64,000 bases of DNA. It comes from Leptolyngbya boryana PCC 6306. Lineage in GTDB: Bacteria > Cyanobacteriota > Cyanobacteriia > Leptolyngbyales > Leptolyngbyaceae. Positions within the stretch are counted from its first letter, which is position 1. Each line of letters begins with the position of its first letter. The position numbers were made by a program, and so were the translations under genes. Location: contig NZ_KB731324.1 in assembly GCF_000353285.1 (NCBI RefSeq), forward strand, positions 18,577 to 82,576, read 5' to 3'. Positions 1 to 64,000 of this stretch are shown here, in pieces. Under the pieces are notes generated by a model. That model did not search any database and was not told where the DNA came from. It worked only from the letters and a program-made list of their open reading frames with translations.

Positions 1-102
1 TGCGAAAACCCTTGTCTTTCTCCAAGAAGGTGGACAATCACATTGGAACGATCTGGTACTTCATTCATCACTACAATGCATCCTTACCTGTTTAGGACTA
101 CC
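1..102 (+). mobile_element. 3' end of an IS1-family element on the + strand
   Basis: Reading from base 3, the + strand encodes the last ~30 residues of an IS1 InsB transposase (RKPLSFSKKVDNH... then IWYFIHHYNAS) and stops at 93-95. The 22 bases at 81-102 (tccttacctg then tttaggactacc) are its terminal repeat; the identical 22 bases recur at 715-736. The rest of this copy lies outside the window. It directly abuts the broken 3' end of an oppositely oriented IS1 copy, so one copy probably inserted into the other. Confidence 0.75.
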
Positions 103-672
103 TCCGATTGGTCAAACCACTCTCCTTGCCAACCGCCCGATGCCGTTTACTGGGGAAAACTGCTGCATAAGCTGCCCAGAAGTCGGTATAGCAGATGGCA
201 CATTGTCGGTAGACTGGCGGCAAAGATTGCCACAAGGCTTTAGCTCCCGCTTCTGAACGGTTTCCGATATGCACCCCCACAATTTCCCGTGTCTTTGCAT
301 CTATCGCCAGCCAAACCCACTGCTTGTTCCCTCGGTGGGAAACGAACGACCACAACTCGTCGCACTGGATCGTTAATCGCCCCTTTTTTTAGCGCTCACG
401 CTCACTCGTCGCGGCACAGTCACATATTTAGCGTTCACGTAGCGTTGCAGCCATAACTCAGACACCCCGGTGACTCTCGCAATTCCTGCTAACGACAGGC
501 GTTCCAAGATCAGCTTATCAATCAAGTCTTTGGTCGCCTGGTCAATCAGTTTGTTCTGCGGGTCTTGCACGAACTGTCGTCCACAGTCCCGACAGCGATA
601 GTTCTGTTTGCCGTTATGGATTCTGCCATTTTTGACCGTGTGTTTTGACTCGCAACTTGGACAAGAAAGCAT
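98..672 (-). pseudogene. IS1 transposase InsA/InsB, 3'-truncated
   Basis: InsA (373-672) is 99 residues with two CxxC pairs of an N-terminal zinc ribbon (CPSC, CRDC) followed by a helix-turn-helix region. It ends just after a run of seven A (T7 at 384-390 on the + strand). Slipping back one base there joins it to InsB, which continues QCDELWSFVSHRGNKQWVWLA and carries the catalytic core (YTDFWAAY). This is the programmed -1 frameshift known for IS1. InsB ends prematurely after HRAVGKESGLTN, where IS1 proteins normally go on with HIER..., because of the junction with the opposite IS1 copy. The transposase is therefore probably inactive. Confidence 0.8.
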
Positions 673-736
673 GACTGCGACACCAGGAAAACCTAAACAT
701 CAGCTTTCATTTTATCCTTACCTGTTTAGGACTACC
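103..736 (-). mobile_element. IS1-family element, truncated at its transposase 3' end
   Basis: The terminal repeat at 715-736 marks the 5' end of this copy; the transposase reads away from it on the minus strand. At the other end IS1 homology stops near base 106, where the opposite copy begins. At 737 the element interrupts a short-chain dehydrogenase reading frame. The remainder of the 3' end is missing or lies beyond the window edge. Confidence 0.7.
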
Positions 737-1343
737 TGGAGCAGAACATTTTGCCGAGTTTGATAACCCCATTTGGGAAGTTGATTTAGACCGGGGATTA
801 CGCCTGTTACGATCGGCGATTGAGACTCATCTCATTACCAGTCACTTTGCCCTGCCACTGCTGATCCAGAAGCCAGGAGGATTCGTCGTTGAACTCACCG
901 ATGGCACAGCAGATTACAACAATCAGCACTATCGGCAAGCCTTAATTTATGATGTCGCAAAGAATGCAATTATTCGGATGGCGTGGGCATTAGCGCAAGA
1001 GCTTCAACCGCATGGCTGCACAGCAGTGTGCCTGACTCCCGGTTGGTTGCGATCGGAAATGATGCTGGATAGTTTTGGTGTGAGTGAAGCGAACTGGCAG
1101 GATGCGGCAGTCAAGGAACCGCACTTCATCGTTTCCGAAACACCCCACTTTGTTGGACGTGCCGTTGCTCATCTGGCAGTTGATCCGGAGGTCGCCCGTT
1201 GGAATGGTCAATCGCTTTCCAGTGGTCAACTTGCCAAGGTGTATGGTTTTACTGATTTGGATGGTTCTCAACCGGATGCTTGGCGTTACATTCAGGAGGT
1301 AACAGAAATGGGCAAACCTGCTGATGCAACTGGATACCGATGA
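737..1343 (+). pseudogene. short-chain dehydrogenase/reductase, 5' end lost to IS1
   Basis: From base 737, directly after the IS1 end, an open frame runs to TGA at 1341-1343 (about 201 residues). It holds the SDR active-site pattern Y-x3-K (YDVAKNA), the upstream helix region and the PG motif after the active site (CLTPGWLRSEMM), which are standard in NAD(P)-dependent oxidoreductases of this family. The N-terminal Rossmann part with the GxxxGxG cofactor motif is absent because the element sits there. An internal ATG at 978 could give only the C-terminal half. The original substrate cannot be inferred. Confidence 0.8.
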
Positions 1344-1365
1344 GATCAGCACTTACTCTGATTCT

Positions 1366-1515
1366 CTAAGGTGGGCGATCGCCCGAACACGGTTCCAGAA
1401 CGTCTAGTGCATCAGGATCGTTGTCGTCGGTGCAGAACGACAAAAATCTTTCATAGTTGCCTTGGGCGATCGCCGCGTTTGCCGCTTCTAAGATGGCTTT
1501 ACTGTTGTTTGACAT
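1366..1515 (-). pseudogene. short remnant of an NTF2/SnoaL-like protein
   Basis: A 49-residue frame starts MSNNSKAILEAANAAIAQ and continues GNYERFLSFCTDDNDPDALD, then stops. The first ~32 residues resemble the N-terminal helices of SnoaL-like/NTF2-fold proteins, which are normally 120-140 residues. The rest of the fold is missing, so this is probably a truncated gene. A GAGG-like stretch just upstream of the ATG (minus strand) could serve as ribosome binding site. The family call rests on a short stretch and is tentative. Confidence 0.4.
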
Positions 1516-1581
1516 CTAAATTTTTCCTCTGTTCAAGTGGATACTTTAACGGAGCCGCCTCTGCTGCCACTGATACGAAAC

Positions 1582-1983
1582 TCATGGAACAATTGCAGTA
1601 ACGCGGATTTCAATTCGCATCGTTGGAAGTCCAAGAGCCGCGACTCCTACCTGTGTCCAAATTGGGGCATGGTTGGGCATGTAATGGCGATATAGCCTGA
1701 CCATCACATCGTTAACCTCTGGGGGCAACCCGCCAACATGGTAAGAATTGACGTGGACAACGTGCTCCCAACCCGCCCCGGCAGTTGCCAGGGTTTGCTC
1801 CACGTTCCGAAACGCCTGAGCAATCTCGTCCGCGAGCGATTCAGGAATTTGTAGGTTGTCATTCCAGCCACCTTGACCGGATGTCTCTACGCGATCGCCA
1901 ATCTTTACCGCTTGCGAGTAATGCAAGTTATTCAGCATGTATTCCCCATAGCCGGGGGTAACAAAAAACTCGGGCTTATTCAT
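1582..1983 (-). CDS. RidA family protein (YjgF/YER057c/UK114)
   Basis: The 133-residue length is normal for RidA proteins, which in the best-known cases hydrolyse reactive enamine/imine intermediates from amino-acid metabolism in the cytosol. Visible family features are the N-terminal YSQAVKIGDRVETSGQGG strand, the central helix with QAFRNVEQTLATAGAGWEHV, and the C-terminal IEIRVTAIVP strand. The Arg that binds the substrate carboxylate in archetypal members is expected around the MRIEIRVTA segment, and an Arg is present. This looks like one of the divergent RidA subgroups, so the exact substrate is unknown. It starts with ATG at 1981-1983. Confidence 0.85.
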   Translation of the reverse strand: MNKPEFFVTPGYGEYMLNNLHYSQAVKIGDRVETSGQGGWNDNLQIPESLADEIAQAFRNVEQTLATAGAGWEHVVHVNSYHVGGLPPEVNDVMVRLYRHYMPNHAPIWTQVGVAALGLPTMRIEIRVTAIVP

Positions 1984-2008
1984 GGTGTGACTTGTTCTGA
2001 TTGAGATA

Positions 2009-2104
2009 CTAATGTTCAGGATTTACTTGCCATGTAATCACAATGATTTCTGCAAGTATTAAGACGGCTAATAGCCACGAAAACGCTTGTAACATGGCTT
2101 CCAT
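2009..2104 (-). CDS. possible 31-residue single-span membrane peptide or remnant
   Basis: MEAMLQAFSWLLAVLILAEI followed by IVITWQVNPEH gives one hydrophobic segment. The same frame is open upstream and encodes a second hydrophobic stretch (TWFTFLYLALGVCLTAIALE), but a TGA at about 2188 cuts it off from the nearest upstream ATG. The original gene may therefore have been a two-span membrane protein that is now broken. No family is recognised. Confidence 0.25.
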   Translation of the reverse strand: MEAMLQAFSWLLAVLILAEIIVITWQVNPEH

Positions 2105-2209
2105 CGTCCAGTTCTGACTCTCAAGCGCGATCGCCGTCAGGCAAACTCCAAGCGCTAGATACAGGAAAGTAAACCAGGTAGATCATTTCATTACTTTCTC
2201 CGATGAAGC

Positions 2210-2518
2210 TTATTCTCTGTACCAGACACGCACACATTGAAAGCAATTGATTGCAAGACCCTGGCTGATCATCACTGGGTGGAAAGCATTACTGGTCGTC
2301 ACTCCGTAGACATCATCACTGGTGCCTTCGATGCGATCGGGTAAAACAACGGTTTCAACATTGATTACCTGTATCGTTGTACTTTCGATCCACTGATTTA
2401 CAGTACTAACAACATCAGAGAAGGATTCATAATCGGAAGCTCCGCCGAAGGGTCCCCGTTCAGTAATTCGAGGCGCAAAATCTTTGTACTTAATCAAAGC
2501 CACTTCATCTTGTCTCAT
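2210..2518 (-). CDS. hypothetical protein, 102 aa
   Basis: ATG at 2516-2518 is preceded by a good ribosome binding site (AGGAG about 8 bases upstream), which supports real translation. The protein is soluble and acidic in its middle, starting MRQDEVALIKYKDFAPRITE, with no membrane segment, signal peptide or catalytic motif that I recognise. It lies 107 bp downstream of the SpoIIM-like gene on the same strand and may be a separate unit or the tail of that operon. Confidence 0.55.
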   Translation of the reverse strand: MRQDEVALIKYKDFAPRITERGPFGGASDYESFSDVVSTVNQWIESTTIQVINVETVVLPDRIEGTSDDVYGVTTSNAFHPVMISQGLAINCFQCVRVWYRE

Positions 2519-2625
2519 TCTGCTTCTCCTGTTTTAATCAAGACCGACTTTCAGCCCAAAATCACACTGCGAACAGTCTGTAAAACCCTTCACAGTAAAG
2601 TTTTGTGGGCAGTATCACCTACTGG

Positions 2626-3321
2626 CTACAACAACCATTGGGTCAGCGGAGGAACCAGGTAGCGCAGCGAGAACGCCTCCCAGATCGCGCCGACGATGAA
2701 CAGTGGGAGCGTGGACAGACTCAGCCAACCGAACTGTTGCAGCCCACGGACGTAACCCTGACGATGGTTCCGAGTGCCGATGGTGGCGGGGCGAACCCAA
2801 GACCGACCCAGGATATATGCGCCAAACATCAGGAGGGCGTAAGCTTGGAATTCGATGAGTATTGTCAGCGAGTGCGGGATCAGTGCCACCGCCATCATCT
2901 TGGTAGTCGGAGCCATTGCTAAACCCAGAGTGAACGTCTTATACGCAAACATGGCGATACCAGCAAAGGGAACGATCAGCGAAGGGAGCACGATCCACAG
3001 CGCGCCGGTCGTGAGGTTGACTCCCAGGATAGTCAGCGAGAACAGCCAGGGGTTATTGAATAGCGATCGGACAAGAGCCGCCGTTCCGTTGTCTTCCAGG
3101 ATGGCTGCCTGAGTTGCGCTCAGGTTGGGGAAGACCATCGCCACTACCAACCCGATGATGACTAAGCCATACACAATGGCGTTGATAGTGAGGTAGGCGC
3201 GAAAATTAGTGCCAATGATCTGAAAGGGTTTGCGAAGAAATCGCCGAAGCGGGTCTTTGGCACTAGGAGTAAGCGATCGTTGTGGAGACTGGTCTTTGGT
3301 GGCGATCGTTTTGCGTGACAT
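2626..3321 (-). CDS. SpoIIM-like (DUF95) integral membrane protein
   Basis: The 231-residue protein has a polar N-terminus of ~40 residues and then about five hydrophobic segments. The segment around residues 80-150 (GALWIVLPSLIVPFAGIAM) and the Gly-rich stretch before the last helices resemble the stage II sporulation protein M family. In cyanobacteria this family has no sporulation role and its function is unknown. ATG follows GGAG at a suitable distance. It is the last gene of a run of four membrane-protein genes on the minus strand, 53 bp after the third CPBP gene, which suggests co-expression. Partnering with the CPBP proteins is my inference. Confidence 0.65.
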   Translation of the reverse strand: MSRKTIATKDQSPQRSLTPSAKDPLRRFLRKPFQIIGTNFRAYLTINAIVYGLVIIGLVVAMVFPNLSATQAAILEDNGTAALVRSLFNNPWLFSLTILGVNLTTGALWIVLPSLIVPFAGIAMFAYKTFTLGLAMAPTTKMMAVALIPHSLTILIEFQAYALLMFGAYILGRSWVRPATIGTRNHRQGYVRGLQQFGWLSLSTLPLFIVGAIWEAFSLRYLVPPLTQWLL

Positions 3322-3374
3322 GTTTTAGCTCCAATATTGGGTGATGGCTACAGTGATGCTTGCCAGCAAAAAGC

Positions 3375-4166
3375 TTAGGCAGATCTTGCCAGCAAAAGGC
3401 TAAGAGCAAAGGAAAAGGCATGAAAGCTGACATGGGATAACATCGCAGCCTCAAGCGAGTATTGCCAAAAGAGCCAACCAAACGCAATGCCAGCAATCCC
3501 ATTGAGTAATATCGCTCGGATAATCACAACTGGAGTGAGGGGAACGATCGCGGCAGTCGCTGGCAGGTGTAGCAGTCCAAATACCAACGCGGCTAGAACG
3601 ATCGCACCTTGATAAATTCCTTGACTTGGCAGCGTAACGCCTTGTTTTAGACCTTTCCACGCGATCCAAACAAGCAGCGACATTAAACCCCAACGCATCA
3701 AAATTTCCTCAGTGATGCCGCCATAGAACATTGCTGTGAGCAAATTCAACCAACTTCGTTCTGTATTATTGGCTGCCCGTAGTGCTTCAGGTAGGGCAGG
3801 TTGCATCAACCGATCGAGCAACAAGAGAACGAGCGCTGCCGCTGCGCCCACACCCAAACTCCACTTCATCTCAACAGCAAAAGATAGAGACTTAGTGGTA
3901 TGAAACACCCAATGATCAACCAAATGGGAGCGTAATCCAACACGGTAGGCACAACCAATGCCGATCAGAATGCTGATTGCCAGTAGAACTGAATACTGTA
4001 GTCCTTGCAAAAGCATTAAAATCCACAATGGAGGCACTTTTTCGATTGTTTCTGGAGACAGTTTCGCTAACTGTTGCTCGATTAAAGGAATAGACGTGAC
4101 CGTAAACATCACAATTCCCACACTGCCCAATACAAATAAAATCCCGAATTGTTTCAGAATTGCCAT
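3375..4166 (-). CDS. CPBP family intramembrane protease-like protein (263 aa)
   Basis: A polytopic membrane protein with all three motifs of the CPBP/Abi family (CAAX-prenyl-protease-like, PF02517): EE at 153-154 with R158 (EEILMR), F196-x3-H200 (FGLLH), and H245/H249 in HVSFHAF. In the structurally known relative Rce1 the Glu and His residues form the active site in the membrane. Bacterial members include bacteriocin-immunity and regulatory proteases, so the substrate here cannot be told. The start ATG follows GGAG by 8 bases. It lies between a SpoIIM-like gene and two more CPBP genes with gaps of 28-53 bp. Confidence 0.85.
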   Translation of the reverse strand: MAILKQFGILFVLGSVGIVMFTVTSIPLIEQQLAKLSPETIEKVPPLWILMLLQGLQYSVLLAISILIGIGCAYRVGLRSHLVDHWVFHTTKSLSFAVEMKWSLGVGAAAALVLLLLDRLMQPALPEALRAANNTERSWLNLLTAMFYGGITEEILMRWGLMSLLVWIAWKGLKQGVTLPSQGIYQGAIVLAALVFGLLHLPATAAIVPLTPVVIIRAILLNGIAGIAFGWLFWQYSLEAAMLSHVSFHAFSFALSLLLARSA

Positions 4167-4194
4167 TGGTTTAATCTCCAGATGATCTGTCCTA

Positions 4195-4917
4195 TTAGTT
4201 CATGCCAGCAATTATCATCACCGGGATTGTAGGCAAATTGAAAACGACGTGAACAACGACAGCAGTCCAAATTGATCCGCTATGGCGGAAGATCTCGGCA
4301 GTAGCGAGACCAGCCACTATAGCTGCGGGAAAGACAATGTTGATGCCATGAACAAGGGCAAAGATCAGGGTGCTACCCACAACCCCAATGAAAGGACCAT
4401 AGCGCAGCAGCGCGTTGGTGACGACCCCCCGAAAGAGCAACTCCTCGCCGAGGGGCGTGACGATTCCAAGGAAAAATGTTGCTAAAACCAAAGATAGTAC
4501 TCCGCCGCTACCGCCCTCTGCGTACACACTCTGGACACTGTTATTGTTCCCGGTGATCTGAATCCAACCCAGAACAGCCAGCCCTTTGAGTACGAAGGCA
4601 ACCAGTCCGACTCCGATCGCGATGAGTAACCAGCGCTTAGAGACCGGACGCAAACCAAAGGCGTTCAGGGAACGAATCCGCAGTAGCACTGCTGCTGCAA
4701 ATCCGGCAATTCCAGCGATACCAGAGAGCGCGGTGAAGACCAGTCCGTAAACCACGGGGTTAAGACCGAGCCGCTTGAGTTGCGAGCCAATCCCGATTCC
4801 CACGATCGCGAAGACGACAAGACCGACGGCGATTTCAGACCAACCCGGACGGGAGGCACGGTTTGGTGCGATCGCGGCAGGGGTCTTTTGTGGGTGGTTA
4901 GAAGACACTTTGGACAT
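4195..4917 (-). CDS. CPBP family intramembrane protease-like protein (240 aa)
   Basis: The polar N-terminal ~25 residues are followed by six or so hydrophobic segments. The CPBP signature is complete: E158-E159-LLF-R163, F186-ALV-H190, and H223 with N227 in HVVFN. The arrangement G-E-E-x3-R then FxxxH then HxxxN is the canonical bacterial form. A GGAG sits just ahead of the ATG. Intergenic distances of 28 bp (downstream gene) and 35 bp (upstream gene) support an operon. Sequence similarity to its two CPBP neighbours is limited to the motifs, so these are not recent tandem duplicates. Confidence 0.85.
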   Translation of the reverse strand: MSKVSSNHPQKTPAAIAPNRASRPGWSEIAVGLVVFAIVGIGIGSQLKRLGLNPVVYGLVFTALSGIAGIAGFAAAVLLRIRSLNAFGLRPVSKRWLLIAIGVGLVAFVLKGLAVLGWIQITGNNNSVQSVYAEGGSGGVLSLVLATFFLGIVTPLGEELLFRGVVTNALLRYGPFIGVVGSTLIFALVHGINIVFPAAIVAGLATAEIFRHSGSIWTAVVVHVVFNLPTIPVMIIAGMN

Positions 4918-4952
4918 GGTGATGAACTCCTTTGATCGAGTTGCTGATGGGT

Positions 4953-5915
4953 TCAGGAATCGACGGGTTCGGCTGCCTTGTCACGCTTGAACACCTTGTA
5001 AGCGATCGCCAGGAAGACGGGAATCAGCACGAGAGAGGTGATGTCGTAGAATCTTGCGTGGTACTCACTGATGCTGAATAGAGCTGGCGCGGAGAAGAAG
5101 CTTCCAGACCAGTTGAACAAGAGAAAATACGCGATGTTGTTGGCAAAGTGTGCGCCGATCGCAAGCTCGGTCGTGCCGTCGATCAATGAAACGATCGCAT
5201 ACAGCAGACCCGTGCCGACGAAGATTCCGACGAACATCCCGATCCAGCCACCCTCCTGTGACTCTGGGTTAGTGGCGTGCGGCAGGGTGAAGATCACGGC
5301 TGAGACGATCGCCAGAAACACACGGTTCGACCAGATTAGGCTTGCACCCTGCACAATGTACCCGCGAAAGAAAAGCTCCTCGGTGGTCGTCTGGATTGCA
5401 GTGAGGATTAGCGCGATCGGTACAAAGAGCGCGAACGTCTTGAGGTCGGAGTTGAAAGAGAAGCTATCGGGGTAGAGGAGGTACTGCCCCAACCCGCCGA
5501 GCAGTACCCAGGGCACAAATCCAGCCACGAAGCCGTGACCGACGCGCCGCCAACTGATCTGCTTCCGCGCCGTGATCAGCGTCCGGGGATGGCGCTGGTG
5601 GATGAGGGTGACGGCGATGAGAATTCCTGCGAGGAACACCGGAAAACCCGCCATGGACACGACGAAGCCCCCCACAGGACCAAACGCCGCGAAATCCAGC
5701 CGACCAAGCGCTGCGGCACCCTCTTTGCCGCCGAGCGCCAGCGCGACAAGCGCACTGGCAAGGTTGGCGACGACCATCCATGCAAAGAGGATAATCATCA
5801 GCCCCAGAACATACCGCCACCACCGATACTTACCCCACCCAGCAGCCTCGACGTAAGTCGCGTCTTTCACTTCCGTTCCGATTCTCGGCGTTCCTTTGGT
5901 TGCTTTGAATCTCAT
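4953..5915 (-). CDS. CPBP family intramembrane protease-like protein (320 aa)
   Basis: The longest of the three CPBP proteins carries E179-E180-LFF-R184, F209-TLP-H213 and H256-FAN-N260, plus about eight hydrophobic segments. ATG is preceded by a strong AAGGAG. It is the first gene of the four-gene membrane operon. Its DNA is visibly richer in G and C than the neighbouring genes (long runs such as gcgacgagcgcc-like codons on either strand), and its protein style resembles CPBP proteins of high-GC bacteria, so acquisition by transfer is plausible. Its substrate is unknown. Confidence 0.85.
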   Translation of the reverse strand: MRFKATKGTPRIGTEVKDATYVEAAGWGKYRWWRYVLGLMIILFAWMVVANLASALVALALGGKEGAAALGRLDFAAFGPVGGFVVSMAGFPVFLAGILIAVTLIHQRHPRTLITARKQISWRRVGHGFVAGFVPWVLLGGLGQYLLYPDSFSFNSDLKTFALFVPIALILTAIQTTTEELFFRGYIVQGASLIWSNRVFLAIVSAVIFTLPHATNPESQEGGWIGMFVGIFVGTGLLYAIVSLIDGTTELAIGAHFANNIAYFLLFNWSGSFFSAPALFSISEYHARFYDITSLVLIPVFLAIAYKVFKRDKAAEPVDS

Positions 5916-5966
5916 CTTTGTCTCCTTAACTTTTGTGTGGATGTAGTGCCTGGATCTGACCGCTAG

Positions 5967-6254
5967 TTACGTGGGAGAACGCTTACACTGAATTGCTTTC
6001 ACATTTCGTAGATAGCTCAACTCAGGCTCAAAATCTGTAGGACAGAAAGCATACACAATGTCCTGAGGTTGGCTAATGACTAAACGGTAAGCGGGTGGAA
6101 TTCCTTCAGAACTTTCAATCACTTCAATTCTGGGAATCACCTGTGGACTAATTTGAGCCAGAGATGGGAAACTGAACAGCAACAATAGGCTGACCAATAT
6201 TGTTGCTGAAATAACTCGCGGGGATTGTTGAAGCCTGGACAGAATCTTATTCAT
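5967..6254 (-). CDS. small exported hypothetical protein (95 aa)
   Basis: I chose the ATG at 6252-6254 because it places a classical signal peptide at the N-terminus: positive MNKILSRLQQSPR, hydrophobic VISATILVSLLLLF, and a likely cleavage after SLAQ near residue 34. The mature part of ~60 residues has two Cys (C71 and C90), possibly a disulfide in the periplasm. The longer upstream frame overlaps the next gene and has no signal character. No family is recognised. Confidence 0.6.
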   Translation of the reverse strand: MNKILSRLQQSPRVISATILVSLLLLFSFPSLAQISPQVIPRIEVIESSEGIPPAYRLVISQPQDIVYAFCPTDFEPELSYLRNVKAIQCKRSPT

Positions 6255-6301
6255 TAGAAGTATCCTTATGAGTTTTTTCGGAAGTTTTTCTGAATGATTA
6301 A

Positions 6302-6760
6302 TTAGGATTTCCAGGGAAGCGGCGATCGATAGGGATTCTCCCGCATATCCAGCACTTCCCAAGTCATAGGGTTGACCTGTCCTGTGACGGAGATGTCGTA
6401 GCGTTGTTGTAAATCTCTCACCGCAGACTCTGTAATCGCACCAAATACACCATCAACAGCAGCACCATTGGGAGTTCCTAACCTGACTCCGGCAGCATGC
6501 AAAAAACCATTATCCGAGAGAATTTGCTGCAACATTTGTACCTCTCTACCGCGATCGCCCCGTCTTAGGGTTGGCAACGACAGATCCGTGTAGGCGGTTG
6601 CAACGAGAATAGGAGATTGTTGCGGTGGAGGGGTGGCGATCGCTGGGTGCGTTCGTGAACTCCCAATCACTCCTGTCACCGTGATGATTGATAGAGTAGT
6701 TTTAGCAAATATCGCAGTGATTCTAGAAGTTAATCGTCGTATTGTGGTTAATTGCATCAT
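6302..6760 (-). CDS. exported peptidoglycan-binding domain protein (PG_binding_1)
   Basis: The 152-residue protein begins with a basic and hydrophobic N-terminus that ends near AIATPPPQ (signal peptide or anchor), then a single three-helix peptidoglycan-binding domain at about residues 65-135: LRRGDRGREVQMLQQIL, VDGVFGAITESAVRDLQQ and VTGQVNPMTW. Such domains hold proteins on the cell wall; no catalytic domain is attached here. The gene lies 47 bp upstream of the small exported protein gene on the same strand, so both may act in the envelope. Confidence 0.85.
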   Translation of the reverse strand: MMQLTTIRRLTSRITAIFAKTTLSIITVTGVIGSSRTHPAIATPPPQQSPILVATAYTDLSLPTLRRGDRGREVQMLQQILSDNGFLHAAGVRLGTPNGAAVDGVFGAITESAVRDLQQRYDISVTGQVNPMTWEVLDMRENPYRSPLPWKS

Positions 6761-6825
6761 CTTTCTCCTATTTGTCGCTATGAATGATTTGCATCGTGTA
6801 AGCGAACCTGTTTTGAGGGTATTCC

Positions 6826-7383
6826 TTAATGACTTGCAGCAATCATAGCTGTCGTCAATTCTGTCATTTTCCAGCGTCTGGTATAGCGAATGTTGTTGAT
6901 AAATAGGGCTGGAGCCGTTTTTACTCCACTGTGTATTCCACCTTCGATATCTTCATTGATGCGATCGATATGGACATGTTTAGACAAGTCTTTGAGAAAC
7001 TGCGGAATATCAAGCTCCAAATCGTTGGCGTATTCTAGAAGGTAGCCGTTCTCTAACTTCTGTTGATGAACAAATAAAGTATCGTGCATTGACCAAAACT
7101 GTCCCTGGGCAGCGGCGGCTTCAGCAACTTCGGCGGCTCGTTGAGCATGAGGATGAATCTGTGTTTGCGGAAAATGACGGAAGACAAAGCATAAATAATC
7201 TTCTCCAAGAGAAGCACTATGCTCTTGTTTGAGCCGTTTAATCAGCTTGTAAGCGTCCGCACTTTTAGGGTCTTGATAGTCTCCATACATCACCAACATA
7301 ACCTTTGCACTCAGCACACCTTGCATCCAATCTTGGGTTGAAGGAGGGACAAGTAAGGGACTGTAACTACTATCGTCGTTCAT
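6826..7383 (-). CDS. DsbA-like thioredoxin-fold protein without the CxxC motif
   Basis: The thioredoxin-like fold of the DsbA group is recognisable: the strand MLVMYGDYQDPKSAD where relatives carry a CxxC after the D-(F/Y)-Q, the helical insert with FWSMHDTLFVHQQKL, and the cis-Pro segment TAPALFINN near the C-terminus. The catalytic cysteines are replaced (QDPKSA), so it cannot perform thiol-disulfide exchange in the usual way. ATG at 7381-7383 gives 185 residues. A longer frame starting at TTG 7446 would add a Cys-rich piece (FCQTCPECSAGC); no signal peptide is visible in either version, so the protein is probably cytosolic. Confidence 0.7.
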   Translation of the reverse strand: MNDDSSYSPLLVPPSTQDWMQGVLSAKVMLVMYGDYQDPKSADAYKLIKRLKQEHSASLGEDYLCFVFRHFPQTQIHPHAQRAAEVAEAAAAQGQFWSMHDTLFVHQQKLENGYLLEYANDLELDIPQFLKDLSKHVHIDRINEDIEGGIHSGVKTAPALFINNIRYTRRWKMTELTTAMIAASH

Positions 7384-7485
7384 TTTTCTACGTTTGCATC
7401 CAGCAGAACACTCTGGACAAGTCTGACAGAAAAGCTTTCCTGTCAAATTTTCCCGGGCTATCGTTCTATAAAACTCCTAACGATT

Positions 7486-8166
7486 TCATCTGACATTGAC
7501 TGCACCCAGAGTCGCGGCTGTTTGAACGGTGAAAATTGCTTTTGAAACTGCTTTGCCGACCAACTCCCCTTCTGCGATCGCCTTAATTCGCGATCGTGCT
7601 TCAGGACGTTCTTCAGGCGTGAACACCGCATCGGTCAGGTGAGAGGCTTGCATCAAACTAATCAATGCTGCCATTCGAGAATTCAGTCCAATGCCTTCTA
7701 ATACGGCTGCACGAACTTGCTGGACAATCTCGCGTTGAATGGATTCATCGGTGAGAAAATATCGCTGCGTTGGGAACAGTCCAAAAATGCGTTGCTCTTG
7801 TCGTTCTAAAACACCTAAATCAACTAAGTTTTGCAACACAATCGTTTGAATGCCCAGGTATCTTCGTCTCCAGCGAGTCACCCAGAACCTTGCAGTTCGA
7901 GGACGAGACGATGCTAGGACTTCACTGAGGCGTTGATCTAAGAATTCATTGCCTGTATTGCCTGCGGTTCCTGCGGAGTTGCGCAAAGCGCTAACCGCAC
8001 CGATCACACGATTATCGTTGTCGATCTCAAGTTTGCCTTGCAGTACTAAGTCTAGTAATAAAGAACCAACCAAGCCATAATCGAGCGCAGAGTACCAAGA
8101 GAAGCGAGTTTTCCCAGTTTGAGGATTGAGTGCAAGAAGAATTAAGTCCTGTGAAAGATATTGCAT
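7486..8166 (-). CDS. GPP34-family protein (Golgi phosphoprotein 3-like)
   Basis: The 226-residue protein from ATG 8164-8166 (AAAGGA just upstream) matches the GPP34/GOLPH3 family: N-terminal LSQDLILLALNPQTGK, then ALDYGLVGSLLLDLVLQGKL, a WVTRWRRRYLGIQTIVLQNL segment, a VLERQ...FGLFPTQRYFLTD strand pair and a C-terminal helix bundle. Eukaryotic relatives bind phosphatidylinositol 4-phosphate on Golgi membranes; bacterial homologues have no established role. The Trp/Arg-rich segment could contact membranes (inference). About 270 bp upstream, up to the regulator gene, hold no gene that I can see. Confidence 0.8.
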   Translation of the reverse strand: MQYLSQDLILLALNPQTGKTRFSWYSALDYGLVGSLLLDLVLQGKLEIDNDNRVIGAVSALRNSAGTAGNTGNEFLDQRLSEVLASSRPRTARFWVTRWRRRYLGIQTIVLQNLVDLGVLERQEQRIFGLFPTQRYFLTDESIQREIVQQVRAAVLEGIGLNSRMAALISLMQASHLTDAVFTPEERPEARSRIKAIAEGELVGKAVSKAIFTVQTAATLGAVNVR

Positions 8167-8437
8167 GATGAATTCCTTTCGCATTGAGCAATTGTTATAG
8201 CTCAGTAACAGCAGCATCGAATCGTGTTGGATCTATAGTGATGAAAGTAGAGATCCTAGATTTATCTTTTGACTGCATGACAGTTTGCATACATTCAATA
8301 TAGGAAATTGCTTTCAGTCCGTCGTCTACAGTGGGTTAAATTTTTTACAGTACAAATTGATATAGTAACTCTGCGATCGCAAAGTAGAAGACTGGTTATA
8401 ACTTAAGTTAGAATCCGAATTCGATCGAAAGTACACT

Positions 8438-9061
8438 CTACAAACTGACAATGCCGCGTTTAACGGCAACAATCACAGCTTGAGTGCGATCGCCCACATC
8501 TAACTTATTCAAAATCCGATTCACATGAGATTTAACCGTACCTTCCCCAATACTCAAAGCAGTGGCAATCTCAGCATTACTCATTCCCTGAGCCAGTAAG
8601 CGGAGTACTTCTAGCTCTCTTTCACTCAGTTCTGGATTGCTGAGGCGTTGTGCTAACTTTGCGCCCACATCAGGCGGAATATACTGCTGACCCCGATGAA
8701 CGGTGCGAATCGCATTCAGAAGCTCGTCCGGTTCAGTTTCTTTCAACAGATACCCTTTGGCTCCTGCCTGCAATCCCCGATAAATATCTTCGTCACTATC
8801 ATAGGTGGTCAGCACAATAATCCGAGCGGATTTAGCGATCGCACAAATTGCAGTAATGGCGGCAACTCCTTCCATTTCTGGCATTCGCAGATCCATCAGC
8901 GTGACATCCGGTTGATGTTCCTCAAATAGCGCGATCGCCTGTTCCCCATTTTCCGCTTGGGCAATCACGTTCATATCTGGATCACGGTTAATAATTGTGG
9001 CTAATCCTTGCCGAAAAATGGCATGATCGTCTGCAATCAGAACCCGAATGGCTTGATTCAT
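8438..9061 (-). CDS. NarL/FixJ-type response regulator
   Basis: A receiver domain (residues 1-120) with the acidic pair D11-D12 and phospho-acceptor D57 (TLMDLRMP) is followed by a LuxR-type helix-turn-helix (ELSERELEVLRLLAQGMSNA... VKSHVNRIL). I took ATG 9059-9061 (MNQAIRVLIADDH), which aligns with related regulators; a start at 9091 would overlap the kinase gene by 23 bp. It lies 7 bp downstream of the histidine kinase gene, its obvious partner. The protein is close in sequence to the regulator at 63071-63697, so the two kinase-regulator pairs are paralogous. Confidence 0.93.
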   Translation of the reverse strand: MNQAIRVLIADDHAIFRQGLATIINRDPDMNVIAQAENGEQAIALFEEHQPDVTLMDLRMPEMEGVAAITAICAIAKSARIIVLTTYDSDEDIYRGLQAGAKGYLLKETEPDELLNAIRTVHRGQQYIPPDVGAKLAQRLSNPELSERELEVLRLLAQGMSNAEIATALSIGEGTVKSHVNRILNKLDVGDRTQAVIVAVKRGIVSL

Positions 9062-9068
9062 CGTGTTG

Positions 9069-11411
9069 CTACTCCCGATTAACGGTGACAATCATCTGCG
9101 TTCCCTGTCCAGGTTGACTCCTAATTGTGAGTTGTGCGCCGATGCGCTCTGCCCGTTCGCTCATGCCGAGTAAGCCAAACCCCTTAGAGGAGGGAATGCT
9201 ACCGACTCCAAAGCCCTGCCCATTGTCTTTCACGCGCAAGCAAAATTGATCGCGATCGTAGACTAGCTCCACTCGGATTTCGTCAGCGTTGGCGTGCTTG
9301 ATCGCATTGGTTAATGCTTCCTGCCCAATTCGCAGTAGGTTACTCTCTACTTCAGTTGATAGAGTATACGCTGTCCCCTTGACTTCATAATACAAAGTGG
9401 TATCGTTTGCAGCCGCTCTGATTTGAGTTACGAGACGATGTAGAGCGTTCTGTAGACTGCCTTCTTCTAAAAGCTGAGGACGGAGTGCAACGACCGATCG
9501 CCGTGCTTCAGTCAGTCCAGTTCGCGCCAATTCTTTGATCAGGTCTAGGTGCGCCTGGGTTGCTTCTACATCATCCGTTAGCACCTGGTTTGCCGCTCCG
9601 ACTTGAGCCAGAATGCCTGTAAACGACTGAGCAAGGGTGTCGTGAATCTCGCGTGCCATACGGTTGCGTTCTTCCAGAATCGAGGTGGCTTCTGCTTGCT
9701 TTTGCGGCGTAATATCTCGCGCCAACCAAATCACCTGCTCATGCCGAATCGGGGAAATGCGAGCCGAAAACCAGATTTCTCGTCCAGCTATCCACTGACT
9801 GTATTCAACTGTAAGTACTTGTTGAGTTCTCAACACCTGCTGAATATAACTCAGGAATTCATCAGCTTGTTCCCTGTCATAGAGTCGATGCAGTGTCTTA
9901 CCAATATACTCCTCCCGATATAACTCTCCATAGGACGGATTCCCTTTGATTGCACAGATCAATTGCCCCTCACCATTGAAGATACACATTGGATCGGGAA
10001 TGGCTGAAAAGAGCGATCGCAGTTCTGCTTCAGAGGCTTGCAACGCGACTTCTGCCTGTTTACGATCGCTAATATCCGCAATCACTCCTTCGATGTAGTC
10101 ATCCCCTGTATTCAGATAAGAAGAGAAAAGCCCCCAAAAGACTGTCCCATCTCGTTTTCGCATCTGTGCTTCATAGCTTCGCACTTCCCCATCCCGCTTC
10201 ATCACCTCGATGCCTTGTTGGCGATCTCTGAGATTGACCCAGTAGCCTGTAGTGTGTTCAATCCCAATCATCTCCTGGGGTGAATCAAAGCCAAACAGAT
10301 CGGCAAAGCGTTGATTAGCATCGAGAATTAATCCATCACCGATACGAGTACGGTAGATACCAACCTGCGAGTTTGCAAAGATGTTGCGGAACTTGGCTTC
10401 ACTGCGTTGTAATGCCTCTTCTGCTTGTCTACGCTGAGTGGTGTCATTGCCCACCGATAAGATTTCAACGACATCTCCCTGGTCATTAAAAATAGCTTGA
10501 TTCGACCAGACCATCCAAATGCGCCGACCGTCTCGACACAGGTTTTCACCCTCGCCTTGCGGGTACGATTTGGGATTGCGAAGTAAATCATGGACAAAGG
10601 GTTTAACATCGCGTCCAGAGATTTCGATGTCTGGAATGATGGTTTCAAATAAGGTTCGCCCTAAAATCTGATGTTCTTCATAGCCCAGAAGTTTTATCCC
10701 ATAATCATTGATGTAGCGAATCCGTCCTTGCGGATCATAGCGAATGATGACCGAATTCGCGGTTTGTAGCAGGTTGCGATAATTTGCTTCACTTTGTCGT
10801 AATGCGTCTTCTGTTCGTTCGCGATCGATGATCTCCTGCTGTAGAGCTTGAGTTTGTTCTTCTAGTTTCCTTTCCAGTGTTTCGGCATAGTTTGCTAACC
10901 GTTCATACCGCCGAGTATTTTCTAGTGAAATTGTTGCTTGAGCTATCAACAGTTCAAGGATTTGTAAGCGATCGCGGGTAAACACTCCGGTACTGAGATT
11001 GTTCTCTAGATAAAGGATGCCGATCAGCTGACGTTGCTGAAGAATTGGCATACACAGGAGAGATCGCGTCTGGTGGTGTTGGATGTAAGGAGCAGTTGAA
11101 AAAGACAATTCGGTGACTGCATCATCAAGCACTAAAGTTTCTTGAGTGCGTTCTACCGAGTGAATGACGGAGACAGGAATCGTTGCACAATCAGCAACAG
11201 CAAGCTTTTCCAGGTCACACTGTCTATTTCCGCTGCATTGAGCGACTACAATGAGTTGATCCTCTTCCAAGAGAATCAGAGCGCCCCTTTCGGCTCCTGC
11301 ATATTCGATCACCCCCTGCATCAATGTGGCTGTTAATTGCTCAAGATGGATCATTAAATGCTCCTCCGACGAAGGACTGTTAGCCACCTCCCAAAGTATA
11401 TCGCTTGACAA
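9069..11411 (-). CDS. GAF-PAS-PAS-PAS sensor histidine kinase (HisKA_3 class)
   Basis: A 780-residue soluble kinase: GAF domain (~20-165), a coiled coil with EETQALQQEI-like heptads (~170-205), three PAS domains with PAC segments (~205-330, 335-450, 460-575), the dimerisation helix with phospho-acceptor H590 (REIHDTLAQ), and an HATPase_c domain (N-box ALTNAIKH, G-box DNGQGFG). This is the NarX/DesK-type layout that signals to NarL-type regulators, and one follows 7 bp downstream. No transmembrane segment is present, so it senses an internal or diffusible signal. The N-terminal GAF resembles those at the C-termini of very large cyanobacterial Ser/Thr kinase hybrids; the protein may have arisen from one. 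Confidence 0.92.
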   Translation of the reverse strand: MSSDILWEVANSPSSEEHLMIHLEQLTATLMQGVIEYAGAERGALILLEEDQLIVVAQCSGNRQCDLEKLAVADCATIPVSVIHSVERTQETLVLDDAVTELSFSTAPYIQHHQTRSLLCMPILQQRQLIGILYLENNLSTGVFTRDRLQILELLIAQATISLENTRRYERLANYAETLERKLEEQTQALQQEIIDRERTEDALRQSEANYRNLLQTANSVIIRYDPQGRIRYINDYGIKLLGYEEHQILGRTLFETIIPDIEISGRDVKPFVHDLLRNPKSYPQGEGENLCRDGRRIWMVWSNQAIFNDQGDVVEILSVGNDTTQRRQAEEALQRSEAKFRNIFANSQVGIYRTRIGDGLILDANQRFADLFGFDSPQEMIGIEHTTGYWVNLRDRQQGIEVMKRDGEVRSYEAQMRKRDGTVFWGLFSSYLNTGDDYIEGVIADISDRKQAEVALQASEAELRSLFSAIPDPMCIFNGEGQLICAIKGNPSYGELYREEYIGKTLHRLYDREQADEFLSYIQQVLRTQQVLTVEYSQWIAGREIWFSARISPIRHEQVIWLARDITPQKQAEATSILEERNRMAREIHDTLAQSFTGILAQVGAANQVLTDDVEATQAHLDLIKELARTGLTEARRSVVALRPQLLEEGSLQNALHRLVTQIRAAANDTTLYYEVKGTAYTLSTEVESNLLRIGQEALTNAIKHANADEIRVELVYDRDQFCLRVKDNGQGFGVGSIPSSKGFGLLGMSERAERIGAQLTIRSQPGQGTQMIVTVNRE

Positions 11412-11896
11412 AATCCAGAAAATTAAGCTTCTGGACGAATTTTTTGAAGGTTTTCCAATGGTTGCATTAAAGCCTTGAATGATGAGATATAGTTTGTCAG
11501 ATTCTTAAGCCATTAGCGAACCTACTTGGAGATTATCCCAGTGAGGCGTTTGAACTGTTGTGTCAGATGGCTTTAACTAAAGAAACCAACTTATAAGCCG
11601 ATGCCTACGTCAACATCTCTCTAACAGGAGGAATTTTGCCAATCTGTAAGCAGATCATTCATCAAGGGCTGCTGTTGTCTCAGTCTAACTGATGTTTTGA
11701 GAGAGACAAATGTGGTAACACCGATGTCAGCAAGCAGGGCATGAGTTTGCCAGAAACTTTATCCATTCTCACGCAGTTTCCGACGAGTTCGATACGATCG
11801 ATAAAGCAGCAATTTTTAAGACTCAAGCGATCACTACCAGGATTTGAACTTCAGGACCACAATTAATCGACAACCTCAAATGCGGAGGAATCAGTG
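11412..11896. other. intergenic 485 bp with faint coding remnants
   Basis: No intact gene is visible. One + strand frame near 11500-11590 reads ILKPLANLLGDYPSEAFELL and then stops, and another near 11730-11860 reads GHEFARNFIHSHAVSDEFD before stopping. These may be decayed gene fragments, but I recognise no family. The stretch must also contain the upstream region of the kinase gene (minus strand) and of the small membrane protein gene at 11897 (+ strand). Confidence 0.4.
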
Positions 11897-12055
11897 ATGG
11901 GAAATTCACAACGTAGCATGGGTGCGAGTATTGCTTTGGGTTTATCGATTGGAGTTGCAATTGGATTAATCGTAGAAAATCTTGTTTTTGGAATCGGCAT
12001 TGGTTTAGCTGTTGCGATCGCTCTTAATCTTGTGCTTGAGCAAAGTAAAAGATAA
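11897..12055 (+). CDS. 52-residue small membrane protein with Gly-rich helices
   Basis: MGNSQRSMGASIALGLSIGV is followed by AIGLIVENLVFGIGIGLAVA and IALNLVLEQSKR. Two hydrophobic segments carry regularly spaced Gly residues (glycine-zipper-like), and the C-terminus is basic. A strong GGAGGA lies 7 bases before the ATG, which makes translation likely. No family assigned; a membrane role is inferred from composition only. Confidence 0.6.
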   Translation: MGNSQRSMGASIALGLSIGVAIGLIVENLVFGIGIGLAVAIALNLVLEQSKR

Positions 12056-12074
12056 ATCTCAACAGAGGCATAAT

Positions 12075-12182
12075 ATGTCTTTTGCCATTGGACTGAGCCT
12101 CATTACCCACCTGTTTTTTCCCGTTGCTGGTTTAGTTGGGCTGTGGCGAGGAAATGAACTCAGCGCTCTTAATGCCCTATAG
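12075..12182 (+). CDS. 35-residue hydrophobic peptide, possibly truncated
   Basis: MSFAIGLSLITHLFFPVAGL continues VGLWRGNELSALNAL and stops. It begins 19 bp after the preceding small membrane protein with an AACAGAGG stretch upstream of its ATG. One hydrophobic helix and a WRGNE loop are visible. The abrupt end suggests the first third of a longer membrane protein that has been lost. Confidence 0.35.
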   Translation: MSFAIGLSLITHLFFPVAGLVGLWRGNELSALNAL

Positions 12183-12218
12183 TGGGAGATCGCAAGCAAA
12201 TCAGACCGCCCACTTCTA

Positions 12219-12959
12219 TCACTCGGATTGCTCCAGAGCAGATCTAGCCCTAGCCAAATATTCCATCATCGCTGCATCGACCATTCCTCGACTAACCACT
12301 TCAGGCTGCTCCTGTTGCCACATCCGGTTTAAGGCTTGTTCAACTCCAGGATCACCTCCTGTAAACGCTTGGATTAATTCAATTGATCGTCGCGCTAGAG
12401 CTTTAACGGGTGCGGCGGTTAGATCAGTCCCTTTCGCCATCTCTACTTGGACTTGATCAAATAAATCTTGCCAGTCAGCTTGAACTTGCTGAATCCGTTC
12501 TTCGCCTAATGATTCCTGACGTTGCCGAAGGGATTTCAATTGTTCAGGGGTGTAATATCGTTCCAACATATTCATTGCCTCAATGGTTTGGATGACTGCT
12601 TCCACAGATACGGTTTGCATCGAACCCACCGCTTGAGCGATCGCGTCCAGTCGATTGAGCAATTTTTGAGAAAGTTCAATTTGCTCACGCAGGCGGGCAG
12701 TATGGAGTTGAATAATGTGATCGAAGGAAAAACTGTGTTGCTCTAGGCACTCACGAATTTCTTCGAGGGAGAAGCCAATTTGCCGCAGCGATACGATTTG
12801 CTGCAAGCGAATGATGTCTTCCCTGTCATACAGTCGATAACCTGCTTCAGTGCGATGAGAGGGCGAAAGTAAGCCGATTTCGTCATAGTAATGTAACGTC
12901 CGTACCGAGACCCCAGTTTGTTTTGCGAGATCACCGACCTTGAGTGCAACTGATTGCAT
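12219..12959 (-). CDS. MerR-family transcriptional regulator with TipAS-type effector domain
   Basis: The N-terminal winged helix-turn-helix (residues ~4-72, VGDLAKQTGVSVRTLHYYDE... EAGYRLYDREDI) is a clear MerR domain. It is followed by the dimerising coiled coil and a C-terminal helical domain similar to TipAS, which in Streptomyces TipA binds thiopeptide antibiotics. ATG at 12957-12959 follows an ideal GGAGGGG. The gene lies 29 bp downstream of a ruined antibiotic-nucleotidyltransferase gene on the same strand, so it probably once controlled that gene in response to a drug or related small molecule. MerR regulators usually bind and distort the promoter of their own operon. Confidence 0.88.
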   Translation of the reverse strand: MQSVALKVGDLAKQTGVSVRTLHYYDEIGLLSPSHRTEAGYRLYDREDIIRLQQIVSLRQIGFSLEEIRECLEQHSFSFDHIIQLHTARLREQIELSQKLLNRLDAIAQAVGSMQTVSVEAVIQTIEAMNMLERYYTPEQLKSLRQRQESLGEERIQQVQADWQDLFDQVQVEMAKGTDLTAAPVKALARRSIELIQAFTGGDPGVEQALNRMWQQEQPEVVSRGMVDAAMMEYLARARSALEQSE

Positions 12960-13467
12960 CTTCCCCTCCTGACCTAGTCCAGACAACCTTAAGCTGTGAA
13001 TGCATCTATGGTAAGAACCTCACGCTCCGTCAGGGTCAAGGGGTGAAGCCAAAAAGTTTTGAACTGCTCATGTAAGTTTTGTGTTGCAGTTTCACCAAAC
13101 GATTCTCTGGCAAGTGCAAAACTCGAAAAATCTTTGGGTCGCCACTCGCTCTGTGGAACTTCTTCAATGTAGTAAAAATAATCCCAGAGAATGGCTGCCC
13201 AACTGGTGCAGCGTAGCATCCTACCTCCAAGACTTCCTGTGGGTTCGGATGGGCAGGTTCCCGGAGGTAAGCCTTCAAGCTCATAGCTCTCTTCAACGCG
13301 AATACAGGGTTCACAGTCCAGGAGAATGCCCTGCATTTCTGCCAGAAAACCGTAGGAGGTTTGTTCTGTAATGACACCACCAAGGGAGTGTAGTAACGCC
13401 AGAAACTCAGTAATGCGATCGCCTGGATACACAATATCAATATCCTTATGCTCACGGGTGATGCGAT

Positions 13468-14453
13468 TTAATTTGGCATCGGTGACTTCGGCTCACGCGA
13501 AGCGTGTTCGCCCAGCCACCCTGCAACCACAATGGCAGATTTATCTGATCTGCTGCCGAAAATATAGCCCGACCTAAGTACGTTAGGACTATCTCTAAAA
13601 GCGACATCGACACAGTCGCGAAAGGTCTCAAATTCATCCCAGCGTTGCCGCATCCAATTCTTCAGCACAAACCACCATCGCTCGATTTTGTTCAAGTCTG
13701 GTGAATAGGGCGGTAGATACCAGAGTTCACACTCAGCTTGCGCCACAATTTCATCCATGGCTTGGGAGCGATGGAAACTGGCATTGTCAATGATAATCAC
13801 ACTGCCCGGTTGCAGTTTTGGTAGTAGACAGGTCTCTAGCCACACCTCAAACAAGTCTCGGTTGCATGAGCCAGAAAACGTCATTGGCGCAAATAACTTG
13901 CCTTGCTTGAGCGCGGCAATCCAACTGACGCGCTCAGTGCGCTTACCGGACTTGAGGGCATCACAGCGTTGCCCAAGCTTGCTGTAGCCATAGGGATACT
14001 CGTCCCGATTGTCGATGCCTGCTTCATCAACGTAAACAAGTTCAGCATCCATTTTGGTCTTTAATCGTTCCTCGAACTCAACCCGCTTGAGTTCATCCCG
14101 TTCGCGATAGACGTACGTCTTTTTTTTCGACTCATGCCCAGCTTTTTGATCGCTGCACTCATATTTTGCTGCGTCACCCCGTCGCCCCATAACTTTGCCA
14201 TTTCTGCTTGTGTCTTGCCGTTATGCTGGACAACAAGGGCTTCAAAGCGTTCCCAATCCGTGATTTTATGCCGACAGCCTTGCTGGAAGTTCGTAATCGC
14301 TTGGCAGTCTCCGGTCTCCTGTTCGCGTTTGACCCAGAGGTCGAGCGTATTGCGACTGATATGGAACATCTTACTGACATCGGTTTTCTGTTCTCCGCGC
14401 TTGACCGCAGCAACGGCTTTGCGGCGCAAGTCTTCACTGTAAGGAGCAGGCAT
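13468..14453 (-). CDS. IS630 transposase, two frames joined by -1 frameshift
   Basis: Frame 1 (14061-14453) encodes an N-terminal helix-turn-helix (MPAPYSEDLRRKAVAAVKRG) and frame 2 (to 13468) the DDE core: YVDEAGID, IIIDNASFHR and the Glu of DLNKIERWW. They overlap at a run of eight A on the coding strand (T8 at 14120-14127), where a -1 slip joins SRKK to KTYVYRERDE. Programmed frameshifting at such runs is known for this family. Frame 2 has no stop inside the element, so its last ~30 residues come from the flanking target gene. The transposase looks potentially active. Confidence 0.82.
13481..13508. repeat. 28-bp palindromic insertion in the nucleotidyltransferase gene
   Basis: The bases between codons for GGWA and DAKL contain the perfect hairpin CACGC-gaa-GCGTG. 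Removing them (or 25 of them) restores a continuous nucleotidyltransferase frame. A similar core (TTCGCGAAGCG) occurs at 46789-46799 next to the Crp/Fnr gene. This fits a small dispersed palindromic repeat of the kind found in cyanobacterial genomes. Confidence 0.55.
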
Positions 14454-14516
14454 CGGCAGGTCTCAATCACGCTTTCTACCCCTAACTACAAGTCCTAATG
14501 TAGCTTGGTAGGGCTA
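13565..14516 (-). mobile_element. IS630-family insertion sequence
   Basis: Imperfect inverted ends of ~26-30 bp are seen: tagcccgacctaagta at 13565 onward mirrors the complement of tacttggtagggcta-like sequence ending at 14516, with 5-6 mismatches, followed by the shared TTAGGACT/AGTCCTAA. The element is flanked by TA on both sides (13563-13564 and 14517-14518), the expected target duplication of IS630/Tc1-mariner elements. It lies in the fourth codon of a nucleotidyltransferase gene. Confidence 0.82.
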
Positions 14517-14628
14517 TATTGTCATCTAACAAGCGTCCTTGATGCGGTAGTGGGATCAAGAAGGCAGAGTAAAACCACAGCGACTCCTTGCCAATCATCC
14601 TCAAACGATCGCAGCAACCTCCACAGAA

Positions 14629-15150
14629 TTGCTGACGAAATTAGATCTCGAAAAAGCAACTTGTCGAGATTGCCGTTGGCACGAGCCTGAACCTGAAGGG
14701 AATCAGTACGGGGTCTGGTGTGGATTTTACAAAGATACGCTGAGTCTCGATCGCATTCACGAAATGCCGCTGCGCTGTAATCAATATCGACACGAAAGCA
14801 ATGCTGATCCCCTTCCACCTGCCCGCACAGAACTTCCGGTTGAAACTTCCATTCTTCCGATTCCACAGCGCCCTTTTACAAAAGTGGCAATAATTCCACC
14901 CGATTTAAGATCAGATTTACGAAATCAGAGTTCTGATTTTAGCGAGGAGCAAGGTTCAGCAACGATGCCTATTCAGCTTGATCTGGACTATTGGCTTCAG
15001 CAGATCGAAGCACTTCCAGATGAAACGCTGCAAGTCTTGGAGGAGAAACTTAAGCAAATTGCGGCTGCGATCGCTCGCCGTAAGCAAATCTCTCAATGTC
15101 AAGAATGTGAAATGCCCCCTTCAATTCAGACAGAAGCACAAACAATATAA
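14629..15150 (+). CDS. hypothetical protein with a Cys cluster near the N-terminus (173 aa)
   Basis: The frame opens after a TAG near 14550; no ATG precedes the conserved-looking start, so a TTG at 14629 is the likeliest initiator, or the true 5' end has been lost. Residues 12-50 hold CRDC, WCGF and CNQYR, a four-Cys arrangement that could bind zinc or a cluster. The C-terminal part is helical (LDYWLQQIEALPDETLQVLE) and ends with CQEC. No family recognised. It diverges from the nucleotidyltransferase gene. Confidence 0.5.
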   Translation: MLTKLDLEKATCRDCRWHEPEPEGNQYGVWCGFYKDTLSLDRIHEMPLRCNQYRHESNADPLPPARTELPVETSILPIPQRPFTKVAIIPPDLRSDLRNQSSDFSEEQGSATMPIQLDLDYWLQQIEALPDETLQVLEEKLKQIAAAIARRKQISQCQECEMPPSIQTEAQTI

Positions 15151-15174
15151 GCATAACGACTTTCTACCACATTT

Positions 15175-15330
15175 CTACTTCTGTTGTTCATTCCATTTCT
15201 GCTCGTATTCATCAGGAGTTAAAGAACCCAACGGTGAATGTATTCTCTTCTTCATGTACACGTCCTCCAAAAATTGCTCGATCTGCCCATACGCTTCCGT
15301 GAAATTTTGGGTGGTGCTACAGAAGTAATG
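15175..15330 (-). pseudogene. C-terminal remnant of an IS3-family transposase (OrfB)
   Basis: The minus-strand frame reads FTEAYGQIEQFLEDVYMKKR and IHSPLGSLTPDEYEQKW before its stop at 15175. This is the characteristic end of IS3 OrfB integrase-like transposases (YN.RRIHSALGYLTP.E). Only about 50 residues remain; the catalytic DDE core is gone. The remnant lies 25 bp from the hypothetical gene and about 110 bp from an IS6 pseudogene. Confidence 0.7.
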
Positions 15331-15443
15331 ATTTGTTGTAGGCATGAACAAAGTACCAAATTGCACCAATATGGTTTTCTAAAGTTGTGTCGCAAAAATG
15401 GTAGGGTATGGAAGCTCAATTTTCTCTAGCTCTGCTCTCAATG

Positions 15444-16151
15444 ATGGCCGATTCCTTGTTCAAATGACGGCACTTTTTGCCAGAAATCATCTTGCTAAAT
15501 GTACTCTGATATTGTCGTTATGCCTTGAGCTAGTGAGATTTGGAGGAGATGATGCAAGAGCGTGGAGTCGCCGTGGATCATTCCACCCTCAATCGGCAGG
15601 TATTGAAATATGCTCCAGAAATAGACAAGCGAATTCGTCCATTCTTGAAGCCCACGAACGACCCGTGGAGAGTCGATGAAACCTATATCAAAATCCGAGG
15701 AAAGTGGAGATACCTGTACCGAGCGGTGGATTCGGAGGGCAACATGCTGGACTTCATGCTGAGTGCGAAGCGAGACGGGAAAGCTGCAGCGCGCTTCTTT
15801 CGCAAGGTGCTGGGAGCGAAACACACTCAAACGCCACGAGTGATTACGGTGGATAAAAATGCCGCTTATCCAGTTGCTGTAGAAGAATTGAAGCAAGACC
15901 AAATATTGAAAGCTCAAACCAAATTGCGGCAGAGCAAATATTTGAACAACGTGCTTGAGCAAGACCACCGGAACATCAAACGGATTGTCAAACCAATGAT
16001 AGGATTTTAATCATTCAGCAGTGCAAGGAGAACACTGCGAGGGATCGAGGCAATGGCGATAATTCGCAAAGGACAGGTGAAAGGAATCATTCGTAGGGAC
16101 AGGGTGTCTGAAGCAGAATTTATCAATGAACTCTTTGGAGTAATTGCTTAA
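15444..16151 (+). pseudogene. IS6-family transposase inactivated by in-frame stops
   Basis: One frame from ATG 15444 to TAA 16151 covers a whole IS6/IS240-type transposase of ~235 codons: FK*RHFLPEIILLNV, L*YCRYALS**DLEEMM, VDHSTLNRQVLKYAPEIDKR, the DDE residues in WRVDETYIKI, VITVDKNAAYP and NVLEQDHR, and C-terminal SARRTLRGIEAM. Stops occur where related proteins have W or R/Y/F residues (TGA twice, TAG-TGA, and TAA at 16009). An intact internal stretch 15540-16010 contains the DDE core but no DNA-binding N-terminus. Confidence 0.85.
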
Positions 16152-16231
16152 GGCGATACAGATGAGATCCGTTCGTTTGTTACTTCATAATCTTTCACAA
16201 CCCTTTAATTTGCCTTAAGCTTGAGCTAATT

Positions 16232-19200
16232 CTATTTGTTTTCCAAGTACTTGATAGTACCATCCTGCTGACCTACAATGGCATCAGAATCACCATCGCC
16301 ATCAATATCGGCAAAGGTGATTGAACTATTTTCACTGATGCCCGTGATATTACTGAATGGATTAGCAGTTACGCTTTGAGCAGTAAAGCTACCATTGGCA
16401 TTACGGTAGTAGGCAATGCTGGCTTTTCCATCTCCAATGAACATATCGAGATCTCCATCCTTATCGATGTCAGCAAAGCCATAGCGAGTGTTTACACCCA
16501 CGCTCATTCCATTAAAGGGATTGGCGGTTCCCGTCACTTGGGCAAAGCTACCGTTGGTATTGCGATAGAATGTAATTGAGCCTGTTGTACTGGTCGAGCT
16601 ACTCGCATTGGTGATGAAAGCATCTAAATCCCCGTCACCATCAATGTCTGCAAAAGTAGGAGCACCCGTTGCGAAAGTCAATCCAGAGAACGGATTCGTG
16701 TCAGAGGTAAAGGAACCATTATTGTTCCGGTAGAATCCAATGATACCCTTAGAGCCACCAATGAAGGCATCTAAATCGCCATCCCTATCAATATCTGCAA
16801 AGGAAATACTGCTGTTATCGCCCCAGTCGATTCCATTGAAGGGATTCGCTGTTCCCGTGACTTGAGCAAAGGTTCCACTGGTATTGCGATAGTACCGGAT
16901 GGTGCCATCTGATGAACCCACGAAGGCATCTAAATCACCATCTTTGTCAATATCTGCAAATGCAGGAGTTGCTTTGTCACCAACATCTAATCCATTGAAG
17001 GGATTTGAGGTGCCAGTCCGTTCTCTAAAAGTCAATCCAGTGATAGACAGAGAGACCGCCGCAGTGCTGATACCACCTTTACCATCGCTAATTGTATAGG
17101 TAAAGCTATCACTTCCAGTTCCACCCATCTGAAGAGATGAGAACTTACCATTGGGATTGTAAGTAAACGTGCCGTTGCTATTGAAGGTCAATTTTGCTCC
17201 AGATGTGAGCGTAATCGTAGAGCCAGCTGTAATTGTGGTTCCATTGACTTGAGTGATACTCAAGGTATCGCTCGTATCAACGTCGGAGTCATTACTGAGA
17301 ACAGTCACTGTAATTGCAGTGTCTTCATCAGTTGTAGTACTATCAGCTGTTGCCACAGGTCCATCATTCACGCCAGTAATGGTTAGTGTTGCTGTTGCAG
17401 TACTAGTGCCACCTTTACCATCGCTAATGGTGTAGGTGAAGCTATCTGTTGCTGACTTGCCCGTACCGAGATAATCAAATTTGCCATTGGGATTGTAGGT
17501 AAAGGTGCCTGTGCTATTAAGGGTCACTTTCGCTCCCGAAATCAAGGTAATTGTTGATCCAGAGGTGATACTGGTTCCATTGACATGAGTGACACTCAAA
17601 GTATCTCCCGTATCAACATCCGAATCGTTGCTCAATACAGTTAACGTGGCAGACGTATCTTCGTTAGTTGTACTACTATCAGCCAGCGCTATAGGTCCAT
17701 CATTCACGCCAGTGATCGTCAAATTAACCGTCGCGGTACTGGTACCACCTTTACCATCGCTAATGATGTAGGTGAAGCTATCTGTTGCTGAATTGCCCGT
17801 GCCGAGATAATCAAATTTGCCATTGGGATTGTAGGTAAAAGTGCCTGTGCTATTAAGAGTCACTTTTGCTCCTGAAGTCAAGGTGATGGTCGATCCAGCA
17901 GTAATGCTTGTTCCATTCACTTGAGTAATGTTAAGAGTATCCCCTGTATCAACATCCGAATCGTTGCTCAATACAGTTAACGTGGCAGACGTATCTTCGT
18001 TAGTTGTAGCACTATCAGCCATCGCTATAGGTCCATCATTCACGCCAGTAATGGTTAGTGTTGCCGTTGCGGTACTGATGCCACCTTTACCATCGCTGAT
18101 GGTGTAGGTAAAGCTATCCGTTGCTGACTTCCCAACACCTAGATATTCAAATTTGCCGTTCGGGTTATATGTAAACGTTCCTGCCGTGTTTAGGGTCACT
18201 TTTGCACCAGAGGTCAGTGTGACAGTTGAGCCAGAAGCGATCGTCGTTCCATTGACTCTCGTAATAGTCATTGTGTCAGCTGCATTAGCATCAGAGTCGT
18301 TGCTCAATGCGCTAATAGTCGTTGTCGTGTCTTCGTTCATCGTGACACTATCGTTCACGGCGACGGGTGGCGTATTCGTGTTCTCAAAGTAATTGATGTT
18401 GCCATCAAATTCACCGATGAAGGCATCTAAATCACCATCGCCATTAATATCAACGAAGGAAACCGTGCTGTTTTGACCCACATCTACACCATTGAAGGGA
18501 TTGCTGGTTCCGGTGACTTGAGCAAAGCTGCCATTGGTGTTGCGGTAATAATTGATCGTGCCGTCGGATTCCCCAATAAAGGCATCGGAATCGCCATCTT
18601 GGTCAATATCAGCAAACGCGATCGTACTGCTATCTCCCACATCTACACCATTGAAAGGATTAGCAGTTCCAGTGACATTGGCAAAACTACCATTGGTATT
18701 GCGATAGAACTTAATCGTACCATCACTTTGTCCCGTGAAAGCATCCAAGTCGCCATCGTTATCAATATCGACAAAGCTTGGAGCTATAAAATCAGCAATG
18801 CCATTGCTCGTGTCAGTAATTTGAGTGAAACTGCCATTGGTGTTTTGGTAGTATTTCAGAACCATCTTGCCATCACCGATAAAGGCATCGAGATCACCAT
18901 CTCGATCGATGTCAGCAAAGGAAATTGACGTATCCGAAAAACCCGATACACTATTCAAAGGATTAGCAGTTCCCGTCACTTGGGCAAAGCTGCCATTGGT
19001 ATTGCGATAGTAGCGGATTGTTCCATCGGATGACCCCATAAAGGCATCTAAATCACCATCCTTATCAATGTCAGCAAACGCTACATTGCTAGAGTAGCCT
19101 ACATCAATCCCATTCAATGAATTATTGCTGCCCGTGCGCTCATAGAAGGTTCCACCACTAATCTTCAGCGAGACGGTTGCCGTACTAGTTCCCCCTTTGC

Positions 19201-22200
19201 CATCACTGACCGTATAGGTGAAGCTATCGGTTCCGGTTTCGCCCATGCCCAATGTGACAAATTTGCCATTCGGGTTATAGGTAAAGGTGCCGTTTGCGTT
19301 CAAGGTCAGTTTGGCACCGGAAGTCAGGGTCATGGTTGAACCTGCTGTAATGACGGAGCCATTTACTTGAGTAATACTGAGAGTGTCTCCAGTATCAATA
19401 TCGGAGTCATTGCTCAGGACACTAATCGCGGTAGACACATCTTCATTAGTAGTAGCGCTATCTGCTTTTACAGTTGGCGCATCATTGACCCCAGTAATAA
19501 CCAGAGTAACGGTTGCAGTGCTGGTGCCACCCTTGCCATCACTAATGGTGTAGGTGAAGCTATCCGTTGCAGTTTTTCCAGTTCCCAGGTACTCAAATTT
19601 ACCATTGGGATTGTAAGTAAGACTGCCATTAGCATTCAGGGTAACTTTTGCCTTGGAGCCAATCAAGACACTAGAGCCAGCCGTTAGAGTTGTACCATTC
19701 ACTTTCGTGATACTCAAGGTATCACCCGTATCAATGTCGGTGTCGTTGCTTAGAGCAGCGATCGTCACTGTACTATTTTCCGTGGTGGTAGCGCTATTCG
19801 CACTAGCAACAGGGGTGTCATTGATCCCATTAATCGTCAAGGTAACAGTTGCAGTGCTCGTACCGCCTTTGCCATCGCTAATCGTGTAGGTGAAGTTATC
19901 GGTCGCCGTTTTGCCAATTCCCAAATACTCAAATCGACTATTGGGATTGTAGCTGAAGGTGCCATTGGTATTAAAGGTCACTTGCGCACCGGAAGCTAGA
20001 ACGCGAGTTGTGCCAGATGTGATAGCTGTGCCATTGAGATGGGTGATTGTGAACGTATCGCCTGTATCAATATCAGAGTCATTGCTAAGGGCAGCGATCG
20101 TGACACTGGTCGCCTCATCAGTTTCGACGTTATCTTTTGTTGCTATCGGCACATCATTGACCCCATTAATCGTGATACTGACAGTCGCAGTATCTACCCC
20201 ACCCATGGCGTTTTTCACGCTGTAGGTGAAGCTATCGGTTGCAGTTTTGCCTGCACCTACAGCGTCAAATTTACCATTGGGATTGTAGGTGAAGGTATTG
20301 TTGGCATTGAAGGTCACTTGAGCACCGGAGTTTAAAGTGACAACGCTGCCTACAGTTGCGCTGCTGCCATTGACTGTACTGATGCTAATCGGGCTGAAGC
20401 CATCCCAGTTGATGTCATTGCCTAGTACGGTAAAGATCGTACTCGTCTCTTCGGTGGTACTAGCACTATCATTTCCAGCGATCGGGGTAATTTTCACCGT
20501 TTCGCTATTGCTGTAAGCGATCGTACCTAAACCTCCACCGGTAATCGTGAGATTGCTGAAATTCCAACTCGCTCCTGAGCGGGTAGGTTTGACTAAGAGC
20601 GTATCATTACCCCCACCAGCATCCACAGTGATATTTAAGGTGGAATTGAGGCTGTCGGAACTGCTGAAGAGGGTGATAGTGTTGTTGCTGTTATCGCCTG
20701 TAATAGTCACAGCACCGCTTGTTCTACCAGAGAAATCGACACTTAGATCATCAATGGTTCGCAGATAGGAATCCTGCGTTGTGTTCAGTTTGACTTCTGA
20801 ATCATTCGTCATTTCCAAATCCAACGTATTAGTGCGGGTTCCCACTGATATTGCATTCAGTGTTAGGAAATCACTTTGGAGATTGGCTTCGGCATTTTGA
20901 TTGGCATCGACAATGGCACCTGTAGAAGACAAGCTGACGATATTTTCAGCATAGACTTGATCAACATTGAGGGTACCGATCGCGTTGGCAACATAGATAT
21001 TTTCCTTGGCGCGAGCTGTTAAGCTACCACCGAGAGAACTAATTTCCACAATGCCGCGCATGGTTGCAGTTGAGGATGCATCATTCCATTGGCGATTGCT
21101 GCCATAGTTCATGGAGACGTAATCTTCATTACCGTTCCAATTATTGGGTTCGCCTGGTGCCCAGTTCCGGTAGGGGGTGGTTTCACCACTTGCCCAGGCA
21201 AAGGTGCCTTCCGTCACTTTGTCGGTTAAGCCAATCCAGAAGCTTTCAGTGTTGCTAAAGGTGTTGCGTAACCATTGCTCTTCAGCCGCATCGTTGATTG
21301 TCACCAGGTTGCCACCTACTGCTTGGGCTGCGGTTTGTGCGATTTCCCAGGTAGCGATGGGGTTGAGCAAATAGAAATGACCGTTGTATTCCTGAACGTT
21401 CAACTCAATGATGCCGCGCATGGTTGCAGTTGAGGACGCATCATTCCACTGGCGATTGTTGCCATAGTTCATGGAGGCGTAATCCTCATTGCCGTTCCAA
21501 TTATTGGGTTCGCCTGGTGCCCAGTTCCGGTAAGTAGTAGTTTCACCATTTGCCCAGGCGAAGGTGCCTTCCGTCACTTTGTCGGTTAAGCCAATCCAGA
21601 AGCTTTCGGTAGTGCCAAAGGTCGTTCTGAGCCAAGCTTCTTCGGTTGCATCATTGATCGTTACGAGGTTGCCACCGAGACTTTGGGCATAGGTTTGGGC
21701 AGCTTCCCACGTTGCCGAGCTACTGAGCAGATAGAGCTTACCGTTGTGGTAATAGATGTTGTCCTTCAGGTCGATCGTAATTGGAGCGGTGCTGCTACCT
21801 ACGCTGGAACTTCCCGCTTCAAGGACTAGATCACCCCCTCCAACGACGTTGACTGCTCCCGTTGTAGCGACGTTGACAATGCCTTGAGCAGCCTTAATCC
21901 GCACTTCACTGCCTGCTTTAACTTGGTCGAGGTTGATATCTTGCTCCGAACCGAGAAAGACATTCCCACCAGCAGTGAGGTTGATTTCGCCAGTTGCATC
22001 AATATCTACATCTTGCTTCTGACTGATAACGACTTTGGAAATCGGAGCAGTCGATTTTTTAGGATCTAAAATCTTATTTCCAGCCGCATCGTAGTAGGTG
22101 ATGTCATCCCGTTCTGCATAGCTAAGGGCAAGGCGTTGGGCTTCGGTGAGATCCGTTGCCCAGTTTTTGATACTTGACCAATTGTTGATCGTAATGCTGC

Positions 22201-25200
22201 CTTCGGTACGCCCGATCGCACCGCTAGCCGTAACAGCGACATCACCGCCTGCTGTAATGTTGGCTTCTTCGATCGTGTATTGCGTATCTGTAACAGAGCC
22301 AAACAATCCCGGAGCGACGGTATTTTTCAGTTGATCCAGGCTCCACTTACTGCCCTGGCTGAGACTGCTCTGTTGACTGCTGCTGACGTTATATTTCTGT
22401 GCAATCAGATTCGGATCGTAAATACTGATATTCGTCAAGTTCTTGCCTGTAAAGTCGCTGTCCTTAAATAGGTCAGTGATTACGGTAGACATGTAGGCAT
22501 CGTCGCCCGTTAGAGTCACACTACCACCACTAAATAGGGTATGGAGGGTTTGATATTGCGTGGTTTTCTCCGCCGCCATTGCTATGATTTCGCTATCGCT
22601 GTAACCTTGAGCACGCAGTTGAGTCTTGGCAGTATCACTGTAGCTGTAGGAGAAATTTGCGTTGTAGGCATCAGCAGTATAGACGGTTTGACCCGTTGAA
22701 TTCACACTCGATTTAACATTGCGGTAGTTCCAGTAGGTTTCGTACAGGTGCTCTGCCTGTTGCTTGAAGCTCGCGATCGACTTAGAACTACGATCGGTGG
22801 TCAATCCAATTTGTGACCAGAGGCTTTCGAGTTGGGTTTGGGAATAGGGATCGATCGTTTCAGCTAAGTTATTGTCAACTAACCCGCCACTAGAGACCGT
22901 CAGATTAACATTACCTCCTGCGGTGGCACTAACCAGATAGAGATCTCCATCCGTTTCCTTGAGGTAGATATTGTCAGCAGCATCCAGGGTTACACCTGAT
23001 GTTCCATCCGCAGTGCTGAGTAGTGTTGCGGTTATTGAAGTGACCATACCCATGATCGTTGTCGTTGTTTTGAAGCCAGAGTCAACCCGCAAAGACTGAG
23101 TAGAAGAACCGATCGAGCCAGTTTCGGACGTGAGATCGATCGTGTAAGCCTTGATGTCATAGCCGCCCGCACCGGCACTTAAGAGAGAGCCATTGGTAGA
23201 CAGCGTGACGGTACCAGAAGACGAATAGCTTTCACCGAAAATCGTCACATTACCATCAATGTCGGTAATCGAGACATTACCCGTTGCATTGAATTGCAAT
23301 TGACTCACATCGGTACTGAGATCCATCAGCTTGCTACCCGAAAGGGTTAGGCTATTACTAGTGATCACACCGTTAGTAGACAGGTTATCAATGTAGCCTG
23401 AAGTAGATTTAAGGGTAGTGCTACCACCTTTATTACTGATTGAATTTAGCAACAGGATGTCTTGGGTTGAGGTGATGCTGACTGAACCCGTGTCATAGCC
23501 GATAAAGGTCACCGCAATAGGTGAATCGGCATCATAGCTGTGGGTATTGATCGTCTTTTTACCCTGCTGGTAGGTATCACGGCGATAGTAAGTCTTTTTC
23601 TTGAAGATCCACCAGCCGCTGGTCTCTGTCCAGGTATCTTGATCGACGAGTTGATTACTACTCGTAGTCACCACTTCACGATTGTAGGCATACAGATTGC
23701 TGTTGGTAGTAGTTTCGATATAAGCCCCTTCTAGGAGTGGAGTTTCATCCAGTAACATCGTTGTAGTTTCGATCGCAGTTCCTGGATCTTTTGCAAGGTC
23801 ATCAGAACCCCAAAAACTAGATTTACCATAGGTTTTCTGAGTTTCCGTGATACTAGACTGTCCTGTGACCCAGGTGTAACGCTGATTGGCAAGAGGATTA
23901 TAGCTGGCAGCACGGGTATTCGATAAGGTTGTCGTCTTGCCGCTAGTCGTGGAAGTATCGGTGACAGTGACGTTACTACCAACCCGAGTGTAGGTTGTCA
24001 TTAAAGCTTCACCATTTGCACCCGTTTTAGCGGTATCAATGATTTGTAACTTGCCTTCGATACCACTGCCACCTGCATCAATGCTATTGATGGCAATGTC
24101 ATAGTTCGTGTTGTTCGTGATATTGATGCGACCAAACCCATCCATCACCCTCAGGTTGCCATCTCCGGTGCTGATGATGTGTCCCACCAATTGCATATAG
24201 CCGCCTTCGATCTCAACATCATCTAGTTCGATACGATTTTCTTCAGCGTTATATTTCGCGTCAATGCTGGTACCATCTGTATCGGTTGATAGCGTGAGAT
24301 ATTTGGTCGATGGAGTTTTACCGGCAGCAATTGTACTGTCGTAGCTGGATTTGAAGGCGCTGATGGTGGCATTGAAACTGTTGCTGAGGGTGAGAGTACG
24401 ATCGGGGGTTCCGCTTTGGATCACACCATTGATATTCAGATAGCGGGCGTTGATAAATACGTTACTGCTCGCAGTGATACTGCTGCTACTGCTCGGATCA
24501 ACCGATGAAGAGCCACTGGTTTCTGGTCCATTTTCAAAACTAGTTGCAGTGCTTGAGAGTTGGCTACGAGGATTACCACCCACATGCAGGAAGCCTAAGT
24601 CGTCTGTCAGGCTGAGGCTATGCTCAGTACCGCTACCTGTACTAGTGAGATCAATTTCTTTTGAGGAATTGAGCGTCAGGCTACCACCGCTGCTGAGAGT
24701 GACATAGCCGCTAAATCCCCCACCAAATATAGGTGCATAAATACTGGCTAGCTTAATCGTGTTGTTGTCAATCTTATCGACGTAATAGGTGGCAGAGATT
24801 GAGCCATTGGAACTGCGGTAAACTACTTGATCGCCATCGCTTAAGCTATGTCCTGTTAGTGTCAACTGGCTACCGCCACTCGACAAAGTATAAGTTTTGT
24901 TGGCGAAGGCATTATCCTCAGTCGAGGCGAGTTTAATCGTGTTGCTATCAATCACGATCGCGTAGTAGCTCCGATTGTCGGACAAGCCACCGATACTGGT
25001 TCCAGTCCCATTGCTATAAAAGACTTGATCACCTGTGCTCAGACCATGATTGGAGATCGTAATCGTATTCTGGAACGTGCTGACCTTACTCGAAGGATTA
25101 AATTCAAAGACTGTTCCATCATCAGTCAGGACAAAATCGCTGCCAGATTGGATGTCGATTGTTTCTGCGTTGAGGCTACCATAGACAATCACACTACCTT

Positions 25201-28200
25201 CATCGTTGATCAATTGCACTGTGCCTTTAGCATTATCTACAGTTCCAATGACTTCGAGATCAGGTGCTTCAGGCGTATCCACACCTAATGCAGCAAATTC
25301 GCTTGCCTGTACTGCAAAGGTCGGATCGTAGGTATTCTCCACTTGAATCAAGGCATCATCACTGTTATCTGAGGTGATAACTTGACTGAAGTTGGCAGTA
25401 TTTTCAGAGGTGTTACGAGTATTAATCGTACTGTTGCTGGTAACAGAAGTACTGTTAAATAGAATTCGTCCACCTTCGACTTCAGGAATTTTCAGGTTAT
25501 TCACCCGTAGGTAATAGGGACTGCCATTGGTAATGGTAATTTTGGCATCACCTGGCGAATTCAAGACACCACTGCCCTTGAGATAATCGCCTGTTACCCG
25601 AATATCACCAACTTTCACCTTGATATCTGGAATCTCAATGTAGGTGACTTGGCTCACTGAACCGAGTTCCTCCAGTTGATTTTCCCAATAGGCGATTTCC
25701 GCGGTGTATGCAGCAACCGTACTCGTATCGCCTGCATAGGTCGATTTCAATTCTTGCAGTTGCGAGATATAAGTACTGATGTTGCTGTAGAGATCTTCAA
25801 CGCTGAGGGTGACTGTTCCAACGCCATCAGATTTCTGCGTGATATTGATGGGATAAATACTCACACCATCTACGGTTGTGGTTGAGATCAGGGTCAGGCT
25901 TTCATCAATGGTCAGGGTTTCTTGGTTTTCGATACTGACCTCGATCGTGCCATTCACAGTTACGCCAGTTGTGGCCGTAATGTCATTATCTGTTCGCTTA
26001 ATATCTGCAACTGATGCTCCCGTAATCGTGCCAATCAGTGCCTCATAACTATCCTGGCTCTTCAGCAGTCCAACGGCTTCTATCTCTCCTTTAGTGGTCA
26101 GAAGATTCGTGTCGTAAACCGTTTGGATTTGGGCACCAGCATCGATCGTAATCGTATTTTCCAAGGTCACTGTGGCATCTGAAGATCCAGCACTACTCAG
26201 AGGTGCCGCTGTGTAATTCCAGACGTTCGATCGAGCGTTCACGTCAATCACATTAGTATCGCCATTAGCATTCTGTCCCGCCAATAGGTTGACATCGCCT
26301 TCGGAACGCAGATAAGCCCCATTTTTCAGTTGGATTTGGTTCTGAGTATTGGTACTCGCGATCGATTCCGCTGAAGGTTCCCCTGCCAAACCGTAACTAG
26401 AGGCATTTGCCGTTACATCTAGCGTGACCTTTGCTTTTGCTGAGAGCGTAATATCTCCATTGCTGTAAAGGTTTGCATCCTGGATTGTGACGATCGCTTG
26501 GTTGGTTTGTTGCTTTACAGTGGATTCTGCGGCTGCTATGGAAATAACACCACCGCTATCTAACGTCGTTTCATCCCAAGCAGAGACATCGTTTGACGCT
26601 CTTAAATTGATCTCACCTGTCGTTGAAATCGTTGTGTCATAGGCATTTGTAGTAGAACTGTCCCCGATCGTGATTGTCGTTGCATTATTGATCACAGTAC
26701 TGCTTATAACCGCAGAGGCATCAACCACACCACCAGAACCAGCTTCAGCCGTTTCATCACTCAATTCTGCTTTGAGGATGGTTTGAGTGGCATTTACAGT
26801 GAAGCTAGCAGCATTGATAACCAGGTTTTGATTGGTATTGTCGCTATCGATCCCGATCGTCACCTTAGATATTGTATTCACCGTGTTGTCTGCAAAGGCA
26901 CCGCTTGCCCCAACAACCGAAGCGTTGACACTATTGGCTTTACTGTTGAACTTCGTGGTTTGATCAGCGCTGATCTCGATCGCATTACTGACATTGATTT
27001 CTACATTACCGCTCGTAGAATCACCATCTTCGATACGAACTTTAGCCATGCTTGCGTTATTGGTCGAACTCAAAGCAGCTTGCCCAGACACGACACCGCC
27101 ACCACCTGCAACTGCATTGGCATAATTGTAATCGTTACCGATTGCTTGAATCTTCAGATCCTTCGCCGTAATGTTAACGCCTGTATCCAAATATGCTTGT
27201 GTCGTCAAGCTTGACTCTGCATTAGCGATGTTAGCACCTAGCGCCAAAATTCCGCCATTATAGCCATCGGCTTCTGCCGTTTGTTGGCTGTCTGCATCTG
27301 CTTTAATCGAAGCCGTATTGGTAATCGTCAGCTTGCTGTTTTTGCCCACATAGGCACTCACCTGCCCCGAATTGGTTGCGGTACTTTCACTAGCGTTGAC
27401 CGAACCAAACAAAGCACCACCCGCACCCGTTGCCTCAGTATGGGCAGCATCTCCACTGGTCGGAAGGCTTTGCTGTGCGAGAACCGTCAAATTGCTGGCG
27501 CTAATTGTACTGCTACTTCCAACATAGGCATCAACTTGAGGTGTTACTTCAGCCGTTGCAGCCGAATACCCTGCTTGCACAAGTCCTGACACACTCAAAC
27601 CAAAGGCATTAGCATCAGCATCCGGTTGAGCAGTGGCGGTGATATTAAGATTGCCTGTCAGAGAAATCGTTGTGGAATCGCCTACATAGGCTTTCACCGT
27701 AGAATCAAATGTGGCATCGGCACTATTGCCAGATCCAGAGGCTAATACGCCACCTGCGATCGATATAACCCCGGCATCAACTTTGCCATCACCAGTACTA
27801 GTAATGTTGAGATTGGTAGCAGAGAGGGTTGCTCCAGTGACATGAGCTTTAGTTGTGCTTTGAGTGATGGAATCTGCAACACTAGCACCGATCGCCACCA
27901 TACCTGCACTCGCTCCATAAGCATCGGTTGCCACATCATCGGTACTGTCTGCGGTGACATTGATCGTTTTACCCTTCACCGAACTACCAGAGCCAATCCG
28001 AGCTTCGACCGTCGATTTTACGGTTGCAGTTGCTTCTGCTCCGGTTCCCGCGCCCCCCCAAAGGCTTGCTGCCACTGAAGTTGCGACTGAGAGTGCATCA
28101 ATATCTGGATTTGAGGTTGCAGCCAGGTTGAGGTTATCGTTGTTGGAGGCAACTTTGGCGTTGTCGATGTAGGCCTGCACTGTGTTGTTTACCGTTGTAT

Positions 28201-31200
28201 CGGTTGTCGAAACGCCCACCGATGCACCGATCCAACTTGCTACTGCGGAACCACTGCCAACTGTAGGATCAATGTTGGACGTATCGCTTGCAGCCAGGCT
28301 AATTTCGCCCGTCGCTTGAATATTGTAGGTACTACTGGTATTGACATTGCGAATAAAGGCTCCCACTTCGTTAGTTGTGGTCGTGGTTACACTTGCTCCG
28401 GCTCCACTAAAGCTTGCGCTAGTTGGGGCAACACCTGCTGCGAGAGAAGCTGCGACAGCCGTATTTTCCGTCATCGTCAGTTGGGATTGTGCTTTGAGCG
28501 TAATATCATCTCCAGCACTGATGGTTGTGCTATCAGTCGTGCTCTGACCGATGAAGGATTGAACGGTATTGTCGATCGTATTCTCAACCGTAACGGCACC
28601 GATCGCCATGCTAAAACTAGCGCTACTACCAGAAATTGCAATACTCCCTCCGACCGCTATACTTTTGATCGTGCTTTGGTCGATCGCATTAAGATTTAGA
28701 TCGCCACCATTGTTTGAGTCTGCCGTGGTCGTAATCGTACTGCTATTTTGAATGTAGGACTGAATGGTATTCCCTAGCGTATTAGTTACACCTGTCCCTG
28801 CGCCTGCTGCGCTTACCGATGCACCACTACTTACCGCAACACTAATTGCGCCTGCCAAGCCAAAGTTTTCAATGGTGGCAGTAGAGTTTGCAGTAAGGTT
28901 GAAATCGCCTGCGCTGACCGTTCCTTTATCCACGTAGGCTTTGACGGTATTACTGATTTCGTTATCCGCGATCGCGACTCCAACGGAAGCCGCTCCTGAA
29001 GCATCGGTGCTACCCCCGATTGAAAGACTCGCGGCACCCGCATCGGCAATAATCTCACTGTCATCGATCGCGGTTAATGTCGCTGTTTCATCGGTAGTGA
29101 CTTTGCCTCCGTTTTGAATTCCTGCGGCGATCTTGGCTTTAATCGTGTTCTCAATCCCTGTACCTGAGCCAGACAGGCTAATGGTTCCGCCACCCGTAGA
29201 ACCAGAAGCTGCGGCTGAACCACTGAAGGCTAAACCATCGATTGTTGCAGTAGATTTTGCAGTTACAGTCACAATGCCATCAGCACTGATTGTCGCATTG
29301 TCTACCAAGGCTTGAATCGTATGGCCTTGCGCTTGTCCAATTTGGTTTGTTGCAACGGCAGCCCCAATTGACAGAGAAGCACTCGAACCATCACCAAGCG
29401 TCGCAGCGATCGAGACTCCACCCGCATCCGAAGTGATAGTGCTGTTATCCGTCGCTGTGAGATTCACTGCTGCATTATTGGAGGTCTTAACCGTTGCACT
29501 GTTCTTGATTTGGGCAGAAATCGTATTGTCAATATTATTGTTTGTGCCGGCACCCGCACCGCTGAGGCTGAGACTACCCAAATATCCAGAAGAACTGGAA
29601 GCAGAACCTCCAATGCTGAGGGCATCAATTTCAGCGGTCGATTGGGCAGTGATATTGACCGCACCCGCAGAGGTAAGCGTAGATTTATCAACGTAGGCAT
29701 CGATCGTATTGTGGATGTCGTTTTCTGCGATCGATACCCCAACCGAGCCGGAAGTACTTACAGAACTGTAGCTTAGAGCAAGCGAATAACCACCGCTATC
29801 CGCCGTGATGTCGCTGTCATCAGTCGCGCTAATCGAAATCGTGCCGCTGTTAGAAGTCGTAATACTGCTGCCATTCGTCACGTAGGCGCTAATAGTGGTT
29901 TCAATGTCGTTATTTGCGCCTGCACCGGCACCTGACAAGCTCATCGCTAGCCACGAAGCATTCGTGCTCACCGCCGCTGCCGCCCCCAAGGCAAAGCTAT
30001 CGATCGTTCCCGTCGATGCTGCAGTAATCGCTACATTGCCACTGGCAGTGAGTGTAGACTTATCCACATAGGCACTGACCATATTGGTGACATCGTTATA
30101 GGACAAGCCTGCACCAGCACTAACCGATGCAGCATTCGAGGAGGGCTTGATTGCGATCGCTAGAGCTGCTCCACCTGCATCCGCATGTAAGGTCGAATCA
30201 TCTGTTGCGCTAACCGTGATAGCACCTGAGATTGTGGTTGTAGAATTGGCGATATAGGCTTTTGTAGAATTGTCAATTTCATTGATGGTAACTGCGCCAG
30301 CAATCCCAACATTGATAGCTGAATTCGCTGCTCCGGAACCACCTGCGACGACTGCATAAACCTCACTGGTATTCGTTGCATTCACCGTCAGTGATTTAGA
30401 ATTGCTCAGAGTCGTGTTTTCTAAATAGGCATTAGTCGTCTGACTAACGGTATTTTGACCATAGGAACCTGCTAAGCCTACAGAAGCCGTGGATTGGTTG
30501 TTATTCCCGATCGTCAGTGCAACTGAGCCACCGATCGCGAGAATTTCACTATCATTATTTGCCGTGACACTGACCGTCGAGGAGCTATTCGTCGTCACTT
30601 TGACATCACGCAAATACGCCTCAGTCGTATCCGCGACTTCATTCAACGCCACATCGCCAGAAATTCCAACTCCAAAAGTGGTCGATCCTGTCGTTGAGCC
30701 ATCGGAATTAGTCGTGACACTACCGCCTGTCGAAATCGCGGAGGCTAGCGAGAAGGAACCAATATAACCATCATTCTTGGCGTTGATGCTGACATTGCCA
30801 CTGCTAGTAATTGAAGTCGTTGCATCCGTTTCGCCAGAATCGCTCAAGTTGCCAATCACAGCGCGGGTCTTACGATCGACGGTATTAAACCCAATGCTGG
30901 CACCAAAACCAATGCTTTCAGACACAGCAACACCACCCATTATATTGATGACATTACTGGTATCCTCAGCATTCACAACCAAGCTAGCGGTCGAGCCACT
31001 CACCAGGTTATCACCCACAACCAGGGTAACTCCATCATCAATTTGTGCTGTCGTAGTATTGTCTACATAAATCCAGGTGCCCACGCCACTGAAACCAAAG
31101 GTATCGGCACTGCCACCTGCCGCAGCGACATCAATACTCATCGTTTCACTATCGGCATTAACCTTCAGACTATCGGCATATAAGGTAACACCATCTTCAA

Positions 31201-34200
31201 TTCTTGCTGTTACATCATTGCGATAGTCAATCACCAAGACAGCGCCGCCAATAGCATTACTCGCCTTAGTTCCAGCACCACCAATACTAAAGCCCAACGA
31301 ATTGGTTTGATCGTTCCAGTTTAATCCTGGCAACGCAATGTTGCCGCCAAAGTGAACCGATTCATTGACGCTTGTGGCTTCGACCAGAACAGTTTGTTGA
31401 TCCGATCGCAAGCTTGTGTTTTGGTTGATCTGAGCGCTTTGGTCAATATAAGCTTTACTTGTTTGATCCAAAGACAAAACAGTCACAGCACCCGCTGCTG
31501 CCAATTTACTCTGGCTCTTAGCTGCTGCTTGGCTCCAAGAATCAAAAATGTATTCATCCAATCCCAAATTGCTGTTCAGGTAGCCCGTCAAGTTACTGAC
31601 AAACTCACCAGCTTTGGAATACCAAGCTCCAGTTCCAGTGAAGGGTTCTACAAGATTGACTCCCCATTCAGCACTGTAGTTATTTAGGGTGTTAGCCGTC
31701 ACAGATAAGCCTTTATAAGCATTGACAACGGCTGAATTGCCAATATAGGCAGTGACATTATTCACGTAGTCGCCGAGCGCAACCGCTGCCGAACCTGCAA
31801 AACTGCCATTAGAGGAGCTACTAGAAGAAGTGGTACTAGAAGAAGAAGTACTTGAGGAACTACTGCTAGAATTGTCGAGCATTGAGATTGCGGTCACATC
31901 GGGTCGGTACTCAGCCGTGGCATCAACAATAATGCTGCCAGTTTGAGCCGTAACAGTTGCTGCAGTAGTATCGGTAGTATCATCATCATCAAATCTGCCA
32001 CCAATGCGGGCTAAAACGGTGTTGTTGTCCTCAATGTAGGCAACAGCAGCCCCAATTTGAAAACTCGACGTTTTTCCTCTGGTTCTACTACTAGCACTCG
32101 ACGATTTGGTTGATACCACAGACTTTAGTTTGTCCCAGAGAGCTGACGTCGCACTACTTTTAATGCCAGAGAGCACATCGTCTTTAATATCACTGATCCC
32201 AGCAGAGGCACGTACACCACTACCACTTGTTATACTACTACCACCAGAAAAAATACTTTCAACATCCTCATTCTTTTGATTCGCTTCAACGGTGACATTG
32301 CCTACGGCTGTGACATTTCCATCAATCAAGGCATTGGTTTTGCCATCTTCAAAGGAAACTGCTGCTGCAACAGATAGAGTTCCATTCGAGGCATTATTTG
32401 ATTTTGCATTAGTTCTATTACGATCGATGGTATTAGCTGTGACGCTAACATTCCCGCCTGCCGTGATCTTTGCTGTATCAGTAATTTCTGCGGTCGATTC
32501 ACTATATAGTTCACTGATAGCAGCAGCGGCGGTTGAATTCGTTGCAACGTTGGAGCTACTCCACTTTGAGGTGATAACTTGTACATCTACGGTGTTATCA
32601 GTCAGTGTGGAAATGGAGACATTGCCTGTGGTTGTGACAGTACCAGCGATCGATACTTTCGCAGTGGAATCTGCTTTGCCATAGGCTGCACCCAGGATGA
32701 AGGAAAAGAGAGGTTGAATGATTGCATTAGTGGTTGCTGTCGCGGACGCATCCAAACTTGCAGCAATAATACTCGTATTGACATCTACGGTAATTGTCGC
32801 TTTTGCTGTGGAAATCGCTGCTCCACCTGCTAAGGAAAAATTATCCAAGAAGCCGATAATGGAGTTTCCGACTGAGCTAGTATCATCAAATTCTCCGGCA
32901 TAGTCAGCCTCAGCCGATATCTTCACATCTTTTCCTTGAAGATTAGCTTTATAAAGCGAAATTGTCGCTGTGCTGGTTTCAGTTCCATCAAGAACAGTGG
33001 CAGCTAATTCGGTTTCGCTGGCGCTAATTGTGATGTTGCCAGCAGTGTAAGTACTTCCTGTCCCCACCTGGGAATATAGGTTAGCACTAGAGGTACTGCC
33101 ATTGGTTCCGATCGTGATCTGTTTGCCCGTTAAGGAAATCGTTCCAGAATTCCCTATCGAAGTCCCAGTGGAGTGATCTGTGGCTGAAGTGTTGCGACTT
33201 GAAAGTGTACTGCCTGCATTGATGGTAATTGTATTGGAATCAATACTCAGATTCCCACCCTGAGTGTACACACTTGAACTTACCGTGACTGTATCATCTC
33301 CCCCCTCTCCGTCAATGCTAAAACTCCCCCCTGCTGTATAGACAGTGCTGTTGAAGTTGATTTTGTCACTACCATCCCCACCATTAATGGTAAATGCTCC
33401 GCCTTTAGTATTAATTTCGGTATTAGCAGTAACGGTATCCTCACCATCACCCATATCAAGCTTGAGGCTTACTACATTGGAAAAGCTACTGAATCCAGAG
33501 GAGAAGGTAACTTTGTCTGCCCCTGACCGTGTTTTGATCTCAAGTCCAGAAGTGATTGAACTCAGGGCAACTCTCACGCTATAGCTATTGACTTGCGTGA
33601 TACCAGTTCCGGCTGAAATGGTTTCCGAATAACTTCCACTTGTATTGTTTTCTGTAATAACGAGATCAGTACCAGAGAGTGAGAACGTGAGGTCGTTTTG
33701 GTAGTCGAAGGTTATTGCTGACTGCCCATTACTGATTAAATAACTGCCATCCGCATCGTAAACCAGTTTGCCGCTGGTCAGGGAAACCGTTGCCAAAATG
33801 TGCTGATAGTCAATGTTGGCAAAGATGGTAGTGTCGATCGTGCCCGTATCAAATTCTAAGATCCAATCTCCACCTAGCGCTGCATTTCCGGTCAGATCAT
33901 CTGATGCTGCGACATCTGCACCCGTAAGTTGACTGATTTGATTGACGAAGGCTTGCCCCTGTTCGCCCGCTGCCACATCACAGCCATAGATTAGAATGTC
34001 GGCGTTGTCAGTCAAACTGGTTTGCCAAGCCTGCAACTTGGTGCGGTAGGAATCCAGCGTTGTTCCACTTAACTCAGCATTACCTAGTCGCAGTGAACCC
34101 GCATCACCATGAGCAATGATGTGAATCGCAGAAATTCCTTGACGTTGTGCCAAGATTTCACTGATTTGCTCAACACCATCTTGCGATGCATTCAAGTAGA

Positions 34201-34579
34201 CGATTTGACTCGGTGAAATTTCGCTGAGTAAGCTGGCAGCATCTTCCACGCTGCTATCAATAAAGAAGAGTTCATTGCTACGATCGCGGTTTCCTGAAAC
34301 GATCGTGTTCGCTGACCAGGGCGTACTCGAAAAAGAATCGCTTGCTGTCTGGTTAAAGGCACGATTGATGCTGAAGTCCAAGTAGGCGCTAGATTGTCCA
34401 ATATTCGATCTCGTCTTGAAGCTATCAGTGAGCAGAGGAAATGAAGACGGAGCAGAACGAGAGGTGATTTCCCACAACGGCTGATGCGTGATTCCTGTTT
34501 GCAACTCGATCGGGAAAGTCGTCAATTGATTGAGAGACTGAGCAGCAAAAAAAGACGCGCGGTTAAAATCAGAACTCAT
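16232..34579 (-). CDS. giant surface adhesin, 6,115 aa (DUF4347, beta repeats, C-type lectin, Ig-like and FG-GAP repeats)
   Basis: Order from the N-terminus: DUF4347 (~104-245); about 4,000 residues of Ser/Thr/Ala/Gly-rich beta repeats with recurring KAYVDKST, IGGSVA and NTVKAYI motifs like filamentous or LktA-type adhesins; two C-type-lectin-like domains (~4275-4510, WIGLTDKVTEGTFAW and WNDASS); four Ig-like/cadherin-like repeats (NEDTS...LSNDSDIDTGDTL); five FG-GAP/VCBS repeats (FADIDKDGDLDAF, a calcium-binding loop); then four more Ig-like and five more FG-GAP repeats. ATG follows AGGA by about 8 bases. No Sec signal peptide is seen; large cyanobacterial proteins with DUF4347 are thought to use type I secretion. 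Role in attachment, aggregation or motility is inferred. Confidence 0.92.
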   Translation of the reverse strand: MSSDFNRASFFAAQSLNQLTTFPIELQTGITHQPLWEITSRSAPSSFPLLTDSFKTRSNIGQSSAYLDFSINRAFNQTASDSFSSTPWSANTIVSGNRDRSNELFFIDSSVEDAASLLSEISPSQIVYLNASQDGVEQISEILAQRQGISAIHIIAHGDAGSLRLGNAELSGTTLDSYRTKLQAWQTSLTDNADILIYGCDVAAGEQGQAFVNQISQLTGADVAASDDLTGNAALGGDWILEFDTGTIDTTIFANIDYQHILATVSLTSGKLVYDADGSYLISNGQSAITFDYQNDLTFSLSGTDLVITENNTSGSYSETISAGTGITQVNSYSVRVALSSITSGLEIKTRSGADKVTFSSGFSSFSNVVSLKLDMGDGEDTVTANTEINTKGGAFTINGGDGSDKINFNSTVYTAGGSFSIDGEGGDDTVTVSSSVYTQGGNLSIDSNTITINAGSTLSSRNTSATDHSTGTSIGNSGTISLTGKQITIGTNGSTSSANLYSQVGTGSTYTAGNITISASETELAATVLDGTETSTATISLYKANLQGKDVKISAEADYAGEFDDTSSVGNSIIGFLDNFSLAGGAAISTAKATITVDVNTSIIAASLDASATATTNAIIQPLFSFILGAAYGKADSTAKVSIAGTVTTTGNVSISTLTDNTVDVQVITSKWSSSNVATNSTAAAAISELYSESTAEITDTAKITAGGNVSVTANTIDRNRTNAKSNNASNGTLSVAAAVSFEDGKTNALIDGNVTAVGNVTVEANQKNEDVESIFSGGSSITSGSGVRASAGISDIKDDVLSGIKSSATSALWDKLKSVVSTKSSSASSRTRGKTSSFQIGAAVAYIEDNNTVLARIGGRFDDDDTTDTTAATVTAQTGSIIVDATAEYRPDVTAISMLDNSSSSSSSTSSSSTTSSSSSSNGSFAGSAAVALGDYVNNVTAYIGNSAVVNAYKGLSVTANTLNNYSAEWGVNLVEPFTGTGAWYSKAGEFVSNLTGYLNSNLGLDEYIFDSWSQAAAKSQSKLAAAGAVTVLSLDQTSKAYIDQSAQINQNTSLRSDQQTVLVEATSVNESVHFGGNIALPGLNWNDQTNSLGFSIGGAGTKASNAIGGAVLVIDYRNDVTARIEDGVTLYADSLKVNADSETMSIDVAAAGGSADTFGFSGVGTWIYVDNTTTAQIDDGVTLVVGDNLVSGSTASLVVNAEDTSNVINIMGGVAVSESIGFGASIGFNTVDRKTRAVIGNLSDSGETDATTSITSSGNVSINAKNDGYIGSFSLASAISTGGSVTTNSDGSTTGSTTFGVGISGDVALNEVADTTEAYLRDVKVTTNSSSTVSVTANNDSEILAIGGSVALTIGNNNQSTASVGLAGSYGQNTVSQTTNAYLENTTLSNSKSLTVNATNTSEVYAVVAGGSGAANSAINVGIAGAVTINEIDNSTKAYIANSTTTISGAITVSATDDSTLHADAGGAALAIAIKPSSNAASVSAGAGLSYNDVTNMVSAYVDKSTLTASGNVAITAASTGTIDSFALGAAAAVSTNASWLAMSLSGAGAGANNDIETTISAYVTNGSSITTSNSGTISISATDDSDITADSGGYSLALSYSSVSTSGSVGVSIAENDIHNTIDAYVDKSTLTSAGAVNITAQSTAEIDALSIGGSASSSSGYLGSLSLSGAGAGTNNNIDNTISAQIKNSATVKTSNNAAVNLTATDNSTITSDAGGVSIAATLGDGSSASLSIGAAVATNQIGQAQGHTIQALVDNATISADGIVTVTAKSTATIDGLAFSGSAAASGSTGGGTISLSGSGTGIENTIKAKIAAGIQNGGKVTTDETATLTAIDDSEIIADAGAASLSIGGSTDASGAASVGVAIADNEISNTVKAYVDKGTVSAGDFNLTANSTATIENFGLAGAISVAVSSGASVSAAGAGTGVTNTLGNTIQSYIQNSSTITTTADSNNGGDLNLNAIDQSTIKSIAVGGSIAISGSSASFSMAIGAVTVENTIDNTVQSFIGQSTTDSTTISAGDDITLKAQSQLTMTENTAVAASLAAGVAPTSASFSGAGASVTTTTTNEVGAFIRNVNTSSTYNIQATGEISLAASDTSNIDPTVGSGSAVASWIGASVGVSTTDTTVNNTVQAYIDNAKVASNNDNLNLAATSNPDIDALSVATSVAASLWGGAGTGAEATATVKSTVEARIGSGSSVKGKTINVTADSTDDVATDAYGASAGMVAIGASVADSITQSTTKAHVTGATLSATNLNITSTGDGKVDAGVISIAGGVLASGSGNSADATFDSTVKAYVGDSTTISLTGNLNITATAQPDADANAFGLSVSGLVQAGYSAATAEVTPQVDAYVGSSSTISASNLTVLAQQSLPTSGDAAHTEATGAGGALFGSVNASESTATNSGQVSAYVGKNSKLTITNTASIKADADSQQTAEADGYNGGILALGANIANAESSLTTQAYLDTGVNITAKDLKIQAIGNDYNYANAVAGGGGVVSGQAALSSTNNASMAKVRIEDGDSTSGNVEINVSNAIEISADQTTKFNSKANSVNASVVGASGAFADNTVNTISKVTIGIDSDNTNQNLVINAASFTVNATQTILKAELSDETAEAGSGGVVDASAVISSTVINNATTITIGDSSTTNAYDTTISTTGEINLRASNDVSAWDETTLDSGGVISIAAAESTVKQQTNQAIVTIQDANLYSNGDITLSAKAKVTLDVTANASSYGLAGEPSAESIASTNTQNQIQLKNGAYLRSEGDVNLLAGQNANGDTNVIDVNARSNVWNYTAAPLSSAGSSDATVTLENTITIDAGAQIQTVYDTNLLTTKGEIEAVGLLKSQDSYEALIGTITGASVADIKRTDNDITATTGVTVNGTIEVSIENQETLTIDESLTLISTTTVDGVSIYPINITQKSDGVGTVTLSVEDLYSNISTYISQLQELKSTYAGDTSTVAAYTAEIAYWENQLEELGSVSQVTYIEIPDIKVKVGDIRVTGDYLKGSGVLNSPGDAKITITNGSPYYLRVNNLKIPEVEGGRILFNSTSVTSNSTINTRNTSENTANFSQVITSDNSDDALIQVENTYDPTFAVQASEFAALGVDTPEAPDLEVIGTVDNAKGTVQLINDEGSVIVYGSLNAETIDIQSGSDFVLTDDGTVFEFNPSSKVSTFQNTITISNHGLSTGDQVFYSNGTGTSIGGLSDNRSYYAIVIDSNTIKLASTEDNAFANKTYTLSSGGSQLTLTGHSLSDGDQVVYRSSNGSISATYYVDKIDNNTIKLASIYAPIFGGGFSGYVTLSSGGSLTLNSSKEIDLTSTGSGTEHSLSLTDDLGFLHVGGNPRSQLSSTATSFENGPETSGSSSVDPSSSSSITASSNVFINARYLNINGVIQSGTPDRTLTLSNSFNATISAFKSSYDSTIAAGKTPSTKYLTLSTDTDGTSIDAKYNAEENRIELDDVEIEGGYMQLVGHIISTGDGNLRVMDGFGRINITNNTNYDIAINSIDAGGSGIEGKLQIIDTAKTGANGEALMTTYTRVGSNVTVTDTSTTSGKTTTLSNTRAASYNPLANQRYTWVTGQSSITETQKTYGKSSFWGSDDLAKDPGTAIETTTMLLDETPLLEGAYIETTTNSNLYAYNREVVTTSSNQLVDQDTWTETSGWWIFKKKTYYRRDTYQQGKKTINTHSYDADSPIAVTFIGYDTGSVSITSTQDILLLNSISNKGGSTTLKSTSGYIDNLSTNGVITSNSLTLSGSKLMDLSTDVSQLQFNATGNVSITDIDGNVTIFGESYSSSGTVTLSTNGSLLSAGAGGYDIKAYTIDLTSETGSIGSSTQSLRVDSGFKTTTTIMGMVTSITATLLSTADGTSGVTLDAADNIYLKETDGDLYLVSATAGGNVNLTVSSGGLVDNNLAETIDPYSQTQLESLWSQIGLTTDRSSKSIASFKQQAEHLYETYWNYRNVKSSVNSTGQTVYTADAYNANFSYSYSDTAKTQLRAQGYSDSEIIAMAAEKTTQYQTLHTLFSGGSVTLTGDDAYMSTVITDLFKDSDFTGKNLTNISIYDPNLIAQKYNVSSSQQSSLSQGSKWSLDQLKNTVAPGLFGSVTDTQYTIEEANITAGGDVAVTASGAIGRTEGSITINNWSSIKNWATDLTEAQRLALSYAERDDITYYDAAGNKILDPKKSTAPISKVVISQKQDVDIDATGEINLTAGGNVFLGSEQDINLDQVKAGSEVRIKAAQGIVNVATTGAVNVVGGGDLVLEAGSSSVGSSTAPITIDLKDNIYYHNGKLYLLSSSATWEAAQTYAQSLGGNLVTINDATEEAWLRTTFGTTESFWIGLTDKVTEGTFAWANGETTTYRNWAPGEPNNWNGNEDYASMNYGNNRQWNDASSTATMRGIIELNVQEYNGHFYLLNPIATWEIAQTAAQAVGGNLVTINDAAEEQWLRNTFSNTESFWIGLTDKVTEGTFAWASGETTPYRNWAPGEPNNWNGNEDYVSMNYGSNRQWNDASSTATMRGIVEISSLGGSLTARAKENIYVANAIGTLNVDQVYAENIVSLSSTGAIVDANQNAEANLQSDFLTLNAISVGTRTNTLDLEMTNDSEVKLNTTQDSYLRTIDDLSVDFSGRTSGAVTITGDNSNNTITLFSSSDSLNSTLNITVDAGGGNDTLLVKPTRSGASWNFSNLTITGGGLGTIAYSNSETVKITPIAGNDSASTTEETSTIFTVLGNDINWDGFSPISISTVNGSSATVGSVVTLNSGAQVTFNANNTFTYNPNGKFDAVGAGKTATDSFTYSVKNAMGGVDTATVSITINGVNDVPIATKDNVETDEATSVTIAALSNDSDIDTGDTFTITHLNGTAITSGTTRVLASGAQVTFNTNGTFSYNPNSRFEYLGIGKTATDNFTYTISDGKGGTSTATVTLTINGINDTPVASANSATTTENSTVTIAALSNDTDIDTGDTLSITKVNGTTLTAGSSVLIGSKAKVTLNANGSLTYNPNGKFEYLGTGKTATDSFTYTISDGKGGTSTATVTLVITGVNDAPTVKADSATTNEDVSTAISVLSNDSDIDTGDTLSITQVNGSVITAGSTMTLTSGAKLTLNANGTFTYNPNGKFVTLGMGETGTDSFTYTVSDGKGGTSTATVSLKISGGTFYERTGSNNSLNGIDVGYSSNVAFADIDKDGDLDAFMGSSDGTIRYYRNTNGSFAQVTGTANPLNSVSGFSDTSISFADIDRDGDLDAFIGDGKMVLKYYQNTNGSFTQITDTSNGIADFIAPSFVDIDNDGDLDAFTGQSDGTIKFYRNTNGSFANVTGTANPFNGVDVGDSSTIAFADIDQDGDSDAFIGESDGTINYYRNTNGSFAQVTGTSNPFNGVDVGQNSTVSFVDINGDGDLDAFIGEFDGNINYFENTNTPPVAVNDSVTMNEDTTTTISALSNDSDANAADTMTITRVNGTTIASGSTVTLTSGAKVTLNTAGTFTYNPNGKFEYLGVGKSATDSFTYTISDGKGGISTATATLTITGVNDGPIAMADSATTNEDTSATLTVLSNDSDVDTGDTLNITQVNGTSITAGSTITLTSGAKVTLNSTGTFTYNPNGKFDYLGTGNSATDSFTYIISDGKGGTSTATVNLTITGVNDGPIALADSSTTNEDTSATLTVLSNDSDVDTGDTLSVTHVNGTSITSGSTITLISGAKVTLNSTGTFTYNPNGKFDYLGTGKSATDSFTYTISDGKGGTSTATATLTITGVNDGPVATADSTTTDEDTAITVTVLSNDSDVDTSDTLSITQVNGTTITAGSTITLTSGAKLTFNSNGTFTYNPNGKFSSLQMGGTGSDSFTYTISDGKGGISTAAVSLSITGLTFRERTGTSNPFNGLDVGDKATPAFADIDKDGDLDAFVGSSDGTIRYYRNTSGTFAQVTGTANPFNGIDWGDNSSISFADIDRDGDLDAFIGGSKGIIGFYRNNNGSFTSDTNPFSGLTFATGAPTFADIDGDGDLDAFITNASSSTSTTGSITFYRNTNGSFAQVTGTANPFNGMSVGVNTRYGFADIDKDGDLDMFIGDGKASIAYYRNANGSFTAQSVTANPFSNITGISENSSITFADIDGDGDSDAIVGQQDGTIKYLENK
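17240..18250 (-). repeat. 336-bp tandem repeats encoding Ig-like domains
   Basis: Near-identical 336-bp units (112 codons) follow each other at about 17240, 17576 and 17912. They share phrases such as ttgccattgggattgtag and accatcgctaat at the same offsets. A weaker, older set of the same repeat lies at 19160-20490. Each unit encodes one VNDGP...NEDTS...TYNPNGKF...DSFTYTISDGKGG domain. Confidence 0.85.
21051..21770 (-). repeat. tandem 360-bp duplication encoding two C-type-lectin domains
   Basis: The stretch beginning atgccgcgcatggttgcagt occurs at 21411 and again at 21051, 360 bp (120 codons) apart, with only scattered differences. Both copies encode the same lectin core with GEPNNWNGNEDY, the position where C-type lectins carry their Glu-Pro-Asn sugar-binding motif. 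The close DNA identity indicates a recent internal duplication. Confidence 0.85.
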
Positions 34580-35156
34580 CGTTCAATTCCTTAGAAACAA
34601 AGACAGCAAAAATATGAGCATGGAGGCAAGAATCCATACTGCTAGAGCGATACGGATATGAGCGGATTCAAGATTTTGTAACTGGGAGAAGACGATCTAG
34701 AAAGGGACGAACGCAGCCAAAAGCGCTAGTAACCTGACATAATCATCCACAAACTTGAAGTGAGCATTCTCTAACCAATGAACTATAGCCATTGGCTAGT
34801 ACTATTGTTGGAGAAGATGAGCGCTAGACCTTGTGATTTTTCACAACGCCCATCTTTCTAGCATTGAATCAATGATGGGATAAATCTTTGAGTCTTGTAA
34901 AAGTAAAAACACGGAAAGAACGCAATATATCAACTTATATTGAATTCAAAAAACGTCATATTATAAAGGTGATAAAAAGTCATATTCACCTCATAAAAAC
35001 TCATATCTTGATTATTCTGTAGATTCCTGTATTGCTCTCTGGATAAGAATTTTGCTTGTTTAGCGCATTAATTTTAAGAGTTGAACGATTGAATAGTCTG
35101 AATCTTTGAAAACAGCAAGGGAATGCTAAGAACATCATTTTTTGAGGATAAGTCTG
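34580..35156. promoter_or_regulatory. 577-bp divergent intergenic region with spaced TCATAT repeats
   Basis: This region separates the adhesin gene (minus strand) from the hypothetical gene at 35157. It is AT-rich and contains no gene. TCATAT occurs at 34956, 34980 and 35001, each preceded by an A-rich run, and an inverted repeat AGGTGA-N13-TCACCT spans 34967-34991 around the middle copy. Such a cluster is a reasonable operator for control of the adhesin; the regulator is unknown. Confidence 0.4.
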
Positions 35157-35903
35157 ATGGAGAAATCAGCAGTCTTAGAGAAACCCCCAGAGCAATCTTT
35201 AGATCACTCCACGCAACCCCATTTAGAGAACCAAATCGATATTCAAGAACTTTCGATCGTAATCGTTGCTAAAGGAGCTAACCCCGCTCTACTGAATCCA
35301 GATTTTTTTGTTTTTAGCGGGATCGTCCCCAAAGATTGGCAACTAGCCCGTAATCCTGTTGTTTCTCAACGAGTTATTCAACTGGTGTTTCAAAATGGAA
35401 TCAGCATTCTAGTTGAATTGGGCAAAATCAGCTTCTCCGAATCCATTAGCGCCAAATCTGAGGAAGAAATTGCGATCGCGAAAATGGCAGCAAAGTATGT
35501 GGAAACCATGCCTCAAGCTGACTACCAAGGTATTGGCATTAATCCCAAGCGGATTGTGACGCTGAAGGATCAACCCGATGCTGCTCAAAAATATTTGACG
35601 CAAACGCTGCTCTCTCCAGGTGAATGGCAACAGTTTGGACGAGAGCCGATGCAAGCCTCGCTCAATTTGTCCTACATGCTAGAGGACTGCCGTTTTCAAC
35701 TCAGCATCAACCCCACGCAATTGCGATTGCCGAATGACGAGCAAATCTCTGGACTGCTGTTTTCTGGTAACTTCCACTACGAGTTATCTACCGTAACGGA
35801 TACAGAACGTCAGCAACAAATTCACCATGCACTTTCTAATTGGTATGGATTAGTTGAAACCTATCGCACGCTGCTAGAAACTAAGTTTTTGCCCAAAGCC
35901 TAG
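35157..35903 (+). CDS. hypothetical protein (248 aa)
   Basis: ATG 35157 with GAGG about 10 bases upstream is preferred over a TTG at 35142. The protein is soluble, lacks a signal peptide, and shows a mixed alpha/beta pattern with LSIVIVAKGANPALLNPDFF near residue 33 and a long C-terminal segment ending SNWYGLVETYRTLLETKFLP. It looks like a conserved protein of unknown function, possibly related to the TIGR04255-type proteins; I cannot confirm this. A terminator-like hairpin follows 24 bp after its stop. Confidence 0.7.
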   Translation: MEKSAVLEKPPEQSLDHSTQPHLENQIDIQELSIVIVAKGANPALLNPDFFVFSGIVPKDWQLARNPVVSQRVIQLVFQNGISILVELGKISFSESISAKSEEEIAIAKMAAKYVETMPQADYQGIGINPKRIVTLKDQPDAAQKYLTQTLLSPGEWQQFGREPMQASLNLSYMLEDCRFQLSINPTQLRLPNDEQISGLLFSGNFHYELSTVTDTERQQQIHHALSNWYGLVETYRTLLETKFLPKA

Positions 35904-35926
35904 CAAGATTGCTTCTGAAGGATGAG

Positions 35927-35953
35927 AGGGATGTCGGTGCGGCATCCCTTTTC
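35927..35953 (+). terminator. rho-independent terminator after the 248-aa gene
   Basis: AGGGATG pairs with CATCCCT across a 9-nt loop, followed directly by TTTTC. Position and strand fit the end of the gene stopping at 35903. Confidence 0.6.
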
Positions 35954-36070
35954 TTGTGGTCATTGTTCTTATAATCGTTGTTGGAAAACGAATTGCAATT
36001 GAATAGCGAAATGCGACCAATGATCGATTGATTCGATATTAGTCGCATTCGATCATCAATTAGGAATGCC

Positions 36071-37123
36071 CTAACCTAACACCTTGTAGCTAGAACGAGA
36101 TTCGGATAGGTATGTTGCAAAGGGCTTGTAGTAGCGATCGGCGCAATGCAACATGGGCAAGTTATCGCTCGACACCGCAGCTGTCGCATAGGGAATTCCG
36201 CTATCAATCTGGCGTTTGATCGCTTCGGTCAATAACGAAAAACCACGTCCCAGGCGTTGGAATCTGGCTTCCACAAACATCGTCGAATAGCGAATCGTAT
36301 CCGGTGCAATCCGATGGTTAATTGTCCAACCGATCACTTCACCTTGATAGCGCAGCCCTAAACTATTGATCGGTTCGAGCCGCGGATCGGGGTCCAAGGG
36401 ACTGAGGTTAGCAGGGTAGGTCTGACGCTGGAGAATCTGATCCCGTTCTGCCTCGCTCAACTCGATCCAGGGAAAAACTGTAAACTTTGGTGGCAGGGGA
36501 TATTGGTACACCCAGGGCGCTTGTTTGAATGCTTCGATCGTGGTTTTAGTAATCAGAAAATCAGTTTTTGGAGTTTGCCATCCTTGGCGGTGCAGAATCG
36601 TTTCGAGTGCGGAGTTTGTCAATTCACCGACTTGATAGCGAACCTGCATTTGGGGGCAGTTGATTCGTTTCAAGCCCAGTTCGACATAACGCACTAGTTG
36701 GAAACCAATTCCTTGCCGTCGGTGTTCTGGTACGACAAACAGGGAAAGAATTTCTGCTCGATCGCTTAACAGTTCGACCACTAATAATCCGACCATTTGC
36801 CCATTTACGATCGCGGCAACGCCACCAAGATCACCGCGCTGCTGATAGGTCTGCCACCGCTTTTTGAGACTGGGAAAGGTGAGCGCTTCAAATTCCTGAC
36901 AGTTAGCAACAGTTAAGTTATAGACCCACTGATATTTCACAGGATTGGGAATTACAACCGTCGCAACAGGCTGAGAGCCTTGCTCTGGAGACGTTGACGT
37001 TGATAAATCTGGCGGTGATAGGTTTGGCTGAAATATATCGGGCGGCATAGCGTTTGACTGTGGTATCTCTGACTCTGCACGATCGCCAAACAGACTCAAA
37101 GCTTTTTGGAAGAAGCTGCTCAT
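36071..37123 (-). CDS. protein with two GNAT acetyltransferase domains (350 aa)
   Basis: A proline-rich N-terminus of ~60 residues precedes a first GNAT domain (~70-200) with the acetyl-CoA motif A: ILSLFVVPEHRRQGIGFQLV (R/Q-x-x-G-x-G/A form QGIGFQ). A second, more divergent GNAT domain (~215-350) has YSTMFVEARFQRLGRGFSLL with RLGRGF as the loop. Such tandem arrangements occur in N-acetyltransferases of unknown substrate, often with only one active half. The gene has a divergent neighbour at 37358, and 10-bp repeats lie between the two. Confidence 0.8.
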   Translation of the reverse strand: MSSFFQKALSLFGDRAESEIPQSNAMPPDIFQPNLSPPDLSTSTSPEQGSQPVATVVIPNPVKYQWVYNLTVANCQEFEALTFPSLKKRWQTYQQRGDLGGVAAIVNGQMVGLLVVELLSDRAEILSLFVVPEHRRQGIGFQLVRYVELGLKRINCPQMQVRYQVGELTNSALETILHRQGWQTPKTDFLITKTTIEAFKQAPWVYQYPLPPKFTVFPWIELSEAERDQILQRQTYPANLSPLDPDPRLEPINSLGLRYQGEVIGWTINHRIAPDTIRYSTMFVEARFQRLGRGFSLLTEAIKRQIDSGIPYATAAVSSDNLPMLHCADRYYKPFATYLSESRSSYKVLG

Positions 37124-37178
37124 TGAAGTGACTATAGGGATTCATTCCCCAGTTTTCCCGCTTCTTCTATGGGACATG

Positions 37179-37208
37179 CCTGATAAAACCTGATAAAACC
37201 TGATATTT
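37179..37208. repeat. three 10-bp direct repeats (CCTGATAAAA)
   Basis: CCTGATAAAA stands at 37179 and 37189, and CCTGATATTT at 37199. The 10-bp period keeps the copies on one face of the helix. They lie in the 234-bp divergent region between the acetyltransferase gene and the AAA-WD40 gene and may be an operator. Confidence 0.5.
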
Positions 37209-37357
37209 CATCTCGATTGAATCCATATTGTCCCCAAAAAAAGATAATTGTTCATAGTTTTTTCACACTTTAATCTTGCCAGGTATAATTTGGTGTTGAT
37301 TCAAGCTTGATGTTTTTCTAGTTCTCGAATCTTCCCAGATGTTTTGCTTGATCGTCT

Positions 37358-40300
37358 ATGCGTTACCAAGTTGGTGGAAGCTTAACCAATGATGCCCCCA
37401 GTTACATTTATCGACAGGCTGACACCGAATTGTATACAGCTCTCAAACGGGGTGAGTTTTGCTATGTGCTGAATTCGCGCCAGATGGGCAAGTCGTCTTT
37501 GTTAGTCAGGACACGCACTCGCTTACAAGAAGCGGGTTATCGCTGTGCAGTGGTGGATATGACGAACATTGGGAGCGAAAATATTACGTCGTTGCAATGG
37601 TACAAAGGAATCGTCAAAGATTTATGGCGTGGATTTAAGCTCCTCAAACAGGTCGATCTGCAAAGCTGGTGGCGGGATGAAGAAGATATTTCTCTTTTGC
37701 AACGATTGAGTCGATTTATTAGTGATGTGTTGCTTAAAGAATTTCCAAATGAAAACTTAGTCATCTTTATTGATGAAATTGATAGTATCTTAAGTCTTCC
37801 CTTTTCTGTTGACGATTTTTTTGCACTGATTCGCTTTTGCTATAACCAACGTGCGATCGACGAAGATTACAGACGAATCAGCTTTGCAATTTTCGGGGTT
37901 GCCACCCCTTCTGATTTAATTCAAGATCGAAGACGTACTCCATTTAATTTGGGAACTGCGATCGCCCTTAATGGCTTTACTACTGCTGAAGCAGACCCTT
38001 TGGTACTGGGCTTAAAGGAACATATAAGCAATGCTCCTGCTGTGTTGCAAGCCATTTTATCCTGGACGAATGGACAACCCTTCTTGACTCAGAAGCTTTG
38101 CCAAGCTGCGATTCATTGTGTGCTCAAGTCTAGTCACATTGCAACTGAAGGTCGGCTCACCATTCCTCCCGGCAATGAACCATTTTGGGTCGATAACTTA
38201 GTTCAAACCGTCATCCTAACAGAATGGGAATCCCGTGATGAACCCGAACATCTAAAGACCATTCGCAATCGCATTCTCTCGAATCAAGAAACTGCAGGGC
38301 GATTGCTTGGCCTATATCAGCAGATTTTAGAAGATCAAATTCCATTACCAGTAGACGATAGTCCAGAGCAGATCGAACTTTTACTATCTGGCTTGGTGGT
38401 CAAACAGCAGAGCTATCTCCAGGTAAAAAATCGCATTTATGCCGCTGTATTTGATCTCACTTGGGTAGAACAGCAACTAAAGTCGCTTCGTCCTTATTCC
38501 CAGACCTTAGACGCTTGGGTATACTCCCAACGTCAGGATGAATCACGTTTGCTCCGAGGACAAGCCCTGCAAGATGCCCAACAATGGGCGCAGGGAAAAC
38601 GCTTGAGTGACCTTGACTATCAGTTTTTAGCGGCTTCGGTAGAGAGCGATCGCCGTCAAATCCAGCAAGCTTTAGAAGCCGATCGCGCTCATGCGATGGA
38701 AGCCCAATTACAACAGGAACGGCGAGCGATCAAATTACAACGACAACTCTTGGCAACCGTGGCAGTGGCACTGCTGATTGCGATCTGCTTTGGTATGATC
38801 ACCTTTTTCCAGTATCGCCAAGCAAGAATTAGTGAGATCAGAGCGCTTGCGTCTTCGGCTGAAGGAAATTTTGGGGCACATCATCAGCTTGAAGCACTCG
38901 TACAAGCAGTCGATGCTAACACTAAATTGAATACTCTCGGTAACGCTGATCCTGCCCTAGCCCAACAGGTGCAATCGGTGCTCCGGCTTGTGTCTGATGG
39001 GATCACAGCGAGTAATCAAATTGATGTGGGTACAGGGGTTCAGGAAGTCGCCATTCGTCCCGATGGACAAATGGTTGCGGCGGTAGCAGTGGATGGAAAA
39101 TTGCGGCTATTGCAACCAAATGGTCAACTGCTGAAAGCCTGGGATGCTCATCTAGCAATGATTACATCAGTAGATTGGAGCCAGGACGGGCAAACAATTG
39201 CCACTGCCTCTGCGGATCGAACGGTGAAACTCTGGCGAGCAGATGGCACTTTACTCAAAACTTTGCCGCTAAACCATTCTGTTAGAAGAGTTCGATTTAG
39301 TCCTGATGCTCAGAAACTTGCCATCATTGCAGGCGGACAAAATGCTTATCTTTTCCATACGGATGGTCGCTTAATCCAGCATCTACCCAAAACCGAGCAC
39401 CTAGCCTTCAGTCCCGACGGTCAATTCCTCATTGCCATCGTTACGCCACCCCCACCTCCACCTCGTCGTCTTAACCCCTTAGAAGGGGAAACAGGTTCAA
39501 AACCGGAGTTGCCGCAGCCTCCCCCCTCTCGTCGTCTCAATCAACTAGAAGGAGGGCAAACGGAACCAAGACCCGATCCACCTCAGACCATCAACACGCG
39601 GGTTCTACGATCGGATGGCAGCGTCATCGCTGAATTGAGTACCGAAAAAGGTCCCATCTTTGCGATCGCTATTAGTCCAAAGGATCAAACCTTTGCAACC
39701 GCTTCGGTTGATGGAGCCGTGAGTCTATGGAATATCAAGGGTGAATTAATCAAATCCTTCATTGGTCATCGATCGAATGTCCGCGCGATCTCATTTAGTC
39801 CGGATGGTCAGGAGTTAGCAACTGCTAGTACAGACAACACAGTTCGGCTCTGGCAAACAACGGGGGGATTGCTTAGGACACTATCGGGGCATCATGCAGT
39901 GGTACGGGCAGTGAGGTTTAGTCCCGATGGACACTGGTTAGTCTCCAGTTCTGAGGATGGGAGTATTCGGTTTTGGAAACCCCATCATCCTACCTGGAAT
40001 GTGTTAGCAGGGCATACGGATACCATCGATCGGCTCGTATTTAATGCCGATGGTTCCCAACTGCTTTCTGCTTCGGTTGATTTTCGCCTTAACTTCTGGC
40101 GACGGGACACAGCAGGAGAAATTGCACCAATTCCAGAGAAAACAGTCTTCACAAACCAGTTATCGGTGACTGGGTTAACCATTAGTGTTGATGGAGCAGA
40201 GATTGCTAATGTGTTTCGGGGTGGGACTGTGGAACTTTTTGACCGAGAGGGTCACAACAAACAAACGCTCCAATCACAAGCGGGAGCACGAGACGTTGCC

Positions 40301-41008
40301 TTTAGTCCCGATCGTCAGCAATTGATTGTAGGCGGCAGTGATGGCACAGTGCAGGTTTGGGATCGAACTCCCAATGGGCAATTTTCTGAGCAACCAAGTC
40401 GTTTTTTCGTCCGACACCAAGGCAGCGTGAACACAGTCGCCTTTAGCCCGAATGGAAAACTGATTGCATCTGGTGCGGAGGACAAGACGATTAAATTCTG
40501 GTACCCCGATGGACGACTATTCCAGTCCTTAACGGGGCATCAGGCTGCTATTAATGCATTGGCTTTCAGTCCTCAAGGTGACTGGCTTGCTTCTGCTTCT
40601 AGCGACAATACGGTGAAGCTGTGGCGAATCGATGGTTCCTTAGTCCATACCCTAACGGGTCATGCAGCAAGTGTTTTAGAGGTCACGTTTAGCCCTGATG
40701 GACAATTCCTAGCTTCTTCCTCGATCGATGGAACAGTCAAAGTTTGGCAAACGAACGGTTCCTTACTAAGAACCTTGACAGGTCACGAGGGTGCAGTCCA
40801 AACGGTGGTCTTTAGCCCTGAGAGCCGCGAACACTCGCAGAAATCCAACTCGCTGATTGCTTCAGCCGGTCTCGATCGACGGATCATTTTATGGAATTGG
40901 AAGCACATCACTGCCATGAATGATATTAGTTTCGCTTGCGATTGGTTGCAAGACTATCTAAGCACTCATCCATCCGTTACTGAGGAACATCAACAGATAT
41001 GTCAGTGA
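37358..41008 (+). CDS. AAA-like ATPase fused to 14 WD40 repeats (1,216 aa)
   Basis: Residues ~1-360 form an AAA-like (AAA_35) NTPase: Walker [11 protein letters not shown] (~44-53) and Walker [11 protein letters not shown] (~134-143). A hydrophobic segment [20 protein letters not shown] (~466-485) follows a Gln/Arg-rich coiled coil, so the protein is probably membrane-anchored. From ~560 to 1190 there are 14 WD40 repeats (AFSPDGQ...[11 protein letters not shown] type), enough for two seven-bladed propellers. Repeat 4 is split by a Pro-rich insert (~697-745). Proteins of this layout are STAND-like NTPases, and some relatives act in biological conflict or signalling. A second AAA-like gene follows 117 bp downstream. 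Confidence 0.9.
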
Positions 41009-41125
41009 TTTGGGGGTTTCCCTTCAGCGTTGTATATTGCACCTTTAGGGAATACCCTTTCGTGAAGTCTGAAGAATAATATCGTTGATGATTTCTTAGC
41101 CTTTTTCAAATTTTTTATCGAAGTC

Positions 41126-42481
41126 ATGATGCAAACTTTAGAGACATTTCTGGCAGTAGCAGAACAAGTTGCGTATGAAGCTACGGGTGAGCATCTTAAT
41201 GACCTACAACGCATGATTTTATTGGAGTCTTGGCAGGCTCCCAAGAAAACCTATGAGCAAATTGCCCGAGAGCATAACTATTCTGGGAATTACATTCAGC
41301 AAGTTGCGGCTCCGAGACTCTGGCGATTGTTCTCGGAAGCGTTGGGACAAAAGGTGACAAAATTCAATGTTCGCAGCGTTTTGGAACGCCATGTTGTAGC
41401 GCAATCGACGACCCATAACCCCGATCGCAATTGTGTTTTAACCAACTTCAAAGGTTCTGTATCCACGACATCACTAGAGTATCCTACGGGCAGTGTTCCG
41501 ATCGATTCTCCCTTCTATGTACAGCGATCGATACAGGAATCACTCTGTTACCAGAATGTTCTTCAACCCAGTTCCCTGATTCGGATTAAGGCACCTCGTC
41601 AGATGGGAAAAACCTCCCTCATGTTAAGGATTTTGGCTTATGCCAAAACCACTGAGATGCAAACGGTGACTTTGAACTTTCAGCAGGTGGAGAAGGCAAT
41701 TCTTGCAGATCTCCATAAATTACTGCGGTGGTTCTGTACCTGTATCACTCAAAAGCTCAAACTCACGCCTCAATTAGCAACCTATTGGGATAATGACATT
41801 GGCAGCAAAATGAGTTGCACACTGTATATGGAAGGCTACTTATTAGAGGAAATTTCGTCTCCCTTAGTGTTAGCCCTAGAAGAAGTAAGTGAATTGTTCG
41901 AGTATCCTGCGATCGCGCAAGAGTTTTTCACGATGCTCCGCACGTGGCACGAGCACTCTAAAACCGATTCAACCTGGCAAAAACTTCGCTTGATTCTTGT
42001 TCAATCCACAGAACCCTATATCCATCTCAATGTGAATCAATCTCCGTTTAATCTAGGAGTAGAAGTCGCATTAACGCCCTTTACTACTGAGCAAGTCGAA
42101 AGCTTGATCGATTTGCATAACTTACAACTTTCTACCCATCAGATCCAGCAATTGATGCATTTGCTCCAGGGACATCCCTTTCTGACGCGATGGACACTTT
42201 ATTATCTCGCACAGTTCCAACATTCGTTTGAGGAGATGATGGCGATCGCAGTCACCGATGCTGGAATTTATCATGATCACCTGCATCGTCATTTGGGTAT
42301 TTTGCAACGCTATCCTGAACTCAGGGAAGCGTTGCTACAGGTTCTCAATGCCACTGAACCTGTAGAGCTAGAACAAGTTAAAGCATTTAAGTTATATAGT
42401 ATGGGACTGGTCAAGTTAGCAGGCAACCAGGTGATGATTACCTGTGATTTATATCGGCAATATTTTCGCGGGCGTTGCTGA
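41126..42481 (+). CDS. vMAP-type N-terminal domain with AAA-like ATPase (451 aa)
   Basis: The first ~95 residues (TLETFLAVAEQVAYEATGEHL... RLWRLFSEALGQKV) match the helix-turn-helix-like N-terminal domain of vWA-MoxR-associated proteins. The rest is an AAA_35 ATPase with Walker A APRQMGKTSL (~160-170) and a Walker B-like LVLALEEVSELF, in which the usual Asp is Glu. The proline-phenylalanine motif NVNQSPFNLG is shared with the AAA domain of the upstream WD40 protein (RRTPFNLG). In published genome surveys vMAP domains belong to predicted NTP-dependent conflict systems. It could act with the neighbouring WD40 ATPase; this is inference from co-location. Confidence 0.82.
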   Translation: MMQTLETFLAVAEQVAYEATGEHLNDLQRMILLESWQAPKKTYEQIAREHNYSGNYIQQVAAPRLWRLFSEALGQKVTKFNVRSVLERHVVAQSTTHNPDRNCVLTNFKGSVSTTSLEYPTGSVPIDSPFYVQRSIQESLCYQNVLQPSSLIRIKAPRQMGKTSLMLRILAYAKTTEMQTVTLNFQQVEKAILADLHKLLRWFCTCITQKLKLTPQLATYWDNDIGSKMSCTLYMEGYLLEEISSPLVLALEEVSELFEYPAIAQEFFTMLRTWHEHSKTDSTWQKLRLILVQSTEPYIHLNVNQSPFNLGVEVALTPFTTEQVESLIDLHNLQLSTHQIQQLMHLLQGHPFLTRWTLYYLAQFQHSFEEMMAIAVTDAGIYHDHLHRHLGILQRYPELREALLQVLNATEPVELEQVKAFKLYSMGLVKLAGNQVMITCDLYRQYFRGRC

Positions 42482-42772
42482 TCAATCTTCGCTAATGTCG
42501 CGTACTGTCAGCTTAACCCGCATATAGAATAATTGTACTATTCAGTGTTGATCTTGCCTGCTTGCCCCTGTACTCCCGTCATCGCTTTCGGAAGCGAAAT
42601 TATCAGCTTGTATGTTGGGGATAGATTGGTAACAGTTCAAGCATTCGGTGAATCTGGTATCTTGGCATTGAGTTGATTCAGCCACACTCGAAGTAATTTC
42701 ACAATCGTCACAATCGTTAAAAAGCGTACTGGGGGTGATAGAGTAATAGTCATCTTGTACTACTCTCAAGCG

Positions 42773-43861
42773 ATGGACGGGATTCGCAAAATCATTCACG
42801 TCGATATGGATGCGTTCTACGCTTCAGTCGAACAGCGAGATTATCCCCAATATCAAGGCAAGCCGATCGCGGTTGGCAGTTCTCCGACTCAACGTGGTGT
42901 CGTCTGTGCTGCGAGTTATGAAGCGAGAGTTTTCGGAATTCACTCTGCAATGCCGTCTAAACTTGCGATCCAGCGTTGTCCTCATCTCATCTTTGTCAAA
43001 CCTCGCTTTGAAGTCTATCGAACCGTTTCTGAGCAGATTCGCGCCATCTTTGAGCGCTACACCGACCTGATCGAACCTGTTGCACTGGATGAAGCTTACT
43101 TAGATGTGACAGAGAGCAAATCAAATTTGCCTTATGCGAGTGCGATCGCCAGAGAGATCAGAGCTTCTATTCAACAAGAAACAGGATTAACCGCTTCTGC
43201 GGGAGTGTCCTTCAACAAGTTCTTAGCGAAGATGGCAACGGGGATGAACAAGCCTAATGGATCAACCGTGATTCTGCCAGATCAAGCCGAGGCGTTAATT
43301 GAGCAACTTGCGATCGAGAAATTCCACGGCATCGGCAAGGTGAGTGCAACGAGAATGCGAGAACTGGGCATTTGTACTGGAGCAGATTTGAAGCAACGCT
43401 CTGAAACGGAATTGGTGCAGCAGTTCGGCAAAATGGGACATCACTACTTCAAAATTGCGCGAGGGCAGGATGATCGCATTGTGGAAGCGAACCGGGTTCG
43501 TAAATCGCTGGGTGCAGAAACTTCGTTTGCTCAGGATTTAACAGATCGTGCTGTGATGCTTCATGAACTCGCAACGATCGCTCAGGATGTATGTCACCGT
43601 CTAGAGCAACATCAGGCTAAGGGACGCACTCTTACGCTGAAGGTGAAGTTTGGCAACTATCAGCAGATTACACGCAGCAGAACGCTCTTAAATCCGATTT
43701 GTGAGCTGGGAATCGTTACCTCTTTAGCGCAGGAGTTGTTTGAAGCGGTCGATTTAGAAGGGCGAAGTGTACGGTTGTTGGGGATTTCGCTCTCAAATTT
43801 GGGGACTTCCCATTTGGGGTCTGAGACGCGAGCAGCATTAGTGCAGTTAGCCTTGTTTTAG
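42773..43861 (+). CDS. dinB: DNA polymerase IV (Y-family translesion polymerase)
   Basis: The 362-residue protein has the complete Y-family active site: D11-M-D13 (HVDMDAFYASVE) and D106-E107 (LDEAYLD), with the steric-gate aromatic in FY at 15-16. The thumb (HGIGKVSATRMRELG) and little-finger domain (SLGAETSFAQDL) follow; the C-terminus lacks an obvious beta-clamp QLxLF-type peptide apart from the last residues VQLALF, which could serve as one. It copies past DNA lesions in the cytoplasm. I chose ATG 42773 over a TTG at 42755 because homologues start close to the IIHVDMD strand. The gene stands alone. Confidence 0.95.
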   Translation: MDGIRKIIHVDMDAFYASVEQRDYPQYQGKPIAVGSSPTQRGVVCAASYEARVFGIHSAMPSKLAIQRCPHLIFVKPRFEVYRTVSEQIRAIFERYTDLIEPVALDEAYLDVTESKSNLPYASAIAREIRASIQQETGLTASAGVSFNKFLAKMATGMNKPNGSTVILPDQAEALIEQLAIEKFHGIGKVSATRMRELGICTGADLKQRSETELVQQFGKMGHHYFKIARGQDDRIVEANRVRKSLGAETSFAQDLTDRAVMLHELATIAQDVCHRLEQHQAKGRTLTLKVKFGNYQQITRSRTLLNPICELGIVTSLAQELFEAVDLEGRSVRLLGISLSNLGTSHLGSETRAALVQLALF

Positions 43862-44037
43862 CGCCATGTCAGAGATTCTGAGTCAAGTCATAGCCGAAGA
43901 ACTGAACGATTGACAACAACGACTTGAGGAAGCAGATCGACACATCTTTTACCATTGTCGAGCCTGAAAACATTTTCAGAGGAGGCGCTCTACTGAAGAT
44001 TTATGGTATGAATGTGACCATTTACCCGGAGTACTCG

Positions 44038-44316
44038 ATGCAAACTTCTAATTCTCCCTCGTCTGTCCCTTCCAAAAGCATGGTTCAGAGCAAGACAATT
44101 TGGGGCGCGGTGCTGACTGCGATCGCGTCTATTGCTCCTCTCATTGCCAAAAGTGTTACCGCTTATCAGAACACGGGCAAAACTGATCTGAATGACATCG
44201 CGCAAATGGTGGTCATACTAGCAACTACGGCATTAACCATTATTGGGCGAATTGATGCCAGTGCTGTGGTTTACACACCCGATGGAATGCCAGGAGCCAA
44301 TAAGCCCAAAAATTAA
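44038..44316 (+). CDS. small membrane protein, possibly holin-like (92 aa)
   Basis: ATG 44038 is preceded by GGAG at 44028-44031, a better start than the upstream codons in the same frame. A polar N-terminus leads into TIWGAVLTAIASIAPLIAKS and a second hydrophobic stretch MVVILATTALTIIGRI, then a polar tail VYTPDGMPGANKP. Similar short proteins in cyanobacteria are often annotated as hypothetical or holin-like. No lysis genes are nearby, so a phage link is weak. Confidence 0.6.
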   Translation: MQTSNSPSSVPSKSMVQSKTIWGAVLTAIASIAPLIAKSVTAYQNTGKTDLNDIAQMVVILATTALTIIGRIDASAVVYTPDGMPGANKPKN

Positions 44317-44398
44317 GTGACCTTCGAGATGCTGACTACCTTCGAGATGCTTACTTTAAAGGCTTCAAAAATGTCGTCAGAGAAACTAATCTTCAATG

Positions 44399-44927
44399 TC
44401 AAGGAAATTTCAGAGGCTGTTGAACTCCTCCGACGATTGGGGATGCATTGAGAACTTTGATCGTGCGGGTTTCCGTCGTGAGTCCACCATCTTTATCTCT
44501 GACCGTTAGCGTCACGGTGTAGATGCCATTGTCTTTGAAGCGATATGCAGCATTTGAGCCCATCACTGGTTCGCTGCCCTCTCCAAAGTTCCAGGAATAA
44601 GTCAGTGAATCGTTGCCTGGGTCGATCGCGGTTACGTTGAATTGAGCCACGGAGCCTTCGGTGATCTTCGTATCGCCAGTGAGCGTGATGATCGTTGGAG
44701 TTGCATTGGCAACTGTGACCGTAACTGCATCTCGGCTAATCGCTCTGTCTTTGTCAATGACGGTGAGCGTTGGGGTGAGCGCAGCCGTGAAGCCGTCGCC
44801 AACGAAGAGTTTGGTGTTGGCGATCGTTTGGAGATGGCGATCATAAACTGGGTTGCCTTGAATGATGCCTGCAAGGTGACCCATCTCGTGCAGGATGGTG
44901 GTGAGCAAATCGGGTAGTGCATCAAAT
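44399..44927 (-). pseudogene. fragment of a secreted PKD-domain metalloprotease-like protein
   Basis: The frame reads DALPDLLTTILHEMGHLAGI at its N-terminal end: HEMGH is the zinc-binding helix of metzincin-like proteases. A PKD domain follows (NATPTIITLTGDTKITEGS... YSWNFGEGSEPV... RDKDGGLTTET). The upstream part of the gene is missing where an IS1-like element begins near 44930-44976, and the downstream end stops abruptly after VLNASPIVGG. The piece therefore derives from a larger exported protein of the repeat-rich type seen in the giant adhesin. Confidence 0.65.
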
Positions 44928-44975
44928 TAATGTGGGACTGATAAAGTAGAGGCAGATTTCTTCTGGAGCCTACCA

Positions 44976-45425
44976 ATGGAATGCCCCCTGTGCGGACACC
45001 CGAAAGCCCACAAACATGGCAAGATGCCGAACGGTCATCAACGCTACCTCTGCCCGACTTGCAATCAAACATTTTCAGAAAACTTTGATAGTCTCTACTA
45101 TCGCTGCCATATCAGTCCTGAGCAAATTCAACAAGTGCTGCAAGCGCACAGTGAAGGCAGCAGTCTACGCGGGGTGAGTCGGATCACTGGACTCGCTTAC
45201 AACACAGTCGTCAGCATTGTTCGAGCAGCGAGTCAGAGAGCGCAACTGGTACATAATGCGGAAGTTCAAGCGGTCGAAACAAGCGAGGTCAGTGCTGATG
45301 AACTGTGGTCATTTGTCTCAAAAAACAAAAGCAATGCTTGAGCCAAGAGCGAGAAACTGGAGATTGCTGTTAAATCGCACGTTACTTTTAGCCTCAAATC
45401 ATTGCAGGAGATTGAACTTGATGAG
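44976..45425 (+). pseudogene. second IS1-like transposase, 3'-truncated
   Basis: The N-terminal 110 residues match IS1 InsA-type proteins of a different subgroup from the left-end copy: CPLCGHPKAHKHGKMPNGHQ, a second CxxC (CPTC), then a helix-turn-helix (LRGVSRITGLAYNTVV) and the start of InsB (SADELWSFVS). Around 45325, in the alternative frame, KQKQCLSQERETGDC continues the InsB homology before stops appear. The catalytic core is missing, so the copy is dead. It abuts a histidine kinase gene. Confidence 0.75.
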
Positions 45426-45431
45426 GTTCAT

Positions 45432-46673
45432 TTAAGGCACGATTGACAATTGAACGCTTACAGTTGTGCCTGCTGCAGAAGAATGAATGGTCAATTCTCC
45501 ATCATGTGCGGTGATAATTCGCTTTACGATCGCGAGTCCTAATCCTGTTCCAGAAGGCTTCGTAGAACAGAAAGGTGTTGTTAGGTGAGGTAAGATTTCT
45601 GGCGGAATGGGTTCTCCATTGTTATGAATATGGATGCAAACTCGCTCTGAATGAAGGGAGCTAATCTCACACCTGATCTTTTCTCCAGGCGAGATTGCTT
45701 CAAAAGCATTCCGAACTAGATTGATAAAAACCTGCTTGAGCTTATCTCGATCGGCGGAAATGTGAATGTCCGGTTGTGTGAAGGTTAATTCTATCTGACG
45801 ATCAGTTGCTTCGGGCATATCCTTAAGTTGTATGAGCAGCTCGCTCAAAAAGTCGCCAAGATTCAACCTGGAGCGCTTCAAGACCTGCGGCTTTGTGTAG
45901 AGCAAGATTTCAGTGAGTAACTGCTTCAGACGTTGAGATTCATTGAGAGCTAAGGCTAATCGTTTTTGATCAGAGGTGTTAAGCAATCGTTTTTTGGCAT
46001 AGTTCAACCCCATCTCGATCGTGGTGAGAGGATTGCGAATCTCATGAATAATTAAGGCTGTGAATTCTCCAATCTCAGCTAGGCGTTCCTGTGTTGCCAA
46101 TTTTGATTGGATTGCTTGTAGTTCTCTCAGCCCAGTCGCAATTTCCTGCTCTAAACGTTGATCGCTCAATCGTTTCTGCTGGTAGAGTTGATAGTTCTCG
46201 ATCACCATTGCTGCGCGTTCTGCAAGCGATTGAACGATCGAGATCTTTTCTGAACTGTGTTGACAAGGATGCTGATGAAATGCGTAAAGCGTTCCGATGA
46301 CTCTGCCATAGATAGTTTGCAGTGGTACTCCCAGAGAATAAATGTAGCTGCCGAGTTGCTCTTGATGGTCGAGGTGGTGTTCTACATCATCAATGTGCTG
46401 AAGCAATCCATGCTGAAGTAGAATTGCCGAAAGTTCTGTATGAAAAGAAGATTCAGGGCCTGCTTCATGGAGAAGCGGGTGACTGGCAAGAATTTGCCAA
46501 TCTCCTTCCTCGCAGATAGTTATAATTGTCCAGTTTGAGTTCAACAATTGACAAACTTCACAGGTAATTCCATGCAAGTAGCGACTTAAGATATAAGCTT
46601 GATCGTTCAATTCCGCTAAAGATTCCAGAACATACCGCTGTTGTTCAACTGATTGGCTGTTCTGTAAATTCAT
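45432..46673 (-). CDS. GAF-domain sensor histidine kinase (HisKA class)
   Basis: From ATG 46671-46673 the protein has 413 residues: a GAF domain (~25-165), a linker coil (LYQQKRLSDQRLEQEI), the dimerisation domain with phospho-acceptor H210 (HEIRNPLTTIEMG), and an HATPase_c domain (NLVRNAFEAI, FCSTKPSGTGLGLAIVKRII). It has no membrane segment. No regulator gene is adjacent on this strand; the Crp/Fnr gene 139 bp upstream points the same way and could be co-expressed. A longer frame from 46751 adds 26 residues of doubtful value. Confidence 0.9.
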   Translation of the reverse strand: MNLQNSQSVEQQRYVLESLAELNDQAYILSRYLHGITCEVCQLLNSNWTIITICEEGDWQILASHPLLHEAGPESSFHTELSAILLQHGLLQHIDDVEHHLDHQEQLGSYIYSLGVPLQTIYGRVIGTLYAFHQHPCQHSSEKISIVQSLAERAAMVIENYQLYQQKRLSDQRLEQEIATGLRELQAIQSKLATQERLAEIGEFTALIIHEIRNPLTTIEMGLNYAKKRLLNTSDQKRLALALNESQRLKQLLTEILLYTKPQVLKRSRLNLGDFLSELLIQLKDMPEATDRQIELTFTQPDIHISADRDKLKQVFINLVRNAFEAISPGEKIRCEISSLHSERVCIHIHNNGEPIPPEILPHLTTPFCSTKPSGTGLGLAIVKRIITAHDGELTIHSSAAGTTVSVQLSIVP

Positions 46674-46812
46674 AAGCGCGTCTCCACACCAGAAAAATGA
46701 TGTTAATGAGCGTAGAACAAAGCCTATGCCTACGTCTTTGATTGAAATCAAGCTTGAGAAATTTTTAGGTTGTCTTAAGAATTTCTCCTTCGCGAAGCGT
46801 TAGTATCTGCGC

Positions 46813-47412
46813 TCACTGGTTGAGTTGAATCATGCGTTTTGTTCGAGTAATGATCCCCTCTTTCTGGAGTTGTTTTAGGGTGCGAGATAAGCTTTCAGGA
46901 CTCACACCTAAATCTTGTGCAATTACCCTCATCGATCGATGAAACTGCATGATTTCTTTACCTGAATCCGCCATGTAGCGAAGATAGTGTAAAATTCGTT
47001 CGCGCGTAGACCGAATCCCACGAATTTCTAACATGATCTTGGTTTGGTGTAATCGATGTGCGAGAAGTTCCATAAATGCACTAGACAGTGCAGGATCTTG
47101 TTGCAGTGCTGGCCAAAACTCCGATTTGGGAAATCGGGCGACTCGTGCTGGTTCTTCTACGATCGCAGTGCATACATAAGATTCCTTAAACAGAGCAATT
47201 TCTGCAAAGATTTCTCCAGCATGAACTCGATAATGGTCGATTTCTTGACCTTCATTCGTGTAATGGAGCAGTCGAATGGTGCCTGACTGTAGAGCAAAGA
47301 TGGAGTGAGCGGGATCATTTTGGTAGAAGAGATAGTCTCCTAGTGCTAAGTCCTGATAGGTTACAATCGAGCGAAAATGAGACAAAAGCTCTTCGACATC
47401 CAAAAAAATCAT
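46813..47412 (-). CDS. Crp/Fnr-family transcriptional regulator
   Basis: The 199-residue protein carries a cyclic-nucleotide-binding-like beta barrel (~15-110, GDYLFYQNDPAHSIFAL... GEIFAEIALF) and a C-terminal winged helix (~135-190, SMRVIAQDLGVSPESLSRTL). The effector pocket has GEIFAEIAL where cAMP-binding members have GELALI and R-[ST]; the Arg/Ser pair is not evident, so another ligand or none is likely. No Cys cluster for oxygen sensing is present. In cyanobacteria this class includes NtcA-like regulators; this one is more divergent. It diverges from the kinase gene at 47654. Confidence 0.88.
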   Translation of the reverse strand: MIFLDVEELLSHFRSIVTYQDLALGDYLFYQNDPAHSIFALQSGTIRLLHYTNEGQEIDHYRVHAGEIFAEIALFKESYVCTAIVEEPARVARFPKSEFWPALQQDPALSSAFMELLAHRLHQTKIMLEIRGIRSTRERILHYLRYMADSGKEIMQFHRSMRVIAQDLGVSPESLSRTLKQLQKEGIITRTKRMIQLNQ

Positions 47413-47653
47413 AGAATTGAAAAACAGAACGAATTAGCTTAAGTAAGCAATTTAACTACTATTGCTAGAATTGCTTAATTCAAGATGAGAGACACGTAAG
47501 AACTGGATAAAATATAAAAAATAATATCTAATTCTTAAGAAGTCGCTGAGTTTTGTCGAGTAACCGTATCTCAAGAATTTCATATCATTAGCCGCATTTT
47601 GAGCATTTCAGCTTAATGTGGAATGAATCCTCTCTAGGTAATGAGTGAAGTCG

Positions 47654-48766
47654 ATGAATCCGCTGGGTCAAGGTTCAAATCGGTGGAGTAGAAGGCGAAA
47701 ATGGCTTGATTTCGCCTCATTACAGGTTCGGCTGATGGTCGTAGTGATTGTGATTTGCGCGATCGCACTTGCTAGCTATAAATTGTTCAGTCATTGGAGC
47801 ATCCAAACGGTGCTAATGATGCACTCCGAGCAACTGACGATCGCGCAATTTTTAACGATTACAGAACAACTCGCAACACTCAGTCTGCTTGTGATCAGCG
47901 CAATGGCTGCCACGATTCTAGGGGGGATTTGGCTACTCCTCCGTCCCTTGAAGCAATTTCAGTATTGGGTGCAAACGACAACTACTGTTGCTCAGTTAAC
48001 GACCTTTAATGCACGTGCTGCCCCTAGCGAGATTCGGACTTTAGCACAGGCATGGGATGAACTCCTCAGCCAGCGAGCAGCCGTCAAACAGCAGCAGCGT
48101 CAATTTATCAGCGATGTGGCTCATGAACTGCGATCGCCGTTAAGTACGGTCTATGGTTATCTTCAACGTACCGTCAGACGAATCCCTAATCTATCCGTGT
48201 CTCAGCAAGAAAGTCTTGAAATGGCGACTTCGGAAGCCGAGCGGATGACGCTGATTTTACAGGATTTAATTAGTCTCGCACGAGCGGAAAGTTTTGATAG
48301 TACTCTTGCTCAAGAACCACTCATTCTCAATGAATTTGTGCGGGACATTTCCAGCATGACAGAAAAGTTTGATCATCCGAATATTCAGACTGAAATCGCT
48401 CCGATGCCTATTCGAGTGCAGACGCATCGGGATTACTTAATGCAGGTGCTAGATCATCTCATCCAGAATGCGGTTCGATATTCTGATCCCAATTCACCGG
48501 TTCTGATTCGACTCAAGCAAGTTGACAATTTCGCAGTGATTCAAGTGATCGATCGTGGTGAAGGGATTCCTCCATCCGATCAAGTGATGATTTTTGAACC
48601 TTTTCATCGCATTGATCCCTCGCGTAGTCGAGCAACGGGAGGAACAGGACTAGGACTTGCGATCGTCAAGACTTTGATCGAAAAGATGGGAGGCACGCTT
48701 TCTCTCGATTCTGAGCCTGGGGTTGGCACAACCTTCACATTGACCTTACCGATATTAGGACGATGA
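47654..48766 (+). CDS. membrane-bound HAMP-type sensor histidine kinase
   Basis: Two membrane helices (~20-40 and ~75-95, LSLLVISAMAATILGGIWLL) enclose a short external loop. Then come a HAMP-like linker, the dimerisation domain with H157 (DVAHELRSPLSTVYG) and a complete HATPase_c domain (HLIQNAVRYS, DRGEGI, GTGLGLAIVKTLIEKMGG). ATG 47654 or GTG 47645 are both possible starts. Its stop overlaps the ATG of the OmpR-type regulator by four bases (ATGA), so the two form one operon and one signalling pair. The layout resembles RppB/NblS-type cyanobacterial kinases. Confidence 0.92.
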   Translation: MNPLGQGSNRWSRRRKWLDFASLQVRLMVVVIVICAIALASYKLFSHWSIQTVLMMHSEQLTIAQFLTITEQLATLSLLVISAMAATILGGIWLLLRPLKQFQYWVQTTTTVAQLTTFNARAAPSEIRTLAQAWDELLSQRAAVKQQQRQFISDVAHELRSPLSTVYGYLQRTVRRIPNLSVSQQESLEMATSEAERMTLILQDLISLARAESFDSTLAQEPLILNEFVRDISSMTEKFDHPNIQTEIAPMPIRVQTHRDYLMQVLDHLIQNAVRYSDPNSPVLIRLKQVDNFAVIQVIDRGEGIPPSDQVMIFEPFHRIDPSRSRATGGTGLGLAIVKTLIEKMGGTLSLDSEPGVGTTFTLTLPILGR

Positions 48767-49449
48767 GCATGAGCATTCCCCACATTCTGATTGTCGAAGA
48801 CGAGGTGCAACTTGCACGGTTTATTGCCCTGGAGTTAGAAAGTGAAGGCTATCAGGTGAGTGTTGCCCACGATGGCATGAATGGATTAATGCTGGCTCGT
48901 GAAATATCTCCTGAATTGGCGTTGCTCGATTGGATGCTACCGGGTCTATCAGGGATTGAACTTTGCCGCCGATTGCGATCGACTGGGTTTAAAGCACCGA
49001 TCATCTTTTTGACTGCAAAAGACGAAGTGGGTGATCGGGTTGCAGGACTGGATGCTGGAGCAGATGATTATGTTGTTAAGCCCTTTAGCATTGAGGAATT
49101 GATTGCGAGAGTTCGCGCTCATTTGCGTCGAAATCAAGAGACGGATGAAGAAGTCTTGCAGTTTGGAACGTTAAGGCTCAACCACAAAACACGAGAGGTT
49201 TATCGGGGAGGACGATCGATTGAATTAACCGCAAAAGAGTTTGATTTACTAGAGTACTTTTTGCGGCATCCTCGCCAAGTTCTGACGCGCGATCAAATTC
49301 TCGAAACAGTATGGGGATATGATTTTGTTGGAGACTCTAACATCATTGAGGTGTATGTTCGATATTTGCGCTTGAAGCTAGAAGGATCGCACGAACCCCG
49401 CTTAATTCATACGATACGAGGAGTTGGCTACGCTTTGCGAGAAGATTAG
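48763..49449 (+). CDS. OmpR/PhoB-type response regulator
   Basis: The receiver domain (1-120) has the acidic triad E12-D13 and phospho-acceptor D56 (LLDWMLPG), T and K in the switch positions (FLTAKDE, VVKPF), and is followed by a winged-helix DNA-binding domain (~130-225, LTAKEFDLLEYFLRHPRQVL... DSNIIEVYVRYLRLKLE). It is co-transcribed with the kinase gene upstream. Six promoters within the next 9 kb carry 11-bp-spaced direct repeats, the type of site that OmpR-family dimers bind, so this protein is the leading candidate for their regulator. A receiver-only paralogue is encoded at 57682. Confidence 0.94.
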   Translation: MSMSIPHILIVEDEVQLARFIALELESEGYQVSVAHDGMNGLMLAREISPELALLDWMLPGLSGIELCRRLRSTGFKAPIIFLTAKDEVGDRVAGLDAGADDYVVKPFSIEELIARVRAHLRRNQETDEEVLQFGTLRLNHKTREVYRGGRSIELTAKEFDLLEYFLRHPRQVLTRDQILETVWGYDFVGDSNIIEVYVRYLRLKLEGSHEPRLIHTIRGVGYALRED

Positions 49450-49458
49450 GATTTACCC

Positions 49459-49484
49459 GTGATTAAAGTCCCATCATTAATCAC
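49459..49484. terminator. hairpin between convergent genes
   Basis: GTGATTAA pairs perfectly with TTAATCAC across a 10-nt loop in the 112-bp gap between the converging regulator and glycosyltransferase genes. No clear T run follows on either side, so terminator function is only probable. Confidence 0.35.
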
Positions 49485-49561
49485 AGTCACTTGCTCAGGG
49501 CTGAAAGTTGGGGCAAATGTTCATTAGGACTATATTTTCAAGCATTAACCTGAGTTGATAG

Positions 49562-51832
49562 CTAAGGCGATACTTGAGCCACAGAAACTATGCTCGCTCT
49601 TGCAGTTCGATCGAAGATCACACGAGGTTTCAGTAAAACCTGAAAGAGTAGCCAGAGCGATCGCAGTTCTCCCGGAGCACATTGACTACGCCACTGTCCA
49701 GGACGGCAATATAGCATTTGGATCAAACATCGCTCCTGTTCAAGTGAAAGGGGTTCAAAGTGAATGTGCAAGAGCGGAAACTCACTGTTTGAAGGGCGAT
49801 CTTCTACTTGAGTGACCTGTGCTGGCAGTGTAAGATCCTCTTCTAGAAAGTCTACTTGAATTCGAGAATCTTTTGGAGTTATTTGTTGAGTTATCGCGAT
49901 CGTTGCTCCAACTTCTGAAATTCCTGTCGTAAAGCCCCATCTGACTTGATCCCCAATCTGTACCTTGAGAGTACGACGCAGATCGAACTCATCATAAGCG
50001 TGAGGTCGAGGCACATCAATTAGAATCAGCAATGCAATGCTGAGCGTGAGTAGATTAAAAACGCTCCAGATCCAACCGAGATCGACCCCTTTCATCTGAT
50101 TCGCAATATCGTCTGTCATCGGCTGCCATGCTCCCATTAGAATTGCATAGCCTAAGTTCATCCACAAACTCATTGCAGTTGCGATGAAAAAGATGATCAA
50201 AGGTGCAGCCAATCTCCAGTTAAACTGAAAGCGATCGCGACTCGTTCCTTTAGGGGTCACCCGAAATTCCTGCCCAAAAGGATTAAGCATCACTTGAATC
50301 ACAGTCAAAGCCAGTGGAAACGCGAGTACCAAAGCATAAAGATCTGCTAGAAAAGCAGACCGAGATCGATGATTGAGCCAAGAGAAAGTTGTGATCTGAA
50401 CGAGGTAAAACGGCAGAAAGTAATACAAAATTTCAGCATTTGTCGCTCTGACTGGAATGATGTGCAAAAACGCATAAGCAATGGGAAACAAGAGAAATCC
50501 AACGCGCGAAAGACTGGTAAACCAATGCAAAATTCCCTCTAAATGAGCAAGCCGTTGCATCGGACGCAATCCTTTAATTGTGAGTGGATTTGCATCGACA
50601 AAAAAAGCTTGCAGCGTCCCTCGTGCCCACCGTAATCTCTGAAGCGCTTGGGCTGCAATACTCTCTGCTGCAAGACCTGCGCTCAATTTTTCATTGAGAT
50701 AGATCAATCGATAGCCTTTCGCAGCTAATCGAATTCCGGTATAGTAGTCTTCGCTCAAGGCTCCTGTAAAAAAATATCCTGCTTCAATCAAAGCAGAGCG
50801 CCGCACTACAAACGAAGTTCCAGCACAGATAACGCCCCCAGCAGCATCCCGAATAGGTTGAATTTGCCGATAAAAGACTTCCTCTTCTGGTGTCAGAATA
50901 TCTTCTAATCCAAGGTTTCGAGCAATTGGATCAGCATTGTAAAATGTCTGTGGGGTTTGGACTAGACCGACTGTTGAATCTTGAAAAAAGCCGACTGTAC
51001 GAGTGAGAAAGTTCTGAGTCGGAATAAAATCAGCATCAAAGACGGCGATCAGTTCACCACTTGTTTGAGGAATGGCATGATTTAGGTTCCCTGCTTTTGC
51101 ATGCCGATTATCTGGTCGAGTGAGGTACTGACAGCCAAGTTCGAGACAGAGATCTCTGATTTCAGGTCGTCTATGATCGTCGAGCAGATACACACTTTTA
51201 GCAGAATAATTTAATGCTTGACACCCTATGATCGTGCGTCTCAAGATAAACGCTGGCTCGTTATAAGTGGGAATCAAGATATCGACATGAGGCACATAGC
51301 TCTGGTTTAGAACTGAGATCGACAGTTGATCTGCTTCTGGCTTTCTATCTCTGACTCTTAGCAACAGGATAAGCTGAATCATGCTGCCACTCAGGATAAG
51401 GAGTTCTAACAAGAATAACCCCAGGCTAAAAACACCATCCAACGGATTACTAAAATTGAGCGTAGACAGCGATCGCCAAACAAAATAGCGAATCATCAAA
51501 ATCCCCAAAACAGCCACCACAAGTACTCTCGACCAGGGCTGAGGACGTGGCGAAATCTTTGTAATCGCGAAGACTAGGAACGTTAAGAGTACTGCCCAAG
51601 CCAAAAGATACTCGCCAGCTACCATCGGAACCATCAACCAACCCGGCGGAGTCTGCTGAATCTGATTTAGCCGCTCAAATAACGTCGGAATTGTCCCCTG
51701 CCCAGCAAACCAAGCAGTAACGATGAGTGCTGAGATCGCAACAACGCCTAGCATGATCAAAGTGGCGGATTGGGGGAGTTGTAGATTGTTCCGATTAAAC
51801 CCTAGAAACATCGATCGGGCGTACTGCTTCAT
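49562..51832 (-). CDS. cellulose synthase-like family 2 glycosyltransferase with PilZ-like domain
   Basis: A 756-residue membrane protein: about four N-terminal membrane helices, a GT2 catalytic domain with HVDILIPTYNEP, LDDH, DADFIP (DxD) and the Q-x-x-R-W signature (QRLRW in LQRLRWARGTLQ), four or more C-terminal helices, and a PilZ-like segment (RRTLKVQIGDQVRWG) that in BcsA binds cyclic di-GMP; the R-x3-R motif is only partly kept (DLRRT). It matches bacterial cellulose synthase catalytic subunits, which make and export beta-1,4-glucan. No bcsB is adjacent. Its promoter carries the 11-bp TCAG repeats, linking it to the local regulon. Confidence 0.88.
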   Translation of the reverse strand: MKQYARSMFLGFNRNNLQLPQSATLIMLGVVAISALIVTAWFAGQGTIPTLFERLNQIQQTPPGWLMVPMVAGEYLLAWAVLLTFLVFAITKISPRPQPWSRVLVVAVLGILMIRYFVWRSLSTLNFSNPLDGVFSLGLFLLELLILSGSMIQLILLLRVRDRKPEADQLSISVLNQSYVPHVDILIPTYNEPAFILRRTIIGCQALNYSAKSVYLLDDHRRPEIRDLCLELGCQYLTRPDNRHAKAGNLNHAIPQTSGELIAVFDADFIPTQNFLTRTVGFFQDSTVGLVQTPQTFYNADPIARNLGLEDILTPEEEVFYRQIQPIRDAAGGVICAGTSFVVRRSALIEAGYFFTGALSEDYYTGIRLAAKGYRLIYLNEKLSAGLAAESIAAQALQRLRWARGTLQAFFVDANPLTIKGLRPMQRLAHLEGILHWFTSLSRVGFLLFPIAYAFLHIIPVRATNAEILYYFLPFYLVQITTFSWLNHRSRSAFLADLYALVLAFPLALTVIQVMLNPFGQEFRVTPKGTSRDRFQFNWRLAAPLIIFFIATAMSLWMNLGYAILMGAWQPMTDDIANQMKGVDLGWIWSVFNLLTLSIALLILIDVPRPHAYDEFDLRRTLKVQIGDQVRWGFTTGISEVGATIAITQQITPKDSRIQVDFLEEDLTLPAQVTQVEDRPSNSEFPLLHIHFEPLSLEQERCLIQMLYCRPGQWRSQCAPGELRSLWLLFQVLLKPRVIFDRTARASIVSVAQVSP

Positions 51833-51866
51833 CTTTCTACTTCACTCTTAGATTGCGATATGTCAG

Positions 51867-51919
51867 AGTATGCAGCGCAAAAATGAGTGTTTCCTGAGAA
51901 TTTCCTGAAAACATCTAGA
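51867..51919 (-). promoter_or_regulatory. 11-bp-repeat promoter of the glycosyltransferase gene
   Basis: Reading on the minus strand, slots start at 51919 (TCTA), 51908 (TCAG), 51897 (TCAG) and 51886 (TCAT), each 11 bp apart. The core reads TCAGGAAATTC then TCAGGAAACAC. A -10-like CATACT begins at 51872, 14 nt after the last slot starts. The start codon is at 51832. The same geometry recurs in five other promoters. Confidence 0.65.
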
Positions 51920-52123
51920 ATGTAGTGATATTGTAATTTTTCTAATGGATAGAGCTAACGTTTTGGGAGGATGGATGAGCTTAGCTCATCATCTATACGA
52001 TTCTAAGTGTGAGACTGGGTGAGTGAGATCTAATGACAGAAGTCTCGCTCAGGCTCTTGAAAAGTTGTAATCATACAAAAGTTGTAGTCATACAAAGAGC
52101 CGCGGAAAGTGTCGAACTAATTT

Positions 52124-52162
52124 TCAAAAAATGGACAAAGCCATAAGTCTAGGGCTTTGTCC
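52124..52162 (-). terminator. rho-independent terminator after the first DUF2808 gene
   Basis: GGACAAAGCC and GGCTTTGTCC form a perfect 10-bp stem with a 10-nt loop (52133-52162). On the minus strand it is followed by ATTTTTTG. It lies 30 bp past the DUF2808 stop codon. Confidence 0.85.
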
Positions 52163-52192
52163 AATATTGGTGCAAACGTGGAAACAACTCAA

Positions 52193-52681
52193 TTATTGAT
52201 GGCTTGGAACTTGAATTCGGGCTGTGCCAATTGGAATTTCCGTATTAATGCCAGCCTGTTTCGCTGTGATACGGTAGAGCAAGATCTCGCCTTGTTCCAT
52301 TGCAGTATCTCCATTGGTAAAATCAAGCTCGATCGTACGCCCTGGAGCCACAGGTTGATCGAAGACGACTGCCACTCTGCTTTCAGCCCGGCTGATCTTT
52401 GCAGGGATCGTTTTACCTGATTCGTCTTTGACAATGATGCTACTGAATTTTGCCATTTGTGGAGGAATCAGCACCATCAAATCTTCGAGAGACATTCCAA
52501 GTACCATAACACGAATCAGGTGATGTTCACCCTGAAGCCCAGAGCTACTAACAAAAGGAGCATTGAAGCTAAATGACATCGCAGACTGAGGCAAAATTAC
52601 AGGAGCCGTTGCAGTAGCAGGAAGGCTTGCTGCAATGGCTAACGCGATCGTAGAGAAGCTAACTAAGGCAAACCGTTTCAT
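52193..52681 (-). CDS. DUF2808 exported protein (first copy)
   Basis: From ATG 52679-52681 the protein has 162 residues: a signal peptide (MKRFALVSFSTIALAIAASL, cleavage near PATATA) and one DUF2808 domain with FVSSSGLQGEHHLIRVMVLG, MSLEDLMVLIPPQMAKF and a C-terminal IPIGTARIQV strand. DUF2808 proteins are almost confined to cyanobacteria, are exported, and have no known function; some respond to stress. The second copy at 56911-57405 is clearly paralogous. A strong terminator follows. Its promoter carries the 11-bp repeats. Confidence 0.88.
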   Translation of the reverse strand: MKRFALVSFSTIALAIAASLPATATAPVILPQSAMSFSFNAPFVSSSGLQGEHHLIRVMVLGMSLEDLMVLIPPQMAKFSSIIVKDESGKTIPAKISRAESRVAVVFDQPVAPGRTIELDFTNGDTAMEQGEILLYRITAKQAGINTEIPIGTARIQVPSHQ

Positions 52682-52749
52682 AGGATTCTCCCAGATACAA
52701 AGGATGGCTGAATGCAACGGACTGTAGAGTAATAAGATTGCATTTTCCT

Positions 52750-52802
52750 AGGATGAAGTACGAAGCTTTAGAGAGTCTGAGAGTCAGCTTAAAGTTGGCT
52801 GA
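52750..52802 (-). promoter_or_regulatory. 11-bp-repeat promoter of the first DUF2808 gene
   Basis: On the minus strand the slots start at 52802 (TCAG), 52791 (TAAG), 52780 (TCAG) and 52769 (AAAG), all 11 bp apart. CATCCT at 52755 lies 14 nt after the last slot starts. The slot order TCAG-TAAG-TCAG-(A/G)AAG is the same as in the promoter at 57596. Confidence 0.6.
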
Positions 52803-52829
52803 GAGATTGAAAATCATCCTAACTCATTC

Positions 52830-53174
52830 TCAATGCAGATTGATTTCTCGCAGTTGATTATCCAAAGCATTCAAGTAGCCACGATTGTTTAACGTGGAAT
52901 CGGGGAGTAGATGCATTGCGATCGCAGCTTGTACGATATCTTTGTTTGAGACTTTCCCTGAAGAGTGATCTTGAATCAGTCCCCCATAACCACTGATTCC
53001 CTGACTTTTGAAATATCCTCGATAAGCAAAGGTAGCAAGATCGGCGGGTGTAAGTCTAATGACTTCTTGAGCGATTGTCATGTTCATCGCTTCCTTAGTT
53101 TGAGCGATCGCGCTCGCTCCTGAGAAACTAGAGAACAGCATCAGCAGGAATGATATTTGTAGAAAACGTTTCAT
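52830..53174 (-). CDS. small exported hypothetical protein (114 aa)
   Basis: A clear signal peptide (MKRFLQISFLLMLFSSFSGA, cleavage after SAIAQ near residue 25) precedes a mature part of ~90 residues with VIRLTPADLATFAYRGYFKS and a helical C-terminus VQAAIAMHLLPDST. No family recognised; the C-terminal pattern resembles small helical periplasmic proteins. It is transcribed divergently from the secreted protein gene at 53386, and both promoters carry the 11-bp repeats. Confidence 0.7.
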   Translation of the reverse strand: MKRFLQISFLLMLFSSFSGASAIAQTKEAMNMTIAQEVIRLTPADLATFAYRGYFKSQGISGYGGLIQDHSSGKVSNKDIVQAAIAMHLLPDSTLNNRGYLNALDNQLREINLH

Positions 53175-53207
53175 TGTGTGACATCCTCAACGGGTTGATA
53201 TCAGATC

Positions 53208-53260
53208 AGCATGACAAATCCACCTGAATGAGGTCTGATAAGACCATGAGAATTGACTGA
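53208..53260 (-). promoter_or_regulatory. 11-bp-repeat promoter of the 114-aa gene
   Basis: On the minus strand the slots start at 53260 (TCAG), 53249 (TCAT), 53238 (TCAG) and 53227 (TCAG), exactly 11 bp apart. CATGCT at 53213 begins 14 nt after the last slot starts. The start codon is at 53174. Confidence 0.68.
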
Positions 53261-53299
53261 GGACTTAGAAAAAACGTTGAATCTTTTCTACAGAAAAAC

Positions 53300-53352
53300 T
53301 CAGAGAGTTTTTAAGCAAATCTCAGCTTCTACTCAGGATTGCTACTTATGCT
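53300..53352 (+). promoter_or_regulatory. 11-bp-repeat promoter of the 128-aa gene
   Basis: The slots start at 53300 (TCAG), 53311 (TTAAG), 53322 (TCAG) and 53333 (TCAG), exactly 11 bp apart. TATGCT at 53347 begins 14 nt after the last slot starts. The repeats therefore take the place of a -35 box, as in PhoB-type activation. The ATG is at 53386. Confidence 0.7.
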
Positions 53353-53385
53353 GAGGTTGAGTGGACGTATAAGGAACTCACCAAA

Positions 53386-53772
53386 ATGACCAAGATGAAA
53401 CTTCCCGCTTTGTTAACAACAGCAGCCTTGATGAGTATGGTTACGCTATGGGATGCTCCGCTAAAAACATTGAGTCCTCAATTGGTACAAGCATCTGCCG
53501 CAGAAATGAAAGATAGTACTGGGTTAACTGCTCAACAAAAAATTGCTAGGGTGACCCAGCATAAAGGGCAGTTTGGGGGTGGCGATGAACTGAGACGATA
53601 CTTTTTTGGCGATCTAGAACCCCTGGGAGTGCAGCCTGGAGGTGCAGGAATGGTTGTCAATCTCTACAACAAGGCAAACAATACTACCTTTTCCTATTGT
53701 GCAACTTATGATGTGGTTGTCGCTGTAAAAACAGGTAGAGTTGCACAGTTTCCGGCTAGCGAAGTCAAATAA
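53386..53772 (+). CDS. exported hypothetical protein (128 aa)
   Basis: The N-terminal ~40 residues form a signal peptide (MTKMKLPALLTTAALMSMVT with cleavage likely near VQASA). The mature protein has a Gly-rich centre (HKGQFGGGDELRRYFFGDLE) and one Cys (SYCATYDVV). No family recognised. A hairpin resembling a terminator lies ~70 bp after its stop. It belongs to the group of envelope genes with 11-bp-repeat promoters. Confidence 0.7.
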   Translation: MTKMKLPALLTTAALMSMVTLWDAPLKTLSPQLVQASAAEMKDSTGLTAQQKIARVTQHKGQFGGGDELRRYFFGDLEPLGVQPGGAGMVVNLYNKANNTTFSYCATYDVVVAVKTGRVAQFPASEVK

Positions 53773-53839
53773 TTGCATTTTATGTTGGGTCACTCTGTTG
53801 CGTTGCACCAATGATCCGCTTGTCGCTAGAACATCGTCT

Positions 53840-53891
53840 GGACTGGTGATAAAATCCCTAGTAGGAGGCTTTATCGCTAGTCCGGATTTTT
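53840..53891 (+). terminator. long hairpin followed by T run
   Basis: GGACTGGTGATAAA (53840-53853) pairs with TTTATCGCTAGTCC (53870-53883) over 14 positions, two of them G-U, and is followed by GGATTTTT. It probably ends transcription of the secreted protein gene, 29 bp ahead of the next start codon; an attenuator for the EamA gene is the alternative. Confidence 0.6.
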
Positions 53892-53919
53892 AGTATGTGC
53901 TTTATTCGGAACTACGATC

Positions 53920-54951
53920 GTGACAAATTTAAACAGGACTCCATCTCAGCGTAAAATCCCAGGGCAACTTTATCTCTGGCTAGCTGTGCTGATCTTCGGA
54001 GCTTCTAGCGCTGTGACTCGTAAGCTGACCGAACTTGGCGCTCAACACTTCATGGATGGGCACAATCCAATCTCATTGTGCAATGTCTTGTTTGTTGGAA
54101 ATCTCTGTGCGCTACTCGTTTTATTGATCCTGTACGGGCGGCAGTGGAATCGAGCAAACCTAAGACAATTATCGCAGCGAAACTGGGTAAATCTGACACT
54201 TGTTGCGATTCTGTCAGGCGCGATCGCGCCCGCTTTATTTTTTCAAGCCTTAGCTCTGACACAGGTAAACAATGTTGTGCTGATTGGGCGATTGGAGCCA
54301 CCATTCACTTTAGCACTTTCGATATGGCTGCTGCGGGAACGCTCAAATCGATGGGAGGTGATCGGCACAGCCCTGGCATTGATGGGTGTTCTTTTGACAA
54401 TTTTTTTGCAGCCATCCTTACAGGGGATGAATTTTAGAATCGCAGGGGTGGGTGAAAGTTTGGCAGTGATCGGTGCGATCTCGCTGGCGATCTCAACGAT
54501 TATTAGCAAAAAGTGGCTGAGTGAAGTTCCTACAGCAATTTATGGAATCTTCCGGACTGCATTAGGCACGATTGTCTTTTTCTTTGCAGCCTTAGTTTTA
54601 TATGGCAGCCATCATTTTGTCGAGATCTTCTCTCCATTTTTGTGGCGATGGATGCTGATCTATGGTGTGATTATTGTTGTTCTAGGACAATCATTTTGGG
54701 TTCGTGGCTTGAGAGCATCTACTGTTTCGACCGCCTCACTGATCAGTTCATTTACGCCGATTGTAGGAGTTTTTGCGGCTTACTGGATTCTCGATGAGGC
54801 TCCGACTCAAGCTCAGTATATTGGTGGAAGTGTGATTTTGTTTGGGTTATTTCTTAGTCAAATGGGAAGCTTACAGATGGCTCACCGCAGAAATTTACCG
54901 CAGGTGGAACCGATGGAAGTTGAGAATGGAATCGGATTTAAAGGACTTTAA
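53920..54951 (+). CDS. EamA-family (DMT superfamily) membrane transporter
   Basis: The 343-residue protein starts at GTG 53920 and contains ten hydrophobic segments arranged as two EamA repeats: LYLWLAVLIFGASSAVTRKL through LTIFLQPSL, then SLAVIGAISLAISTIISKKW through GGSVILFGLFLSQ. The repeat ends carry the usual EPPFTLALSIWLL and SFTPIVGVFAAYWILDE patterns. Such proteins export small metabolites or amino acids; the substrate here is unknown. Confidence 0.85.
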   Translation: MTNLNRTPSQRKIPGQLYLWLAVLIFGASSAVTRKLTELGAQHFMDGHNPISLCNVLFVGNLCALLVLLILYGRQWNRANLRQLSQRNWVNLTLVAILSGAIAPALFFQALALTQVNNVVLIGRLEPPFTLALSIWLLRERSNRWEVIGTALALMGVLLTIFLQPSLQGMNFRIAGVGESLAVIGAISLAISTIISKKWLSEVPTAIYGIFRTALGTIVFFFAALVLYGSHHFVEIFSPFLWRWMLIYGVIIVVLGQSFWVRGLRASTVSTASLISSFTPIVGVFAAYWILDEAPTQAQYIGGSVILFGLFLSQMGSLQMAHRRNLPQVEPMEVENGIGFKGL

Positions 54952-55015
54952 AAACTACGATCGCTGAGATACGAATCCCATCTGCACCAATGCACCTGAC
55001 GCGATCGCGCTTCTT

Positions 55016-55554
55016 CTAGTCGCTGTCACCCACCATTGCACTAGTCACAGTCCAAGCTCCTGACTTGTGTACACCACGCATTGTCATACAAAATTGTGTT
55101 GCTTCGATAACAACCGCGACCCCTGCGGTTCAAGAACGGTTTGAATCGCATCAGCAATCTGACGAGTCAGGCGTTCTTGTACCTGCAAGTGGCGTGAATA
55201 CATTTCGACAATTCGTGCTAACTTGCTCAAGCCAACAACCCTCTGATTTGGAATGTAGGCGATATGTGCCCGACCCACAAAAGGCAAGAGATGATGTTCA
55301 CACAGACTAAACATATTAATGTCTCGAACTAAGACCATTTCGCTGTGCCCTTCATCAAAAATTGCCCCGTTGATCAGTTCTTCCAAAGATTGCTGCTAGC
55401 CGCTTGTCAGAAATTGCATGGCTTTTGCCACTCGTTTCGGCGTTTTGAGTAGCCGTTCTCGATCGGGATTTTCACCCATCCCCAATAGAAGCGTTTTCAC
55501 CGCTTCTATCATGAGACTTTGATGCAGTTCTGATTGCACACTCGATTCGTTCAA
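55016..55554 (-). pseudogene. folE: GTP cyclohydrolase I, one stop and one frameshift
   Basis: The minus strand reads [20 protein letters not shown], then [39 protein letters not shown], the metal-binding [18 protein letters not shown], and after a one-base slip [20 protein letters not shown] to a TAG at 55016. FolE makes dihydroneopterin triphosphate, the first step of tetrahydrofolate and queuosine-type pathways. A TAG replaces the Tyr codon of the SGY motif (~55396), and one G is missing from a GGGG-type run near 55124. A start at ATG 55386 would leave a 100-residue piece without the N-terminal helices. Another copy elsewhere is expected. Confidence 0.85.
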
Positions 55555-55636
55555 GGAGATAGCGGTCTATGAGTTCAAATTCAGAGTAGGAATCAATTTG
55601 AGTATCTTTGAGATGCGATCAGATTGAGTCTTAACC

Positions 55637-56907
55637 CTTAAGGGGTGACGACACGACTGAACGGTAGAAAGGATGCCGGATAGCAGCATTGAGAGACAGA
55701 AAAAATGAGGTGATTCCACTTGTTTCACCCCATCAATCTAAAAGATGTTGCCCTCATTCTATCAAACCTGTTTACAATCGCAATTAACGGAAGCGCAATT
55801 TGTGACGCTAGAAATCTTGGTCGAACTGTTGCAAAAAGAGCGAAGAATTACGATTGAACGGATAGCGACCCTGTTTCCGCAACCGATTCTATTTGAGAGC
55901 AGACGGCGGAATATTCAGCGATTCTTGAGTCTGCCGCAACTGACTCCACAAGCGATCTGGTTTCCGATTGTCAAGCAGTGGATCAAACGACATTACTCAG
56001 GTAGAACTCCGCTTCACCTGGTGGTTGACCGGACGCAATGGCAAAACCATAACTTGATCATGGTGAGTCTTGTATACCAGAAGCGGGCAATCCCATTGCA
56101 CTGGATGTGGCTGAACAAGCAAGGACAGAGTTCGCTGGCTGAACAACGAAAAGTGTTATGTCCGGTATTTCATCTGTTGAAAAAGTATCGCTTCATTTTG
56201 CTCGGAGACCGTGAGTTTCACAGTATCGAGCTTGCTGCTTGGTGTGTGGAAAAACAAGTCAAATTCGTGTTCCGTTTACCGAAAAGTACGACCATCAAAC
56301 CGAATGACAGCGATGCGTTTACTCGCCTCGACGATTTGCCACAAACGCCCGGAATCACTGAGCAATATCTGCACATTCAAGTCACGCAAAATCGCGGGTT
56401 CGGCAAGCATAATTTAGTCTTGCGCCAAAAACGCGCCTACCGTCAATCGAATTCTGATGCTTGGTATCTGCTGACCAATCTCGTCGGTGCCGAACAAACT
56501 CTGAAAGCTTACTCTAATCGCTTCTCCATTGAGCCGCTGTTCAAAGACTACAAATCCGGTGGCTATCATCTCGAAGATTGCCATGCCGATTCACGCCGAT
56601 TCAATGCACTACTGGTTCTGATTGCCATTGCTTATTCGCTCTCAACGCTTCAGGGACGACGCATTCGCCAAAAGCAAGTGCAATGCTACGTCGGTCGAGT
56701 CAAGGAGCCGAAGCGAACCCGAAACCGACATAGCAATTTCTGGATTGGCTTGTATGGCAGGTTGTGGATTGAACCCTTGCAATTGTGGTCAACTCTGGCG
56801 ACCAAGTTGATGGCACTCAAGCCGCAAAAACGTCCCTTTTTTCAGCGAGGTCTCAATGCCATTTCCTTGATCCAGTCTGCTCTCTAGCTTCGTTGTCACC
56901 CCTTGAG
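55637..56907 (+). mobile_element. IS4-family insertion sequence, apparently intact
   Basis: Inverted ends CTTAAGGGGTGACGAC (55637) and, reversed, CTCAAGGGGTGACAAC (ending at 56907) match in 14 of 16 positions. The 9-bp sequence GTCTTAACC flanks both sides (55628-55636 and 56908-56916) as a target duplication. The right copy contains the stop codon of the second DUF2808 gene, so the insertion left that gene's coding sequence complete. Confidence 0.9.
55745..56887 (+). CDS. IS4-family transposase (DDE)
   Basis: A 380-residue full-length transposase with HLVVDRTQWQ (first Asp), LLGDREFHS (second Asp) and the Y-x2-R-F-x-IE-x-LFKD (Y-(2)-R-(3)-E) motif YSNRFSIEPLFKDYKSGG that defines IS4. No frameshift or internal stop is present, and the ends and target duplication are intact, so it is likely still mobile. 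Confidence 0.92.
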   Translation: MLPSFYQTCLQSQLTEAQFVTLEILVELLQKERRITIERIATLFPQPILFESRRRNIQRFLSLPQLTPQAIWFPIVKQWIKRHYSGRTPLHLVVDRTQWQNHNLIMVSLVYQKRAIPLHWMWLNKQGQSSLAEQRKVLCPVFHLLKKYRFILLGDREFHSIELAAWCVEKQVKFVFRLPKSTTIKPNDSDAFTRLDDLPQTPGITEQYLHIQVTQNRGFGKHNLVLRQKRAYRQSNSDAWYLLTNLVGAEQTLKAYSNRFSIEPLFKDYKSGGYHLEDCHADSRRFNALLVLIAIAYSLSTLQGRRIRQKQVQCYVGRVKEPKRTRNRHSNFWIGLYGRLWIEPLQLWSTLATKLMALKPQKRPFFQRGLNAISLIQSAL

Positions 56908-56910
56908 GTC

Positions 56911-57405
56911 TTAACCTCGTCCCGGAACTTGAATTCTGGCAGTGCCGATCGGAATTTCGTCTCGGATCCCTGCACGGTGTCCAGTCAATCCGTAGAGTAA
57001 GATAGATCCCTCTTCTTGGTCAGTCTGGATGCCGACAATGTTGATTTGTAGCAGTTGCCCTGGATTGACAGGCTGATCAAATGCGATCGCAACTTGCTTC
57101 TTGTTCGTGGTAATTTTTGCGGCAACTGCTTTCCCAGTTCCATCAGTGACTTGAACCCGACTAAATTTGCCCATTTGTGGCGGAATCGAAATCGTCAAGT
57201 CTTCTAGAGACATCCCAAGCACCATGACTTGGATGATATGACTATCGTTGAGTAACCCAGAACTACTGATAAAAGGAGCAGTAAAATCGAAAACCATACT
57301 ACCCGATGCACTCAGTTCAATTTTGGGAGCAGATGCTAAAGCTGGAGAGAGGATTGAAGCCGAAAGAAGCAATGCAGATAAGCTGCTATAGATGAATCGT
57401 CTCAT
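56911..57405 (-). CDS. DUF2808 exported protein (second copy)
   Basis: The 164-residue protein has a signal peptide (MRRFIYSSLSALLLSASILS, cleavage near ALASA) and one DUF2808 domain with FISSSGLLNDSHIIQVMVLG, MSLEDLTISIPPQMGKFSRV and the ending EIPIGTARIQVPGRG. It is strikingly close to the copy at 52193-52681 in the central and C-terminal parts. An IS4 insertion lies just after its stop codon, so the native terminator has been separated from it. It is divergent from the lone receiver gene, and both promoters carry 11-bp repeats. Confidence 0.88.
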   Translation of the reverse strand: MRRFIYSSLSALLLSASILSPALASAPKIELSASGSMVFDFTAPFISSSGLLNDSHIIQVMVLGMSLEDLTISIPPQMGKFSRVQVTDGTGKAVAAKITTNKKQVAIAFDQPVNPGQLLQINIVGIQTDQEEGSILLYGLTGHRAGIRDEIPIGTARIQVPGRG

Positions 57406-57467
57406 AAGTTTCTCGTTGAGTACTAAGAATCAAAGTTCTCGAAAGGCTTCAAGGAAGCTTGCTCACT

Positions 57468-57531
57468 ATCTTGACCGTTCAAGCTGAGAACTTGCTGATC
57501 GCAACCTGAGAATTTCTGAATGATTTGCTGA
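57468..57531 (-). promoter_or_regulatory. 11-bp-repeat promoter of the second DUF2808 gene
   Basis: Five TCAG elements start at 57531, 57519, 57509, 57498 and 57487 on the minus strand (steps 12, 10, 11, 11). CAAGAT at 57473 begins 14 nt after the last. The start codon is at 57405. It is the densest of the six sites. Confidence 0.68.
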
Positions 57532-57595
57532 GGAAAAGGAAAGTCACTCGTTGATCTGCAAACAAAGCTTATTCTCATCATTTAGTTCTCTAAAT

Positions 57596-57648
57596 TCAGG
57601 CAGTTTTAAGCTTCTTCTCAGGACTTCTGAAGGCTGATGAGACAAGAT
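57596..57648 (+). promoter_or_regulatory. 11-bp-repeat promoter of the lone receiver gene
   Basis: The slots start at 57596 (TCAG), 57607 (TAAG), 57618 (TCAG) and 57629 (GAAG), 11 bp apart. CAAGAT at 57643 begins 14 nt after the last slot starts. The ATG is at 57682, giving a short leader. Confidence 0.68.
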
Positions 57649-57681
57649 GATTGAAACTGAATCAATATTTGCGAATGTAGT

Positions 57682-58089
57682 ATGAAAACGCGCCTGCTTC
57701 TTATCGAAGACCAAATCAATCTCGCTCACTTCATTGCCCTAGAACTGAGGGCTGAGGGATATCAGGTGATTGTCGAACATCATGCCAAAATCGGATTAAT
57801 CGCGGCTCAGGTGCTATGTCCTGACATCATCATCATGAGTTGGGATCTACCTGGAGAAGCTGCTTCAAGAGCGTATCACCAGCTTAGATCGATCGGGAAT
57901 CAGGTTCCAATTGTGGTAATGACAGTTGATACCAAACCTCGTCATGTCTTATCGCCTGAACTCAATGAAATGGTTTGGCTGATGAAACCCTTTTGTATGT
58001 CTGACTTGTTCAAAGCTATTGATCAAGTTCGCCACACGCCATTATTTGTTAATTCACCTCAACCTGAGAGGATGCTGAGAATCGGCTGA
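57682..58089 (+). CDS. stand-alone receiver domain lacking the phospho-acceptor Asp
   Basis: The 135 residues form one receiver domain closely resembling the one at 48763: LLIEDQINLAHFIALELRAE against LIVEDEVQLARFIALELESE. The acidic pair (E9-D10), switch Thr (VVMTVD) and Lys (LMKPF) remain, but the phospho-acceptor position is Ser (S53 in IIIMSWDLPG). There is no output domain. It cannot be phosphorylated in the normal way and may act as a decoy, dimerisation partner or phosphate-independent adaptor for the OmpR-type regulator; this is inference. Its promoter carries the same 11-bp repeats. Confidence 0.85.
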   Translation: MKTRLLLIEDQINLAHFIALELRAEGYQVIVEHHAKIGLIAAQVLCPDIIIMSWDLPGEAASRAYHQLRSIGNQVPIVVMTVDTKPRHVLSPELNEMVWLMKPFCMSDLFKAIDQVRHTPLFVNSPQPERMLRIG

Positions 58090-58227
58090 GGATTTACTTA
58101 TCAAATTTTCAGCTTGTTCTACAAAACTTCTTAACGACTCATCATTCAGAACTTGTCTCTCTCAATGAAACTCGTAAAAAGGACTTTCTAACAAGATTGC
58201 TTCACCCTACAGCAGCAGGATATCGAG

Positions 58228-59655
58228 ATGGATGAAACGACTCTGCCAACTGTAATTTTGGGCGCTGGTTTTACGGGACTATTTGCAACCTTGCACCTGT
58301 GTCATCGCCGCTACCCTCATCATATTGTACTGATTGATCGAGCAGAACGGTTTGTGTTTAAGCCTCTGCTCTATGAACTCCTGAGTGGCGAAATGACCGA
58401 TACTCAAGTACAGCCTCGTTATGCCGAGTTATTTGAGTGTGATAGTGTAACGTTTGTGCAGGATGATATTGCAACGATCGATTTAGAAACGCGAACGGTT
58501 AAGCTCACTTCGGGACTTTGCTATCGATATGGCAATTTGGTTTTAGGACTTGGTAGTGTTCCGACTTACTTTGACATTTTAGGAGCAGAAGCTCATACTT
58601 TTGCATTTCGCACAGGTGAGGATGCGATCGCATTGCGGCGACAGTTGCGAGATTGTCTGCAAAGGGCAACTCAAGCAGACGTTGAACAGCGACAGACATT
58701 ATTGACGATTGCGATCGTAGGAGCAGGACCTGCTGGACTAGAAATGGCAGCAACATTAGCAGACTTGTTGCCCAAATGGTACGACCGACTGCACGGTGAT
58801 CCCAAAGATATTCGGATTGTTGTGTTGAATCGTAGCCATGAAATTCTCAAAGATGACATTAACGGACATCTGCGAGAAATTGTCCAAACTGCCCTTCAAA
58901 CCCGTAAGGTTTCTGTTGAAATTATTCAAGGCGTTGCTGTTAAAGCTGTATTGCCGGATGCTTTGAAGTATGAGCAAAATCATGAGATTAAAGTACTTCA
59001 AACTGCGACTGTGATCTGGACAGCGGGCAATGGACTTCATCCTCTAGTTCAACAGTTAGCAATTTCGGATGAAAATCGCGATCGCACAGGTCGGTTGCGA
59101 GTTGTCCCCACACTACAACTGCCTGACTTCCCGGAGGTTTTTGTGGGTGGAGATTGCGCCGTGTTAGAGAAGCCTCTACCCGCAACGGCGCAAGTTGCCT
59201 ACCAACAAGGAGCCGCGATCGCACATAATTTATATGAGATCGCACAAGGGCAGCCCCCAAAACCCGCAACAGTCGCGCTACGAGGAACACTGATGAAATT
59301 GGGTTTAGGCGAGAGCGTTGCGAATCTCTTCGATCGAGTACCAATTACAGGACGGGCAGGGCATCTAGTACGACATGGAACCTATTTAGAACTCCTCCCC
59401 GTGTATGTTCACAATTTCAAAGCGACGGTAGGTTGGCTGACAGATGAGATCTTTCAGCGTCCGAGTCGAACTAGCTTGAAACCTTTGACCTCGATGCGAT
59501 TGCTTCAGCGCGTTGGAGATGTTGCGGCTGCGATCGTGGTCATGAGTAGTGGGCTTTTGCTGTGGCGTGCTGCTCAACCGACCCAGTTCGAGCAGACTTT
59601 GCGATCGACACAGTTGCCCGCATTGCTCGATCGACTTCAGCACAAACAAGGATAG
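58228..59655 (+). CDS. type II NADH dehydrogenase-like FAD oxidoreductase
   Basis: The 475-residue protein has two dinucleotide-binding motifs: FAD GAGFTG near residue 12 (TVILGAGFTGLFATLHL) and NAD(P) GAGPAG near 164 (IAIVGAGPAGLEMAATL). FKPLLYELLSGEM and the FVGGDCA segment (second FAD contact) are typical of single-subunit NDH-2 enzymes, which oxidise NADH and reduce quinones at the membrane face without pumping protons. A C-terminal hydrophobic stretch (VAAAIVVMSSGLLLW, ~428-445) could anchor it. A DoxX gene follows after 39 bp and may be co-transcribed. Confidence 0.9.
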   Translation: MDETTLPTVILGAGFTGLFATLHLCHRRYPHHIVLIDRAERFVFKPLLYELLSGEMTDTQVQPRYAELFECDSVTFVQDDIATIDLETRTVKLTSGLCYRYGNLVLGLGSVPTYFDILGAEAHTFAFRTGEDAIALRRQLRDCLQRATQADVEQRQTLLTIAIVGAGPAGLEMAATLADLLPKWYDRLHGDPKDIRIVVLNRSHEILKDDINGHLREIVQTALQTRKVSVEIIQGVAVKAVLPDALKYEQNHEIKVLQTATVIWTAGNGLHPLVQQLAISDENRDRTGRLRVVPTLQLPDFPEVFVGGDCAVLEKPLPATAQVAYQQGAAIAHNLYEIAQGQPPKPATVALRGTLMKLGLGESVANLFDRVPITGRAGHLVRHGTYLELLPVYVHNFKATVGWLTDEIFQRPSRTSLKPLTSMRLLQRVGDVAAAIVVMSSGLLLWRAAQPTQFEQTLRSTQLPALLDRLQHKQG

Positions 59656-59694
59656 AGACGAAACTTTTGCACTCTCAAAATTTGGAGAACTCTC

Positions 59695-60192
59695 ATGATT
59701 TTAGACACTCATACTCAACCTGGCTTACGCAGCGAACAGCGTTTATTTCGACAATCGGTGACGACAATGCGATTTTTGCTAGGGCTTTTCTTTGTGCTGT
59801 CGGGCATCGCGAACTATCTTTACTTCAATGCGCCGGGTGGCTTCTTTGAAACAGTGACACAACTCAAGCTCAAGCTCTGGGGATGGGGATTTGAAGGAAT
59901 TGGTCCTCTACCTCTGATTATTGCTTTGCCCTATGCGTATCTCCTGCCCCTAACTGAAATGATTGTGGGCGTGTCATTTATGATCAATCGATTTGTTCGC
60001 TGGACAGGCATCGTGATGATGCTCATGCTATTCAGTTTTATTATTGCTTTTGGTTTGATTGGACCGGATGGGTTGATCCCCAATAATCAGGGGAACTGGG
60101 ATAAGAATGTGTTTATGCTGATCGGGGCTTGGATCTGTGCCGCCTATGATCACTATCTTGTCGCACGTCGAGAAAAATCGGGCGAACTTTAG
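59695..60192 (+). CDS. DoxX-family membrane protein
   Basis: Four hydrophobic segments in 165 residues (MRFLLGLFFVLSGIANYLYF, LPLIIALPYAYLLPLTEMIV, WTGIVMMLMLFSFIIAFGLI, NVFMLIGAWICAAYDHYLVA) fit the DoxX/SURF4-like four-helix family. DoxX-type proteins are associated with quinone-linked redox systems; here the gene follows an NDH-2 gene by 39 bp, which suggests a joint role in respiratory electron flow (inference). Confidence 0.82.
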   Translation: MILDTHTQPGLRSEQRLFRQSVTTMRFLLGLFFVLSGIANYLYFNAPGGFFETVTQLKLKLWGWGFEGIGPLPLIIALPYAYLLPLTEMIVGVSFMINRFVRWTGIVMMLMLFSFIIAFGLIGPDGLIPNNQGNWDKNVFMLIGAWICAAYDHYLVARREKSGEL

Positions 60193-60316
60193 AGATATGG
60201 GACAGGGATTGCGATCTCGCTTGAAATTTAGGCGAGATCGCTTTCATCTTCAGCTACAAAATTGAACTAAGATGGAATTTAGTACCTTTAAGATTTAATT
60301 GATCCCTTTTAGTTCA

Positions 60317-63043
60317 ATGACGCAAAGAAGCGATCACCTTCTGGAAACCACTGTTAGAGCGGCTCATGTTCTACTCACTCTAGATAACTTTGACGAAGCG
60401 GTGAATACTGCGCTGAGCATCATCGGAGAAGGGATCGGTTGCGATTTCGCCATTGTTTTAGAAAATGTTTATGAGTCTTCATCTCCATTCCCTGAAATCT
60501 GCAATTTCATCTACGAGTGGGCTTCCCCTAGCTTTCCACTGCTCAGCAAGACCTTTGGAGCAACGGTTCTTCCGGTGGGATTGCTAGGAATAGAATTTTT
60601 AGAGAAATATCTTCTCAAAGGAAACGGCTTTGGAGGGCTGCTTGAAGTCTGGAATGAACCCTTTCGCAGTCTCTTAGCTTCTGTTCAAATCCAGTCAGCT
60701 TATGCGGTTCCGATTCGCGTGAATGGCGAGTGGTGGGGAACTTTATGTCTTGATTATTGTCGCTCGCCCATTCAGGTGAGTAGTGCCGAAATTTCAGTTT
60801 TAATGACGATCGCAGATTGTATTGGCAGCGCAATTCAACAAAATCGCCTGAAGCACGAACACCAACAAACTTCTCAACAAAGAGTTGCTGACCTAGAAGG
60901 ATACAATCGAATGCTACAAGGGCGCGATCGACTATTGGAGGTGACTGCCAGAGCAGCCAATGTGTTGCTAACGCTAGATAACATTGACGTGGCGATTGAT
61001 TCTGCACTCACAGTTTTGATTGAGGGAATCGGTTGCGATCGCTTGGAGATTCTCGAAAATGTTTACGAAGCCTCATCTCTGATGCCAATTCGTTACCTCA
61101 GTACAGCTCATAAGTGCCTCGACTCCAGATTTGAAATTAGCTCCTTCAACATTGAATCTGCCACAGCCATCGAGCTAGAGGATCTCTTTCAGAAGTATTT
61201 CCTGGAAATGGATGGTTTTGGTGGAGTGTTGGCGGAATGGGATGAACCGCTGAGAAGCTGGTTAGCGACGCTTCAAATTCAGTCTACTTATGCGGTTCCC
61301 ATTCGGGTTAATGGTCATTGGTGGGGCATATTGTGTTTTGATTACTGCCACGCCCCCATTCAATTCAGCCCTGGTGAAGTTGCGGTTTTGAGAACGATCG
61401 CTGACTGTCTTGGTAGTGCAATTCAGCGCAATCTCACTCAGCGAGAACGAGATCGCCTGTTTAAAGCGACAGCGAAAGCCGCAAATGTTTTACTGACATT
61501 GGAAGACTTTGACCAAGCTGTTAACGCAGCCCTTCAGTTTATTGGAGAAGGCACTGACTGTGATTGTGTCGTAGTTCTGGAAAATAGATTTGAGTCCTCA
61601 TCTCCCTTGCCGAATTCCTGCGAATTCATTTACGAATGGGCTGCCCCTGGGTTTCTGCCTATTAGCGTTGCTTTTGGTTCAACCTCGCTCCCGGCTGACT
61701 TGCTAGGATTGGACTTCATGAGACAGTACTTTCTGGAGGGGGATGGCTTTGGGGGACTCACTGAAGTCTGGGACGAGCCTTTACGCAGCGCGTTAGCCTC
61801 TGTTCAAGTCCAGTCTACCTACGCGGTTCCGATTCGCGTGAATGGGCAGTGGTGGGGAGCATTGAGTTTAGATTATTATCGAGCGCCGATACAGGTGAGT
61901 ACTGCTGAAATTTCAGTGCTGATGGCGATCGCAGATTGTATCGGTAGCGCGATTCAACGCGATCGCACTCAGAAAACAATGTTGCAAGCTGAACAAACAC
62001 GAGTGACTGAGTTGGCTCAGGCAAATACAGCCCTGAAGCAATCTCTCGATACTTTTGCTGCTGATTCAGATCTCGATCGCTTCATTGGAAATACACTCAA
62101 AGCGATTGCTCAGCAGTTCGATTCTCCCTTGATTGAATACTGGGTTTATTCTCAGTCAGAAGAGCCAGCTTCAGTTCATCTGACATACTGGCAAGGTCAA
62201 GTGCTTAGTGCTGCCAATGCTTCCATCTTGAATGTCACTTCATCAGGATTGATTCCGTTTCTCGATATTCCCCTCAGTGTCGGAGATAGTAATATTGGAG
62301 CGCTGTCGATTTACTTGCTTGCCCATCGTCACTTTCCTGGACAAACCATTGAACTCGCTCATGCTTTAGCACAACAGCTCACCCTCGCTCTAGAACTGAC
62401 CCGTCTTGCACAGGAAGCTCAGCAGACCGCTCTATTACAAGAACGGACTCGCATGGCACAGGAAATTCACGACACTTTGGCGCAAGCCTTTGGCGGGATT
62501 TTGATGCAGTTACAAGCCGCTCAGTACTTTGCGGTCAGTCAGCCTGAAAAAGCTCAGTCACATTTGCTGGTTGCTCAAAAAATCGCTCAAGAAGGGCTGG
62601 CTGAGGCACGCCGATCGGTTTGGACGCTTTACCTCGAAACTACTGAATATGAGGATCTCGCTCAAGCGATCGCTAAATTTATTGAACAAACTCCCTCTGA
62701 TCCATCCGTATCAATTAATCTGACAATCGACGGTATACCTTATCGTCTCCATCCAGATCCAGGACTAAATTTGCTCCGTATTGCCCAAGAATCGCTCACA
62801 AATGCGCTGCGACATGCCCATGCTCAAAGGGTGCAAATTTACCTCAGCTATTGCCCTCAAACTTTACAACTCACGATCCAAGATGACGGTTGTGGCTTTG
62901 ATCCCCAATCGTCTACTGCTGGATTTGGGTTACTGGGGATGCAGCAAAGAGCAGCCCGAATGGGTGCATCCTGGCATCTTGTCAGTCGCCCTAGCGAAGG
63001 AACGACGATTACCGTCACTCTGAGCAATCCTGTGATCCCATAA
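60317..63043 (+). CDS. triple-GAF sensor histidine kinase (HisKA_3 class)
   Basis: From ATG 60317 the protein has 908 residues. Three tandem GAF domains are near copies of each other, each with AANVLLTLDN, a GIGCD segment, GFGG...W(D/N)EP and YAVPIRVNG-x-WWG (~5-185, 205-375, 380-560). A fourth, divergent GAF-like region follows (~580-700). The kinase part has H718 in MAQEIHDTLAQAFGG and an HATPase_c domain (SLTNALRHAHA, DDGCGFDP, FGLLGMQQRAARMG). No membrane helix is present. A NarL-type regulator follows 27 bp downstream. The catalytic part is paralogous to the kinase at 9069-11411. Confidence 0.92.
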   Translation: MTQRSDHLLETTVRAAHVLLTLDNFDEAVNTALSIIGEGIGCDFAIVLENVYESSSPFPEICNFIYEWASPSFPLLSKTFGATVLPVGLLGIEFLEKYLLKGNGFGGLLEVWNEPFRSLLASVQIQSAYAVPIRVNGEWWGTLCLDYCRSPIQVSSAEISVLMTIADCIGSAIQQNRLKHEHQQTSQQRVADLEGYNRMLQGRDRLLEVTARAANVLLTLDNIDVAIDSALTVLIEGIGCDRLEILENVYEASSLMPIRYLSTAHKCLDSRFEISSFNIESATAIELEDLFQKYFLEMDGFGGVLAEWDEPLRSWLATLQIQSTYAVPIRVNGHWWGILCFDYCHAPIQFSPGEVAVLRTIADCLGSAIQRNLTQRERDRLFKATAKAANVLLTLEDFDQAVNAALQFIGEGTDCDCVVVLENRFESSSPLPNSCEFIYEWAAPGFLPISVAFGSTSLPADLLGLDFMRQYFLEGDGFGGLTEVWDEPLRSALASVQVQSTYAVPIRVNGQWWGALSLDYYRAPIQVSTAEISVLMAIADCIGSAIQRDRTQKTMLQAEQTRVTELAQANTALKQSLDTFAADSDLDRFIGNTLKAIAQQFDSPLIEYWVYSQSEEPASVHLTYWQGQVLSAANASILNVTSSGLIPFLDIPLSVGDSNIGALSIYLLAHRHFPGQTIELAHALAQQLTLALELTRLAQEAQQTALLQERTRMAQEIHDTLAQAFGGILMQLQAAQYFAVSQPEKAQSHLLVAQKIAQEGLAEARRSVWTLYLETTEYEDLAQAIAKFIEQTPSDPSVSINLTIDGIPYRLHPDPGLNLLRIAQESLTNALRHAHAQRVQIYLSYCPQTLQLTIQDDGCGFDPQSSTAGFGLLGMQQRAARMGASWHLVSRPSEGTTITVTLSNPVIP

Positions 63044-63070
63044 ATTCTAAATCTACGCTCTATTTCACCT

Positions 63071-63697
63071 ATGCTAACCAAAACCATCCGAATTCTGATT
63101 GCCGATGATCATCCCATTGTGAGTCAAGGGTTGGTTGCAATTTTGAATGACCAACCGGATATGAAGGTCGTTGCTGAAGCAACCAACGGGAAAGAAGCGA
63201 TCGAACAGTTCCGATTGCATCAGCCCGATGTCACGCTGCTCGATTTACGGATGCCACAAGTCGGGGGAGTAGAAGCGATCGCGACGATTCGATCGGAATT
63301 TCCCAATGCTGCAATCATCATGTTTTCGATCTATGAAACGGATGAAGATATCTATCAGGGACTTCGGGCTGGAGCAAAAGCCTATTTGCTCAAAGACACC
63401 CCTTGTCCTGAAATTTTAGAGGTGATTCGAGCGGTGAACGATGGACAGCGGTATGTGCCAGCAGGAATTGGGACGAAGCTAGCAGCGCGGATGGAACGCC
63501 CAAATTTGAGCGATCGTGAGTTTGAAGTGTTGAAGCTGATGGCACAAGGTAAAAATAACAAGGCGATCTCATCTGAACTATCGATTACTGAAAACACGGT
63601 CAAATTCCATGTGACAAATGTTCTGCTCAAACTGGGTGCTAGCGATCGAACGCACGCAGTCGTCAATGCTCTTCAGCAAGGATTGATCAAATTGTAG
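63071..63697 (+). CDS. NarL/FixJ-type response regulator
   Basis: A receiver domain with D12-D13, phospho-acceptor D58 (LLDLRMPQVGG) and K in LLKDTPCP is joined to a LuxR-type helix-turn-helix (NLSDREFEVLKLMAQGKNN... VKFHVTNVLLKLGASDRT). It is the partner of the triple-GAF kinase 27 bp upstream. It is closely related to the regulator at 8438-9061, which is itself paired with a kinase. Confidence 0.93.
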   Translation: MLTKTIRILIADDHPIVSQGLVAILNDQPDMKVVAEATNGKEAIEQFRLHQPDVTLLDLRMPQVGGVEAIATIRSEFPNAAIIMFSIYETDEDIYQGLRAGAKAYLLKDTPCPEILEVIRAVNDGQRYVPAGIGTKLAARMERPNLSDREFEVLKLMAQGKNNKAISSELSITENTVKFHVTNVLLKLGASDRTHAVVNALQQGLIKL

Positions 63698-64000
63698 TTA
63701 CTTGCGAAAGTTAATTTTGCAGGACTGACATTGATGATGAACTTCCAACTGAATCAACTGATGAGAGGATCTTAGCTCATCAGCAATCAGAGCCATCCCC
63801 AAGAGCAAAACGCTAATTCCAAGTAAAAAAAACAATCACGACGATTTGCTGGAGCCATTCGCTATTGTTAGCGATCGCGAAAGCAATCACCAACATATCC
63901 AGCATAAAGACCAGAATCGCAAGATAAACGAGCACCAAAACATGATGAACCTGATGATGGTGCTTGAGTAGATTGGGCAGCAAATGGTCAAGATGGTGAA
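63698..64000 (-). pseudogene. membrane protein fragment with a homopolymer frameshift, cut by the window edge
   Basis: From the right edge the minus strand reads HHLDHLLPNLLKHHHQVHHV, then VLVYLAILVFMLDMLVIAFA and VVIVFF, then stops. A one-base change within the run of eight A at ~63824-63831 restores LLGISVLLLGMALIADELRS and SHQLIQLEVHHQCQSC up to TAA at 63698. Two membrane segments and a His/Gln-rich start are visible; no family recognised. Sequencing error in the A run is as likely as a true frameshift. Confidence 0.55.

Follow-up and report, generated by a model that had tools for sequence, protein, structure and literature searches.

CPBP/Rce1-like glutamic intramembrane proteases (PF02517) are characterized by a shared domain and by the catalytic motifs of the family. 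In Staphylococcus aureus, lipoproteins are N-acylated by a two-component acyl transferase system, and CPBP proteins are discussed in the paper on that system (PMC7387801). Proteins of the SpoIIM/DUF95 family (PF01944) form a second relevant group. At the level of gene organization, integron cassette arrays and CALINs are composed of genes of mixed function and variable content which all lie in one direction, and resistance or stress islands on conjugative plasmids combine horizontal spread with regulators, beta-lactamases and insertion sequences at their edges. The locus described here shares features with each of these and departs from each of them in particular ways.

It is located in Leptolyngbya boryana PCC 6306 within a stretch of 64,000 nucleotides (contig NZ_KB731324.1, positions 18,577 to 82,576), referred to here as the window and used for all coordinates. 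A sequence-only reading had taken three CPBP genes together with a SpoIIM-like partner as one unit. The four genes, which encode membrane proteins, do lie head to tail with the short gaps then described (35, 28 and 53 bp in the order CPBP1, CPBP2, CPBP3 and SPM, the SpoIIM-family protein), as open reading frame and gap coordinates agree. They are nevertheless the middle of a longer array and represent a membrane-protease block inside it, with no closed four-protein system. The array reads, all on the minus strand, histidine kinase, response regulator, GPP34, DsbA, peptidoglycan-binding protein, sec98, CPBP1, CPBP2, CPBP3, SpoIIM, P100, the remnant of TM140 and RidA (Table 1). TM140 is intact in most relatives and has decayed in the window.

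Table 1. Genes of the array and its upstream neighbours in window coordinates. Pfam gathering scores are 22.4 bits for PF02517 and 26.9 bits for PF01944.
Feature	Coordinates	Strand	Basis
Aminoglycoside-adenylyltransferase-like protein	12989..13432	minus	PF10706 25.8 bits, cut-off 21
MerR regulator with TipAS antibiotic-recognition domain	12219..12986	minus	TipAS 40.5 bits
GAF/PAS histidine kinase (HisKA_3)	9069..11411	minus	domains; precedes regulator in 13/13 loci
NarL-type response regulator	8438..9091	minus	Response_reg and GerE domains; ahead of nearly all array genes in scored loci
GPP34 protein	7486..8217	minus	PF05719 169.3 bits
DsbA/thioredoxin-like protein	6826..7446	minus	PF13462 38.9 bits
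Peptidoglycan-binding domain protein	6302..6760	minus	PF01471 56.4 bits
sec98, small protein with hydrophobic N-terminus	5967..6275	minus	10 loci, strand always the same
CPBP1, putative Rce1-like glutamic intramembrane protease, 320 aa	4953..5915	minus	PF02517 44.2 bits
CPBP2, putative Rce1-like protease, 240 aa	4195..4917	minus	PF02517 64.2 bits
CPBP3, putative Rce1-like protease, 263 aa, HxxxH third motif	3375..4166	minus	PF02517 43.0 bits
SPM, SpoIIM-family membrane protein, 231 aa	2626..3321	minus	PF01944 27.8 bits
P100, 102 aa, fold unassigned	2210..2518	minus	no Pfam match; adjacent after SPM in 20/31 scored loci
TM140 membrane-protein gene remnant	1990..2209	minus	partial TM140 match adjoining P100
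RidA-family protein, 133 aa	1582..1983	minus	PF01042 94.6 bits; array member in relatives

The region is flanked by an InsA-type gene (373-672) and an IS630-type transposase gene (13468-14453). A second InsA-type copy is found beyond the window. Two further open reading frames were observed nearby: one on the plus strand (978-1343), without a Pfam match, resembles the C-terminal part of an SDR protein and is probably a fragment, and a repeat-rich one on the minus strand (16232-34579, 6115 aa) apparently encodes a giant surface protein. The TipAS-MerR gene and that of the aminoglycoside-adenylyltransferase-like protein lie directly upstream of the kinase gene and on its strand. The former has an 84% identical relative in locus L082 and is a possible upper end of the array. 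The latter has no match in other array loci and may therefore be a chance neighbour.

The three CPBP proteins belong to the CPBP/Rce1-like family by domain score and conserved motifs, and are putative proteases. The earlier claim that their catalytic motifs are all kept is borne out by alignment with relatives, in which EE179-180xxxR184, F209xxxH213 and H256xxxN260 of CPBP1 are invariant, as are EExxxR, FxxxH and HxxxN of CPBP2 and E153, E154, R158, F196, H200, H245 and H249 of CPBP3, whose third motif is HxxxH. What distinguishes them from the family at large is the presence of three divergent members side by side. Their strong divergence had also been noticed; pairwise BLASTP gives no match better than E 0.03, so that they do not represent a recent tandem array. 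None scores above the cut-off of the named NCBIfam CPBP families. The genome contains nine PF02517 matches in total, three of them in the block, and selection on each of the four block genes is purifying (median dN/dS 0.23-0.32).

SPM resembles the SpoIIM/DUF95 family in a score just above the cut-off and in an all-helical membrane model (AlphaFold2, pLDDT 86.4), and nothing seen at the array locus suggests sporulation or a bacteriocin cluster. A fold search of the model against the PDB gave no significant match, which weighs against the part proposed for SPM below. A similar search with P100, for which the predicted model is poor, also returned nothing significant; sequence searches of solved structures gave nothing useful and PHROGs and Rfam no match. 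The closest non-cyanobacterial relatives of SPM are uncharacterized actinobacterial proteins (about 47-64% identity, 12 genomes), and most of the Actinobacteria examined have MerR genes close to SPM. In five of these loci (L064, L066-L069) the SPM relative comes after an uncharacterized protein of family f37, about 226 aa long, and in L064, L066 and L067 a MerR gene lies on the opposite strand. An actinobacterial origin of the whole block was considered and rejected: despite the SPM relatives, CPBP1 reaches at most 35% identity across 297 genomes sampled from one class of Actinobacteria, so at most single genes came from there.

About 97 relatives were searched with each of the four block proteins and gave patchy matches. 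A scan of genomes with SPM yielded 12 loci in Actinobacteria and 27 on arrays of the cyanobacterial type, two of the latter coming from a MAG labelled as Chloroflexaceae. P100 occurs in 36 of the 390 cyanobacterial genomes sampled, spread over 26 of 160 genera. Gene order and content were compared over 52 cyanobacterial stretches, in which some genomes are counted twice; genes were called with a greedy script and families defined by single linkage. There is a loose common order in which kinase, regulator and DsbA are followed by CPBP1, CPBP2 and CPBP3, often by a secreted S33 or S15 peptidase, and then by SPM, P100 and TM140. Genes of recurrent families are co-directed in 555 of 556 cases, and in 149 of 149 in a P100-anchored set (including 30 anchors), counts which are limited to recurrent families and whose effective number is lower since the sets overlap and genomes are repeated in the first. 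Conserved co-occurrence of the four genes, proposed earlier as a check, holds for the neighbourhood, which is kept in other genomes, but not for the intact string: among the loci seen, this occurs uninterrupted in the window and otherwise in Tildeniella alone, which has CPBP1 in duplicate. In the remaining loci block members are absent, duplicated, or split by genes for S33/S15 peptidases, GPP34, RidA, NmrA and SDR proteins. The kinase and regulator lead the array in the window and in several relatives, and a TetR gene stands ahead of the block in other lineages. Relatives also carry a transpeptidase-fold protein resembling class D beta-lactamase, together with S33, S15 and S9 peptidases.

For most shared array genes dS falls within 0.1-0.5, with values reaching about 1.1, whereas that of the single housekeeping gene used as a divergence control, homoserine dehydrogenase, ranges in the same genomes from 1.5 to saturated. 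This difference implies that the array moves horizontally and agrees with a hint of transfer in the sequence-only reading. Within one genome pair dS varies between array genes, indicating that pieces were exchanged at different times. Relatives of the array are carried by chromosomes as well as by plasmids. Plasmid copies annotated by others lie on pNSMS102 of Nostoc MS1 and plasmid C of Trichormus, each typed as conjugative, and on plasmids from Gloeocapsopsis, Chroococcidiopsis and NIES-970; the Chroococcidiopsis plasmid carries a class A beta-lactamase gene. The array is transferred between distant cyanobacteria, partly via large plasmids. The first block gene had been singled out as rich in G+C, which is confirmed and applies to further genes (GC3 0.73 for CPBP1, 0.67 for SpoIIM and 0.58 for CPBP2, but 0.46 for CPBP3 and 0.42 for P100), an unevenness which fits a mosaic origin. 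The junctions contain common 5′ leaders and pieces of other array genes (CPBP1 with S15 and SDR with POP are examples), which we interpret as traces of recombination and not as the product of site-specific joining. Taken as a whole, the four-gene block is very probably part of a mobile, mosaic, strand-locked cyanobacterial array, which differs from resistance and stress islands on conjugative plasmids by its near-absolute strand lock and by a gene order common to distant cyanobacteria.

The best explanation of the locus as a whole, to which we assign a probability of roughly 0.55, is that the four genes are the membrane-protease block of this mobile array, for which a role as an inducible envelope and chemical-defence module is tentatively put forward. 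A toxic compound or envelope stress would be sensed by the two-component system, and perhaps also by TipAS-MerR, and the array would then be expressed as a single long transcript. Each of the three proteases would have its own targets among peptides inserted in the membrane or proteins held there, and the SpoIIM protein would serve them as a scaffold or partner in the membrane. Secreted peptidases of the S33, S15 or S9 type might finish the fragments in relatives, where beta-lactamases might handle other toxic compounds. From the position, domains and resistance-type company of the genes we infer that the two-component system controls the array, and the same features make a single transcript probable. 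An inducible envelope and chemical-defence function for the block itself is proposed tentatively on these grounds; it is suggested by the resistance-type neighbours, that is TipAS-MerR and the aminoglycoside-resistance-like gene in the window and beta-lactamases and secreted peptidases in relatives. Promoter and terminator matches in the region show no excess over shuffled sequences, which speaks for the model. A search for a conserved motif in the spacer after the response regulator gene showed only general similarity of that spacer. For many genes of the array (SDR, SnoaL/NTF2, RidA, GPP34) a connection with envelope defence is not apparent, which counts against the defence model. One of the two components in S. 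aureus lipoprotein N-acylation is reportedly a CPBP protein; by analogy, CPBP proteins need not be proteases, and this weighs against the proteolytic part of the model. An anti-phage role, also raised earlier, gained nothing from PADLOC, which assigned none of eight array proteins to an anti-phage family.

The main rival reads the array as an operon that metabolizes or detoxifies small reactive compounds, acting through SDR, ADH, pirin, RidA and hydrolases, with CPBP and SpoIIM as accessory or hitch-hiking genes. Among the additional genes of the plasmid copies, those for SDR, ADH, pirin, cupin, RidA and alpha/beta hydrolases are indeed the commonest. However, the CPBP-SPM-P100-TM140 core is kept in lineages with few such enzymes, and the window array carries RidA alone among them, so we consider this a possible but not a favoured reading. 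Circular-bacteriocin clusters include SpoIIM/DUF95 proteins, and the block could in principle belong to a locus for bacteriocin production or self-immunity, the CPBP proteins conferring immunity and SpoIIM being the membrane protein of a circular bacteriocin. A CAAX protease, SilX, is encoded within a bacteriocin region (PMC9298176). The identified array genes include neither a precursor gene nor an ABC transporter, the block genes are separated by 28-53 bp, and no ABC transporter ATPase lies beside the DUF95 gene among the Pfam-identified genes of the window array or the annotated genes of the plasmid arrays, which makes this unlikely. A search with PF09221 (Bacteriocin_IId) found 0 matches in the genome and 0 in the control genomes as well.

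One-by-one site-specific capture, in an integron or an integrase-less cassette cluster, would account for the common direction of functionally mixed genes, and an integron-integrase-like gene (470 bits) exists elsewhere in the genome. It is, however, the sole integrase match above cut-off, about 5 Mb away amid housekeeping genes with no cassette seen. In home-made scans, the initial 16 kb of the window contain no attC-like site, and all array loci together give 35 candidates against 27-32 in shuffles, which is no clear excess, although palindromic ones number 5 against 1-2. Furthermore, 39% of the gaps are shorter than 60 bp, and array order is conserved, unlike that of cassette arrays. The integron reading is accordingly disfavoured, and highly improbable in our estimation. 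The integron-integrase-like gene itself (contig C1 5090372-5091313) is full-length and stands alone, and no palindromic attC-like sites were seen in its surroundings. C-terminal sorting, in which a CPBP enzyme would cut CTERM-type anchors in the manner of a myxosortase, is the least credible alternative, as the weak matches of CPBP2 lie far under the curated cut-offs (25.8 against 75 for MrtJ, 24.4 against 130 for MrtS, 21.8 against 200 for MrtA and 25.5 against 81 for TIGR03008).

We found no prior description of the array in the open-access literature. It is conceivable, although doubtful, that it exemplifies an undescribed cyanobacterial gene platform which is strand-locked and keeps its order, takes in, exchanges and drops genes without integrase or attC, and combines one two-component switch with a CPBP-SpoIIM core. 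In its layout the mobile array is similar to cassette arrays, whereas its mechanism is apparently a different one. It joins three CPBP types, a SpoIIM relative, P100 and TM140, all families of unknown function, in one transferable unit with a likely regulator, and this linkage makes their function testable.

Follow-up and report, generated by a model that had tools for sequence, protein, structure and literature searches.

Periodic TCAG arrays in Leptolyngbya boryana as candidate PhoB-like promoters of a probable autoregulated response to envelope methionine oxidation

Six promoters of Leptolyngbya boryana PCC 6306 share a ladder of four TCAG-like boxes at a fixed distance from a -10-like hexamer, which raises the question of what reads this ladder and what response it serves. 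The window (the whole stretch of 64,000 nucleotides that was analysed) contains the following arrays and associated genes:

51867..51919, minus strand: array P1; slots 51919/51908/51897/51886; -10 CATACT; target, the CesA-like gene
52750..52802, minus strand: array P2; slots 52802/52791/52780/52769; -10 CATCCT; target, the first DUF2808-like gene
53208..53260, minus strand: array P3; slots 53260/53249/53238/53227; -10 CATGCT; target, small1
53300..53352, plus strand: array P4; slots 53300/53311/53322/53333; -10 TATGCT; target, small2
57468..57519, minus strand: array P5; slots 57519/57509/57498/57487, the first step being 10 bp; -10 CAAGAT; target, the second DUF2808-like gene
57596..57648, plus strand: array P6; slots 57596/57607/57618/57629; -10 CAAGAT; target, the lone receiver gene
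58064..58111, minus strand: reverse-strand array; best score 15/16, a -10 at +14 being absent; lies between the receiver and NDH-2-like genes
49562..51832, minus strand: CesA-like glycosyltransferase with a PilZ domain
52193..52717, minus strand: DUF2808-like secreted protein (PF10989, 22.3 bits, where the gathering score is 25.3)
52830..53174, minus strand: small1, secreted as judged by eye; no Pfam or NCBIfam match
53386..53772, plus strand: small2, 128 aa, secreted as judged by eye
56911..57405, minus strand: second DUF2808-like protein, like the first by eye; no Pfam match
57682..58089, plus strand: lone receiver, with Ser at the expected position of the phosphorylated Asp
58228..59655, plus strand: NDH-2-like pyridine nucleotide-disulphide oxidoreductase (PF07992), a possible target of the reverse-strand array

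The 24 slots and six hexamers that a preliminary description had placed in these promoters were all found at their positions, and the observation of the TCAG arrays is confirmed as real. Exact TCAG occupied 16 of the 24 slots, the other eight reading TCTA, TCAT (two), TAAG (two), AAAG, TTAA and GAAG. The 11-bp spacing claimed throughout held in 17 of the 18 steps and failed in one, from 57519 to 57509 (10 bp), while the start of the hexamer exactly 14 nt after the start of slot 4 was true of every promoter. The first base of the hexamer is 10 nt past the last TCAG, and in 6/6 window promoters the last box stands 10 nt upstream of the -10, where a -35 element would stand. The reverse-strand array at 58064..58111 had been overlooked; an array of this type was located at the same place in two relative loci, L114 and L120.

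Comparison with shuffled sequences and altered motifs left hardly any probability that the periodicity is a product of chance or of base composition. Ten array registers of at least 13/16 were present in the window, against a mean of 0.65 in 100 Markov shuffles, and six of these ten, corresponding to P1-P6, had NA[AT]NNT at +14, against a mean of 0.01 in 100 Markov shuffles. Over 141 kb around the window, eight TCAG registers reached at least 14/16 with an 11-bp step, while the controls at this threshold gave one (period 10), two (period 12) and none (reversed motif). Certain matches elsewhere, for example in genomes G001 and G009, are plain tandem repeats, as an artefact would predict, but far fewer matches were obtained with shuffles, the reversed motif, other periods and random segments, and the -10 offset was kept in titled genomes, none of which had been used to find it.

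This last result came from the small2 family, for which 166 relatives were found and 80 titled cyanobacterial loci kept. Arrays of at least 12/16 were present in the upstream regions of 57 of these 80 loci compared with 24 of 1260 random segments, and the -10 was located at +14 in 43 of the 57, the runner-up offset accounting for only nine. Many small2-type promoters of relatives also carried CTGA(G/A), the box in reverse, at positions that keep the 11-bp register. The AlphaFold model of small2 (mean pLDDT 79) had no PDB match at E ≤0.001, so no function was obtained from the fold. Both paralogs of small1, at C1:342924 (63%) and C1:116579 (46%), have an array, while none of 53 candidate stretches for small1 relatives in titled genomes was confirmed.

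The genome-wide scan proposed in the preliminary description gave 17 matches with at most three mismatches, against three for the reversed control. Eleven of the 17 were at most 13 kb from one of three paralogous OmpR-type regulators (RR1-3); six of these eleven are P1-P6, the source of the pattern, and five are new. All six matches with at most two mismatches were within 13 kb of RR1-3. A looser three-box pattern (at most two mismatches) gave 750 matches against 411 for its control, so that most of its matches are background. Further box modules were located outside the window, at C1:88-122 kb and C1:342-347 kb; they include promoters at C1:104.5 kb and C1:342.8 kb. An array before a methionine-rich gene of this genome (C1:99233) is without a -10 at +14, and that before msrA is partial. 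The first of the three regulators and its kinase are in the window:

47645..48766, plus strand: HK1, sensor histidine kinase (HisKA and HATPase_c), with two hydrophobic segments flanking a short loop as judged by eye; the sensor loop contains a Met-Met pair
48763..49449, plus strand: RR1, OmpR/PhoB-family response regulator (Response_reg and Trans_reg_C), candidate binder of the TCAG boxes

The two paralogs of RR1 in the genome share 81% and 68% identity with it, and the paralogs of HK1, at C1:343430 and C1:102627, adjoin these other two regulators. Boxes were found near each of RR1, RR2 and RR3, so any or all of them may bind. The earlier proposal of an OmpR/PhoB-type operator bound by RR1 finds good support in the co-occurrence of boxes and regulator, while RR1 cannot be taken as the sole candidate. 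An array is also located upstream of RR3 and, in some relatives, upstream of the kinase or regulator gene.

Searches with family profiles showed that NblR (NF045914) is the nearest family of RR1-3, yet all three scored below its cut-off of 300 (267-278 bits; RR1, 273). Scores were also below the cut-off with the NCBIfam HprR model (179-195 bits against 353; RR1, 179) and with the heavy-metal regulator model TIGR01387 (229-239 bits against 279; RR1, 230). Synechocystis Sll0396/Rre28, which like RR2 has 224 aa and Cys65, was dropped as an RR2 ortholog because it is named as the NblR ortholog (PMC2491639).

NblR, or some other conserved regulator of the OmpR family, might be the protein that binds the boxes, in which case the paralogs would be nearby by coincidence. 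We consider this quite improbable, although the profile scores are in its favour and NblR occurs in each of the 42 genomes examined in the order. The best matches adjoin RR1-3, while the separate NblR gene of this genome (C1:2670094, 394 bits) lies more than 80 kb away from every one of the 17 matches. The regulator is present in 31 of the 42 genomes, this one included, and the pattern of four boxes and -10 followed it: 47 matches against 7 for the control were obtained in 28 other regulator-bearing genomes, and 2 against 4, the control level, in the 11 genomes with NblR but no such regulator (two of which are less than 85% complete), all of these genomes being relatives and not independent samples. 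The first count omits the repeat-rich G001 and G009 because their matches are mostly tandem repeats; with both included it was 70 against 18.

We then compared the 36 regulator loci that comprise all matches outside this genome (30 other genomes of the order, 607,556 bases). The numbers of registers at 13, 14 and 15 of 16 were 100, 35 and 5, respectively, a single array being able to yield several registers, while they were 0, 0 and 0 with the reversed motif, 9, 1 and 0 with period 10 and 23, 0 and 0 with period 12. TCAG and its complement ranked at the top of the 256 tetramers at these loci. Arrays were present at 24 of the 36; 12 had none of at least 13/16, and in a thirteenth (L122) the sole array is inside a gene. 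Within the order, the TCAG box tracks the presence of the regulator. The link is weak in the wider class, in which 170 of the 291 genomes sampled have the regulator family (E ≤1e-90). In its other families, 20 regulator loci gave four registers at 14/16 against 0 to 1, and showed no enrichment at 13/16 (11, the other periods yielding 2 to 14).

The geometry of the arrays is that of a known promoter type. Pho boxes are tandem 8-bp repeats with 3-bp linkers, which gives an 11-bp period, the PhoB box being 10 bp upstream of the -10 and SphR using at least three boxes (PMC1906773). Tandem 11-bp direct repeats and the 10-nt gap to the -10 are therefore common to E. coli PhoB, cyanobacterial SphR and the TCAG arrays, whereas the Pho box reads CTTAACCT or CTGTACTA (PMC1906773) and the present one YTCAG, in four slots, with another regulator, other genes and, in many relatives, added reversed boxes. 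The preliminary description was right in separating the two sequences: the box is TCAG and not of the CTTAACCT type. The Synechocystis CopR site, TTCAT N4-5 TTCAT, which also occurs before mntC and in the divergent nrs promoters (PMC4182526), shares the family and the TTCA-type direct repeats, but has a step of 9-10, two boxes and copper genes instead of a step of 11 and four boxes. The HLR1 of RpaB, another cyanobacterial OmpR-type regulator acting on a direct repeat near promoters, is KTTACAWW-N2-KTTACAWW, a different sequence with a 10-bp step (PMC13421787).

In the most likely reading, each array would consist of tandem half-sites for RR1-3, on which phosphorylated regulator dimers would assemble head-to-tail along one face of the DNA, stand in for the -35 and bring RNA polymerase to the -10 located 10 nt past the last TCAG. 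The arrays could instead repress, the regulator covering the promoter until released under stress. OmpR-family proteins can do so, as RpaB does from a site overlapping the start (PMC13421787), and reverse arrays without a -10 exist; however, the arrays stop 10 nt short of the -10, as PhoB sites do (PMC1906773), in the place of the -35, and we regard repression as unlikely. Under activation, the array before RR3 (in some relatives, before the gene of the kinase or of the regulator) would let the system raise its own regulator.

The genes found beside the regulators or under arrays suggest the signal. Arrays precede CesA-like orthologs (e.g. L130 and L260) and relatives of the second DUF2808-like gene (L123, L124, L256 and L283), and the regulator neighbours and array targets include genes for a methionine-rich lipoprotein, TlpA/CcdA, MsrP-like, MsrA, MsrB, DUF2808 and CesA-like proteins. 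The proposed regulon is more than the compact envelope cluster first suggested: it reaches the modules at C1:88-122 kb and 342-347 kb, and relatives add genes for methionine-sulfoxide repair. Methionine repeats were plain by eye in 6/6 of the methionine-rich proteins; one of four matched the MxKDx model TIGR02953, at 32.2 bits, below the cut-off of 41. The MsrP-like protein has an Oxidored_molyb domain, and its best NCBIfam family is MsrP, at 95 bits against a cut-off of 207.

Two kinds of characterized systems resemble this gene content. E. coli HprRS, an OmpR-type two-component system, adjoins and controls the periplasmic methionine-sulfoxide repair genes msrPQ and is required for their induction by HOCl (PMC9302797); the likeness is in the placing of such a system beside such genes, while the HprR/CusR box CATTACAAAATTGTAATG is unlike the TCAG arrays and the target set differs. 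The HOCl-response operons MrpX-YedYZ (Azospira) and BcrXQP combine a repair pair of the MsrP/MsrQ kind with a methionine-rich sacrificial peptide of the MxKDx type (PMC8315932). They share with our loci a methionine-rich, putatively sacrificial protein with an MsrP-like partner, but an ECF sigma factor controls BcrXQP (PMC8315932), where we propose a two-component system, and the membrane partner is here a cytochrome b561.

In our best reading, the arrays are probably promoters of the PhoB type that serve an autoregulated response to oxidation of the envelope, acting through RR1 and its paralogs. To judge from the gene content, the kinase would sense extracytoplasmic oxidation, most likely methionine damage by reactive chlorine or oxygen species, and the system would induce a methionine-rich sacrificial lipoprotein, methionine-sulfoxide reductases, the thiol and haem electron carriers powering periplasmic repair, the small secreted proteins and the CesA-like polysaccharide synthase. 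It is somewhat unlikely, though a serious competitor, that the same regulator and box answer another signal (a metal such as copper, high light, desiccation or general envelope stress) by remodelling the surface, with the repair genes as passengers. CesA-like, DUF2808-like and small secreted proteins are indeed recurrent targets, the box resembles the TTCAT repeat of CopR, and copper also induces E. coli msrP, through CusRS (PMC9302797). However, the methionine-rich lipoprotein, TlpA, CcdA, b561, MsrP-like, MsrA and MsrB recur in several genomes, either under arrays or next to the regulator, and no metal transporter was noticed among the genes labelled, a weak point because labels came only from similarity to proteins of this genome.

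Cyanobacteria themselves produce oxygen and oxidants, and the arrays point to a possible repair of oxidised proteins outside their cytoplasm. The word methionine is absent from the main text of a review on redox regulators of cyanobacteria published in 2026 (PMC13421787). The TCAG box, the regulator and the regulon were not found in searches of open-access papers and appear new, while the promoter mechanism is known. Candidates are thereby available for the binding code, the regulon and the signal of the regulator family, the code applying at least to the order itself and to the titled genomes tested, which are largely Nostoc-like. The box also provides a function lead for DUF2808, small1, small2 and the CesA-like enzyme.

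In many relatives, the upstream reversed boxes in the 11-bp register would turn the array into a bipolar ladder, serving divergent promoters or strengthening binding. We tentatively extend the oxidation reading to a possible two-component system dedicated to oxidised envelope methionine, with up to three paralogs and one operator code, in which a ladder of three CTGA(G/A) and four YTCAG boxes (one 11-bp register, about 80 bp) might nucleate a regulator filament and set divergent promoters together, with the Asp-less receiver as a modulator. Ser was present at the expected phosphorylation position of this lone receiver in 3/3 orthologs compared, while RR1-3 have Asp at that position.

We re-read the six window arrays of four TCAG-like boxes. 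The positions that the preliminary description had assigned to them and to their -10-like hexamers were all correct, and the hexamer starts 14 nucleotides past the start of the fourth slot (+14) in all six; the 11-bp step, described as constant, held for 17 of the 18 steps and failed at one. Exact TCAG occupies 16 of the 24 slots. Counts of arrays are counts of registers, and overlapping registers from a single array may each be counted. The window holds 10 registers in which 13 or more of the 16 positions match, six of them also with NA[AT]NNT at +14, versus means of 0.65 and 0.01, respectively, in 100 Markov shuffles. At a threshold of 14/16, the 141 kb around the window gave 8 registers at period 11, 0, 1, 2 and 1 at periods 9, 10, 12 and 13, and none for the reversed motif.

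The whole-genome scan by which the preliminary description proposed to judge the motif (four boxes plus YANNNT at +14, at most three mismatches) gave 17 matches in the 7.26-Mb genome versus 3 for the reversed pattern. Two matches were perfect (C1 is contig NZ_KB731324.1, of which the window is C1:18577-82576).

Perfect matches of the genome scan
C1:104555, minus strand: upstream of the regulator gene RR3
C1:342838, plus strand: upstream of a small1 paralog (small1, a small secreted protein)

Two stretches, C1:70-117 kb and C1:342-347 kb, contain eleven of the 17, including all six with at most two mismatches. Each of the eleven is no more than 13 kb from RR1, RR2 or RR3, paralogous OmpR/PhoB-family regulators of which RR1 (window 48763-49449) is the candidate binder; six of these 11 are the sites of the preliminary description itself. 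RR2 and RR3 are 81% and 68% identical to RR1, and the next relative in the genome 52%. A second copy of the module of small1, small2 (also a small secreted protein) and kinase immediately precedes RR2. RR3 lies, on the opposite strand, after an operon-like row encoding a Met-rich lipoprotein, TlpA-like and CcdA-like proteins, cytochrome b561, an MsrP-like enzyme and a kinase; MsrB is divergent from RR3, MsrA lies about 14 kb away, and the region also has EgtB, EgtD, zwf-like and gnd-like genes, the last two named by eye.

Of the order's 42 genomes, our own counted, 31 encode the regulator (E ≤ 1e-75). Every match outside our genome was taken, giving 36 loci from 30 genomes (607,556 bases), in which registers at 13, 14 and 15 of 16 numbered 100, 35 and 5, while the reversed motif gave 0, 0 and 0. 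The corresponding counts were 10, 2 and 0 for period 8, 14, 2 and 0 for period 9, 9, 1 and 0 for period 10, 23, 0 and 0 for period 12, 3, 0 and 0 for period 13, and 18, 9 and 6 for period 14, the last taken to be a tandem repeat. In a comparison of all 256 tetramers at an 11-bp step, the top rank went to TCAG and its complement with 35, followed by the one-base-shifted register (20) and the next tetramer (7). Arrays of at least 13/16 were present in 24 of the 36 loci, in one of them (L122) within a gene, and absent at that threshold from the other 12. Among the matches listed, they precede genes for CesA-like, small2, DUF2808-like, EamA, MsrA/MsrB, Met-rich, kinase, regulator and receiver proteins. 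Nineteen further places were chosen by eye from matches to the pattern of four boxes and a -10 in genomes of the order; in eight, the array lies at most 460 bp upstream, on the same strand, of a gene for a Met-rich protein, MsrB (2), a DUF2808-like protein (3), a CesA-like protein or small2, in another two it precedes a 72-aa membrane protein and in one a kinase operon, and five lie within predicted ORFs, one of which, 78 aa long and doubtful, stands before MsrB. The 72-aa proteins (L255:6167-6385 and L270:5941-6159, from two genomes) look alike by eye and had no Pfam match.

An unlikely alternative is that the box belongs to NblR, a separate OmpR-family regulator. Searches with four boxes plus ANNNT (at most two mismatches; two repeat-rich genomes set aside) gave 47 matches versus 7 in the control in 28 other regulator-bearing genomes, and 2 versus 4 in 11 genomes lacking the regulator. 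At least one match occurred in 20 of the 28 versus 2 of the 11 (Fisher p = 0.004, the genomes being related). Because the pattern falls to the control level without the regulator while every one of the order's 42 genomes has an NblR that passes the profile cut-off, the box tracks the RR1-type regulator and not NblR; RR1, RR2 and RR3 all score below the cut-off of the NblR profile.

Within the genus, the regulator (E ≤ 1e-75) is absent from five of seven other genomes (G017-G019, G021 and G022) and present in G020 and G023 (loci L114 and L120), so the module has been gained or lost within a genus.

Titled database records contained 166 small2 relatives, of which the best 80 were used; all bear cyanobacterial titles (Nostoc, Anabaena, Calothrix, Fischerella, Phormidesmis, Chamaesiphon and others), some are MAGs and some genomes occur twice. 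These sequences are independent of the derivation of the rule, yet mutually related. A gene-strand array of at least 12/16 was present in the 350 bp upstream of small2 in 57 of these best 80, versus 24 of 1260 segments drawn at random from these loci; the reversed motif gave 1 of 80, and periods 9, 10, 12 and 13 gave 3, 0, 2 and 0 of 80. The +14 offset holds NA[AT]NNT in 43 of the 57 arrays, the next best offset giving 9. A regulator of at least 60% identity lies within the flank examined at 34 of the 80 loci. On the opposite strand, 68 of 80 upstream regions carry an array of at least 12/16.

Reversed boxes were analysed in 77 distinct array promoters (at least 12/16, with a -10) from any position in the titled loci. 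Of 163 CTGA[GA] pentamers from -130 to -34, 126 shared the register of the forward boxes, chiefly at -77, -66 and -55, as did 60 of 79 in 47 promoters of the 36 regulator loci; two or all three reversed boxes were present in 44/77 and 19/47 promoters, respectively. The consensus of this ladder is CTGAgAAa.tgCTGAgt...aaCT.Aa, a spacer slot, TCAG, ttAG, TCAG, TCAG and TGnGATnCT, the last of which looks like an extended -10. Reverse-strand NA[AT]NNT peaks at -89, the +14 of a reversed array, in 13 of 44 promoters versus 10 at the next position, so just a part resemble divergent promoters. The ladder register was not seen in the L. boryana genome (3 of 25 pentamers), where 12 of 25 share a different phase.

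In the wider class, the regulator (E ≤ 1e-90) was found in 170 of 291 sampled genomes. Twenty loci of these genomes gave 4 arrays at 14/16 versus 0 to 1 in the controls and no excess over them at 13/16; the TCAG code may be restricted or diverged beyond the order and the titled lineages.

In spacing, the TCAG arrays resemble Pho boxes, for which PMC1906773 gives an 11-bp step and a 10-nt gap to the -10; the arrays have the same step and 10 nt from the last TCAG to the -10. The array mechanism is of an already known kind. Since both values equal those of the Pho box, the regulator would bind the tandem boxes and activate the promoter by class II activation. Listings from searches of open-access papers named neither the regulator nor the box or regulon, and the nearest published box found was the TTCAT repeat of CopR (PMC4182526).

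From the gene content (Met-rich MxKDx-type lipoprotein, MsrP-like enzyme with its b561 neighbour, MsrA and MsrB), we propose methionine oxidation as the signal. MxKDx-type repeats were seen in six of six Met-rich lipoproteins compared; the MxKDx model, scanned on four orthologs, matched one (32.2 bits, below the cut-off of 41). Such gene sets confer HOCl resistance in other bacteria, and HprRS controls msrP under HOCl in E. coli, according to PMC8315932 and PMC9302797, respectively. A Met-Met pair lies in the short loop between hydrophobic segments in six of nine kinases compared (HK1 and HK3, encoded beside RR1 and RR3, and four orthologs) and is missing from HK2, its ortholog in L110 and the L128 kinase; the pair is a lead, at the level of sequence, to how the signal might be sensed.

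Small2 (128 aa, 53386-53772) matched no Pfam or NCBIfam family; its predicted model is mixed alpha/beta, confident from about residue 41, and matched nothing in the PDB. The lone receiver (57682-58089), whose gene is itself downstream of a TCAG array, has a serine at the position of the expected phosphorylated aspartate of RR1-3, as in all three orthologs compared, and is possibly a modulator of the regulators. A reverse-strand array without a -10 (58064-58111) lies between the receiver gene and an NDH-2-like gene, a position also kept in L114 and L120. A transposase-like ORF (55745-56887) and a short GTP cyclohydrolase-like fragment (55084-55386), recognised by eye, sit within the cluster between both DUF2808-like genes. 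A GAF-type histidine kinase and a Crp-type regulator, named by eye, occupy 45432-47412, and their relatives adjoin regulator orthologs in several other genomes.
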